Shown here one piece after another: positions 1 to 34,405 of a stretch of DNA of 34,405 nucleotides (within the stretch, counting starts at the first letter, position 1; each line of letters starts with the position of its first letter). The notes beneath the pieces are model-generated. The model had not been told where the DNA came from and did not search any database. It worked only from the letters and a program-made list of their open reading frames with translations. The position numbers and the translations under genes were made by a program. This DNA is from a virus. The stretch lies in IMG/VR virus record IMGVR_UViG_3300043419_000572, positions 1 through 34,405 of that record. One strand, 5' to 3'.

Positions 1-1436
1 CGGGCCGCAAACGGGTCGTTGGATTTGCCAAACGCGTTTTGAACGCCCTGGTTGAACAGGTCGGTGGCGGTGGACAACGCACGGTTGACGCGGGCGGTCT
101 GTTTGATCGCTGGCGCTGTCCAACTGGTTGTTCCGGAAATCTCGCCAGCAATGCCGCGGGCAGCGTCCGTACCGCCCAAGCCCGACGAATTGGCCAGCGA
201 TGCGGTTTGCAGCGCCATGTAATGGCCCAATTGGTTCAGGTTGGTGGCGTTGTCGCTGGTAAACGGCAAACCCGCGTAACCGCCGGTCAGCGCACCAATG
301 AAGTTGGCGCCCTTGCCGGTTATCACGTCGTCGGCCAGTTTAATGATCTGATTGTTGTTGAACGTCTGCAACGGCACTTGCTGGGCGGCGTTCATGCTGT
401 TAAGGCGAATCTCGTTGGCCGCTTGCGCGGTCTGTGGCGTTTCGCCTGGACGCAAACGGGCCACGGGCGTCGTGCCACCGGCGGGCGGCATTGGCTGGCC
501 TTGCACGTTTGGCTGGGCCATTGGGCCACCGACGCCAGGCATTTGGCCACCAGGGGCGCCAGGCATTGTCGAAACAGGGCGGGGCATTTGACCGCCAGGC
601 AGTTGGCCAGCGGTAGGGGTTTCGGCGGCAACACGCTGACCAAGGAATCGACCGTTGGCGTCCATGACGTTGACCACCGGTTGATTGTTTACGTCGTAAT
701 GGCTGAACACCTCGCGGCTGCCAGGCGGCAATTGCGCGGTGACCAAAGGCGTTTGGCCAACGGTAGTAGTCGGCGCTTCGCCAGCCACCGATGGGCGGGT
801 AGTGGTTGGAAACGTGGCCGCGCCGGTGCTTGCCGTGCCAGCCTGGGGGGCAAACAATTGTTGCTGCTGCGCTGGGCTTAACAACGTGTTGGCGCCAGCA
901 ATCGCCATCGACGGCAGTTGTGGGCCTGACGGAATGTCGTTCCAGGTAGTTTTGTATGCGTCAATCAAACGCTGCAAATCAACGTTGTCTGGATTTTCTT
1001 TTTTCAGCAAATCCATTTCGGCAAGATAAGCGGCTTTGTCTTGAATGCCAAGGCGACCAAGAATTGCAAACCGCTGGCCAATCATGGTGCGCTGTTCTTG
1101 CGTCAAGTTTTGTTTGGCTTGAATTGCGGTTGTTTGCGCGTTGCCCAAAGTGGTGAATTTGCTTATGTAATCGGCGCCGGTCAAAGGCGCAAGGTTTGGA
1201 ACGGCGGCGTTCATCTTGTCAATATCGATGCGGCCATTGGTTTGGAAATTTTCGGGGTTTTTCATAAACTCCGTCATCCGGTTGCGCTCTTGCTCTTTTT
1301 GCTGTTCAAGGGTTAACGCTATCTCACCCTGTTTGTATTGTTGAACGCCGCGGGCCATGTTGACCATTTCGCCCAGGCTCATACCTGGAACGGGCTTGAT
1401 GGTGTTGCCAATCGGTTGAACGCTTAAATCAGCCAT
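1..1436 (-). CDS. Ejection (DNA transfer) protein, gp20-like; N-terminal 478 residues
   Basis: The frame opens at the ATG at 1434-1436 and stays open to base 1 without a stop. The split codon CG|C is completed by base 34405, and the frame continues there for 31 more residues, giving about 510 residues (P22 gp20 is 471). The N-terminal third is helical and rich in Gln and Lys. Residues about 230-300 form a Pro/Gly/Met/Gln-rich linker with repeated GGQMPG-like segments, and the remainder is Ala/Asn-rich. It lies between a gp7-like gene and a gene fused to a peptidoglycan-hydrolase domain, the usual place of podoviral ejection proteins, so a role in DNA entry through the envelope is inferred from position and composition. 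No catalytic motif is visible. Confidence 0.75.
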   Translation of the reverse strand, partial: MADLSVQPIGNTIKPVPGMSLGEMVNMARGVQQYKQGEIALTLEQQKEQERNRMTEFMKNPENFQTNGRIDIDKMNAAVPNLAPLTGADYISKFTTLGNAQTTAIQAKQNLTQEQRTMIGQRFAILGRLGIQDKAAYLAEMDLLKKENPDNVDLQRLIDAYKTTWNDIPSGPQLPSMAIAGANTLLSPAQQQQLFAPQAGTASTGAATFPTTTRPSVAGEAPTTTVGQTPLVTAQLPPGSREVFSHYDVNNQPVVNVMDANGRFLGQRVAAETPTAGQLPGGQMPRPVSTMPGAPGGQMPGVGGPMAQPNVQGQPMPPAGGTTPVARLRPGETPQTAQAANEIRLNSMNAAQQVPLQTFNNNQIIKLADDVITGKGANFIGALTGGYAGLPFTSDNATNLNQLGHYMALQTASLANSSGLGGTDAARGIAGEISGTTSWTAPAIKQTARVNRALSTATDLFNQGVQNAFGKSNDPFAA

Positions 1437-1440
1437 GTTT

Positions 1441-2079
1441 TTATCCTTTCAGCAACGCATACATCATTGCGCTATTACCGGCATTTCCAAACGCATTTGC
1501 GTAGGCATTTGCAGCGCCAATTTGTCCAGCGCCCATCGCTGTGGCGCCACCAATTGCAGCTTGGCCAATGTTGCCAGCCGCGGTTGTTCCAGCAGTGTTA
1601 GTTTGCGTTTGCGCGTTCTGGCCAATGCCAGCAATGCCCGCCAGGGTGTTGTAAATGTTTTGGCGCTGCGCGATGACCTGGGGCATGGCCGTGCCAAGCG
1701 TGTAATCTGTTGCAAACTTTTGCGCGGCGCGATCCACGTTTGAACCAGGGCTGCCGACGTTTGCGTTTTGCCTTGCAGCGCCAACCCCTTGCTCAATCGC
1801 AAACTGGTAACCAGGCAATCCCAAAATTTCCTCACGGGAAACGGGCGCCGTCAGGCCAGGCAGCATTTCACCAATGCGGTTCAGGGCGCTATAACCCGCT
1901 TCACGATACGGCTTTTGCTGTTCGTTAATCAGATTAAACATTTCGCGCTGCTGGTCGGCAGCGTACGTGGTGGCTTCCATTTGGCCAGCGGCGGCGCTTT
2001 GCGCGGCCTTTGCTTGCCCCCTTGAACCCATGTACCCTAAAACGGCTGATCCACCTATTGCAACAGCAACCCATGTCAT
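1441..2079 (-). CDS. Ejection (DNA transfer) protein, gp7-like
   Basis: 212 residues, close to P22 gp7 (229). The N-terminus is a hydrophobic Gly/Ala stretch (residues 1-18), followed by a Gln-rich helical segment. A segment around residues 80-100 (LPGYQFAIEQG) is typical of virion proteins annotated as DNA transfer proteins. The C-terminal 70 residues are Gly/Ala-rich with alternating AAGNIGQAAIGGA-type sequence suited to membrane insertion. Its start overlaps the stop of the upstream cupin-like gene by 4 bp (ATGA). The likely role is release from the virion into the cell envelope during DNA injection; function is assigned from composition and gene order. Confidence 0.7.
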   Translation of the reverse strand: MTWVAVAIGGSAVLGYMGSRGQAKAAQSAAAGQMEATTYAADQQREMFNLINEQQKPYREAGYSALNRIGEMLPGLTAPVSREEILGLPGYQFAIEQGVGAARQNANVGSPGSNVDRAAQKFATDYTLGTAMPQVIAQRQNIYNTLAGIAGIGQNAQTQTNTAGTTAAGNIGQAAIGGATAMGAGQIGAANAYANAFGNAGNSAMMYALLKG

Positions 2080-2543
2080 AGTGATTCCCCTTCCAAGGCT
2101 TTCATTTGCCCGACAATTTGTTTAAGTTTGTTCGATGAATCAAACAGTGCGGCATCGTCAGATTCAATTAATTCCGCTTCAATTTCATCTAAGTCGGTTT
2201 TGTCAGTTCGGTGTATCGTGATGCCGATTGCATCAGTCACCGCCAGGGTCACCCGCTTTGTTCCAGGCTTGCTTTCAATTACATCGCCCGCTTGCAATTT
2301 TCGCATTCCAGCCTCAGTCCAGGCAATAATTTCACCTTTGGCGCACATAAAAAAATGCGGCTCTTTGTGAACCTTGCCAACAATCAACGTGCCAGCCGAA
2401 CGGTAAACACGGCGGCAATACATTCCAGGGCTGAAAAAATGCTCTGTTTTCAGTTCCGCTTGGGGCATTTTGACCATTTCGGCTTGCAGCCGGTCAATTT
2501 GCTCACGCGTTGGTGCATGGTCAAAAACGTCAAGTTCCATCAA
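2076..2543 (-). CDS. Cupin-like virion-associated protein
   Basis: 155 residues. Residues about 50-110 read as a small beta-barrel of cupin type: GTLIVGKVHKEPHFF, then a turn with AKGEIIAW, then LQAGDVIESKPGTKR, with His59 and His63 where metal-binding histidines would sit. The remaining metal ligands of a classic cupin are not obvious, so enzyme activity should not be assumed. The C-terminal 40 residues are acidic and helical. It overlaps both neighbours by 4 bp (ATGA) and sits between the gp10-like tail factor and the ejection genes, so it may be a structural or assembly component. Cupin-like proteins recur at this place in related podoviruses, but their role is not known to me. Confidence 0.6.
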   Translation of the reverse strand: MMELDVFDHAPTREQIDRLQAEMVKMPQAELKTEHFFSPGMYCRRVYRSAGTLIVGKVHKEPHFFMCAKGEIIAWTEAGMRKLQAGDVIESKPGTKRVTLAVTDAIGITIHRTDKTDLDEIEAELIESDDAALFDSSNKLKQIVGQMKALEGESL

Positions 2544-2779
2544 AATCTGCCCCCACCAATGCCGTTGATTGCAGTCAGTAATGTAAACGTACCAGCCGTT
2601 GGCGTCACGTTTCCAATGATGGTGTTGTTGATTTCGCCGCCGTTGATGATCTGGTAATTAACGGTCTGCGACACCAGTTGGGGGTTTTGCAGCCAAATGA
2701 TCCACTCACGCGATGGCCGTCCGGTCGCTTGCTCAATGAACGGCGACGTCGGAAACCGGATGTTGGTTTGGGTGGCCAT
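2540..2779 (-). CDS. Small tail-region protein of unknown function
   Basis: 79 residues, overlapping the next gene by 4 bp and sharing a base with the stop of the gp10-like gene upstream. The C-terminal half contains INNTIIGNVTPTAGTFT, a short repeat unit widespread in phage fibre and tail-tip proteins; a related unit (ITNSTIDSSVIGGNV) occurs at residues 50-64 of the 831-residue fibre protein encoded at 10572-13067. The N-terminal half (TSPFIEQATGRPSREWIIWLQN) looks like an attachment segment. In P22 this location, next to gp10, carries the tail-needle gene gp26, but this protein is far too short and lacks a trimeric coiled coil, so I do not call it a needle. Confidence 0.6.
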   Translation of the reverse strand: MATQTNIRFPTSPFIEQATGRPSREWIIWLQNPQLVSQTVNYQIINGGEINNTIIGNVTPTAGTFTLLTAINGIGGGRF

Positions 2780-4251
2780 CAGTTATCCCCCGCCGACGCC
2801 TTCAGGTTTGCGGACACGATGACAGCCTTCACGGGGTCGCTGACGGCCACTTCAAAGATGCGGTCACGCGCCCAGCCCAAACGGCGCCAAATAGCGCGGT
2901 TGGTGTAATTGCCCTGTCTGCCGATGCCGACCCAATGCTCATTCGACCAGGTAGAACCGCCGTCATTTGACCAGCGCAACATGGCCTGGGGGTTGTCACC
3001 CTGGCCGGTGGTCAGGCCAACACCAGGCTGGAATTGGATTTGGAATTCCTCGAAATACTGGCGCTGCAAATCGGTGGTGATGTGCGGGGCGCGACGCAAT
3101 CGACGGATCGGGCTGCCAGCGTCGGTGTACTGGTCAAAATCCAGGCTGTAAATCTTGCCGTTTTCCCAATCGCCCACCAGGTTTTTGTTGGCGAACGCGA
3201 TGCCGCAGTTGCCGCGGTGGCGGTGGTACGTGGCCGTTGGGCTGTCCCAATACAGCCATTTGTGCCACTGCTGCGTGGCCAGGTCATAAACCCAGGTCAG
3301 GTCGGCATTGGGGAACGTGATAACGTAAAACTCATGGCCTTCGACCTGGTAAGTCCAGGCGCGGGCGTCGGTCACGTCGATGCCCACCAGGCTGTTTTCC
3401 ACGGCATGGGTTGACAGGCGCTTGTATTCGTAGCCTTGCATGATGCCGATGGTGGCCGTGCCAAGGGTATCCCGTGCCAGAAACATGAACGTTTCAGCGT
3501 AACGGGCCACGGAAAACGCCGCGCCGCAACCGTTTTGCGACGATGTGCCGGACACGCGCTGGAACGGAAACGACAACAGGCCGGTGATCTGGCTGCCGAC
3601 GTCCACCCAAACTTCGGTGGTGACTTCGCCCAACAAGTAAACCTGGCGGTGGTCAACAATCAGCGACACCAAGTTGTCAGGCGATCCGTTCTTTGTGCCG
3701 AACCAGGCTTGCGTGGACAACGGCGAATCCAAGTCGGTTGCGCCGTAGTTTTGCGTGTTGGGCTGGTTGTACAGAATGTACCCGTCCACCACGTCGTTGA
3801 CGGTCGCGCCTTGCCAGGGGCCGTCGGTCGATGGCAGCGTGACAAACGTGTTTGTGGAAACCACGTAGTAATAACGGTTGGGGCCGTCCACGATGTACGC
3901 GGTCAGGCCGCCCGTGGTCATTTGGTTGTCGGTGATCGACACCGGCCCCACGTTGGTGGTCAGCGTTCCGACCTGGATGTAAGCCAGGCTGGTGTCAATC
4001 CGGTACACGCGGTTGCCGCACACGGCGATGGCATATTCCAGGCCCGACAGCGCCCGCATCCCGCGCACTTCCGCGGGAATGGGGAATGTGATTTCGGTCA
4101 CCAGGCCAGGGGTTGGGTACAGCGCAACGATGCCCCGTTCGCCTGGCTGTTTAGTCGGGTCGATTTCGGGGTAAAAATTGATGCACTCCTGGTCGTTCTG
4201 GTAAATCGACCTGGTGGTGTACGACGCACCGACAAAACCAAAATCAGGCAT
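2779..4251 (-). CDS. Packaged-DNA stabilisation protein / tail accessory factor, gp10-like
   Basis: 490 residues (P22 gp10 is 472). The N-terminus, FVGASYTTRSIYQNDQECIN followed by FYPEID, is the hallmark of the Phage_stabilise (P22 gp10) family, and the rest is predicted all-beta with many Trp, Tyr and Thr. In P22, gp10 forms a hexameric ring below gp4 that closes the portal channel and holds the tailspikes. Its start overlaps the stop of the gp4-like gene by one base (TAATG type), consistent with stoichiometric co-translation. The assignment rests on N-terminal motif, length and synteny with gp4. Confidence 0.9.
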   Translation of the reverse strand: MPDFGFVGASYTTRSIYQNDQECINFYPEIDPTKQPGERGIVALYPTPGLVTEITFPIPAEVRGMRALSGLEYAIAVCGNRVYRIDTSLAYIQVGTLTTNVGPVSITDNQMTTGGLTAYIVDGPNRYYYVVSTNTFVTLPSTDGPWQGATVNDVVDGYILYNQPNTQNYGATDLDSPLSTQAWFGTKNGSPDNLVSLIVDHRQVYLLGEVTTEVWVDVGSQITGLLSFPFQRVSGTSSQNGCGAAFSVARYAETFMFLARDTLGTATIGIMQGYEYKRLSTHAVENSLVGIDVTDARAWTYQVEGHEFYVITFPNADLTWVYDLATQQWHKWLYWDSPTATYHRHRGNCGIAFANKNLVGDWENGKIYSLDFDQYTDAGSPIRRLRRAPHITTDLQRQYFEEFQIQFQPGVGLTTGQGDNPQAMLRWSNDGGSTWSNEHWVGIGRQGNYTNRAIWRRLGWARDRIFEVAVSDPVKAVIVSANLKASAGDN

Positions 4252-5231
4252 CAGTTAAATCCCCCGTCAAGAATGAACGCGGCGTCCTTTGTTCGTCCGG
4301 TCATCAGCGAATCCGGATACCTGGACACTTGCGGCGGCTTCATGTTGGTGCGCTTGATCGTCGCTTTGGCCTGGGCAGCGTAAGCGGTGATCTGGCCCAC
4401 CTGGGTCTGGTTGACCTTGCCAAACATCGGCATCAGGCGTTCGGCCAAACACCAGCGCAACGCCATGTTGTAGCCCTGGGGGAATTGCAGCGTTCCGTAC
4501 AAGTCGCCAAACTCGCGGAAAATGGTTTGCGTGAACAGGTGCATTTCGCCCTGGGCGGGATTTGGCCAAACGTACACGATGCCCAATTGCTCCGACGGCT
4601 GGTAATAAACCGACTTTGGCCATGGGCCGTTCAACGACTTCAGGCCAATGGATTCGTATTCTTCCAGGCTCAAAATGCTAATCGGGTAATCCAGGCCACC
4701 GCCGTAGATGGGCGCACCATTGGATGTCGTATTGACGCGCACAAAGGCCGATTCGATGGTCAATGGGCGCTCATAGTAGGCATCAATCAATTGCGCCACC
4801 ACGGGCGTTGTATGGCCGCGGCTGACGGTATATGTGCCGCCTTCGTTGACGTTGCCGCCAGCGCCGGTGTTGAACGACACGATGGTCGTGCCAGGCAACA
4901 CGCCAGGGCCGGTTAGGGTCATGCCCATGGTGATGGCGCCCCTGGTCACGCCGTCCACCGGCACGGTCAGCGTTGTGCCGCTGATCGAACCGACAAACCT
5001 TGCCGACACATTACCGCCAGGGCCAAGCGTGTATTGAATCTGGTTTTGAACGCACGGGAAAATGATTTCGGTGCGGTAAAACACCATCATGTTTTCGTTT
5101 GACCATTGCGCGATCATGTCGTTCAGCATATCCAGCCCGTCCTGGGCTTCGTCTGCTGTCGGATTTTCGCCGCTGGCCAACGCGCCAATGTCTTTCATGG
5201 CGCGGGTGATGATGTCATATGGGGTAGTCAT
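4251..5231 (-). CDS. Head-completion tail accessory factor, gp4-like, with inserted beta domain
   Basis: 326 residues, against 166 for P22 gp4. The N-terminus (TPYDIITRAMKDIGALASGE, then LDMLNDMIAQWSNE) and C-terminal half (LRWCLAERLMPMFGK) match the P22_Tail-4 family, the first ring to bind the portal after packaging. Residues about 78-152 look like an inserted Thr/Gly-rich beta domain with the pattern SISGTTLTV ... GMTLTGPGVLPGTTIVSF ... GGTYTVS, a module seen in many unrelated phage surface proteins. Flanking sequence (YTLGPGGNV before, RPLTIESAFVRVN after) would join naturally without it. The insert probably projects from the neck; that is inference. The peptidoglycan-hydrolase activity of P22 gp4 cannot be judged here. 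Confidence 0.85.
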   Translation of the reverse strand: MTTPYDIITRAMKDIGALASGENPTADEAQDGLDMLNDMIAQWSNENMMVFYRTEIIFPCVQNQIQYTLGPGGNVSARFVGSISGTTLTVPVDGVTRGAITMGMTLTGPGVLPGTTIVSFNTGAGGNVNEGGTYTVSRGHTTPVVAQLIDAYYERPLTIESAFVRVNTTSNGAPIYGGGLDYPISILSLEEYESIGLKSLNGPWPKSVYYQPSEQLGIVYVWPNPAQGEMHLFTQTIFREFGDLYGTLQFPQGYNMALRWCLAERLMPMFGKVNQTQVGQITAYAAQAKATIKRTNMKPPQVSRYPDSLMTGRTKDAAFILDGGFN

Positions 5232-5243
5232 GTCAACCCCTTA

Positions 5244-5498
5244 TTAGCAATCATACGCATTTGCGTATTCTGGAATCGCTTTTATGTGTTTGTACGCCTG
5301 TGCAATTGGATTTTCTCCGTTTAAGTCATACACGCATGAGTAACTTTTTTCGGAAAAAAAAGGTTTTTCAAGGTTTTTGTAAGCACGTACAACAAATTGC
5401 ATTTCACTTTTTGTTGGAAGTTGCACCGCCTCAACGCGATTGTAAGCATCATCAACAGTTATGCCTTGAACCGTAACAATTGTTTTTCTGATAGCCAT
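5244..5498 (-). CDS. Small conserved phage protein, unknown function
   Basis: 84 residues, preceded by a clear ribosome binding site (GAAAGGA, 7-8 bases before the ATG). The sequence is mixed alpha/beta without a membrane segment: MAIRKTIVTVQGI at the start, then a helix with a QLPTKSEMQFVVRAYKN segment. It lies between the last receptor-binding protein and the gp4-like gene. I do not recognise a family with confidence. The position suggests a tail assembly helper or a small structural component, but nothing in the sequence proves it. Confidence 0.65.
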   Translation of the reverse strand: MAIRKTIVTVQGITVDDAYNRVEAVQLPTKSEMQFVVRAYKNLEKPFFSEKSYSCVYDLNGENPIAQAYKHIKAIPEYANAYDC

Positions 5499-5516
5499 CT
5501 TGATTTCCTTTCAAAA

Positions 5517-6683
5517 TTATTTTGCAACCCAACCAGTGTTTCCACTGCCAGATTCTTTGACGTACAGAGTAGTATTCGCGCTACCATTTGTTCTGGTGTA
5601 TATGGAACCGACGGGTGCGGTTATCACACCTTCTGGTGAATTTGAACCTGACGTAAAAATTGCAGAAGTCCCGTTGACAGAAAAATTCAAATCAGTACCA
5701 AGCGCAAAAGTTCTTACAGCAGCGCCAGCGCGGGATGACAACAACGAAAGAACTTCGGAAGAATCGTTGACAACCAATGTGTATCCCATTGCATTGTCAG
5801 CTTTGTTGATTTTGAATTGCTTGGCGTATGTCCCCGCAAACTCCATGTAGATTGGGTCAACAGCGCCAACAAATTTGGTGGGCGTTCCCGTAATCGACAT
5901 TCCCGTAATCATGCAGGATGTGGAATCGTTATACACCGCGCCAAGGGTGCAGTTCTCCGCATACAAGCTAAGAACGTTGATGTTGGTGCTGGTTCCACCA
6001 ATACCCAAGGCAGCGCCAGCATTTTGACCATCAAAGTTGATGATCTGCAACTGGTCGCAATGACGCATTTCCATGCCGTAGTTTCGACCGTTTGCCTTGA
6101 TGTTGATAAACGTGGATTGCGTTACACCTTTACCTGACGATCCAAGACAAATAATTCCGACCAATGGTGCTACCCAAGTGCCACCCTCACCATCAAAGTT
6201 AGCCATGATGTCTTCAAAGACGTTCCAGTAGCTTTCCTCGGCGATCTGAATGGCGTAACCGTAAAAACCGCGAACCCAAATGTTTGAATGGTTGCTGAAC
6301 CATTGCGAATTGAACAGCAAACCATTGTTGGCGGTTGTAGTGTTGTCACCTTCAATGTAGATGTTTCGCATAGACATTCTGCGAGAAATGCCCGAACCAC
6401 CAACTTGAACAGCATAGTCGCTTGTTGACAGCGCAGACCCGCCAGCCTTCAGCTTAACTTGCGGGAAATTTTCGCCAAGCACACTGCAAGTAAACGTCAA
6501 TTTGGAATTGAACAGATACGTGCCCGTTGGGAAATATAAAGTCTTGCCGCTTGCTGTGGCTGCGGTAATTGCTGCTTGAATTGCCGGGGCATCATTGGCA
6601 ACCCCATCACCAACAGCGCCATAGTCCAGCACGTTCAACAACGCGCCTTCAATCATGGCATAAGTTACTTTTGTCAGGCTCAT
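5517..6683 (-). CDS. Tailspike-type protein with pectate-lyase-like beta-helix
   Basis: 388 residues. Residues about 16-45 contain LNVLDYGAVGDGVANDAPAI, the signature start of the pectate lyase superfamily (Pectate_lyase_3) right-handed beta-helix, followed by repeated short beta rungs (LQIINFDGQNAG, INVLSLYAENCT) to about residue 300. The C-terminal 60 residues form a separate tip. The N-terminal attachment segment is only about 15 residues, much shorter than in the 720-residue tailspike, so it may dock on another fibre. It overlaps the upstream S74 fibre gene by 4 bp (ATGA). The expected role is binding or depolymerising a surface polysaccharide; the catalytic residues cannot be identified by eye. 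Confidence 0.8.
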   Translation of the reverse strand: MSLTKVTYAMIEGALLNVLDYGAVGDGVANDAPAIQAAITAATASGKTLYFPTGTYLFNSKLTFTCSVLGENFPQVKLKAGGSALSTSDYAVQVGGSGISRRMSMRNIYIEGDNTTTANNGLLFNSQWFSNHSNIWVRGFYGYAIQIAEESYWNVFEDIMANFDGEGGTWVAPLVGIICLGSSGKGVTQSTFINIKANGRNYGMEMRHCDQLQIINFDGQNAGAALGIGGTSTNINVLSLYAENCTLGAVYNDSTSCMITGMSITGTPTKFVGAVDPIYMEFAGTYAKQFKINKADNAMGYTLVVNDSSEVLSLLSSRAGAAVRTFALGTDLNFSVNGTSAIFTSGSNSPEGVITAPVGSIYTRTNGSANTTLYVKESGSGNTGWVAK

Positions 6684-8077
6684 GCTTTTTTCTCCAATTC
6701 CGCAACTCTGATTCTCAACGACTGAAGTTCGGCAACGATGTTGGCAATAAACTCTGCCGACCCATATTCCATTGCTTGATATTTGGGACTGCCGTCTTCG
6801 TCTGTTTCGTCTTTTTTACCAATCACACTTCCAGGGCTGATTTCTTGAACCTCATGCGCCAAGAAACCAACACCGGCACTTCCATCAGACTTCCACGACC
6901 ATGTTTTAGGCTTCAAAGCATCAATAAAAGCGCCGCTGTTTTGCAAAGGCTGCGGGTTGTCTTTTAAACGATAGTCCGATGATGTGTTGTATGCCGTTGC
7001 GGTGTTGCTTGATGTAATTGATCCAACCGCTGTACCAGCAGAATTTAGGAAAGCTGCTTGCGCTCCAGTTGTTGCACCGGCAGCTTGGTCATGTTTGCAA
7101 ATCAAAATGGCGCGGTCATTACCCGATGCGTTTTCAAGCCATACGGTGTTGTATGAACCATTTGTGTTTCTGGCCTGAATCCAGTAATTTCCTAGACTGG
7201 ATGTAAGACCTGAGCCGAATATAAGACCGCTTACACTTAAATTTGATGCGCCAGGATTGGTTGTATTGCCAACGGAAAAACCGCCTGCACCACTCCATCC
7301 ACCGCGCAACGATCCACCAGTAGAAAACCAAATTGGGCTGGATGTGTCTGCGGCAATTGTCAGTTGGTCAATGCTGTAAATGACGCCTTGCGTTCCAACA
7401 ATTCCAAGATAGTTGTAGCCCGATCCAGCACGAAACATTTGAATGTTCTTGCTGTTGGTCGTGTCATTTGCGCGGAACCCCACCGTTCCACTTGTGCCAA
7501 TTGCCGATTGCGGGACAACAAGCGACCCATCAAACGTCAATGCGCTGCCAGTGGTCAATGCACTGGTGCTCGTGGCGTACAAAATGCCATTGGTTGTAAA
7601 CGATGACAACCCTGTGCCGCCGCGGCTGGTTGCCAGTTGACCTGTCCAACCAAGTGTCAACGATGCAGCGTTCAGCAATGCGGTGCTGGCGTTGCCGCCC
7701 AGGGTCAGCGTGACGTTGGTGTCATCGGTCTTCGTAAGGGCTGCTGGCGCGTTCCATTGCGGCGCTGTACCAGACGATCCCAACCATCGGCCAGTTGCAC
7801 CAATGGCCAGTTTGGTCAGCGCCGTGCCGCTTGCGTAATACAGCAAGTCGCCAGCGGTATAGCTGGTTAGGCCCGTACCACCGGCAGTGGTCGGCGTAGT
7901 CTTCCAGGCAATGACCTGGACAGCGTTGGCATTGTCCTTGTAAAACAGTTTGCCATCAGTGATGTTAATGGCAAGTTCAGACCCCAACGTGCTGTTAGTC
8001 AGGTTGCCAGCAGCGGGGGCTTGTGCCGCTGTGCTGCTGCTGTAAATTAGGATTGGGGTGTAGCCTGTTTGTGCCAT
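6680..8077 (-). CDS. Tail fibre with C-terminal S74 intramolecular chaperone
   Basis: 465 residues. The N-terminal part has repeated GGTGLTSYTAG / GGTGLSSFTTN units typical of trimeric fibres. The last 100 residues are a peptidase_S74 chaperone: SSDYRLKDN begins at about 366, with Ser367-Asp368 and Lys372 in the expected self-cleavage positions, then WSWKSDGSAGVGFLAHEV, ending in a helix (IVAELQSLRIRVAELEKKA). In known S74 proteins this domain trims itself off after the fibre trimerises, so the mature fibre would be about 366 residues. It lies 9 bp after the 720-residue tailspike and overlaps the next gene by 4 bp. The receptor is unknown. Confidence 0.9.
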   Translation of the reverse strand: MAQTGYTPILIYSSSTAAQAPAAGNLTNSTLGSELAINITDGKLFYKDNANAVQVIAWKTTPTTAGGTGLTSYTAGDLLYYASGTALTKLAIGATGRWLGSSGTAPQWNAPAALTKTDDTNVTLTLGGNASTALLNAASLTLGWTGQLATSRGGTGLSSFTTNGILYATSTSALTTGSALTFDGSLVVPQSAIGTSGTVGFRANDTTNSKNIQMFRAGSGYNYLGIVGTQGVIYSIDQLTIAADTSSPIWFSTGGSLRGGWSGAGGFSVGNTTNPGASNLSVSGLIFGSGLTSSLGNYWIQARNTNGSYNTVWLENASGNDRAILICKHDQAAGATTGAQAAFLNSAGTAVGSITSSNTATAYNTSSDYRLKDNPQPLQNSGAFIDALKPKTWSWKSDGSAGVGFLAHEVQEISPGSVIGKKDETDEDGSPKYQAMEYGSAEFIANIVAELQSLRIRVAELEKKA

Positions 8078-8086
8078 GTGTACCCC

Positions 8087-10249
8087 TTACAGTGCGATTT
8101 CTACATCCAACATTTCAACCACAATGTCACCGGCTGTTGCGCCAGTTGTGTTGATGTCAAGATAGTATTCGCTGTTGATGATGTTTAAGGGCGTCCAATT
8201 TTCGATGGCCACAACTTTCACGCCCGTGGTGTCGGTCACGCGATGCGTAAAAATCAAGTTGTATTCATCAGGGGCAGTCACGATAATTTCACCAAAGAAA
8301 TCTGTTGCCGCGCCGGATGCTGGTGAATATGTCAACGTGGACAAATGATTATTGTTCAGATACAGCAAAATTGATTTGCTGTTTGCGTTGTTTACCACGT
8401 TTCCACTGTACCGAATCTTCATCACGGAATTTTGATTCGCCAGCATTTGCTGTGTAATGAAATGTCGGAACAGGTTTCGATTTGTTCCAGCGGTGCTAGA
8501 CAAATTCATTTCGCGCCGACGGAGGCTTCGCTGTTTGACTGGCGTAGCCATGTTTGCGCTTATGCCAAACGTTTCTTGCTGAACCTTGTTTACATCGTAG
8601 TACGTCAACCCCAAATGCAAATTCACTGCGGTGTTGAATTCACCGTCAGTCATATTTGTGTTGATCGAATAAGACGACGACACCTTGGTCACGTTGTCAA
8701 TGATGATGATGGGCGGGACGCGCTTCAAGCCATCTGAAGCTGGATAAGTACACCAAACCAACGACGCATCGGCACGGGCAGAGTTCAAACCACCACCCGT
8801 ATAGCAATCACGAATCACAATTGCGGGGCTGTACCTGGTTGACGTGTCAGGGCAGCCAAATGCATGGATCAGCGGCCACCCGCCGTTGCCACCTTCATCG
8901 CCCCATCGGCAGTTGTACATCTGCACATGGTTTTGATAGTCGGCCACCCATGCGGCGTTCAATTGCGTTCCAGGAACGCCGATGCAACGGTAAAAATACA
9001 ACGTTCCACCTGCGTTCACAATTTGCGTTGTGTTTTGCGTGTTTGACTTGTTGCCATCGAACCAGCAATCAGAAAATTCCTTCATGTCGTTGGCAATTCG
9101 CGCAACCCTGGCGTTGTTCACAAACTTGCACTTGTCAATTTTTAACTGGCCACTGATAGCGACCACATCAATTGCAAAGTTGGCAGAGTTGTAGAACATA
9201 CATTCTTCAATCCGCAGTTGGTTGCTGTCCAAATTGTTGTTGGCCAGCACCAAATGACGGCGACCCCCAACAAACGTCAGGCCGCGAATAGTCATTAGAT
9301 ACGCTGCGCCATCAATGTATGCACCATTCGTGATGTTGATCCGACCACATGACATTACATCCTTAGTTGGGTCATTTTGCTGAATCTTGGCTTCATCGCC
9401 ATAAATTTGGCAAAACCCTGGAATGTCGATGTTGTTCGATGTTAGATAAACGCCATGAGGAAAGTAAACGCCTTTGATGGCGGCATTAAAAGGGTTACCT
9501 GCGCCATTTTGTGACGCCATAATCAAAGAATTGGCGTAATTCACCGCATCTTGAATGGCCACAGTGTCATCAGTAACGCCATCGCCAACAGCGCCATAGT
9601 CTTTAACAGACACCCAAAATTGCTTGAATTTATCAAAAACGTTAAGGGTAACAGACCCTGCCCCTGGCATTTCATAAGAAACGTTTTGGGCAGTCGTAAC
9701 ATTGGTTGCAACTGGTGATGCGGTTGTAAATTTAACCAATGCGCCAACGTGCAATCCTGTGACAAAAGTTACCGTGGTGCTGTTGGTTTCGACGAATGCG
9801 TATTGTGCGCCTGGGCCGTATTGGTTGACCCCATCCACAAATACAGACAGATTGTTTGTGCTAGGCTGATATTGCATGGTCGTCAGCGTGAACACCGTCT
9901 GACCAGCCGTAGCCGTTTGAATTTCCTGTTGACTGGTGTAGGAAACAAAATTTGAATTGATGCCAACCAGGTTGTCGTATGTACCAATCAATGCGCTGGT
10001 GGAATCTTCAACAACAAACTTGTATGCAATGCCGTCAGTCAGCCAGATTTCACCGCTAGGGACGCGGCCAGCACCATCCAACACGATTGGGTTGCTGTGG
10101 GCAATCGTTCCGCTGCTGGCGGTGTATGTCGTAGCGGGCGTGGTTGTTCCGGCTGCATAAGTGAAAATTTTGCCGCCAGCCAGCGGGTTGCCGTTGTTGT
10201 CGAAAAGTTGACCAGCAACGCCAAATACGGGGGATAAGTTGACTGACAT
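8087..10249 (-). CDS. Tailspike with N-terminal particle-binding domain and beta-helix
   Basis: 720 residues. Residues 1-98 are a recurring phage tailspike attachment domain (GNPLAGGKIFTYAAGT, LDGAGRVPSGEIWLTDG, YDNLVGIN), analogous to the P22 tailspike head-binding domain. Residues about 105-180 contain a second beta module (NNLSVFVDGVNQYGPGAQY) like those in T7-type fibre N-termini. From residue 214 the motif VSVKDYGAVGDGVTDDTVAI opens a pectate-lyase-like beta-helix to about 560, followed by a C-terminal beta domain. It probably recognises or cleaves capsule or LPS. It lies 2 bp after the stop of the 106-residue gene upstream. It is the best candidate for the main spike that docks on the tail. 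Confidence 0.85.
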   Translation of the reverse strand: MSVNLSPVFGVAGQLFDNNGNPLAGGKIFTYAAGTTTPATTYTASSGTIAHSNPIVLDGAGRVPSGEIWLTDGIAYKFVVEDSTSALIGTYDNLVGINSNFVSYTSQQEIQTATAGQTVFTLTTMQYQPSTNNLSVFVDGVNQYGPGAQYAFVETNSTTVTFVTGLHVGALVKFTTASPVATNVTTAQNVSYEMPGAGSVTLNVFDKFKQFWVSVKDYGAVGDGVTDDTVAIQDAVNYANSLIMASQNGAGNPFNAAIKGVYFPHGVYLTSNNIDIPGFCQIYGDEAKIQQNDPTKDVMSCGRINITNGAYIDGAAYLMTIRGLTFVGGRRHLVLANNNLDSNQLRIEECMFYNSANFAIDVVAISGQLKIDKCKFVNNARVARIANDMKEFSDCWFDGNKSNTQNTTQIVNAGGTLYFYRCIGVPGTQLNAAWVADYQNHVQMYNCRWGDEGGNGGWPLIHAFGCPDTSTRYSPAIVIRDCYTGGGLNSARADASLVWCTYPASDGLKRVPPIIIIDNVTKVSSSYSINTNMTDGEFNTAVNLHLGLTYYDVNKVQQETFGISANMATPVKQRSLRRREMNLSSTAGTNRNLFRHFITQQMLANQNSVMKIRYSGNVVNNANSKSILLYLNNNHLSTLTYSPASGAATDFFGEIIVTAPDEYNLIFTHRVTDTTGVKVVAIENWTPLNIINSEYYLDINTTGATAGDIVVEMLDVEIAL

Positions 10250-10251
10250 TT

Positions 10252-10572
10252 TTATTCCTCAAAAGTGGGTGTGAACACCTGGGGCGCCCAGGGCAGCGGG
10301 CGGGCTTGTTGCTCCACCACATTGACCATTTGTTCAGCCAGGCGGGCTTCAATCATGTTTTTGCCATCGGCCATGGTTTCGGCCTTGATCCAACCCACAA
10401 TCATTGTTTCCGTCACCTGGTCGAACGCGACGTCCATTTTAGGTTCACGGAAAAACCAGTTGCCTTCGGTTTCGACAGCGGCAAACTGATTTTCAAGGCG
10501 GGCGAAATACCTGGCTTCGGTGATTAAATCACCATCGGCTTTGATGCCTAGAATTTTCCAGGTCGTGTTCAT
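10252..10572 (-). CDS. Small tail-region protein, DUF7936-like
   Basis: 106 residues. The pattern is TWKILGIKADGDLITEARYF, an acidic middle, then MIVGWIKAETMADGKNMIEA and a final LPW motif. This layout matches small phage proteins I know as DUF7936, which occur beside fibre genes. Its start overlaps the stop of the 831-residue fibre gene by one base and it is followed after 2 bp by the tailspike. The function is unknown; a fibre assembly chaperone is a reasonable guess from position only. No membrane segment or catalytic motif is visible. Confidence 0.65.
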   Translation of the reverse strand: MNTTWKILGIKADGDLITEARYFARLENQFAAVETEGNWFFREPKMDVAFDQVTETMIVGWIKAETMADGKNMIEARLAEQMVNVVEQQARPLPWAPQVFTPTFEE

Positions 10573-13067
10573 TAGAAGTTGCCCCCGCCAGTGCCACCCG
10601 TTGCGGTAAAAATACCTGTGGATGGGTTGAATTTAAGTTTAGTCGATGACACTCTCGCGGGCAAGTTTCCGGTTGAATTTGTGACCCAAACAGGAAAGTA
10701 ATCTGCGTTGGTCGTGGTGTCGTCAGTGACTGCAAAGTTGTTGGCGTTGGTGGCCGTGCCAGCGGTCGTTGCCGATCCCGCGCTGCCATCAATCGAAACG
10801 CCGGTCAGGCTTTGCACGGCGCTGGCGCGGTTCAGCGCAATGGTGGTCGTGCCGATGTGCAGCGACGAATTGCCCAGCACGGTGGATGGAATGGTTCCGG
10901 TCAACTCGCCCGCGGGCAAACCGGTCAGGCCCGTGGCCAGGCCAGCAAACCCCGTCGCGGTCAAAACGCCGGTGGACGGGTTGAATTGGTACTTCGTGGA
11001 CGCCGCAAACACCGTGGTCAGGCTGCCCGATGTTTGGTTGGCAAACAGCGGATACCTGGTTCCGTTGGTGGTCGTGTCGTCGGTCACCGTCGCGTAAGCC
11101 ACCGGCGTCACCCAGGACGGGGCGCTGGTTCCGTTTGACTGCAACACCTTGCCAGAATCGCCCGCGCCGGACGCCAGAAACGCCGTTGTACCGCTTGCGG
11201 ATTGATAAGGGATACTGGCGGCTGCACCACCGGCCAAATTCGTTGCTGTGACCGCGCTGGTGGCGTTTGTGGCGTTGCCCACCGTGATGCTGGCCGGATC
11301 AGTCCAGCCTGGCGCCGATGCGCCCGCGGTCAGGATGAACGTGGATGTTCCAAGTCCCAGGAACGTAGTAGCGCCGGAACCCGTTTGATACGGGACGCTT
11401 CCCGCGGCCCCGCCAGCCAGGTTTGTTGCGGTTCCCGCTGTGGTGGCGCTTCCCGCTGATCCCGCTGTGGCTGCGTAGCTGACAGACAGGGTGCTGGATG
11501 CGACGTTTTCCCAACGCTGGGCGGTGCTGTTGTATTGGATGACGTCCAGGTTGTTAAGGGTTCCAAATTGGACGTTGCCATCAGTACCCCCCAAAACCGA
11601 CCCGTAAGTGGGCCGCACAAACAAAATGCCGTTGCTTGACCCGACGTTGACCACCGCAGCCACCAGCGCAATTGCGTTGGGAATCGCTGGTTTGTTCTTG
11701 GTCAGCCCACCCGTAACGGCGGGGTTGTAAAACAGTTCGTCGCCTTGCGCCCAAGTTTCCGCGCCGCCCGTGGTGTTGATGTTTTTCACCTCACCAAACG
11801 CAACAACAAAAATCCAGGCATTGTTGGCGCCAGATTCCGCAGCCAAGCCCAAAATATATTGGCTTTGGGTAGGCGTCAGGCCGGTGGCAGCTTTGCCCAC
11901 CAGGCCACCCGACGCGCCCAGCGTACCGGCAAACGACACGACCTGGCCCTTGGTGATGGCGCCCTGGCATTTGATCCGGTAAAACTGTTCCTCACCGATC
12001 TTTTGCACCACGTTGCCGTTCATTTGAAAAGCAAGGGTCTGGAATTGGTCGTTGCTGTCGTAGTACAGCCGCGCCGTGGTGTTGGTCGGCAGCGGGCTTT
12101 GCGTGTGATTGAAATCAATATACGACGGCGTGGCAATGCCGCCCGTGATGGCCGACATACTGGTGATGTCGTTGTTTGCGCCCAAGACAGCCGCGGACAG
12201 GTTCGCCCTGGCTCCGGCTGCGTCCGACGCGCCCGTGCCGCCATGCAACACCGCGACATCAGTTGCCGCCCAGGTTCCTGTGGCAATCGTGCCAAGGGTC
12301 GTGATCGACGTTTGGCCTGGCCAGGTGGTCGCAATCTGCAACCCGCTGACGCTGGCGTCCAGGCTGGTTCCGTTCAGCTTGACGGAAAACTGGTTCGACA
12401 GCAGTTGCAACCCGTTGCCCGCGGTGTATGTCCCAGCCCCCGAAAACTGCGTCCAGGGCATGGCCGTGACGCCAATTGTGCCGGTCGATCCCGCGGTGGT
12501 CACCCAGCCGGTGGACGACAGCGTGGCGCCGTCTTCAATGAACGTGAACGCCCCTGGCACTTCCGACCAGTTGTTCATGTCCGCGGTGCGTGTCCATCCG
12601 CTGGCGCTGGCTGCGTAAATGCCGTTTTCGGCTGTGTTGGTCTGGTTTTTGACCAGGATGCGGTCGCTTGCAGTCAGCGCCGACGGCCAATCGCCGCCAG
12701 CCTGGGTGGCCAGGCCCGACAGCGCAATGTTGTTTGTGGTCGTGTACAAACACGACGCCTTGATGTCCAACCCCTGGGCCACGGAATCAACATAAGCCTT
12801 ATTGGCCACGTCGGCGTCCGCGGTGGGCATGGCAGCCACCTGGGCAGCGGTAAAAAATGCCGCTGCGGGAACATTTCCACCAATGACCGACGAATCAATC
12901 GTCGAATTGGTAATGGTTAACCCTGATTGGATCGGGCTAATTGGGGGGAAAAACGGCGTACCAGCGGGGCCGACAAAATATTGCAGCGTAAAAGTCGGCT
13001 CAGGGCCGAAAACGCCCTGAACCGGTACGATGTTTGTGGTCTGTCTGCTGGCGACCTGGTTGGTCAT
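10572..13067 (-). CDS. Large repetitive tail fibre protein
   Basis: 831 residues, rich in Ala, Gly, Thr and Ser, without charged clusters. The N-terminus (residues 1-65) includes TFTLQYFVGPAGTPFFPP and an ITNSTIDSSVIGGNV unit. Residues about 80-220 form a conserved beta domain (ANKAYVDSVAQGLDIKASC, DRILVKNQTNTAENGIY, WTRTADMNNWSEVPGAF), common in fibres of many phages. The C-terminal third consists of internal repeats: two units beginning TNLAGGAA at residues about 548 and 609, and two units beginning VTDDTTTN at about 661 and 780 that each end NPSTG(V/I)(L/F)TATG. No S74 domain ends this protein. It starts 3 bp after the stop of the 113-residue gene. It is probably the largest fibre of the virion; its receptor is unknown. 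Confidence 0.8.
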   Translation of the reverse strand: MTNQVASRQTTNIVPVQGVFGPEPTFTLQYFVGPAGTPFFPPISPIQSGLTITNSTIDSSVIGGNVPAAAFFTAAQVAAMPTADADVANKAYVDSVAQGLDIKASCLYTTTNNIALSGLATQAGGDWPSALTASDRILVKNQTNTAENGIYAASASGWTRTADMNNWSEVPGAFTFIEDGATLSSTGWVTTAGSTGTIGVTAMPWTQFSGAGTYTAGNGLQLLSNQFSVKLNGTSLDASVSGLQIATTWPGQTSITTLGTIATGTWAATDVAVLHGGTGASDAAGARANLSAAVLGANNDITSMSAITGGIATPSYIDFNHTQSPLPTNTTARLYYDSNDQFQTLAFQMNGNVVQKIGEEQFYRIKCQGAITKGQVVSFAGTLGASGGLVGKAATGLTPTQSQYILGLAAESGANNAWIFVVAFGEVKNINTTGGAETWAQGDELFYNPAVTGGLTKNKPAIPNAIALVAAVVNVGSSNGILFVRPTYGSVLGGTDGNVQFGTLNNLDVIQYNSTAQRWENVASSTLSVSYAATAGSAGSATTAGTATNLAGGAAGSVPYQTGSGATTFLGLGTSTFILTAGASAPGWTDPASITVGNATNATSAVTATNLAGGAAASIPYQSASGTTAFLASGAGDSGKVLQSNGTSAPSWVTPVAYATVTDDTTTNGTRYPLFANQTSGSLTTVFAASTKYQFNPSTGVLTATGFAGLATGLTGLPAGELTGTIPSTVLGNSSLHIGTTTIALNRASAVQSLTGVSIDGSAGSATTAGTATNANNFAVTDDTTTNADYFPVWVTNSTGNLPARVSSTKLKFNPSTGIFTATGGTGGGNF

Positions 13068-13070
13068 GGC

Positions 13071-13412
13071 TTACCCCGCTGACAACGGTGTCACAAAGCA
13101 TTCGCCGTTTGCAGCAGTGCCGATGATGCGGATGAAAAACGTGTTGCGCGGCGCTGGAACCACGATGGGGTAATTCATGCTTGGCGGCAAGATAACGCCA
13201 GGCGTCGATGTGCCGGTGGTTGGCACGGCGGGCGCTGCGGTTTCCGCGGCAGTGTTGCCCAGGGACACCACAACCGACGCTGTGCCGGTGTTAATCAGGG
13301 CAACGTAATTGTTTTGAACGTTGGTGTTGGATTCAATCGCCAGGGCGGTTGATGCGGACGCTGGAACGGTGATTCGGTACGTCGGCCCATTGGGTCTAAA
13401 ACTTGGCAGCAT
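13071..13412 (-). CDS. Small beta-rich virion protein, unknown function
   Basis: 113 residues, rich in Ala, Thr, Val and Pro, with alternating hydrophobic patterns (YVALINTGTASVVVSLGN, NTFFIRIIGTAANGECF) that suggest a compact beta-sandwich. It is the first gene after the strong terminator at 13448-13479 and has its own ribosome binding site (CGAAAGGGG). Its place between head and fibre genes suggests a head decoration or neck-associated protein. I do not recognise a named family. Confidence 0.6.
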   Translation of the reverse strand: MLPSFRPNGPTYRITVPASASTALAIESNTNVQNNYVALINTGTASVVVSLGNTAAETAAPAVPTTGTSTPGVILPPSMNYPIVVPAPRNTFFIRIIGTAANGECFVTPLSAG

Positions 13413-13434
13413 ATTGGTTCCCCTTTCGTGGGAA

Positions 13435-13440
13435 ATTATA
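13435..13440 (-). promoter_or_regulatory. Possible promoter -10 box for the tail genes
   Basis: A perfect TATAAT reads on the minus strand just after the terminator stem and about 20 bases before the 113-residue gene. No convincing -35 box lies 16-18 bases upstream because that place is taken by the terminator T-run. It could be a weak promoter or simply AT-rich terminator flank. Confidence 0.25.
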
Positions 13441-13447
13441 AAGTTTC

Positions 13448-13479
13448 AAAAAGAAAAAGCCACCCCTTTTGGGGGCGGC
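13448..13479 (-). terminator. Rho-independent terminator after the head genes
   Basis: On the minus strand GCCGCCCC (13479-13472) pairs with GGGGTGGC (13466-13459) over 8 bp, with one G-T pair and a 5-base loop, followed at once by TTTTTCTTTTT. It lies about 20 bases after the stop of the 80-residue head gene, so it would reduce transcription from the head genes into the fibre and tail genes. Confidence 0.9.
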
Positions 13480-13501
13480 TTCGTTCAAAGTTCAGCCATC
13501 C

Positions 13502-13744
13502 TTAGTTAGGGGCGACCAAACCTTTGGTTTCAAGCAACGTGATGATCGCGTTGACTGCTGTCGCGATCTCAGTGCCGGACGCGCTGTTACCTAGGGCGGT
13601 AATAGCAGTGCCTTGCGCTGTTGCGGCGACGCCGTGGAACCCCAACAACTTGGATGCGGAACCGGCCAACACGATGCCGTCGGCTGCGTCTCCGTTAAAA
13701 AGTTGTACGGTGGTTTGGGTACTTGCTGGGCCTGGATTTGCCAT
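13502..13744 (-). CDS. Head-fibre-like small capsid protein
   Basis: 80 residues. The C-terminal half (LLGFHGVAATAQGTAITALG, then IATAVNAIITLLETKGLVAPN) matches the pattern of small phage proteins that carry the FxGVxPVxQ ... VNxxLxxLxxxGL motif, related to head-fibre proteins that decorate capsids. It directly follows the coat gene (25 bp gap) and is followed by a strong terminator, which fits a protein needed in amounts close to the coat. Attachment to the capsid is inferred, not shown. Confidence 0.65.
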   Translation of the reverse strand: MANPGPASTQTTVQLFNGDAADGIVLAGSASKLLGFHGVAATAQGTAITALGNSASGTEIATAVNAIITLLETKGLVAPN

Positions 13745-13769
13745 GATTATTTCCTTTCAATGTGAATGA

Positions 13770-15014
13770 TTAGGCTGCAACACGGCAAGCCAGTTCAGGG
13801 TACAAAGGCGCCCAACCGTACAGCACATCCAAGCGGGTTGGGATGCTGTCGTTGTTGATCGTGTACTGACGAACCACGCGGATCGACAAGCCAAGTTCCT
13901 TATCGGAAGCGCGGCCAGCGAAATGAACGCCATCAGGCAGTTCCAGGTCGGCGGTGGCCAACGTGAAAGCGTTTTTGTGCATGATGATGTTTTGTGGGGA
14001 AGTGGCGCCGGTCTTGTTGAACGGTGTCACGACGGCAGTGCTGCTGGTTGCAGTGACCACGACGTTTTGGAATTGACCGCCGGTGATGATGGCGGGCGAA
14101 ACCGTAACGGCAGTACCGCCACCGGATGCAACAGTCACGTTTGCACTCACCACGAAATTACGCAGCTTGCCCGAACCGTAAGCAGCGCGGTTCTGTGGGT
14201 TGACGGCGAACACGTTGGCGATCTGGATGACGTCACCTTGCTTCAGTGCAGCAGTGCCAGCCGACGACACCAGGGTGATGGTGGAACTCGATGCCCAGCC
14301 AGTGGAAATCGAACCAGTGAAGGTCGCGGTGTTGGTGGACAGGGTGTCAGAGTAGGAACCAAAAGTTTGGTTCACAACGTTCTGATCCATCTTCCAATTC
14401 ATACCGCCAGAATCACGGCCCATCAAGCCCTTGGTGTACTGGTTGCTGACTTGCGTTTGTGGATTAAACAAACCCTTCAAGCTGTCCACGATGGTGGCGC
14501 TGGTGAAAGGTTCGATGATGCACGAACGGCGGCCATCGCGGGGTGCGCCTTCGCTGTCCAGGTAAGCCTGGGCAGTCAGGTACGTGATAAGGCCGGTGGG
14601 TGGCGTACCAGCAGTACCAACGATGTTGGCGGTGCTGTTCTTGGCCATGGTCAAACCGTCAAAGTCGATCTTGTTGGCGATGGCGGCGATGGCGGGCTTC
14701 AACACGCGGTCGCTGAACATATCCAAAGACAAGGCCAAATCCTGGGTCGTGAATTGGGTATCGACGTGGAATTGGGTGGACAAAGTGACGGGAACGCTGG
14801 TTTCGTTGAAGTCTTCAACGTTCAGCGCGGGGCCGGTAGTGCCGATGAAACGACCAGGGCGACGGACGTTCAATGTGTTACCGATTTTGGCGCCGGTAAC
14901 AGCAAACTGATCGTCATACTCGCGGTTGACTTCACTGGTAAAAGTCAATTCGTTTTCCAAGACCATCAACGCTTCGTTGGTGATCTTGCTAATGGTAAGC
15001 AAATTGTTGGACAT
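13770..15014 (-). CDS. Major capsid (coat) protein, P22 gp5-like
   Basis: 414 residues (P22 gp5 is 430). The start MSNNLLTISKITNEALMVLE and the segments EVNREYDDQFAVTGAKIGNT and LNVRRPGRF are typical of the P22_CoatProtein family (HK97-fold with an inserted I-domain). Residues about 240-330 hold a Thr/Ser/Val-rich segment that may be the insertion or accessory domain. The gene follows scaffold by 28 bp with a GAGGAAA ribosome binding site, and precedes a small decoration gene. Its role is the icosahedral shell assembled on scaffold and portal. Confidence 0.92.
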   Translation of the reverse strand: MSNNLLTISKITNEALMVLENELTFTSEVNREYDDQFAVTGAKIGNTLNVRRPGRFIGTTGPALNVEDFNETSVPVTLSTQFHVDTQFTTQDLALSLDMFSDRVLKPAIAAIANKIDFDGLTMAKNSTANIVGTAGTPPTGLITYLTAQAYLDSEGAPRDGRRSCIIEPFTSATIVDSLKGLFNPQTQVSNQYTKGLMGRDSGGMNWKMDQNVVNQTFGSYSDTLSTNTATFTGSISTGWASSSTITLVSSAGTAALKQGDVIQIANVFAVNPQNRAAYGSGKLRNFVVSANVTVASGGGTAVTVSPAIITGGQFQNVVVTATSSTAVVTPFNKTGATSPQNIIMHKNAFTLATADLELPDGVHFAGRASDKELGLSIRVVRQYTINNDSIPTRLDVLYGWAPLYPELACRVAA

Positions 15015-15042
15015 GATTATTTCCTCAAAAATGGGTTAAATG

Positions 15043-15987
15043 TCAGCGGATTCTACGTGCTGCGCGGGCTGCTTTCCACTGCTGATATGAACCATGGAAA
15101 TTGCCATCGGCATCCAGGCCCGCATCAACGGTATTCAAGGCTCCACGCAACGGCGAAATCGGCGCTGGCGCTTTTGACTTTCCAACAACAGGCTTCACGT
15201 CTGGAACGGTCGCTTTTGCGTCCCTCTCATAACGGGCCTCAATCTTTCCAATCTCACGGACGGCTGACACAAGTGACATTCCGGCCAGCTTTTGTGCAAT
15301 CTCGGTGTTTTCAGCCAAGTAGTACAAAATCTGCGGGCCATGCTCTGATTCGATGATCGCATCGCGCACTGGATCGCTGACGCGAACCTCGCTGCTTTGC
15401 ACCATGTCGTCAAAGTCGGGTAAGTTCGATTTCGCCGCGTTCACTCGGTCTGCCCAGGCTTTGAATTTCACTTCCTGTTCAGCCGCTGCCTTGCGGTTCA
15501 ACTCTTGCTGATCCCGTTCTGCCATCTTTTTATCAGCGGTATATTCGGCCAACGCTTTCGCGTATTCGTACATATCGCTGAATTGGTCGGGTGTTGGTTC
15601 CTCGCCAATGTCATCCTGTGGGGCTTGCGCCTGTGGGGTAACCTTGCCTTCCAGTTCCTTCACCCTGGTTTCCAAACGTTCACGCTGTTCGCGCTCTAAG
15701 CGGGCTTCCTCGCGGGCCGCTTCGCGCTGCTTCGTAATCTCTGAAAACCGCCGTTCCAACTTGGGGTTGGGCTTGCGTTCCTTCTGATCGTCTGCTGTTG
15801 TCGCGTCATTCCCGTCCCGATCTTGTTCACTCTGATCGTCCGCATCCGGCTCGGCATTCGCGTCTTCGCGGGCCGCCACGGGGGCTGCGGGTTCTGAATC
15901 AACTAAACCAAGTTTTTGGGCTGTGAATTCCGCTAAATTTTCGCTTGTCACGATGTTACTCGCCAGGCGTTCTTGCACTTCCGACAT
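15043..15987 (-). CDS. Scaffolding protein, P22 gp8-like
   Basis: 314 residues (P22 gp8 is 303). It is highly charged and mostly helical: acidic residues 30-65, a coiled coil at about 75-115 (KQREAAREEARLEREQRERL), and a very basic C-terminus (YQQWKAARAARRIR), the kind of helix-loop-helix that binds coat in P22. The position between portal and coat is diagnostic. It would be removed or recycled from the procapsid before packaging; no protease gene is seen nearby, as in P22 where scaffold exits intact. Confidence 0.85.
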   Translation of the reverse strand: MSEVQERLASNIVTSENLAEFTAQKLGLVDSEPAAPVAAREDANAEPDADDQSEQDRDGNDATTADDQKERKPNPKLERRFSEITKQREAAREEARLEREQRERLETRVKELEGKVTPQAQAPQDDIGEEPTPDQFSDMYEYAKALAEYTADKKMAERDQQELNRKAAAEQEVKFKAWADRVNAAKSNLPDFDDMVQSSEVRVSDPVRDAIIESEHGPQILYYLAENTEIAQKLAGMSLVSAVREIGKIEARYERDAKATVPDVKPVVGKSKAPAPISPLRGALNTVDAGLDADGNFHGSYQQWKAARAARRIR

Positions 15988-16033
15988 AGGTAATCCTACG
16001 AATTAACCCAATGAAAACCCATTGGTAGGTTTT

Positions 16034-16068
16034 GGATTGATTTTCAATCCGAATTCTTGCATTGTCAA
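16034..16068 (-). promoter_or_regulatory. Candidate promoter with palindrome in the portal-scaffold gap
   Basis: On the minus strand a perfect TTGACA (16068-16063) is followed after 17 bases by GAAAAT (16045-16040). The -10 region lies inside a perfect palindrome, GGATTGA-TTT-TCAATCC (plus strand 16034-16050). This is the largest gap in the head operon (81 bp), so an internal promoter giving extra scaffold and coat message is plausible. The palindrome could instead be a weak hairpin; no T-run follows it. Confidence 0.35.
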
Positions 16069-18291
16069 TCACATCATGCCAGGCTGCATTCCTGGCTGCT
16101 GCGGCGGCTGCATTGGCGGCTGCTGCTGCGGCATTTCAGGCTGCATTTGTGGCTGCATGGGCTGGGCCAGCAATTCCTGGCCAGCCTGTAAAAACGGGTT
16201 TTGCGTCTGGTTGACTTCCATTTCGGCAAACATCGACGCTTGCTGCTGCTCCTGGTCGCGTCGCTGCATTTCCGCGGCCAACGCTTCGGGCGTGATGCCA
16301 GCCAACACCAGGCGCGTCATGGCGTCCAGTTCCATTTTGTTTTGGTCGGTCACGGCCTTGACGTTGGCTTGGTTGACGCGGGCCTCGTTGATCGTGTCGG
16401 TGTTGTAAGCGCGTGAAATCACGTCCATCAGCTTGCGGCGGTTGTTACCGTCTTCCTTGATCTGCGCGACCTGGCCACGGTTGTTGATTTCCAACTGCAT
16501 CGCGATCATTTGCTGTTCCATGTCCGCAATCTGCTTTTGCTGTTGCAGCATCTTCATTTGCGCTTGCGGCGGGATTTCCGACTTTTCGTCAATCTGCGAC
16601 AGCGGGTTCATGGCAGCCAGGCGGTCGGCAATGATGTCCGCGCCAGGGAAATCCATGTTGCGGAACAACAAATCGCCCGCGGCCTGGAACACTTGCGGGT
16701 CGGCCATCAACGGCATCATGGTTTCGACGGCTTGCTGGCGCTTGCTGTTGTAGCCTGGGCCGGTGTCCATCACCACGTCATACAAACCCACTGTGACGTC
16801 GTTCATCACTTCGCCGGTGGCCTGGCGTTCGTTCAGGGTCACCAGGTCGGGCTTGCCGTCGGCGCCGATGATACGCAACACGCGCTGGGTGTCGTACACC
16901 TTCGGGATCAAGTCCAGGATAACTTTGCCCGTGTGCTTGATGCTGCGGGTCATGTTGTCGTAGAAGTGGAAGTTCGACAGGTCAACCTGTTGCTGCTGGC
17001 CTTGCAACGCCTTGCCGGAAATGTTGCCTGGCAGTTCCTGGGATGGGTCAAAGATGCCCAGCACGGTTTTCAGGTCGTCAGCAATGGCAGCCGCGGCCAC
17101 CATGATGCCGTCCGGTGGTGGCTCTGGCTGGATGCGTGTCGGCACGGGCGCGGGGACGCCCTCAATGTCTTTTTGCTTGTAACGCAAAACAGGCGTTGAC
17201 TTGATGTTGGCCATTGCCCATTCGGATTCGTGCCCTTCGTCTTGACCTTCGGCCAGCAGCCACTTGGGCTTGGGCGCCAGGGCAATGCTCTCGGTCATGC
17301 TGGTGCGCCAGAAGTTGTACATCCGCTGTGGGTCTTTGGCGAACCGCACCAGGCCGTACTTTTTGCGTTTGCCCTCAATAATCATTTGGGCGCCGTAGCA
17401 CGGGATGATTGGAATGTACTTGCCCGCCCAATCCTTTTCTTCCAGGATTTCCATGGCGGTCAGCTTGCACCACTTGACCTTTTTGCGGTACGACGGGCGC
17501 TTGTCCATGATGGTGATCTTTGACGCGTCCAGCAACTCAGGGCTGGGCAATTCGTCTTCATACACCTTTGTGCCGTCCGACAGCATCACCAGGGTGGCGC
17601 GTTCGCGCTCCACGTACCAGTATTCAGCGACGCGCACATCCTCACGGGTGACCCACTCCGCGGTGTCGTCGCCGGTGGCCCTTGGTAGAAACCCTGAACC
17701 ATCGTCGGCGCCTGGATATTGTTCGCGGAATGCCCGCTTGGACATCACGCTGGTGACCAGGCATTTTTCGGCGTCCGAACCGTCAGGCGACACGCTGTTG
17801 GGGTCGAAATACACACTGAACGGATCGTCAATCGGGTCAATGTAGATTTCCTGGTCGAAACTGTCTTCCGACACGTAATTGGTGTTGACGCGCCAGTAAC
17901 CCCAGCCCATGCGGACAGCGTATTCAAACGCGGTGTCGTAGGCGGTATCGGCGTTGGAATTGATTTCAATGTGGCGGGTGATGCCCTCGACCACCTGGGC
18001 AATTTTTAGGTCGCCTTCATTGTTGACGGGGTGAACCTTGATGCGGGGGCGCTGCTGGCGCTGCTGGTTGGTGACCTGGCGCACATAGGCGTCGATCTTG
18101 TTGATGGTCAGACAGGGGCGCGATTCCAGGTTGCGGCTGTTCTGAATCTCCACTGGCCACTGGTCGCCACCGGCAAACTTCAGGTCGCCCAATGCTTCAG
18201 CGCGGTTTTGCGAATCAGCTTCCGCAACCAATCGCAAAAACTTAATCGCATCACCGATGCGGCCATCCATGTCAGTGTCTTGCCATGCCAT
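16069..18291 (-). CDS. Portal protein, P22 gp1-like
   Basis: 740 residues (P22 gp1 is 725). Residues 1-60 (DMDGRIGDAIKFLRLVAEAD, then QWP) and the region DDPFSVYFDPNSVSPDGSD (about residues 155-175) are characteristic of the P22_portal family. A long helical stretch from about 600 (MKMLQQQKQIADMEQQMIAM) would form the barrel that runs down the capsid axis. The last 35 residues are an unusual Gln/Pro/Met tail. It forms the dodecameric DNA channel and docking site for terminase and the gp4-like factor. It follows the large terminase by 21 bp. Confidence 0.93.
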   Translation of the reverse strand: MAWQDTDMDGRIGDAIKFLRLVAEADSQNRAEALGDLKFAGGDQWPVEIQNSRNLESRPCLTINKIDAYVRQVTNQQRQQRPRIKVHPVNNEGDLKIAQVVEGITRHIEINSNADTAYDTAFEYAVRMGWGYWRVNTNYVSEDSFDQEIYIDPIDDPFSVYFDPNSVSPDGSDAEKCLVTSVMSKRAFREQYPGADDGSGFLPRATGDDTAEWVTREDVRVAEYWYVERERATLVMLSDGTKVYEDELPSPELLDASKITIMDKRPSYRKKVKWCKLTAMEILEEKDWAGKYIPIIPCYGAQMIIEGKRKKYGLVRFAKDPQRMYNFWRTSMTESIALAPKPKWLLAEGQDEGHESEWAMANIKSTPVLRYKQKDIEGVPAPVPTRIQPEPPPDGIMVAAAAIADDLKTVLGIFDPSQELPGNISGKALQGQQQQVDLSNFHFYDNMTRSIKHTGKVILDLIPKVYDTQRVLRIIGADGKPDLVTLNERQATGEVMNDVTVGLYDVVMDTGPGYNSKRQQAVETMMPLMADPQVFQAAGDLLFRNMDFPGADIIADRLAAMNPLSQIDEKSEIPPQAQMKMLQQQKQIADMEQQMIAMQLEINNRGQVAQIKEDGNNRRKLMDVISRAYNTDTINEARVNQANVKAVTDQNKMELDAMTRLVLAGITPEALAAEMQRRDQEQQQASMFAEMEVNQTQNPFLQAGQELLAQPMQPQMQPEMPQQQPPMQPPQQPGMQPGMM

Positions 18292-18312
18292 AAATATCCC
18301 CTTTGTCCAGGA

Positions 18313-19614
18313 TTATCCCATCCATCCCCCGCCCATCGCAACCGGTTTGGGCTTGCGGATTTTGGCGGGTTCTTTAATCATTAACCCGATATACCGGAAT
18401 GCGTCGGCGCCGTGCGAATATTGGTCATGCAACGGGCTGCGACTGAATTGGCCCGTGTCGGGGTCAACCTCATAACGGTAATGTCGCAAACAGTTTAATC
18501 CGTCCGCGCAATTTTCGCGATCAAAATAGCAGTTGGAAAATATTGTGCGGGCCGCGTTGATCGAATCAGCGACCGGCACTCGCTCCAATATCCGCGTCTT
18601 GTATCCAGCCCCGCGCACGATGTCTTCAATGCTGCGACCGGCTGCGGCCAGCGTCTTGTTTTGGGCATCGTGCGGCAGCCAAATGGTGTCGTACACATAC
18701 CCAAATGTTTGCAGTTGCGCCAGGTAGCTGGTCATCGTGCGCTGCGTGTCTTCAAAGTAACGGATCAGGCGCGTTTCCATGCCCACAAACTGCACAAACC
18801 ACCAGGCGGTGGCGTCGGCCCAGCCCAGGTCGCAAACAGCGTGGACGGGCTTTGTCGGGTCATACGGCACTCTGGTCAGGCGTTCGTCCCGTTCAGCCTG
18901 GACAAGTTCCTTGGCAAAGATGGCGCCATCGACTGTTTGGCGGCACATCCCTTCCCATACCTGGTTGTAGGCTTCGGGGTCGCGCAACTTCAGCGCGTCC
19001 TTTTCCAGCGCCAGCGTTTCGGGGAACCAGGGGTTGTCGTTCCAGTTGATCTTGATGCTTATGCAATCCCGCGGGGGCTTGACCACAAACCGCTGGTACG
19101 TTTCATCGGTTTCCAGTTCGGGGTTGAACGAAACCCATATCTCGCTGCCCTGTTTGCGGATGGTCGGAATCAAGATGTTCCAGGACAAGCGGCTGACGGT
19201 CTGCGCTTCCTCCACCCAGCACACGTCCACGCCTTCAAACGACTTGATGTTGGTCGGGTTGTTTTTCAGGCCAATGAACGCGAATTCCGTGCCGTTGGCC
19301 CCGCGGATGGTGGCCTGGGTGATGTCGTAGAACCCCAGCAGCCCCAACGCTTCGATCTGGTCGCACAGTAGCTTGTGGACGGAATCCTTGATGCTGGTCT
19401 GGTACTCACGGGCGCACAACACACGGATGGGCTTTTTGACGCCCTTAATCAGCAGCGCCCTGGCAATGCCCCACGACTTGGCGCCGCCTCGCCCGCCGTA
19501 CAGCACTTTGTATCGGCTGGATCGGAATAACCCTTGCAGCTTAACCGGAAACTGCGCGTTGGCAGCCGCCTGGTCAGCTTGCTGGGTGGCTGTCAAGGTT
19601 TGCGATTGATCCAT
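18313..19614 (-). CDS. Terminase large subunit (ATPase and nuclease)
   Basis: 433 residues. The ATPase half has a Walker A motif GGRGGAKS (residues 40-47) and a Walker B region VDVCWVEEAQ (about 129-138) with paired Glu. The nuclease half has CDLGWAD (Asp262, Asp267), PHDA (Asp316) and HGADAFRY (Asp404), the acidic cluster of the terminase RNase H-like fold. This is the PBSX/Terminase_3 type. It drives DNA into the procapsid and cuts the concatemer. Its first 41 bp overlap the end of the small subunit gene, so the two are probably translationally coupled. Confidence 0.95.
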   Translation of the reverse strand: MDQSQTLTATQQADQAAANAQFPVKLQGLFRSSRYKVLYGGRGGAKSWGIARALLIKGVKKPIRVLCAREYQTSIKDSVHKLLCDQIEALGLLGFYDITQATIRGANGTEFAFIGLKNNPTNIKSFEGVDVCWVEEAQTVSRLSWNILIPTIRKQGSEIWVSFNPELETDETYQRFVVKPPRDCISIKINWNDNPWFPETLALEKDALKLRDPEAYNQVWEGMCRQTVDGAIFAKELVQAERDERLTRVPYDPTKPVHAVCDLGWADATAWWFVQFVGMETRLIRYFEDTQRTMTSYLAQLQTFGYVYDTIWLPHDAQNKTLAAAGRSIEDIVRGAGYKTRILERVPVADSINAARTIFSNCYFDRENCADGLNCLRHYRYEVDPDTGQFSRSPLHDQYSHGADAFRYIGLMIKEPAKIRKPKPVAMGGGWMG

Positions 19615-20137
19615 CGGGGTTCATAAATTGCACGGAAATGACTGACGGCCCCAACGGGGCGCCATCCTTGCCGGTGATTTCCTGTTCGATCTTGTCACGC
19701 CAGCCCAGCACGTTCTTGGCCGTAAAGATGGCAAACGTGCTGTTGTAGGCGCCTTGCATCGTGCCTTCCACCAGGTTGGCTTGCTGCAAATCCTTCGCCT
19801 TTTTATAGGCATAAGAAAACGGAGGGTTGCGTAATGTCCCGTCCAGGTTCTTTGCGGTCGCCCAATCGTGCAGCGTCTCAGTAGTAACCCCTATATTTGT
19901 GGCGAACCTGGCCAGGGTTGGAAACTTGCCTGGCAACACCTGGATGGTTTCGTTGCCTGACTTGTCCATTACGGTCACTTCCCTGGTGGGGGATTGGCTG
20001 AAAAACTCCAGCAACATATCCACGAATTCTTCGCGGTACTTTGTGGGCCTTCCGGTCGTCTTTGGCTCCACGCTGGCGGGCGTGTCTTTGGGGGTGTGAC
20101 GCCGCCCCCGCTTTTTGACGGGTGCGTCGGTCATCAT
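19574..20137 (-). CDS. Terminase small subunit (GP3-type DNA-packaging protein)
   Basis: 187 residues. A basic N-terminus ([11 protein letters not shown]) is followed by [18 protein letters not shown], then a helix-turn-helix segment [22 protein letters not shown] and [14 protein letters not shown]-like sequence ([20 protein letters not shown]). This layout matches small terminase subunits of the P22 gp3-like packaging family that recognise the pac site. The start used is ATG at 20135-20137, which overlaps the TGA of the 47-residue gene. In P22 the pac site lies inside this gene, so the packaging start may be here; I cannot point to it. Confidence 0.88.
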
Positions 20138-20277
20138 TTTTTACCCTTCGGCTTGGCGGCTTCCCGCTTTACAGAATAGGCAATAGCCACCGCTTGCTTG
20201 GGTGGCTTACCGGCTTTGATCTCGGCCTGGACGTTCTTTTCAAACGCTTTCTTGCTGGGTGATTTGGTCAGCGGCAT
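20134..20277 (-). CDS. Small basic phage protein (47 residues)
   Basis: The frame reads [20 protein letters not shown] and continues with [20 protein letters not shown] and a Lys-rich end. This short basic pattern ([30 protein letters not shown]) recurs next to terminase or structural genes in many phages and is usually left as hypothetical. Its start lies 38 bp inside the end of the preceding 63-residue gene and its stop overlaps the small terminase start. The helical basic sequence could bind DNA; there is no direct evidence. Confidence 0.75.
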
Positions 20278-20431
20278 TTTCTGTTCCTTCCTTGGATTTG
20301 TCCTGGCTCAATTGGGCAAGGACATTGTTGTATTCCTGGATGGCTCCGCTGATCTGCAACAAGATGGCTTCGTGTTGCTTCGCCAGTTCTCGCAATTCAG
20401 CCAGGCGTTTAGCAATTTGTTCCGGTGTCAT
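20240..20431 (-). CDS. Small coiled-coil protein, unknown function
   Basis: 63 residues, nearly all helical: [20 protein letters not shown] at the N-terminal side, then a Gln/Glu-rich tail. Hydrophobic residues at heptad spacing suggest a coiled coil. Its ATG overlaps the stop of the 54-residue gene (ATGA) and it overlaps the next gene by 38 bp. This coupling supports a real gene. I recognise no family. Confidence 0.6.
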
Positions 20432-20592
20432 TTTTTCGCTGTCTTGGCGCTTTGTTTAAAGGCTTTGGCCGTGGGGGCGCCTTTGTCCCCAGGGCTTCGC
20501 ATACGTTCAGGCGTCTTGCCCGCTGCTTTTTGGCTTTCGATCCGGTCACGCTTTGCAGCGATGTTGGCGTAAAGCCCAGGCTTGGCGGCCAT
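20428..20592 (-). CDS. Small basic phage protein (54 residues)
   Basis: The frame opens MAAKPGLYANIAAKRDRIES and continues with RMRSPGDKGAPTAKAFKQSA. The pattern KPGLxANIxxKRxRIxxG...MRxPGxKGAPTxxAFxxSAKTAK is a very widespread small phage protein, always uncharacterised. It is strongly basic. It begins 2 bp after the upstream stop and overlaps the next gene by 4 bp (ATGA). The frequent pairing with terminase genes hints at a role in head assembly or packaging; that is inference. Confidence 0.8.
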   Translation of the reverse strand: MAAKPGLYANIAAKRDRIESQKAAGKTPERMRSPGDKGAPTAKAFKQSAKTAKK

Positions 20593-20594
20593 GA

Positions 20595-20810
20595 TTAAGC
20601 GGCGGCGATGGCTGCCAGCGTATCCACGCGGCGCCAGGTCGAACCGTTGCTGAATGCCATCACGGGGCTGCCAGCAGCGCCGTTGGACACGTAAATCATT
20701 TGGCCAGCGGGTGATGCTGACGGCACGGTGGCCACGGTGTAAGCCTGGAATTCGACCAGGACAACTGCGGGATCAGCGTATGCGACGCCAACGGCTTGGT
20801 TATTGGACAT
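20595..20810 (-). CDS. Small virion-type protein with fibre-tip-like motif
   Basis: 71 residues. Residues 25-65 (AYTVATVPSASPAGQMIYVS then NGSTWRRVDT) match a short beta motif found at the ends of many phage fibre and capsid-associated proteins, usually TLPSAxxAGxxIYVSD...VLAFSDGxxWRRV. A good ribosome binding site (GAAAGGAA) precedes the ATG. It lies upstream of the terminases rather than beside fibre genes, so it may be a capsid or tail surface protein encoded apart from the rest. Confidence 0.65.
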   Translation of the reverse strand: MSNNQAVGVAYADPAVVLVEFQAYTVATVPSASPAGQMIYVSNGAAGSPVMAFSNGSTWRRVDTLAAIAAA

Positions 20811-20856
20811 GACAGTTCCTTTCAGGGGTTAAAAATTGTCGGTTTGATTTTTGCAC

Positions 20857-21117
20857 TTAATCTTCGACCACGCAAGCGATGTCGGCTTCCTGGATGATCT
20901 GGTAATCCTGGCCTTCAAAACGTTGTACGGGCCAATCCAGGTATGTCCCGTTGCCGTATTTGATTTTGTCGCCCACCTTAATTTCATGCACTTGGGGGCC
21001 GATGGCCACAATTTCGCCTTCGTTGAATTTTTCGGTGTTCTTGACGTAAATGATGTCTGACAGGTTTCTGACAAACGGCTTTACAACAACACGGTCATGC
21101 AGCGGGCGCATTTGCAT
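20857..21117 (-). CDS. GroES-like co-chaperonin
   Basis: 86 residues from the ATG at 21115-21117, which has GGAAGG nine bases upstream; an in-frame ATG two codons later is an alternative, and the frame open further upstream is not GroES-like. MRPLHDRVVVK at the start, GEIVAIGP in the middle, KVGDKIKYGNG and the end EADIACVVED align with the GroES beta-barrel. The mobile loop (residues about 15-32) carries Asp-Ile-Ile-Tyr where GroES has Ile-Val-Leu. Phage co-chaperonins such as T4 gp31 replace host GroES in folding capsid protein with host GroEL, and P22 coat needs GroEL/ES, so a capsid-folding role is the natural inference. It overlaps the upstream Cys-rich gene by 23 bp. Confidence 0.88.
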   Translation of the reverse strand: MQMRPLHDRVVVKPFVRNLSDIIYVKNTEKFNEGEIVAIGPQVHEIKVGDKIKYGNGTYLDWPVQRFEGQDYQIIQEADIACVVED

Positions 21118-21346
21118 TTTTTGGCTTCCTTCCAGGTTTCTTACGTTCGACCGGCACTTCGGCCATCTTGGTTTCGTCGGTGGTGATGTCGTACACGGGC
21201 AAAGAAACCATCTTGATGGTCTGCTCGACGTGTTCGCCGCACCAATCCATTTCGTGTTTGTTTTGGGTCGTGGGGTAGCGACGGCAGCCGCCAATCACCT
21301 GGCCAGCGACAAAGAAACGACAGGTTTTGCAACGGACGTCGTTCAT
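21095..21346 (-). CDS. Cys-rich (probable zinc-binding) small protein
   Basis: 83 residues. Cys6, Cys9, Cys21 and Cys36 (VRCKTCRFF, GGCRRYP, DWCGEH) form a four-cysteine set typical of small phage proteins with a CxxCRFF...CRRYPP...WCGEH pattern. The C-terminal tail (KKPGRKPKNAN) is basic, AT-hook-like. The ATG overlaps the previous stop (ATGA) and the tail overlaps the GroES gene by 23 bp. A metal-binding fold is inferred from the cysteines; the function is unknown. Confidence 0.75.
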   Translation of the reverse strand: MNDVRCKTCRFFVAGQVIGGCRRYPTTQNKHEMDWCGEHVEQTIKMVSLPVYDITTDETKMAEVPVERKKPGRKPKNANAPAA

Positions 21347-21522
21347 CGCACTGGCTTTCCAGCACGGACGGCAGCGTTCAGGGCTGCGGCCATGTCTTCA
21401 GCAGCGGAACGCACTTTTGCTTCGTGCATCCGCTTCATTCGATGTTCAGCGGGCGTTGCCTCGCGTCCCTTCATAGATGGCTTGGCTGATACTGCCGCTT
21501 CGGTAGGCTTTTTCAAGGGCAT
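21343..21522 (-). CDS. Small helical basic protein downstream of the zeta-like kinase
   Basis: 59 residues from the ATG at 21520-21522, chosen because AAAAGGA lies 7 bases upstream; a GTG one codon earlier is possible. The sequence is Lys/Ala/Met-rich and helical (AEHRMKRMHEAKVRSAAEDM). It overlaps the end of the kinase gene by 77 bp in another frame and its stop overlaps the start of the Cys-rich gene (ATGA). No family is recognised. The long overlap with the kinase makes it a possible partner, for example an antitoxin, but there is no direct evidence. Confidence 0.55.
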   Translation of the reverse strand: MPLKKPTEAAVSAKPSMKGREATPAEHRMKRMHEAKVRSAAEDMAAALNAAVRAGKPVR

Positions 21523-22369
21523 CACTTAATCCTTTTCTCACTTCATTGTGATCCAGGCGTGGCAACTTGTCAAGTCCGCTTACAACGTTTGCATTTCCTG
21601 GGCCGCGGCTGTTGTCAATGACCATCATGTGGAACCGGTGATCGTCGCCGTATTTGGATTGCAGCCGATCCATAACGTCACGCGAACCCATGTGGGTTTT
21701 GAAATGTTCGTCGATTGGAACGGTGCGACCGCTTCCCTTTTCGGCTTCCATGTTTCTGGCCCGCCTTAGGGCGCCGCCTTCCATGGCTTCCACGGGGTCG
21801 CGGTAGGTGTACACAATGCCGACCTTACGACCGGCTTTCAGTGCCTGGTCGATTTTCTTGTCAGCCGAATCAAACGAATTCATGTTGGTGTCGTACACCA
21901 TTTCCGCGTCGCGGATCGCTGGGCTGACTTCCCTGGCCATTTGCAAGCCGGTGCTTTTTCCCGCGCCAGTGCCGCCAGCGGTGAAAAACACGGTGTTGTC
22001 CATGCCTGGCGGGGTGGGCTGGGATAGCTTCTCGGCGTACATCTGTTTGACGAATGCCGATGACGGTTCATGCACGTCTGCCGACCTGGTGCGGTCGGCG
22101 CGGTACTCTGGCGACATTTCACGGGCGTCGTCCGTGTTCAGGATGCGGCCACCATTGGTCGATGGCAATGCCGCGTACTCTGACGCCAGGCCGGTGTAAT
22201 CGTTGGCCAGGCGCTCGAAATACGACTGTTCAATCGGGTTGGCCGATTGGGATTGGGGCAGTGTCGGCTGTGGAACAAGCGATGCCAGGGCGGCCTGGGT
22301 AGGCTGTGCGCCCTGGGCCGCCGCCGGTTGCTGCCCCGCCGCTGCCAGTTGTGACAGCGGGGTGGCCAT
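21446..22369 (-). CDS. Zeta-toxin-like P-loop kinase
   Basis: 307 residues. Residues 1-45 are a Gln/Ala/Pro-rich tail. From about residue 125, VFFTAGGTGAGKST is a Walker A motif (132-140), followed by DAEMVYDTNMNSFDSA, VGIVYTYRDPVEAMEGGAL and RRARNMEAEKGSGRTVP, then IDEHFKTH, the order and spacing of the zeta-toxin/AAA kinase family. Known zeta toxins phosphorylate UDP-N-acetylglucosamine and block peptidoglycan synthesis; whether this protein uses that substrate is unknown. Arg190, Arg202 and Arg203 are candidate phosphate-binding residues. It overlaps the upstream 72-residue gene by one base (TAATG type), and no standard epsilon antitoxin is visible. Confidence 0.75.
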   Translation of the reverse strand: MATPLSQLAAAGQQPAAAQGAQPTQAALASLVPQPTLPQSQSANPIEQSYFERLANDYTGLASEYAALPSTNGGRILNTDDAREMSPEYRADRTRSADVHEPSSAFVKQMYAEKLSQPTPPGMDNTVFFTAGGTGAGKSTGLQMAREVSPAIRDAEMVYDTNMNSFDSADKKIDQALKAGRKVGIVYTYRDPVEAMEGGALRRARNMEAEKGSGRTVPIDEHFKTHMGSRDVMDRLQSKYGDDHRFHMMVIDNSRGPGNANVVSGLDKLPRLDHNEVRKGLSDALEKAYRSGSISQAIYEGTRGNAR

Positions 22370-22587
22370 TACTTCTGGTACGACTTACGGTCGTGCGAGT
22401 AGCAAACGCCCTTGCTGCGGCCACCATCAAAATTGTGGTTCGCGCCAGTTGCGTCAGCTTTGCCCATGGCCACGCCATTTTTGATGGCCTCCATGCGCTC
22501 ACCAGACTTGTCGCTGGCAGCAGCGCCAGCGGGCGCCTTGGCGCTTGTACCGTAACCCTTGGGTTGCATTTCGGCGTTATCTTTCAT
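22369..22587 (-). CDS. Small Gly/Ala/Lys-rich protein coupled to the zeta-like kinase
   Basis: 72 residues, hydrophilic and probably disordered (PKGYGTSAKAPAGAAASDKS), ending with a conserved-looking GGRSKGVCYSHDRKSYQK segment. A ribosome binding site AAAGGGA precedes the ATG. Its stop shares a base with the kinase ATG, so the two are likely translated together. Similar small proteins ending in a CYxHDRKxYQ-like segment occur in phages, all uncharacterised. It could be a partner of the kinase or an unrelated structural protein. Confidence 0.65.
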   Translation of the reverse strand: MKDNAEMQPKGYGTSAKAPAGAAASDKSGERMEAIKNGVAMGKADATGANHNFDGGRSKGVCYSHDRKSYQK

Positions 22588-22600
22588 GGTCTTTTCCCTT

Positions 22601-22960
22601 TCAGTTTAGGAATTTCAAACGATACAACGTTTTGTCAATCAACGATGCGATTTCGTCGATGATATTCTGAAGTTCAGAATCTTGTGGCAAATCTTCCCTG
22701 GCTTCTTTGACAAACTCAGACAACGATTCCAGGTATTTCACTGGATTTTTGGCGTTGTGGAATTCTTCAGGGTACTTTTTGATTTTTTCGTATTTGCCCT
22801 GGTACGCTTCGGCAAAGTCGTCGGCCAGGTCAATGATTTCGACGTAATACTTCCCCAGCGCCTTGTGTTCCGAATACGAATCGGTTGAAAGGTGCATGAA
22901 ATGTGTCACCGTGCTGCTGTGCAGCAATGCGGCGATAAATTCGGATGCGTCGTTTTCCAT
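22601..22960 (-). CDS. DUF5856-like four-helix protein
   Basis: 119 residues from the ATG at 22958-22960. An upstream in-frame ATG at 23026 is rejected because it would place the terminator 22977-23003 inside the gene. The sequence is entirely helical: LLHSSTVTHFMHLSTDSYSE, HKALGKYYVEIIDLADDFAE, then AYQGKYEKIKKYP, and DSELQNIIDEIASLIDKTLY. The pattern THFxHLxTxSYxEHKALxxYYxxIxDLxDxFAExYQGKYE matches phage proteins I know as DUF5856, which resemble ferritin/Dps-type helical bundles with His and Glu residues. Whether it binds metal or DNA is unknown. The ATG has no clear ribosome binding site. Confidence 0.7.
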   Translation of the reverse strand: MENDASEFIAALLHSSTVTHFMHLSTDSYSEHKALGKYYVEIIDLADDFAEAYQGKYEKIKKYPEEFHNAKNPVKYLESLSEFVKEAREDLPQDSELQNIIDEIASLIDKTLYRLKFLN

Positions 22961-22976
22961 GGGGCGATGATAAATG

Positions 22977-23003
22977 AAAAAATCGGGGGGTGATAGCCCC
23001 CCG
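22977..23003 (-). terminator. Rho-independent terminator after the nuclease gene
   Basis: On the minus strand CGGGGGG (23003-22997) pairs perfectly with CCCCCCG (22990-22984) around a 6-base loop, followed by ATTTTTT. It begins about 10 bases after the stop of the DUF1364-like nuclease gene and would separate the early nin-like genes from the genes leading to packaging, unless transcription is antiterminated. Confidence 0.88.
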
Positions 23004-23013
23004 TCAAGGTGGC

Positions 23014-23367
23014 TCAGTTCTGGCAACTGTCGATAAGCCGCGTCAATTCTGCCTCACTTGGCAGCGGGACGTCAACGGGCCATTGGTTGGCGTCTGTCAA
23101 GTGCTGCACCGTCTTCATGTGCGCGGCCACCCAGGCTTGCTGGCGTTCCTTTTTTGACCATTTGGCGCCCTGGTCAATGTCGTGGTGGCACGACATACAC
23201 AACGCGGCCACCAGGTTGTCGTCGGCCTTAATGCCGCGGCCCTTGCCCCCTCCCCAATTGGTGTGCGCTGCCTGGACAAAATGCCCCGACCCGCACAACT
23301 GGCAATCAAGGCTGGCGACCAGGCGCAACAGCTTTTTGCTTCTCACGTAGGGGTGTTTTGGAATCAT
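23014..23367 (-). CDS. HNH-type nuclease, DUF1364/YbcO-like
   Basis: 117 residues from the ATG at 23365-23367; a GTG at 23406 would add 13 residues. Cys22 and Cys25 (DCQLCGSG), the motif AAHTNWGGGKGRGIKADDNL and the Cys57-x2-Cys60-His-His set (LCMSCHHDIDQG) form a beta-beta-metal nuclease fold as in the DUF1364/YbcO family. Such genes sit in the nin region of lambdoid phages near NinB and resolvase-like genes. The probable role is processing recombination or replication intermediates. It is followed by a strong terminator. Confidence 0.85.
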   Translation of the reverse strand: MIPKHPYVRSKKLLRLVASLDCQLCGSGHFVQAAHTNWGGGKGRGIKADDNLVAALCMSCHHDIDQGAKWSKKERQQAWVAAHMKTVQHLTDANQWPVDVPLPSEAELTRLIDSCQN

Positions 23368-23491
23368 AAACTTTTTCGATTGTTGAAAACCGGTGCAAAT
23401 TGCCACATTCGTAACGGCGGTGTTTTTCGTTGTTTGGCTTTTTGCGGGTTTCTTTGACCAGCGTCCAAGCGCCGCATTCGGGGCATTTCAC
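23306..23491 (-). CDS. NrdR-like zinc-ribbon small protein
   Basis: 61 residues. MKCPECGAW at the start and RRYECGNLHRFST in the middle give a CxxC...C...H zinc-ribbon resembling the N-terminal domain of NrdR-type regulators, without the ATP-cone. The ATG overlaps the NinB stop (ATGA) and the C-terminal 20 residues overlap the nuclease gene. Homologous short proteins are common beside nin genes; nucleic-acid binding is likely, a regulatory role is not shown. Confidence 0.75.
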   Translation of the reverse strand: MKCPECGAWTLVKETRKKPNNEKHRRYECGNLHRFSTIEKVYDSKTPLREKQKAVAPGRQP

Positions 23492-23889
23492 GTTTCAATT
23501 CCTTTTTCAGCGCACCAGGCCAGCAACCATTCGATAAATTCGGTGGCGTCGGGTATGGTGAATTTGTGTGTTTGTCGGCCCAACTGGACGACGCGCTGGC
23601 CATCCAGGCTTGGCGCCACCTTGCCAATCTTGCGGTCGGTTTCGTGCGCCCACTGGTCGATCAACAGGCGTTTCCAATCGTCTGCCGACCAATTCGATCC
23701 AGCCGCCCGCATCGCCAAATAAATCTGGTGGATGATGGCGTGGAACATATCGTTTTGATCCGACGACCTGGTGGCGCGTTTGATTTCCAGGCGCATTTTG
23801 TGGCCAGCCATCAAGTTGTTTTTAACGTCGGGCCAAATGTTGTCCATCAACACCTTGGCTTGCTGGGCGTTGTGCAATTCGTAAATCAT
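23488..23889 (-). CDS. ninB: NinB-family recombination protein
   Basis: 133 residues. The motif KRATRSSDQNDMFHAIIHQI and the later WKRLLIDQWAHETD, then LGRQTHKFTIPDATEFIEWL and AWCAEKGI, match the NinB (Orf) family, whose lambda member binds single-stranded DNA and replaces RecFOR-like mediators during recombination. It overlaps both neighbours by 4 bp (ATGA), inside a nin-like block of nucleases. It would work with the Erf/exonuclease/SSB-like set encoded on the plus strand. Confidence 0.85.
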   Translation of the reverse strand: MIYELHNAQQAKVLMDNIWPDVKNNLMAGHKMRLEIKRATRSSDQNDMFHAIIHQIYLAMRAAGSNWSADDWKRLLIDQWAHETDRKIGKVAPSLDGQRVVQLGRQTHKFTIPDATEFIEWLLAWCAEKGIET

Positions 23890-24176
23890 TTCATCACGCC
23901 CAACACGCGCAACGCGGCGTCCACGCCATCAACAACGGCCAGCGGGCCACCGCGCCAAGCGCCGTGCCACTTCAGTTGGTCTTCGGTCAGTCGCCGCGCC
24001 GACGGCGGTTTATGGCCGTCTTTAACTTCAAGCAAAATGGTTTTGCCTTGGTGGCCCACCAGCAAATCAGGGACGCCGACGCCAACGCCCGCCAAACTTT
24101 GCACCGTAGCGCCAGCCGCCCGCAGCGCCTGGACAACTTGCTCCTGGTTTGCATCAATTTTTGCCGCCCGTCTCAT
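23886..24176 (-). CDS. PD-(D/E)xK nuclease, VRR-NUC-like
   Basis: 96 residues, a minimal nuclease domain. Asp37 (GVPDLLVG), Glu50-Val-Lys52 (TILLEVKDG) and Gln67 (LTEDQLKW) form the PD-(D/E)xK catalytic set in the order of VRR-NUC and Holliday-junction-resolvase-like phage nucleases. Its stop overlaps NinB by 4 bp. In lambdoid nin regions this slot often holds a resolvase (Rap or RusA), so junction or flap cleavage is the likely job. Confidence 0.8.
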   Translation of the reverse strand: MRRAAKIDANQEQVVQALRAAGATVQSLAGVGVGVPDLLVGHQGKTILLEVKDGHKPPSARRLTEDQLKWHGAWRGGPLAVVDGVDAALRVLGVMK

Positions 24177-24429
24177 GTTTGCACCTGTTCATGTCTTCCC
24201 GCAAGGTACGCGCTGCACCAGGGCCGCGGATTTTCTCGATTTTCTCTATCGTGTCCGACCACCACGCGTTCGCAAACCTCGCGCCCCTCTCGCGTTGGTG
24301 AACCTTGAACCGGCGCAACCAATCCCTGGCTTCGCATTCCCGTCGCCAGGCTTCCGACCAGGTGGGTTTCTCGCCATCCAGCAAGGTCGCCTGTGGCGAT
24401 AAGGGCCGCGGTGATTTGTTCAAAGTCAA
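24154..24429 (-). CDS. DUF7696-like small protein (start uncertain)
   Basis: Up to 91 residues; the first codon at 24429 is TTG, with GAGGG 8 bases upstream, and no in-frame ATG exists near the N-terminus. The core TWSEAWRRECEARDWLRRFK ... IEKIEKIRGPGAARTLREDM has the W-x2-ECEAR ... RG-x2-A pattern of DUF7696-type phage proteins. It overlaps the 103-residue frame by about 257 bp and the start of the nuclease gene by 23 bp. The Trp- and Glu-rich helical sequence reads as a genuine protein. Function unknown. Confidence 0.6.
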   Translation of the reverse strand: MTLNKSPRPLSPQATLLDGEKPTWSEAWRRECEARDWLRRFKVHQRERGARFANAWWSDTIEKIEKIRGPGAARTLREDMNRCKHETGGKN

Positions 24430-24484
24430 AGTTTTGTCCCTCTTTTATTTTGTCCAGCAATAAATGGCCTTCGTCGCGTGTCAT
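24173..24484 (-). CDS. Small phage protein overlapping the DUF7696-like gene
   Basis: 103 residues. Residues 1-35 (MTRDEGHLLLDKIKEGQNFD, then FEQITAALIATGDL) look like a recurrent phage N-terminus (EGHxLLDxIxxG...INAALxATGDL). The remainder is less protein-like and may be read-through of the overlapping frame. The ATG overlaps the previous stop (ATGA) and its TGA overlaps the nuclease start, which supports translation of the whole frame. Either both overlapping genes are made, or one frame was extended by loss of a stop. Confidence 0.5.
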   Translation of the reverse strand: MTRDEGHLLLDKIKEGQNFDFEQITAALIATGDLAGWRETHLVGSLATGMRSQGLVAPVQGSPTREGREVCERVVVGHDRENRENPRPWCSAYLAGRHEQVQT

Positions 24485-24693
24485 TGAATGCGACCTTTCA
24501 TTGCCTCAACGTGCGCTCTTTGTTGATCCATCAATTCATCACGCTGCTGGCAAACTTGCTGATACAAGTTGTATAAGGTTTCAACGCCACTTGACAATCG
24601 CCTAAGTTCGGCAGCCGCACTAATTTGGGCTTCCATGCTGGCATCGTTGCATTCAAGGTAATCACATAATTGCAAAAGTTCTTCGCGGGTCAT
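24481..24693 (-). CDS. Small helical phage protein, unknown function
   Basis: 70 residues from the ATG at 24691-24693, which has GGGGGAA upstream and overlaps the previous stop (ATGA). MTREELLQLCDYLECNDASM is followed by a coiled-coil-like segment (QQVCQQRDELMDQQRAHVEA). The frame continues open upstream, but that part is covered by the neighbouring gene. No family is recognised; comparable helical proteins are frequent in the accessory part of phage early operons. Confidence 0.6.
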   Translation of the reverse strand: MTREELLQLCDYLECNDASMEAQISAAAELRRLSSGVETLYNLYQQVCQQRDELMDQQRAHVEAMKGRIQ

Positions 24694-24971
24694 GTATTCC
24701 CCCTGTTTCGGATGGCGGCGGCGTAAGACACCCATTTCGGCGTTGTTGTTGGCGCATATGTTTCACACACCTTTGCACACGCCTCTCTTTCGGCTGCTGC
24801 AATGCTGCGCTCGTACTCAGTCCAATGCTCTTGTGTCCACGTGCGGTTTCGCTCATCAGCACGGACAAGGGCTTCAAAGTCTTTGATGGCATCTGTGCTG
24901 CACATATAAGTGTTGGTGTGTTCTTGCCAAAAACCAGCCTCACGGGCCATGTCTATCGTGTCTCTTGTCAT
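24690..24971 (-). CDS. Small phage accessory protein, unknown function
   Basis: 93 residues. It contains IDMAREAGF at the N-terminus, ALVRADERNRTWTQ in the middle and AAAEREACAKVCETY near the C-terminus. The sequence AxEREACAKVCE...AAAIRxRG is a very common signature of small uncharacterised phage proteins. It overlaps both neighbours by 4 bp. No catalytic motif or membrane segment is seen. Confidence 0.75.
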   Translation of the reverse strand: MTRDTIDMAREAGFWQEHTNTYMCSTDAIKDFEALVRADERNRTWTQEHWTEYERSIAAAEREACAKVCETYAPTTTPKWVSYAAAIRNRGNT

Positions 24972-25357
24972 TTCGGCATCCTCATTTGTTTTGTCATTTC
25001 ACGCAGCATGGCCAAGGCTTTTTCTTTGGCTTCCTGGGCTGCAATCTGTTCGTGTACGGTCGGCTGGCGCGTCACCAGCGTGTGGGGCTTGTCAGGAATG
25101 CGCGGGCCGTCGTTTAACAGTTTGGCAAACGCCAGGGCCGATGGCGGGCGGTCGGGGTTCATGTGCTTCAACGCGTAATCCATCTTTGGCCGGTACGTCA
25201 GGCCGCGCCCGCATTCGTCCATCCATGCCTGGCGAATGATGGCCGGATCAATGTCGCGCCAATGGTTGGCAAAGGTGGCGCCGTAAATGGCGTTCATCTT
25301 GGTAAAGATGTAATCAAAGCCGCTGTCGGCATCACAAAAGTCGTTTGCGTTCCACAT
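24968..25357 (-). CDS. Probable replication protein, lambda P-like
   Basis: 129 residues, starting within the last 26 bp of the DUF1376 initiator gene, with an excellent ribosome binding site (GGAGG, 7 bases before ATG). The order FDYIFTKMNAIYGATFANHW, then IRQAWMDECG, LTYRPKMDYALKHM, PPSALAFAKLLNDGPRIP resembles phage proteins annotated as replication protein P, which bring host DnaB helicase to the origin. The pairing with the initiator gene mirrors lambda O and P. It is shorter than lambda P (233), so the helicase-loading role is probable but not certain. Confidence 0.6.
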   Translation of the reverse strand: MWNANDFCDADSGFDYIFTKMNAIYGATFANHWRDIDPAIIRQAWMDECGRGLTYRPKMDYALKHMNPDRPPSALAFAKLLNDGPRIPDKPHTLVTRQPTVHEQIAAQEAKEKALAMLREMTKQMRMPK

Positions 25358-26084
25358 CGGACACCTCCACGGTTTGTTCAGGTTTCGCCCAAAAGTTTGT
25401 TGGCTTGGGTGTGGCCAGGCCGCGGGTAAGTGCCGCCATTTGCGTCAAACGGGCCTCTGACGCGGTTTTCTTGGCTGCCTGTTGCCGACGTACCCAATTG
25501 CGCCAAGTCGCCGTCCAATCGGTTTTTACGCCCTTTTGGCCAGGCTGGGCAATCCAGTAGTCACGGAACCCGTCGAACGTTTCCCTGGGGTCAAGTTCGG
25601 GCCGGTGTTGACGACAAAAACCAACCCATTCGTCAGACAACGGAAAGTCAGGGGCCAATCGCGTCCCGCGTTGGCTCTCTCTCTTTGGTTTCTGGTTATT
25701 GGTTATTGGTTCATGGTTACTGGTTAGGGTTATTTTGGGTTCGACTTGGGTTTCCTGTGGCAACCCACTGGGTTTTTTAGGGCGCCCACCCTTGCGTCCG
25801 TTCTCACGGTTGCGCTCAGCAAGTTGGTGGTAATGCGCGATTTCCAGGTCGCAACGGTCGTGCCGCCAGCCGTCATCACCGCAAACAAACATATCGTTCA
25901 GCACAGCAACAATGACCATTTGGTCAATTCGCAAACGCCTGGCAACCCATTGGGTATCTGCTGGGATTGGTTGTTCGGTGTCGTAGTACATATCCAGCAA
26001 CCGACGAAACGCCAAATCTTCCTCATTGGAAAGATGGGCCGTCGATGCCCGATAGTCACCTATGTGAAATTGGTAATAGTGCAT
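25332..26084 (-). CDS. Replication initiator, YdaU/DUF1376 family
   Basis: 250 residues from the ATG at 26082-26084 (GAGGAAAAA directly upstream; a GTG at 26105 is less likely). MHYYQFHIGDYRASTAHLSN and LAFRRLLDMYYDTEQPIP are the DUF1376 signature, a winged-helix-like N-terminal domain. A low-complexity linker (about residues 115-140, HEPITNNQKPKRES) is encoded by the 7-bp repeat array at 25687-25734. The C-terminal half (DEWVGFCRQHRPELD, YWIAQPGQKGVKTDWTATWR) is the common DnaT/replication-protein tail. By analogy with lambda O it would bind the origin within its own gene. Confidence 0.85.
   Translation of the reverse strand: MHYYQFHIGDYRASTAHLSNEEDLAFRRLLDMYYDTEQPIPADTQWVARRLRIDQMVIVAVLNDMFVCGDDGWRHDRCDLEIAHYHQLAERNRENGRKGGRPKKPSGLPQETQVEPKITLTSNHEPITNNQKPKRESQRGTRLAPDFPLSDEWVGFCRQHRPELDPRETFDGFRDYWIAQPGQKGVKTDWTATWRNWVRRQQAAKKTASEARLTQMAALTRGLATPKPTNFWAKPEQTVEVSDVERKRLL
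25687..25734. repeat. Tandem 7-bp repeats, candidate replication origin
   Basis: Plus strand units: GGTTTCT, GGTTATT, GGTTATT, GGTTCAT, GGTTACT, GGTTAG, GGTTATT, in exact tandem with one 6-base unit. They lie inside the initiator gene and encode its Asn/His/Pro linker. Lambda-type origins carry direct repeats in the initiator gene, so these could be iterons; their short length and coding role leave the call open. Confidence 0.5.
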
Positions 26085-26187
26085 TTTTTCCTCACGCCGT
26101 CCCACACAAAAAAGGAAATCGCGGCGGGCGGGTGGGCTCGCTTTTCGGTTGGGTAATTAGTCCAACCTAGCCGGATTCCAGCAAATT

Positions 26188-26373
26188 CTATCCCTTGAAC
26201 CACTTGGGCCGCAAGGCCCGCAACTGCCACAAACGCGCCTGGGGAACCCTGTCGCCCCATTGGCTGATCGCCTGGCGCGTAATGCCCAGCAACTTGGCCA
26301 ACGCCACGGCGCTGCCCGCTTTTTCAATTGCTTGATGTGTTTCCATGGTCGCATGGTAAGCCAACTTTCGCAT
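26188..26373 (-). CDS. Cro-like helix-turn-helix repressor
   Basis: 61 residues from the ATG at 26371-26373, supported by AAGGTG 8 bases upstream; homologues would suggest the ATG at 26344-26346 (52 residues), which lacks a ribosome binding site. METHQAIEKAGSAVALAKLL, then GITRQAISQWGDRVPQARLW, is a classic lambda Cro/YdaS-type helix-turn-helix. It is the first gene of the leftward operon, next to the divergent promoters, and would be expected to bind the palindromes there. No CI-type partner with a cleavage domain is present. Confidence 0.85.
   Translation of the reverse strand: MRKLAYHATMETHQAIEKAGSAVALAKLLGITRQAISQWGDRVPQARLWQLRALRPKWFKG
26357..26368. promoter_or_regulatory. Possible third operator half-match
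   Basis: TAAGCCAACTTT resembles the reverse complement of TAAGCTGGCTTA at 27027-27038 with two mismatches. It lies 40-50 bases left of the divergent promoter and inside the longest version of the Cro-like gene. A weak operator is possible; the match could be chance. Confidence 0.3.
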
Positions 26374-26396
26374 TTTTGCAACACCTTGAAAAATAT

Positions 26397-26425
26397 TTTG
26401 TAAGGGGGCTTTACAACAATGTAAA
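26397..26425 (-). promoter_or_regulatory. Leftward early promoter (PR-like)
   Basis: On the minus strand TTTACA (26425-26420) is followed after 17 bases by TACAAA (26402-26397). Transcription would start near 26390 and reach the Cro-like gene within about 20 bases. The -35 box is one arm of a palindrome whose other arm is the -35 of the rightward promoter, so the two promoters overlap by 16 bp. Confidence 0.6.
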
Positions 26426-26427
26426 GC
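26408..26427. promoter_or_regulatory. Perfect palindrome shared by divergent promoters (probable operator)
   Basis: GCTTTACA and its exact reverse complement TGTAAAGC are separated by ACAA. Each arm holds a TTTACA -35 box, one per strand. A repressor bound here would silence both operons together. The symmetry fits a dimeric HTH protein such as the Cro-like product encoded 35 bp away. Confidence 0.7.
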
Positions 26428-26438
26428 TGGCTTAATAT
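26410..26438 (+). promoter_or_regulatory. Rightward early promoter P1 (PL-like)
   Basis: TTTACA (26410-26415), a 17-base spacer and TAATAT (26433-26438). The spacer contains AAGCTGGCTT, a short palindrome repeated in promoter P2. The transcript would start near 26445 and reach the first gene at 26488, which has AAAAGGAAATTGAA before its ATG. Confidence 0.7.
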
Positions 26439-26487
26439 TCGTCTATGCCCTAGCGAATTGCACGGGGTCTTTTAAAAGGAAATTGAA

Positions 26488-26748
26488 ATGTTGAAAATGA
26501 TGAAGTTCTACGTTACCAACGGAACAGAAAAAGCCCGCGTTTGGTACAGCCGCGGCCAACTGATTGACGGTCGTGATTGCGTCACGATCTACGCCAAAGA
26601 CTACACCGGCGCCCTGGGCCGCATCTTCCGCGATGCAGCGCCCTACGAAAACAACACTGACACGATGACCGATTATTTTGAAAAGGGTCGTGTCCGGATT
26701 TTTCAAGACAACCCATTTTGGGCCACTGCTTGCGCCCGCGCCGTATAA
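26488..26748 (+). CDS. First gene of the rightward early operon, unknown function
   Basis: 86 residues, translated from a strong AAAAGGA site. The sequence (KFYVTNGTEKARVWYSRGQL, then YAKDYTGALGRIFRDAAPYE) is soluble alpha/beta without Cys or membrane segments, and aromatic residues are plentiful. The pattern suggests a small globular early protein of the kind that modifies host functions. I recognise no family; the location right after the first promoter implies it is the earliest product on this strand. Confidence 0.75.
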   Translation: MLKMMKFYVTNGTEKARVWYSRGQLIDGRDCVTIYAKDYTGALGRIFRDAAPYENNTDTMTDYFEKGRVRIFQDNPFWATACARAV

Positions 26749-26758
26749 GGAAAAAGCC

Positions 26759-26857
26759 ATGAACCGCGAACCAACCGATCTGGAAATTGTGGGCATGGCA
26801 CTGGTGATCGCGCCGGTGCTGTACATCTTGCTGTGGCTTGCCATGGCCATCTTTTAA
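26759..26857 (+). CDS. 32-residue membrane microprotein
   Basis: ATG follows AAGGAAAAAGCC. The frame is MNREPTDLEIVGMALVIAPV then a run of Leu, Trp, Ile and Ala to the end (LYILLWLAMAIF), i.e. a short charged head and one membrane helix (residues about 10-32). The tight spacing to both neighbours (10 bp each) supports it as a gene in the operon. A single membrane-helix early peptide could act on the envelope, e.g. exclusion of other phages; that is speculation. Confidence 0.65.
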   Translation: MNREPTDLEIVGMALVIAPVLYILLWLAMAIF

Positions 26858-26867
26858 GGGGAACGAC

Positions 26868-27029
26868 GTGAGAATTTTTAGAGTGCATCGGGCTGGCAAA
26901 GTTTTCTTTGCCGCCTACCTGGGCAGCGTTTACATCGAACGCGCCAGCCTGGCCGAATTACGTGAGGCCATCGCAGTCCGTGAAAGTTTTTTAAAAATTT
27001 TTGCAAAACCTGTTTACATCGCCAGTTAA
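26868..27029 (+). CDS. Small early protein, GTG start
   Basis: 53 residues beginning with GTG at 26868 after AAGGGG; an upstream ATG at 26838 lies inside the preceding microprotein gene and has no site. The sequence (IFRVHRAGKVFFAAYLGSVY, then IERASLAELREAI) is a compact beta-hairpin plus helix. Its stop codon lies within the palindrome of promoter P2, so promoter and gene end overlap. No family recognised. Confidence 0.65.
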   Translation: MRIFRVHRAGKVFFAAYLGSVYIERASLAELREAIAVRESFLKIFAKPVYIAS

Positions 27030-27042
27030 GCTGGCTTACAAT
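27013..27042 (+). promoter_or_regulatory. Rightward early promoter P2 with operator-like palindrome
   Basis: TTTACA (27013-27018), an 18-base spacer and TACAAT (27037-27042, 5 of 6 matches to consensus). TAAGCTGGCTTA (27027-27038) is a palindrome with 5-bp arms and overlaps the -10 box. The same core, AAGCTGGCTTA, is found in P1 at 26424-26434, so both promoters probably answer to the same regulator. Confidence 0.65.
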
Positions 27043-27082
27043 CGAACCATGCCGGAAACGGTCTTTTAAAAAGGAAATTGAA

Positions 27083-27337
27083 ATGAATGCAAACACTACC
27101 AACCGCGACAGCCAAATGTATGGCTGCGACTTCCAGAAATTCCTGGACAGCGTTACCAGCTCCATCACCTACAAATTCAGCGGCGCCAACATGATTGTGG
27201 CGGGCTTAATGTCTGACGCCCAGGAACAAATGGCGTTTGGTGATACTGAGGGCGCCCGCCAAACCCTGAACCGCGCCAAAGGCGTTTTGTTTGCGGTCAT
27301 GGACGGTCAATTGAACGCCAGCGGGGTGGCAGCATGA
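27083..27337 (+). CDS. Conserved early phage protein, unknown function
   Basis: 84 residues preceded by the same AAAAAGGAAATTGAA leader as the gene at 26488. The sequence includes QKFLDSVTSSITYKFSGANM, then IVAGLMSDAQEQMAFGDTEG, then ARQTLNRAKGVLFAVMDGQL. It is a mostly helical soluble protein with an ASD/AQE turn pattern seen in short hypothetical proteins upstream of Erf genes. It overlaps the next gene by 4 bp (ATGA). Function unknown. Confidence 0.75.
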   Translation: MNANTTNRDSQMYGCDFQKFLDSVTSSITYKFSGANMIVAGLMSDAQEQMAFGDTEGARQTLNRAKGVLFAVMDGQLNASGVAA

Positions 27338-27546
27338 ACGCCGTCACCATCACCAACCCCAACCAAATCGCAACGTTTGTCAATGCTGACCTGGGCGTGG
27401 CTGCCCTGGTCACAAAAATCAGCACGGGTTACGCCGTGACGTTGTGGGACACCGACGCGGAAATGCCGGTCGGCGGCGTTCGCACCTACGGCAGCGCAAT
27501 GTTGGCGCCAGCCATCAACTACGCGCAAAAACTGGCCAATGTTTAA
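27334..27546 (+). CDS. Small early protein, unknown function
   Basis: 70 residues, coupled to the previous gene by an ATGA overlap. Pattern: ITNPNQIATFVNADLGVAAL, then VTKISTGYAVTLWDTDAEMP, then VRTYGSAMLAPAINYAQKLA, giving a small beta-sheet plus a C-terminal helix. No metal site or membrane segment. I recognise no family. Confidence 0.7.
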   Translation: MNAVTITNPNQIATFVNADLGVAALVTKISTGYAVTLWDTDAEMPVGGVRTYGSAMLAPAINYAQKLANV

Positions 27547-27649
27547 CTGGCCATTTCCACCACCAGGGGGGCCAATCCCCTGGACGCGCCAACAACAGCG
27601 CGATTACCAACAGCAGCAGCGGGACAAATTACCACCCGCACCATTTTGA
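27539..27649 (+). CDS. 36-residue proline/glutamine-rich protein
   Basis: The ATG overlaps the end of the 70-residue gene in another frame. The sequence starts MFNWPFPPPGGPIPWTRQQQ and continues with RDYQQQQRDKLPPAPF. A proline/aromatic N-terminus with a PWTxxQ turn followed by a charged Gln-rich helix recurs as a tiny phage protein (MFxWPFPPP...PWTREQ). There is no clear ribosome binding site, so translation probably depends on the gene upstream. An inverted repeat (27563-27583) falls within its Pro/Gly codons. Confidence 0.55.
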   Translation: MFNWPFPPPGGPIPWTRQQQRDYQQQQRDKLPPAPF

Positions 27650-27658
27650 AAGGCAGCC

Positions 27659-27817
27659 ATGAAAATTAAACGCATCAAAACCAACGACCAATCGCCACTT
27701 CAACCGCGTTTGCTCAACCCCGATTTCAAATATGTGCCAGCGTCAAAAACGGACGTCCTCAAACGATTCCGCGACCTTGGCTGGATTCCCCCGTCTGAAT
27801 TGAAAACTCAATCCTAA
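27659..27817 (+). CDS. Small basic early protein
   Basis: 52 residues: MKIKRIKTNDQSPLQPRLLN followed by FKYVPASKTDVLKRFRDLGW and IPPSELKTQS. A ribosome binding site GAAAGG precedes the ATG, and the next gene follows after 16 bp. The KTDVLKRFRDLGWIPPSE segment resembles short phage proteins located before Erf/RecT genes. No function is known to me. Confidence 0.7.
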   Translation: MKIKRIKTNDQSPLQPRLLNPDFKYVPASKTDVLKRFRDLGWIPPSELKTQS

Positions 27818-27833
27818 AACTGAAAGGCTAAAC

Positions 27834-28454
27834 ATGAAAGTTTATAAAGCAATCAACGCCGTCCAGGCTGAATTGTCCACGGTCGGCATCACTAAAGACC
27901 GTCGCAATATGCAAGGCAGCGGTTACAACTTCCGCGGCATTGATGATGTTTACAACACCATTTCGCCTTTGTTGGCAAAACATGGTTTGTGCATTTTGCC
28001 CCGCGTGTTGGCGCGTGAATGTATTGAACGCGTCAGCCAAAAAGGTGGCGCGTTGTTTTACATCACTGTTGAAGTTGAATTCGATTTTGTATCTGCTGAA
28101 GATGGCTCTAAACACACCGTCAAAACGTTTGGTGAAGCAATGGACAGCGGCGACAAAGCCACCAACAAAGCAATGTCAGCCGCTTATAAATACGCCGCAT
28201 TCCAGGCGTTCAGCATTCCAACTGAAGCGGACAACGATGCCGACGCGCACACGCATTCTGTGGCCGCTGTGCCTGACATCACCGACCACCTGGCTGCAAT
28301 TGATGCAAGCGCCAGCAGCGACGAATTGGCAGCCGTTTACAAAACAGCGTTTGAGGCTTGCCAGGGCAACCAAGCATTGCAAGCCAAAGTGATGGCAGCC
28401 AAAAAAGTTCGCGTGGCCCGTGCCAAAAAAGATTTATCAACCAAAGGAAATTGA
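27834..28454 (+). CDS. erf: Erf-family single-strand DNA annealing protein
   Basis: 206 residues. The core (YNFRGIDDVYNTISPLLAKH, then GDKATNKAMSAAYKYAAFQA and FSIPTEADNDADAH) is diagnostic of the ERF superfamily, first known from P22 Erf. The C-terminal 60 residues form a separate helical tail as in other Erf proteins. It anneals complementary single strands during recombination-dependent circularisation and concatemer formation. It is followed after one base by the exonuclease gene, its functional partner. Assignment is firm from sequence. Confidence 0.95.
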   Translation: MKVYKAINAVQAELSTVGITKDRRNMQGSGYNFRGIDDVYNTISPLLAKHGLCILPRVLARECIERVSQKGGALFYITVEVEFDFVSAEDGSKHTVKTFGEAMDSGDKATNKAMSAAYKYAAFQAFSIPTEADNDADAHTHSVAAVPDITDHLAAIDASASSDELAAVYKTAFEACQGNQALQAKVMAAKKVRVARAKKDLSTKGN

Positions 28455-28455
28455 A

Positions 28456-29082
28456 ATGACTGACGAAATCGAACAACGCACCGACGAATGGTTTGCCGCC
28501 CGCCTGGGCAAGGTCACCGCGTCCAAGGTGGCCGACGTGATGGCCCGAACAAAGTCGGGTTACAGCGCCAGCCGCGAAAACTACATGGCCCAACTGGTGG
28601 TCGAACAAATCACCGGCACACGCCAGGAATCGTTCAGCAACAGCGCAATGCAATGGGGAACCGACCAGGAACCCTTTGCCCGCGGCGCGTATGAAGCGAC
28701 CAGCGGCAACATGGTGGAGGAAGTGGGCTTTATGAACCACCCGACCATCGCCATGGCTGGCGCGTCACCCGACGGGCTGATTGGCGACGACGGATGCGTG
28801 GAAATCAAATGCCCCAACACGGCCACCATGATCGAAACGCTGCTCACGGGCGCCGTGCCGCAAAAGTATTTCACGCAAATGCAAATGCAAATGGCTTGCG
28901 CGGGCCGCGCCTGGTGCGACTACGTGGTGTTTGATCCACGGATGCCACCCAAGGCGCAACTGTTCATCAAGCGCGTACCGCGTGAAGATGTGTTCATCGC
29001 TGACATGGAAGCGGAAATTATCAAGTTCCTGGCCGAAACCGCGGTCAAGGTCGATCAACTGAAGAAAATCATTGGGGAATAA
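28456..29082 (+). CDS. YqaJ-family (lambda exonuclease-like) nuclease
   Basis: 208 residues from the ATG at 28456, which has AAAGGAAATTGAA upstream; an earlier in-frame ATG at 28420 lies inside erf. RTDEWFAARLGKVTASKVAD opens the YqaJ recombinase domain; catalytic candidates are Asp106 (SPDGLIG), Glu117 and Lys119 (VEIKCPN), with a Gln-rich helix (KYFTQMQMQMACAG) after them. It would degrade one strand from DNA ends to produce the 3' tails used by Erf, as lambda Exo does for Beta. It is followed by the SSB-like gene after 3 bp. Confidence 0.93.
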   Translation: MTDEIEQRTDEWFAARLGKVTASKVADVMARTKSGYSASRENYMAQLVVEQITGTRQESFSNSAMQWGTDQEPFARGAYEATSGNMVEEVGFMNHPTIAMAGASPDGLIGDDGCVEIKCPNTATMIETLLTGAVPQKYFTQMQMQMACAGRAWCDYVVFDPRMPPKAQLFIKRVPREDVFIADMEAEIIKFLAETAVKVDQLKKIIGE

Positions 29083-29085
29083 ATC

Positions 29086-29364
29086 ATGGCCAAACTCATC
29101 AACGAAATCACCGTCATCACTGGCACGTACACCAACGCCCAGGGGCAGCAAAAGAACCGTTACCAGCGCATCGGTTCGATCATCGAAACCAAGAACGGGC
29201 CAATGCTCAAAATCGACGTGATGCCCCTGAAGGAAGGCGGTTGGGATGGCTGGGCATACATCAACGAACCACGCGAACGTGACGACCAGCCGCAGCAGCG
29301 TGGCCGCCAGGCGCCGCAAAGCAGCGGGTTCGACGACATGAACGACGACTTGCCAAACTTCTAA
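29086..29364 (+). CDS. SSB-like single-stranded DNA-binding protein
   Basis: 92 residues. Strands in the order ITVITGTYTNAQGQQKNRYQ, then RIGSIIETKNGPMLKIDVMP suggest a short OB-fold-like barrel, followed by a Gln/Arg linker and an acidic tip (FDDMNDDLPNF). Acidic tips ending in Phe are the partner-recruiting signature of SSB proteins. Its position after exonuclease and Erf completes a recombination module. The barrel is smaller than that of canonical SSB, so the match is to phage SSB-like proteins, not to the host family. Confidence 0.75.
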   Translation: MAKLINEITVITGTYTNAQGQQKNRYQRIGSIIETKNGPMLKIDVMPLKEGGWDGWAYINEPRERDDQPQQRGRQAPQSSGFDDMNDDLPNF

Positions 29365-29373
29365 GGGGCCATT

Positions 29374-29523
29374 ATGGGTGCAATCATTGGCATTTTGTGT
29401 TTCATCGCCTGGTTGACCCATGTCTTTACCTGTTTTGCGGGTGGGATGTGGGGGTTCTTACTGGCTGGCGCGATCTTTTTCCCGCTTGGCATTCTCCACG
29501 GGTTCTACCTGTGGTTTGCATAA
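29374..29523 (+). CDS. Membrane microprotein (49 residues)
   Basis: ATG follows TAAGGGGCCATT. Two hydrophobic stretches (GAIIGILCFIAWL and GGMWGFLLAGAIFFPLGI, ending HGFYLWFA) give two predicted membrane helices joined by a short THVFTCF turn. The pattern MWGFLxAGxxFFPxGIxHGxxxWF recurs in small phage membrane proteins of unknown role. It lies in the early recombination operon, 9 bp from each neighbour, so it is not part of the late lysis cassette. Confidence 0.75.
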   Translation: MGAIIGILCFIAWLTHVFTCFAGGMWGFLLAGAIFFPLGILHGFYLWFA

Positions 29524-29532
29524 GGGGGCGCT

Positions 29533-30045
29533 ATGCAGTTGGATTTTTTTGGTGATGCTGAACACTACCTGGCGCAACTGAAAACCAACTGGCGGGCCAC
29601 CATTGAAAGCGACGGGGGCCACTGCCCCTGTTGCGACAAGTGGGGCAAGATTTCCCCCTTCACCATCACTGAAACACACGCGCTGGCGCTGCTATGGCTG
29701 TCCAGGGCGCCGTGTGACGGTGACGGCTGGGTGGATGTCCCGCCAATTGCACCAGCCTGGATGCTGCGCGGCAAAAACTACACGACCATGGCCAAGTGGG
29801 GTCTGATCGAACAAGGTGGCCATGACGACAAATCAAAGCGGTCGGACGGGTTCTGGCGCGTGACGGCCAAGGGGCTGCATTTCCTTTGCGGAACCACCAC
29901 CGTGCCGCGCAAGGCTTTCATTTACAACAACCAAGTGCAAGGCTGGTCGGACGAATGCGTGTCGTTCAGGGATTGCTTTGGCCGTCATTTTGATTATGCT
30001 GACGTGATGGCCGACAACTTCAATTTGAACGGGATCAAACTATGA
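29533..30045 (+). CDS. Winged-helix-like protein with Cys pair, unknown function
   Basis: 170 residues. CPCCDKWGKISPFTITETHA resembles a zinc-knuckle followed by a helix; then ALALLWLSRAPCDGDGWVDV and TTMAKWGLIEQGGHDDKSKR, with the latter followed by SDGFWRVTAKGLHFL, look like a winged-helix domain used to bind DNA. These proteins are frequent at the ends of phage early operons. It overlaps the next gene by 4 bp (ATGA). A regulatory role is a fair inference but not shown. Confidence 0.75.
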   Translation: MQLDFFGDAEHYLAQLKTNWRATIESDGGHCPCCDKWGKISPFTITETHALALLWLSRAPCDGDGWVDVPPIAPAWMLRGKNYTTMAKWGLIEQGGHDDKSKRSDGFWRVTAKGLHFLCGTTTVPRKAFIYNNQVQGWSDECVSFRDCFGRHFDYADVMADNFNLNGIKL

Positions 30046-30317
30046 ACAAAAACGAAATGGAATTGGACATGATGGTGGCCGACTTGGAACACGAAAACCG
30101 GCTGCTGCGGGCCAGGAATGAACGGCTGGAAACAGAAAAAACCGATTGGGTTTGTCCATTCTGCTACGCGACCAAATGCGAAACGCCTGGCGAATGCAAA
30201 AGCCTGGCGATCCGCAACCAGGTGCTGGAGGAAGTCGCCAAGGAATTCGACAAAATGAAAGTCCTGGGCGACACCGCGGCGTCGTTTGCGGTGTTCGTCA
30301 GGAACATGAAACGTTAA
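30042..30317 (+). CDS. Coiled-coil protein with Cys cluster, end of the rightward operon
   Basis: 91 residues. The N-terminal half is a coiled coil (MVADLEHENRLLRARNERLE) and the middle has Cys residues in WVCPFCYATKCETPGECKSL, a probable zinc site. Helices with an LEEVAKEFDKMK segment follow. Its stop codon overlaps the stop of the convergent endolysin gene by 4 bp, so the two operons meet tail to tail here with no obvious terminator between. Confidence 0.7.
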   Translation: MNKNEMELDMMVADLEHENRLLRARNERLETEKTDWVCPFCYATKCETPGECKSLAIRNQVLEEVAKEFDKMKVLGDTAASFAVFVRNMKR

Positions 30318-30751
30318 ACGAACGGCCTGGTTCCGGCCTTGTCGATAATCAGGGCTTGCTTACGCGGTGCGGTCGAATCAGTGTTGGGTACGCTGATATG
30401 TGTCCAACGGTCAAACTCGCGAATCACCTGGTCGAACCCGATGCCGCTGGCCACGATCTTTCGCACCACTTCGTCGGGCGTCATGCCTGGCACACGGAAG
30501 TCGGCAGCGCATCCAATCCGGTGCTGGCTGGTGTCTCGGCTGCCCACCGCGTCGTTCACCTTTTTTGTCCGCAGCCCCGACGAAATCATTATGGGCTTGC
30601 CGCCCAGCACAACCTTGACTTGCTCCAGGAAGTCAGCCAGGCGCGTCAGGTTGGCCAGTTCCTGGTCGTTGGGGCTGTTGTCCCACCCGTTGCGCTCGGC
30701 TGTTTCGGATGCGGTCAATTCTTCCAGCGTGAAATGTGGCGTCAGGTTCAT
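30314..30751 (-). CDS. Endolysin, peptidase M15 (D-Ala-D-Ala carboxypeptidase-like)
   Basis: 145 residues. LTPHFTLEELTASETAERNG is the typical Peptidase_M15_3 start; His77, Asp84 (SQHRIGCAADF) and His118 (WTHIS) are the zinc ligands and Glu112 is the probable catalytic residue. It cuts peptide cross-links in peptidoglycan. There is no signal sequence, so it depends on the holin encoded immediately upstream, with which it overlaps by 4 bp (ATGA). It is the last gene of the leftward unit as read around the circle. Confidence 0.92.
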   Translation of the reverse strand: MNLTPHFTLEELTASETAERNGWDNSPNDQELANLTRLADFLEQVKVVLGGKPIMISSGLRTKKVNDAVGSRDTSQHRIGCAADFRVPGMTPDEVVRKIVASGIGFDQVIREFDRWTHISVPNTDSTAPRKQALIIDKAGTRPFV

Positions 30752-31158
30752 TTTTTGCCCTTCATGTCAACGATTTTTTCCAATGTGCGGCCACCAAAGT
30801 AAAACGACATCACCAGCATTCCCCACTGGCCCAGCAGCGTGACGTATTCCTCGTTTGCGTTGTAGCCGAATGCCGACATCATGGCAAACACAAAGTAGCC
30901 CACAAAGATGGCCACCAGGGTCATGGGCCGGATGTTTTTGGACAGCCAGGAATCCGACGACATATCGGCTTTCAGGCGGTCGGTCAGGTTGTTTTGCTCG
31001 GTCTTGTACAGGTCGGTGTCGTTGGCCATCTTGGCCAGTTCGCCGTCCTGGGCCATCTTGGCCAGTTCCAGTTGCGCCTTGGCTTTGGCTTCGGGATCGG
31101 GAATCAGTTTGTCGATCAGCTTCCCACCGACATTCAACAATGCGTCAAGTGCAAACAT
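30748..31158 (-). CDS. Holin, GTA-type 3TM family
   Basis: 136 residues. The N-terminal LIDKLIPDPEAKAKAQLELA is the hallmark of the GTA_holin_3TM family. A helical linker is followed by hydrophobic helices (MTLVAIFVGYFVFAMMSAFG and VTLLGQWGMLVMSFYFGG) and a short basic tail. It forms the membrane lesion that releases the M15 endolysin. It overlaps both neighbours by 1-4 bases, as usual in lysis cassettes. Confidence 0.9.
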   Translation of the reverse strand: MFALDALLNVGGKLIDKLIPDPEAKAKAQLELAKMAQDGELAKMANDTDLYKTEQNNLTDRLKADMSSDSWLSKNIRPMTLVAIFVGYFVFAMMSAFGYNANEEYVTLLGQWGMLVMSFYFGGRTLEKIVDMKGKK

Positions 31159-31466
31159 TATTTTTTCTCCAGCCTGGTTTCAATGATCGCAATTTTTTGG
31201 CGATTGTGCTGAATATCGTCGCGGTTCTTTTGGATTTCAGCGGAAAGGTCTTGTCGCAGCCGTTCACGCGCCAATTCCGCGCCGGTGTTGGTGGCTTGCT
31301 TGTTGTCGCTGGTCACAACCAAGCTGATCTTGCTGTTCAAAATCGTTACTTCATGGCTCAGACTAGATAGCGCCGTCATCAGGTACACCACGCACGAAAA
31401 CAACAACGGGAGGATGGCAAACGTGATCTTTTCAATCAACGCGCCTTTTGCGGATTCTTCGCTCAT
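31158..31466 (-). CDS. Lysis-cassette protein with N-terminal TM helix and coiled coil
   Basis: 102 residues: a short N-terminal cytoplasmic part, a TM helix (ITFAILPLLFSCVVYLMTAL, residues about 14-33), then a long coiled coil with ELARERLRQDLSAEIQKNRD. This topology (N-in, coiled coil outside) is that of an inner-membrane spanin such as Rz, and the place next to the holin is right. There is no visible Rz1-type lipoprotein gene, so a spanin role is only a candidate. Confidence 0.65.
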   Translation of the reverse strand: MSEESAKGALIEKITFAILPLLFSCVVYLMTALSSLSHEVTILNSKISLVVTSDNKQATNTGAELARERLRQDLSAEIQKNRDDIQHNRQKIAIIETRLEKK

Positions 31467-31467
31467 T

Positions 31468-31710
31468 TCAATGCCCTTTCATCCAACTGATTGCAAACCC
31501 TACGGCGCTGGAAATGAACGACACAAACGCCATTCCAGCCCAAAAGCCCCCGCGGCCCTGGTTGGCCAGCGCCACCAGCTTTTCCAGGTTGCTTTCCATC
31601 TTGTCCATTTTCTTTTCCATGTCGTCAAACCGGCGCTCGTAGTTTTGAACCTTTTCCCACAACACGCCATATTTGACCGGATCAATTCCGGATTCTTCAA
31701 ACTGCGCCAT
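31468..31710 (-). CDS. XhlA-like holin-associated protein
   Basis: 80 residues from the ATG at 31708-31710, with GGAAAG upstream; longer frames start inside the 865-residue gene. A coiled coil (YERRFDDMEKKMDKMESNLE) is followed by a C-terminal membrane helix (WAGMAFVSFISSAVGFAIS). This is the arrangement of XhlA/haemolysin-type phage lysis proteins, which help the holin and endolysin. It is the first gene of the lysis cassette and lies one base from the stop of the ejection protein gene. Confidence 0.75.
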   Translation of the reverse strand: MAQFEESGIDPVKYGVLWEKVQNYERRFDDMEKKMDKMESNLEKLVALANQGRGGFWAGMAFVSFISSAVGFAISWMKGH

Positions 31711-31711
31711 T

Positions 31712-34309
31712 TCACTTTCCTTGTCGGCTAATTTCATCAAGGGTACTTCCCGCGCCTGGCTCAAGTGCTTCCCTGGCAAATCTTTTTTCTTTGCTTGACT
31801 GAATTTTTTGCCTGACGATGGTTCCGGCTGGAATTCCAAATTTACCCAAACCAACCACGTTACCGGCTTGCTCGGCTTTATTGGCCAAGTAGCCAACCAC
31901 GCTGTTGGAATTGTTGACAAACGATCCACGGGGCTGGAATTGCGTGTACCCAGCCACGTTGCCAAGGGTACGTAATTTCAACTGGCTTTCAGGGTCAAAA
32001 ATGGCCCCAAAATTCTTTACGTCATCCAATTGTTTTACGGCCTTGTTGTAGTTGGCTTGGCTGAAGTTGCCTTCGCCATCAATGATGCCCGCTTTGTCTG
32101 ACAAGTAATTGATGGTTCCGGCTTTGATGTGCTGGTGGCCTAACGAATCACGACCCAAAGTGTCAATCATCGTGTTGATGTTTTTGTTCACGCCGTTGAT
32201 GACAAACTTGTTGAAATACTTGTCAGCGGGTACGGCATCAGTGACTGCGGCTTTATAAGCTGGGTCTTTTTTCAACGCATCAAAACGGGCTTTGGCCAAA
32301 TCACGCGCTTTGTCTGCAACGGGTTTAAGCGCCGCAGCTTCGCCTTTTAACGGCAAATTTTCCATTGCTTCGCGAATTACACCCACGGCAAATTCTCTGT
32401 TTCCATCACCAGCTCGCGCTGCTTTTCGCCCTTCGGCAGCCAGGTTGGTTCGCAATGCTTCAAATTGCTCAAACGTCATCGGCTCGCCTTCGCGAAACCT
32501 TTTCAAATCAGCAGCAATTTCCGGCGGCACAAAATTGGTTTTCAATTTTTTAGCCAACATTTCATCAGCATTGCGAACAATGGCTTGTCCATCAACGGGG
32601 AATTGCCCGCCGTTGGCGTCTTCCAGGGCTTTGTATGCTGCGCCAATTTCAATGTTGCGCGTTTCATCCAACGCTTTGTAGGCGTCAATCAACGCATCGC
32701 TGGAATCAATGGTTTTGGTTGTAAACACATCAGGCGACGTAAGTTCACGACGCTTTTGCAAGTTATCCACCAACAACTGGTTTTGTTCTTTGATTCGGTT
32801 TGCCAGCGATGGCTGGCTGCCACGCAAATTCTGCTCTTTAGATAGTTGTATTACGTCACCAGTTGCCTGACCTTTTAACAGTCGAACCGGAACATCCAAA
32901 GAATCAGCTTCTAAGTGACGCAACACCGCGGGCATATTTGCTTTGTCCAACGGCATATTGCCGTACAACTTTTGGAATTCGTCCGTGGCACTTGTCAAAG
33001 CCTGGCGCACGATGGTTGCGTCCGGCGTGGCTGCTGCGCCCGCGCTTACGCGGCCAGGGGCTGGTGGAACGGCCTGTGGCGGCACGGGAACGCTTGGGGC
33101 TGTGGGTTGGCCTGGGCCGCCCAACGTTGGCGCCCTACGCGGCACTCTGGTGGTTCCTGGCGCTATTGCCTCAACGGTCGCACCAACGCCGCGCTGAACG
33201 GCTGCGGGTGTGACGTCCTTGGTGGCTTGCAAAACCTTGCCGCCAGCTTGCTGCACGGCTTGGCCAGCCAGGCCAACTTCGCGCTGCACGGTCTTGCTGA
33301 ACGGGGCCGCGGTCAAGCCCAATTCCATGTAGTACTGCACTTCCTGTTTGGGCATACCCGTTTTTTGGGCAATCCAATCGGCGCCTTTGTCCACGTTCTC
33401 GCCAATAAACTGCATGATGCGTTGGCTGGCTTCGCCTTTGTACTCCGGCGTTTCAGTGACGCCAAAGGCTTTGCCAAACGGTTTGTCGATGGCGCTGACA
33501 ACTTTGCCCTTGGTCGCTTCGGCTTGCTCTGGTGTTTGGCCCATGGCACGGGCGCCCGCATATGTGGCCATGCCAGCCACGCCAGGAACAACGCCCGCAA
33601 CCGTGTCGGCCAGGGCAGCACTGGATCGCAAAAACGACGTGACCTTGGTGGCCACTTTGCCTTTGGGGGGCGGCTCGTTGAATGCGTCGGCCACCGCAGC
33701 GTTCACCGCGTCGGGTTTCATCAAGTCGTCAACGCTCAATTGGCCAGGGGTCGCGCTGGGGGTTGCGTCGGCTTTGCCGGTGTGGCCAAACACGGCCTTG
33801 CGGCCACTTTCCATTTGCGTGATGCCAGCGGCCAATTGCTGGCGCACCAACGGGCTGTCCAGGTCAATCGTCTGTTTGGGATCAAGCCCCGTCACGCGGG
33901 CGACATGGGCGATATATGCCTTGGTGTCGTTTTCGTTGGGCGGCGCCCAGGTCGAAATCACGCCTTCCAGCGTGTTGATGCCTTTGCGCTTGTAACCCTT
34001 TAGGTTTTTGTCCAGCGCGGCCAAGCCTTCTTCCATGCTGCCGTATTCGGCCAACTTGCCACCAGGCATCAATGCGCCTGGATTGTTCGTGCGAATTGGC
34101 GCCGGTGTTTTGGGCTGGGCCATTGTCGGTGCGGCGGCTTCTTTTGCCGTCGGGAATCTTACGTCAACCGCAACATTTCGGCCCTCGTTTGTCTGGACGT
34201 TGAATGTCGGGGTTGCTGGCGCTGGCCGTGCCGTTGGCTTGATCTTCACGCCAAGGGCATCACCCACCGCGGCATCAATTTGGGCGGGGTCGAACATTTC
34301 AGTAGCCAT
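31712..34309 (-). CDS. Gp16-like ejection protein with peptidoglycan-hydrolase domain
   Basis: 865 residues. Residues about 70-170 (IRTNNPGALMPGGKLAEYGS, MEEGLAALDKNLKGYKRKG, then WAPPNENDTKAYI) match the virion peptidoglycan-hydrolase domain common in ejection proteins of podoviruses. A Pro/Ala-rich N-terminus and a hydrophobic Gly/Ala segment near 230-260 (DTVAGVVPGVAGMATYAG) follow, then long helical stretches and a basic C-terminus. P22 gp16 is 609 residues, so this one is longer and carries its own wall-degrading domain. Its ATG overlaps the stop of the gp20-like gene across the genome junction, giving the order gp7-gp20-gp16. Confidence 0.8.
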   Translation of the reverse strand: MATEMFDPAQIDAAVGDALGVKIKPTARPAPATPTFNVQTNEGRNVAVDVRFPTAKEAAAPTMAQPKTPAPIRTNNPGALMPGGKLAEYGSMEEGLAALDKNLKGYKRKGINTLEGVISTWAPPNENDTKAYIAHVARVTGLDPKQTIDLDSPLVRQQLAAGITQMESGRKAVFGHTGKADATPSATPGQLSVDDLMKPDAVNAAVADAFNEPPPKGKVATKVTSFLRSSAALADTVAGVVPGVAGMATYAGARAMGQTPEQAEATKGKVVSAIDKPFGKAFGVTETPEYKGEASQRIMQFIGENVDKGADWIAQKTGMPKQEVQYYMELGLTAAPFSKTVQREVGLAGQAVQQAGGKVLQATKDVTPAAVQRGVGATVEAIAPGTTRVPRRAPTLGGPGQPTAPSVPVPPQAVPPAPGRVSAGAAATPDATIVRQALTSATDEFQKLYGNMPLDKANMPAVLRHLEADSLDVPVRLLKGQATGDVIQLSKEQNLRGSQPSLANRIKEQNQLLVDNLQKRRELTSPDVFTTKTIDSSDALIDAYKALDETRNIEIGAAYKALEDANGGQFPVDGQAIVRNADEMLAKKLKTNFVPPEIAADLKRFREGEPMTFEQFEALRTNLAAEGRKAARAGDGNREFAVGVIREAMENLPLKGEAAALKPVADKARDLAKARFDALKKDPAYKAAVTDAVPADKYFNKFVINGVNKNINTMIDTLGRDSLGHQHIKAGTINYLSDKAGIIDGEGNFSQANYNKAVKQLDDVKNFGAIFDPESQLKLRTLGNVAGYTQFQPRGSFVNNSNSVVGYLANKAEQAGNVVGLGKFGIPAGTIVRQKIQSSKEKRFAREALEPGAGSTLDEISRQGK

Positions 34310-34405
34310 TACTGCCCCTTAATCAATTGCTGCATTCTGCCGATGTTGTCTGTCAGGCGCTTGTAACCAGGCGTGTTCGGGCCACCGGCTGCTTTGACAA
34401 CTTCG
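34309..34405 (-). CDS. C-terminal end of the gp20-like ejection protein (joins bases 1-1436)
   Basis: Read on the minus strand from 34405, the frame that continues from base 1 encodes EVVKAAGGPNTPGYKRLTDN then IGRMQQLIKGQ and a TAA stop at 34311-34309. The TAA shares its last base with the ATG of the 865-residue gene (TAATG), the same kind of junction seen elsewhere on this strand. The other two frames lack such a fit. The split of the gene is an artefact of where the circular sequence was opened. Confidence 0.8.
   Translation of the reverse strand, partial: EVVKAAGGPNTPGYKRLTDNIGRMQQLIKGQ

What the first reader, a model, noticed from the sequence alone, without database searches (positions are those of the whole stretch)
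21343..22587. Zeta-toxin-like kinase in a tightly coupled three-gene cassette before the packaging genes
A P-loop kinase with zeta-type motifs is coupled by a one-base overlap to a 72-residue gene upstream and by a 77-bp overlap to a 59-residue gene downstream. No epsilon antitoxin is recognisable. The cassette could be a toxin system with an unknown antitoxin, a tool to stop host wall synthesis before lysis, or a virion-associated kinase. The Gln/Ala/Pro-rich N-terminal tail is unlike plasmid zeta toxins.
Basis: partly seen in the sequence, partly recalled or inferred. Interest (0 to 1): 0.75.

Follow-up and report, generated by a model that had tools for sequence, protein, structure and literature searches.

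The report
Phage kinase with overlapping antitoxin-like gene
A freshwater phage carries a toxin-type kinase, related to one that sabotages bacterial cell-wall building, together with a tiny helper gene read from an overlapping frame; the same helper gene follows this kinase almost everywhere, even hidden inside giant genes, so it is probably the kinase's built-in antidote.

Summary
The three ORFs are real and exactly where reported. The 307-aa kinase is not a streptococcal-type zeta: its two N-terminal blocks are swapped, as in gonococcal zeta1 (best PDB match by structure and by profile, E about 1e-13), with catalytic residues kept. The 'three-gene cassette' is really two genes. The upstream 72-aa gene belongs to the phage backbone: it persists where the kinase is absent or has moved. 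The downstream 59-aa gene is a true partner. A short +1-frame gene ending in a conserved helix (..LN[RK]..) overlaps the kinase's 3' end in 48-49 of 49 non-redundant kinases that end their gene. Of 36 kinases embedded in large 'polyvalent'-type proteins, 30 have a matching helix in the +1 frame right after the domain, against 1 of 36 in the +2 frame (p about 1e-26 against frame-matched controls). In two embedded groups with informative pairs, that stretch is constrained in the partner's frame and not in the host gene's. I infer an antitoxin/immunity gene nested out of frame inside phage and mobile-element effectors. Sequence evidence that the small gene is real is strong; its antitoxin role, the UDP-sugar substrate and the route of delivery are inferred.

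The parts
21446..22369 (-). Kinase gene, 307 aa: topologically rewired zeta-type P-loop kinase (gonococcal zeta1-like)
   Evidence: Pfam Zeta_toxin over cut-off; AF2 pLDDT 84.1; Foldseek best PDB hits 6eph/6epg/6epi, E 1e-13, TM 0.69; profile vs PDB 6eph_B E 8e-14 over the whole domain
22247..22369 (-). Variable Gln/Ala/Pro-rich N-terminal tail of the kinase, predicted disordered
   Evidence: pLDDT under 50; length and sequence vary in relatives
22016..22153 (-). Block A (residues 73-118, GGRILNTDDAREM...EKLSQ): carries catalytic Asp80 and Arg83; stands before the P-loop, whereas in streptococcal zeta it follows it
   Evidence: D80, R83, H100 and E101 invariant in A2 (whose numbers are one lower); aligned to Asp56/Lys59/His79 of gonococcal zeta1; block shuffling described in PMC5923241
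21950..21976 (-). Walker A GGTGAGKST, Lys138
   Evidence: Lys invariant; aligned to Lys115 of gonococcal zeta1
21343..21522 (-). Partner gene, 59 aa (ATG 21522; GTG 21525 also possible), in frame +1 to the kinase and overlapping its 3' end by 77 bp; candidate antitoxin/immunity protein, one helix with motif ..MAAALNAAV..
   Evidence: follows the kinase in all contexts; pN/pS 0.30; HMM and frame controls; AF2 helix at residues 24-53
21530..21534 (-). Shine-Dalgarno-like AAGGA inside the kinase gene, 4 nt before GTG and 7 nt before ATG of the partner
   Evidence: start plus SD-like motif in 48 of 49 terminal-type relatives
22369..22587 (-). Upstream 72-aa gene: phage-backbone gene, not part of the kinase unit
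   Evidence: stays next to the 83-aa gene where the kinase has moved (L049) or is absent (MW202674 = L149, E 2e-17)
21095..21346 (-). 83-aa Cys-rich small protein gene, overlaps the partner by 4 nt; phage backbone
   Evidence: E 3e-19 in kinase-less L149 and E 2.5e-20 in L049, directly after the 72-aa gene homologue

Best explanation
Two overlapping genes form one unit: a toxin-type kinase of the rewired (gonococcal zeta1-like) zeta class, and a small helical protein translated from an internal start inside the kinase gene's 3' end in the +1 frame. Shown: fold and block order, conserved catalytic residues, reality and constraint of the small gene, and its near-obligate link to the kinase, including nested out-of-frame copies inside large polyvalent-type genes. 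Inferred: the kinase phosphorylates UDP-sugar wall/LPS precursors; the small protein binds it and keeps it inactive in the cell that makes it (antitoxin/immunity), its overlapping start tying the two syntheses together. Most likely use: an effector made late in infection, acting either after delivery with the virion (as proposed for polyvalent proteins) or late in the producing cell.
For: Structure and sequence match to gonococcal zeta1 with Asp80, Lys138, Arg203 and Arg215 kept. The partner follows the kinase in phages where the kinase has moved beside terS (L047-L049), in another phage type (L057), in MW202577, in a proteobacterial MAG (L069) and in Acidobacteria at about 30% kinase identity. 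An HMM trained only on the phage-lineage helix scores the +1 frame above 95% of frame-matched controls in 30/36 embedded kinases, against 1/36 for frame +2 and 3/36 for frame 0 (MWU 8e-27); with a split-trained HMM, 29/36 held-out above 99% vs 0/36. ATG/GTG start with SD-like motif: 48/49 terminal and 24/36 embedded in +1, vs 4/49 and 0/36 in +2. Partner-frame constraint in the phage lineage and in embedded genes L158/L160/L161 and L251/L254. 241 partner hits at kinase ends; the two others lie at a truncated and at a duplicate kinase locus. Zeta1 is toxic in E. coli and is silenced by a small, extended, mostly helical partner (PMC5923241).
Against: No toxicity, binding or enzyme data. The partner shows no detectable sequence similarity to gonococcal epsilon1. 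The zeta1 residues that contact the lactoyl group of UNAM (Lys59, Asn75) are Arg83 and Ser96 here, so the substrate may differ. No virion or late-expression evidence for this phage. Some embedded partners (12/36) lack an SD-like motif and a few (e.g. L062, L065) have no clear motif.
Confidence: 0.62

Rival explanations
1. The small partner is not an inhibitor but an obligatory co-factor: a chaperone, activator or packaging adaptor that lets the kinase fold or enter the capsid.
For: The same linkage and overlap data fit. It is a single helix with a disordered N-terminus.
Against: Also kept with kinases in Acidobacteria genomes, where no packaging context was seen (L071-L077). Zeta-type kinases that have been characterised have an inhibitor partner.
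Confidence: 0.2
2. A programmed frameshift at the end of the kinase domain appends the +1-frame helix to the kinase, so there is no separate small protein.
For: The +1 frame is open upstream of the domain end in most loci; 12/36 embedded cases lack an SD-like motif.
Against: Start plus SD-like motif in 48/49 terminal cases; in L057 the +1 frame is open only 4 codons before the domain end, at a GTG with AAGGA 7 nt upstream. No slippery site was looked for systematically.
Confidence: 0.08
3. The +1-frame similarity is an artefact: the small ORF is only the shifted reading of conserved kinase codons.
For: True for its N-terminal half: 'KSAKPST' is the +1 reading of the conserved kinase motif GKISQAIYEG.
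Against: All tests were repeated on the part beyond the kinase domain, which the kinase does not encode, with +2-frame and frame-matched controls and with selection tests.
Confidence: 0.03
4. A classical plasmid-style addiction module or a superinfection-exclusion TA of a lysogen.
For: Zeta-type toxin plus small partner; Cro-like repressor gene in the window.
Against: Lies next to the packaging genes and is absent from related phages such as MW202674. Neither prophage state nor repressor-linked expression was shown, and no integrase turned up among the window genes scanned (not all were).
Confidence: 0.2
5. The kinase only helps lysis by stopping wall synthesis before the holin/endopeptidase act, the partner being a timing device.
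For: Position in the terminase-side gene block; separate holin and M15 peptidase genes at 30314-31158; zeta1 causes lysis in E. coli (PMC5923241).
Against: Relatives inside polyvalent-type proteins with ddrB-ParB or ART-PolyVal domains do not suggest a lysis role.
Confidence: 0.25

Closest known systems
Gonococcal zeta1/epsilon1 (ng_zeta1; PDB 6EPG/6EPH/6EPI; PMC5923241)
   Same: Swapped block order before the P-loop, same fold (TM 0.69, E 1e-13), catalytic Asp56/Lys115/Arg175 equivalents, extended small partner for the toxin.
   Different: No C-terminal OB domain; Lys59/Asn75 equivalents are Arg/Ser; partner gene lies downstream in an overlapping +1 frame and is not detectably homologous to epsilon1; phage and polyvalent contexts.
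Streptococcal epsilon/zeta and PezAT
   Same: Zeta-type kinase core, Pfam PF06414.
   Different: Block order differs (linear structural alignment is poor: rmsd 8-14 A), and no three-helix-bundle epsilon protein.
Polyvalent proteins with zeta-like kinase (Iyer et al. 2017, PMC5512222)
   Same: 36 relatives sit inside large multidomain proteins, some with LPD22, ddrB-ParB or ART-PolyVal domains; the paper notes zeta-like kinases in such proteins and in MuF fusions.
   Different: The text searches made there (zeta, kinase, permut) showed no mention of block swapping or of a nested partner gene; here the kinase is free-standing.
Rpn genes-within-genes (RpnL/RpnS, PMC10327210)
   Same: Antitoxin translated from inside the toxin gene.
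   Different: RpnS is an in-frame C-terminal piece of RpnL; here the partner is out of frame (+1) and straddles the domain end.
AvrRxo1/ARC1 (zeta-fold kinase with partner)
   Same: Zeta-fold kinase with a small inhibitory partner; appears in the structure search (E 4e-4).
   Different: Weak match, different substrate (NAD) according to PMC5923241; not pursued here.

Membership tests
Rewired zeta (gonococcal zeta1-like) kinases | Block with the catalytic Asp placed before the P-loop | tested here: met
   Linear profile and structure alignments over the whole domain; AF2 element order
Rewired zeta (gonococcal zeta1-like) kinases | Catalytic Asp, P-loop Lys and two Arg kept | tested here: met
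   Asp80, Lys138, Arg203 and Arg215 invariant; the Arg215/Arg181 pairing is off by one or two columns in the HMM alignment
Rewired zeta (gonococcal zeta1-like) kinases | UNAM lactoyl contacts Lys59 and Asn75 | tested here: not met
   Arg83 and Ser96 instead; a substrate-specificity feature, not a fold feature
Rewired zeta (gonococcal zeta1-like) kinases | Phosphorylates UDP-sugars at C4'-OH | not testable with these tools
   needs enzymology
Streptococcal epsilon/zeta TA | P-loop block followed by catalytic-Asp block | tested here: not met
   Pfam aligns only positions 97-177; 1gvn/2p5t align with rmsd 8-14 A
Streptococcal epsilon/zeta TA | Adjacent epsilon antitoxin | tested here: not met
   No Pfam/PHROG/PADLOC epsilon hit for either neighbour
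Type II toxin-antitoxin pair | Toxin with a tightly linked small partner gene | tested here: met
   Partner at 48-49 of 49 terminal-type kinases; 241 hits at kinase ends, the 2 others explained
Type II toxin-antitoxin pair | Partner neutralises the toxin by binding | not testable with these tools
   needs expression and pull-down
Polyvalent (injected multidomain) proteins | Kinase in one polypeptide with other polyvalent-type domains | tested here: not met
   Met by relatives (LPD22, ddrB-ParB, ART-PolyVal) but not by the free-standing window gene
Polyvalent (injected multidomain) proteins | Packaged and injected | not testable with these tools
   needs virion proteomics
Genes-within-genes antitoxins (Rpn type) | Antitoxin is an in-frame C-terminal fragment of the toxin | tested here: not met
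   Partner is in frame +1 in all loci examined

The most novel reading that the evidence does not exclude
Rewired zeta kinases of phages and mobile elements carry a dedicated antitoxin encoded out of frame across the end of the kinase domain, and this gene survives when the kinase is embedded in giant injected effectors, giving each effector a hidden immunity gene inside its own coding sequence.
Probability: 0.55. Interest if true: 0.9.

Novelty: new variant of a known kind. Interest (0 to 1): 0.78.

Why it matters
If the partner is an antitoxin, one class of polyvalent effector domain would be shown to be toxic enough to its producer to need an antidote, supporting the idea that these proteins are active weapons. 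It also gives a simple genetic test (break the nested frame silently). The small gene is not annotated in the one GenBank relative, MW202577, and similar nested genes may hide in other effector genes. The pair extends the gonococcal-type zeta class from plasmid TA loci to phage packaging regions, freshwater viruses and Acidobacteria.

Tried and rejected
Whole three-gene cassette: rejected, upstream gene stays with the backbone. First tblastn view that the downstream gene is missing in one subgroup: wrong, it was too divergent; present on inspection. Partner as shifted reading of the kinase only: rejected for the helix half. Partner versus epsilon1 by profile: no match. PADLOC and NCBIfam: nothing useful. 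Pairwise selection tests on embedded genes below about 70% nucleotide identity: saturated and misaligned, pooled ratio near 1 in every frame; only the closer pairs L158/L160/L161 and L251/L254 are informative, and L063/L153 is not. A first start-codon scan had a frame bug and was redone. A viral scan with the L065 domain found nothing; two pair/alignment attempts failed on coordinates or length filters.

Full report
Observation. The window is a 34.4-kb virus record with P22-like packaging and head genes (terminase, portal, scaffold, coat, head closure). Downstream follow an 83-aa Cys-rich protein, a GroES-like protein and then the terminase genes. Residue numbers below are for the full 307-aa protein; alignments A1, A2 and the model omit Met1, so their numbers are one lower.

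What the kinase is. Pfam Zeta_toxin matches above its cut-off but only over profile positions 97-177. The reason is block order: the conserved block GGRILNTDDAREM..HEPSS..YAEKL, which holds the invariant Asp80, stands before the P-loop, whereas in streptococcal zeta toxins the equivalent block follows it. An AlphaFold2 model from 25 relatives has mean pLDDT 84.1. Its best PDB matches are all chains of gonococcal zeta1 (E 1e-13, TM 0.69), far ahead of the streptococcal zeta and PezT structures, which align linearly only with rmsd 8-14 A. A profile of the family finds the same protein by sequence alone, E 8e-14, over the whole domain. The zeta1 paper describes exactly this shuffling of two blocks, a UDP-sugar C4'-kinase activity, lysis on expression in E. 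coli, and a small partner that wraps the toxin in an extended form (PMC5923241). Asp56, Lys115, Arg175 and probably Arg181 of zeta1 correspond to Asp80, Lys138, Arg203 and Arg215 here; Lys59 and Asn75, which contact the lactoyl group of UNAM, correspond to Arg83 and Ser96. So an active kinase is likely, but preference for UNAM is not implied.

Neighbours. In relatives of the same phage lineage both neighbours are present. Two natural experiments separate them. In L047-L049 the kinase lies directly before the small terminase gene, while in L048 and L049, where the region is held, the 72-aa and 83-aa genes stay side by side elsewhere. In MW202674 (L149), a related phage without the kinase, homologues of the 72-aa and 83-aa genes are adjacent with a 61-bp gap (E 2e-17 and 3e-19). 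The downstream gene instead goes wherever the kinase goes: L047-L049, another phage type (L057), MW202577, a proteobacterial MAG (L069) and Acidobacteria with about 30% kinase identity.

The overlapping partner. In every locus examined the partner is in frame +1 relative to the kinase and starts before or at the kinase domain's end. Many relatives of the kinase are domains inside large proteins of roughly 500 to more than 4000 residues, several with polyvalent-protein domains: LPD22 in L055, ddrB-ParB in L063-L066 and L155, a weak ART-PolyVal match in L155. There too the +1 frame across the end of the kinase domain encodes a short peptide with the same terminal helix, for example GQALVDNLNRNV in L058, GQELVDNLNRHA in L164 and AQEFVSNLNRNV in L162, followed soon by a stop.

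Controls. The N-terminal half of the partner is partly the shifted reading of conserved kinase codons, so I tested only the part beyond the domain. An HMM trained solely on the phage-lineage helix scores the +1 frame above the 95th percentile of 7,200 frame-matched windows in 30 of 36 non-redundant embedded kinases and above the 99th in 23; frame +2 gives 1 and 0, frame 0 gives 3 and 0 (Mann-Whitney 8e-27). HMMs trained on half of the embedded peptides find 29 of 36 held-out ones above the 99th percentile, 0 of 36 in frame +2, and 48-49 of 49 terminal-type partners. A simple motif [LIM]N[RKQEAN] occurs in 23 of 36 against 1.4% of length-matched controls. An ATG/GTG start with an SD-like motif exists in 48/49 terminal and 24/36 embedded loci in frame +1, against 4/49 and 0/36 in frame +2; this comparison is partly confounded, because frame +2 is rarely open there. 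A family HMM over 66,048 ORFs from 281 loci gives 241 hits at kinase ends; the only two others are at a truncated kinase (L060) and at a duplicate copy of an acidobacterial kinase locus (L203). Loci are not fully independent, so the p-values are indicative.

Selection. In 21 phage-lineage loci the 34 codons past the kinase stop have pN/pS 0.30 in the partner frame and 1.1 and 2.0 in the others. In embedded genes the closest informative pairs show constraint in the partner frame and relaxation in the main frame: L158/L161 +1 frame 0.29 (Fisher 8e-5) with main frame about 2; L160/L161 0.07/0.43 against 0.18/0.13; L251/L254 0.23/0.71 against 0.40/0.17 (pN/pS, +1 against main). These come from two groups only; one further close pair (L063/L153) is uninformative and more distant pairs are saturated.

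History. On a tree of 69 kinases, embedded versus terminal needs three changes, and the window's clade of 25 free-standing kinases (support 96) lies among embedded ones. Rooting is uncertain, but the partner has survived each change of context.

Interpretation. A small gene that is constrained, coupled to the kinase and never seen without it is what an antitoxin or immunity gene looks like, and a zeta-type kinase is a good toxin. The predicted partner is one helix preceded by a disordered stretch, reminiscent of the extended epsilon1, though not detectably homologous. I therefore favour a toxin with its own overlapping antidote. Whether the phage uses it as an injected effector, as the polyvalent fusions suggest, or late in the producer cell, is open. 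Nothing here shows toxicity, binding, substrate or packaging.

Noticed in passing
window 20857-21117 (-): GroES-like co-chaperonin gene (Pfam Cpn10 E 3.7e-9), conserved in the phage lineage.
   Followed up: partly
window 22601-22972 (-): Gene matching DUF5856 (E 3.8e-24) and a PHROG called starvation-inducible transcriptional regulator; conserved upstream of the 72-aa gene.
   Followed up: no
window 30314-31158 (-): Peptidase M15 and GTA-type holin genes, the likely lysis pair.
   Followed up: no
window 26188-26373 (-) and 27834-28454 (+): P22 Cro/YdaS-like regulator and ERF recombination protein on opposite strands.
   Followed up: no
window 31712-34309 (-): 865-aa ORF without any Pfam match, near the lysis genes; could be an ejection protein by position.
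   Followed up: no
L150 4001-4696 and L151 4001-4606 (Sphingomonadaceae plasmids): Distant kinase relatives (about 25% identity) next to a DNA adenine methylase gene, without a recognisable partner.
   Followed up: partly
L001 20711-20853 (MW202577): Small partner-like ORF right after the kinase-bearing 878-aa protein ('thymidylate kinase'), not annotated in the record.
   Followed up: yes

Follow-up and report, generated by a model that had tools for sequence, protein, structure and literature searches.

A candidate Cro-only early control region between two divergent operons of a phage with P22-like head and packaging genes

Introduction

In the early control regions of phages lambda and P22, pseudo-palindromic operators lie inside back-to-back promoters. 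Lambda OR holds three operators, and the transcript of lambda PRM is leaderless. Divergent promoters around a Cro operator are also found in immB of the telomere phage PY54, where Cro has a single site, OR3, which represses cI rather than cro, and where both the cI and the cro mRNA were found to be leaderless by RACE (PMC4488713). In Cluster K mycobacteriophages, the ESAS/SAS repeats contain inverted repeats and precede some of the genes, lying just ahead of the start sites; an untested role in translation initiation has been proposed for them (PMC3203893).

The DNA analysed here, called the window throughout, is the whole of a 34,405-nucleotide viral stretch (IMG/VR record IMGVR_UViG_3300043419_000572, positions 1 to 34,405). 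An earlier note on it had recognised correctly that a pair of early operons runs outward from a single short intergenic region, at which a Cro-like protein is encoded, and had proposed that the two promoters share a palindrome as opposing -35 boxes, the operons possibly forming a toggle. After comparison with related loci, the region resembles the control regions of lambda and P22, with the CI repressor missing, more than it does a toggle built on a shared box. It resembles P22 and lambda in its P22-family Cro and in the pseudo-palindromic candidate operators inside back-to-back promoters, and here too one promoter is predicted to be leaderless. It differs from them in that no cI was found between the diverging early operons, that the putative leaderless promoter drives cro together with the replication operon, and that the recombination operon stands under the opposite promoter, with the effect that the two early operons, left and right, directly adjoin. 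With PY54 the region shares a cro mRNA that is predicted to be leaderless, and promoters that diverge on either side of a Cro operator; PY54, however, has cI and one Cro site, whereas here candidate sites are present in the cro promoter as well and no cI was found. The likeness to the ESAS/SAS repeats lies in repeated inverted-repeat units just upstream of start sites at a subset of genes, although the unit described here is a recognisable promoter, operator and leader hairpin, and the SAS repeat sequence is different.

Results

The cro gene (26188..26346, minus strand) encodes a protein of 52 aa and opens the leftward early operon, where a DUF1376 primosomal-like gene and, at a greater distance, NinB lie behind it. 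The protein matched the PF14549 (P22_Cro) profile above its curated cutoff (E 6.2e-13; 48.7 bits, cutoff 30.2), and also matched the structures of P22 Cro (1rzs, E 0.0013) and XPH1 (5w8y, E 0.00074); by its profile match it is a member of the P22 Cro repressor family. Two longer readings of the gene from upstream starts (75 and 61 aa) were rejected because relatives align from METHQ, and they are disfavoured too by the conserved -10 box directly before the METHQ ATG. In a tblastn search of phage records with Cro, only Pantoea phage PdC23 matched, and megablast of 20001-34405 against phage records gave no matches. Against a collection of about 85,000 species (one genome each), Cro gave at least two remote matches, with no close one among the matches listed. 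The head and packaging genes, with matches to families for the portal, head closure, the major head protein and DNA ejection, are read here as P22-like. A gene at 20860-21294 has a C-terminal part matching phage GroES-like co-chaperonins (phrog_3188, E 2e-10).

On the plus strand, the rightward early promoter P_plus (26410..26438; -35 TTTACA, 17 bp, -10 TAATAT) was found by a mechanical promoter scan, is well supported by its conservation in relatives, and has a predicted transcript start near 26445. Its operon includes the ERF and YqaJ recombination genes. The first rightward gene (26488..26748, plus strand; 86 aa) belongs to a family of unknown function (phrog_18717, E 7.7e-7). By eye, close relatives retain the promoter and leader but have different first genes behind them, which suggests exchange of genes at the leader.

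In a search with the HTH_3 profile (PF01381), no CI-type prophage repressor gene was found adjoining cro; cro itself was the only match in the window, and the 13 related records searched (31-35 kb) gave none above the cutoff. The tyrosine integrase profile (PF00589) had no match in the window or in the same 13 records, with positive controls. The window record is linear, and a segment may be absent from it, but eleven of the 13 related records measure 34-35 kb and are likewise without the sought genes. The claim of absence covers these two profiles; an unusual repressor or a serine integrase may be present.

The palindrome GCTTTACA-ACAA-TGTAAAGC spans 26408-26427 (GCTTTACA at 26408-26415, ACAA at 26416-26419, TGTAAAGC at 26420-26427). 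The opposing TTTACA boxes lie exactly where they had been placed (plus, 26410-26415; minus, 26425-26420), and the spacing of 17 bases holds on both strands, to TAATAT at 26433-26438 on the plus strand and to TACAAA at 26402-26397 on the minus strand. As a bare palindrome the site is ordinary, since the window has six perfect inverted repeats of this quality (arms ≥8, loops ≤8 bases), no more than chance (mean 5.45 in 20 first-order Markov shuffles). From related loci found through ERF and Cro, 85 upstream regions were collected, mostly from metagenomic fragments that are not independent of each other; with the window included, 60 are distinct. Perfect 8-bp arms are intact in two of the 60 distinct regions, the window and L083, and the palindrome of L003 has arms of 7 bp. 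L084 and L085, with a Cro identical to that of the window, have lost it by one or two base changes and carry TTGACA as the -35 box. A 7-bp palindrome re-formed in L109 (GCTTGAC/GTCAAGC) hinted at co-variation of the arms; the idea was dropped, as the other compact relatives showed none.

What recurs among the relatives is a set of candidate Cro-type operators, pseudo-palindromic TAAGNNNNCTTA, at three positions named O_cro, O_mid and O_plus. They were scored with a weight matrix derived from relatives only, those with identical Cro being left out. O_cro (TAAGCCAACTTT, 26357..26368, centre 26362.5, score 18.0) lies inside the cro promoter and keeps a constant distance from the cro ATG in most relatives. 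The outer half of O_mid (TAAGGGGGCTTT, 26401..26412, centre 26406.5, score 18.7) overlaps the plus -35 box, which is built into that half, and O_plus (AAAGCTGGCTTA, 26423..26434, centre 26428.5, score 21.1) lies inside P_plus, overlapping its -10 box. A fourth operator, centred at 27032.5 in a second rightward promoter, has the top score (21.7). These four early-region sites are among the five best matrix sites of the window and lie above every one of 20 whole-window shuffles, the highest score of which was 16.0. Operator-like matches at 7227.5 (7218-7237, score 18.1) and 21576.5 (21567-21586, score 16.1) were set aside: both lie within genes, with no promoter-like setting on inspection, and are probably due to chance. 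The bases that complete a -10 box (AT) flank the O_cro and O_plus cores and, by column counts, are missing beside O_mid in most relatives. O_mid is degenerate or absent in L097, L111 and L117, which makes its role uncertain.

The operators account for most of the palindrome. The outer halves of O_mid (GCTTTACA, the left arm) and O_plus (TGTAAAGC) face each other with ACAA between them, and the palindrome consists of these abutting half-sites. The distance from O_mid to O_plus is 22 bp in the window, 22-23 bp in compact relatives and 35-37 bp in expanded ones, where a separate TTGACA or TTGCAA serves as the rightward -35 box and 14-15 extra bases lie between the two operators; compact relatives mostly have TTGACA-17-TAnnAT at the P_plus position. 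The comparison thus indicates that the palindrome arises mostly as a by-product of two neighbouring Cro-type operators, and that it is not as a palindrome that the sequence is conserved. For this stretch of DNA, a role in protein binding, as formerly suggested, is well supported by conservation, but the view of a perfect palindrome acting as one shared site is not, given its loss in L084 and L085 and the separation of its elements in expanded relatives. The three operators of L007 and L008, spaced at 23 and 22 bp, are reminiscent of lambda OR, where related operators stand similarly, some two turns of the helix from each other, across a pair of divergent promoters; in the window the spacings are 44 and 22 bp, and the 44 bp between O_cro and O_mid are unlike P22 and lambda. 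L046, L049, L052 and L056 have longer intergenic regions, in which an inverted repeat resembling TAGGGTT-CCCTA lies between the promoters; another protein may bind there.

The minus promoter TTTACA-17-TACAAA that the earlier note had paired with P_plus gave way in this comparison to a promoter lying 44-45 bases further left. TACAAA is a poor -10 box (4/6) in which position 6 is not T; since the promoter scan demanded A2 and T6, it found the plus promoter and not this one. Comparison of relatives places the putative cro promoter P_cro at 26353..26381 on the minus strand, with a -35 box TTGCAA (26381-26376), a 17-bp spacer and a -10 box TACCAT (26358-26353) ending exactly 6 bases before the cro ATG. 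This TTGCAA-17-TACCAT is weak by consensus (8/12) and was absent from the scan list, the threshold of which was 9. Across the 18 compact regions, a set that takes in the window and its close kin, the T1-A2-T6 signature is present at the cro -10 box in all 18 and at the formerly proposed minus -10 box in none. Of the 60 distinct regions, 48 have a TAnnnT box upstream of the cro ATG, at a distance of exactly 6 nt in 44 and of 5 or 7 nt in 4; the 44 include all 35 regions whose Cro is at least 64% identical. TTGACA or TTGCAA occurs 17 bp upstream of this box in most nearer relatives, and L004, L006, L107, L112 and L115 have TTGACA-17-TAACAT as the cro promoter. Transcription of cro would start 7 nt after the -10 box, at the A of its ATG (26346), and we therefore infer that the cro mRNA is leaderless. 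L119, L124 and their kin form a separate group without a TAnnnT box before cro; by eye, L119 has there a Shine-Dalgarno-like AAGGGAG instead.

The second rightward promoter (27013..27042, plus strand; TTTACA-18-TACAAT, 10/12 in the promoter scan) contains the operator TAAGCTGGCTTA (27027-27038) and is followed by a hairpin at 27051-27062, so that a second promoter-operator-leader unit extends over 27013-27062. The first such leader has a 5'-proximal hairpin at 26447..26468 (plus strand) and then a TCTTTTAAAAGG tract. After each promoter, a short stem-loop abuts TCTTTT and is followed by a Shine-Dalgarno-like stretch. Stems of at least 3 Watson-Crick pairs in the TCTTTT register were present in all 44 distinct leaders (shuffles: mean 12.8, maximum 22), and compensatory exchanges occur among them (CCC/GGG, CCG/CGG, CCGC/GCGG, CCTC/GAGG). 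Since the folding energy of the two window hairpins is not unusual (z -0.03 and -0.86), the support for the hairpin lies in these paired changes and not in stability. An Rfam search of 26200-27400 returned only a sub-threshold chance match. Two or three units are carried by 33 of 140 scanned sequences, the window among them; as some loci overlap on one contig, the figure counts sequences rather than independent phages. Many relatives repeat the unit within the early operon, for instance L003, L090, L105 and L116, as does the window at 27013-27085.

Discussion

We consider it highly probable that early transcription is controlled here by Cro only, in a phage whose head and packaging genes are P22-like, and that P_cro and P_plus diverge and are jointly repressed by Cro. 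The two promoters would diverge from one stretch of roughly 100 bp, P_plus giving the transcript of the recombination operon with ERF and the YqaJ exonuclease, and P_cro the leaderless mRNA of cro and the replication operon. A Cro dimer is predicted to bind one operator in P_cro, one in P_plus and a middle one over the -35 box of P_plus. To judge by position, Cro on O_plus would overlie the -10 region of P_plus, on O_mid its -35 box, and on O_cro the spacer and -10 box of cro. As its level rises, Cro would shut P_cro and P_plus together, the former by autorepression, and it would also shut the further promoter-operator copy at 27013-27042 in the same rightward operon. Because the operators of a single repressor would stand at both promoters, joint repression and autorepression are expected, and not a toggle.

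Tandem promoters are common, and a second, weak leftward promoter could lie at the palindrome, overlapping P_plus and giving a leadered early cro transcript, in addition to the promoter at the cro ATG. TTTACA-17-TACAAA does reach 9/12 to consensus and is present in a few close relatives; nevertheless, it is not conserved beyond them, T1-A2-T6 is missing from all 18 compact regions, and by eye no fitting unit is seen in the expanded L004 and L006, which makes this arrangement unlikely. It is also conceivable that the operators are bound by a regulator other than Cro, either a host factor or another phage protein, as Cro binding is deduced from sequence and the operator at 27032.5 sits 0.7 kb from cro. 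However, the operators are grouped around cro and the divergent early promoter in contigs that were found via Cro or ERF. No other HTH_3-like protein than Cro was found in the record, and Cro belongs to the P22 Cro family, so that we regard such a regulator as quite improbable. Least plausible of all, and in our judgement very unlikely, is the toggle in which the palindrome halves act as opposing -35 boxes and one polymerase or dimer at either promoter excludes the other: the exact geometry of the window, the same palindrome in L083 and the TTTACA kept as a minus -35 box in several compact relatives, where it is part of the O_plus half-site, speak for it, but the minus -10 signature and the palindrome itself fail in the relatives as described, no second DNA-binding regulator was recognised among the scanned proteins of the rightward operon, and with cro transcribed from its own ATG the predicted starts are 99 bp apart, so that mutual exclusion of polymerases is not required.

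Building on the Cro-only control region, we propose, more tentatively and with the balance somewhat against it, that in these CI-less phages one autorepressing Cro runs portable promoter-operator-hairpin cassettes with a TCTTTTAAGGA leader end. The cassettes, each with a covarying 5' hairpin leader, would be placed before different early genes, and the hairpin would add a second layer of control, through attenuation, antitermination or mRNA protection. A possible resemblance of GTCTTTAA to boxA offers a lead.

Comparison with relatives has thus corrected a plausible but misleading reading of this promoter region. The arrangement that emerges is little described: a P22-type Cro circuit appears to persist without CI or tyrosine integrase in a group of environmental phages, which raises the question of what purpose Cro may serve in phages for which lysogeny is not a recognised option.
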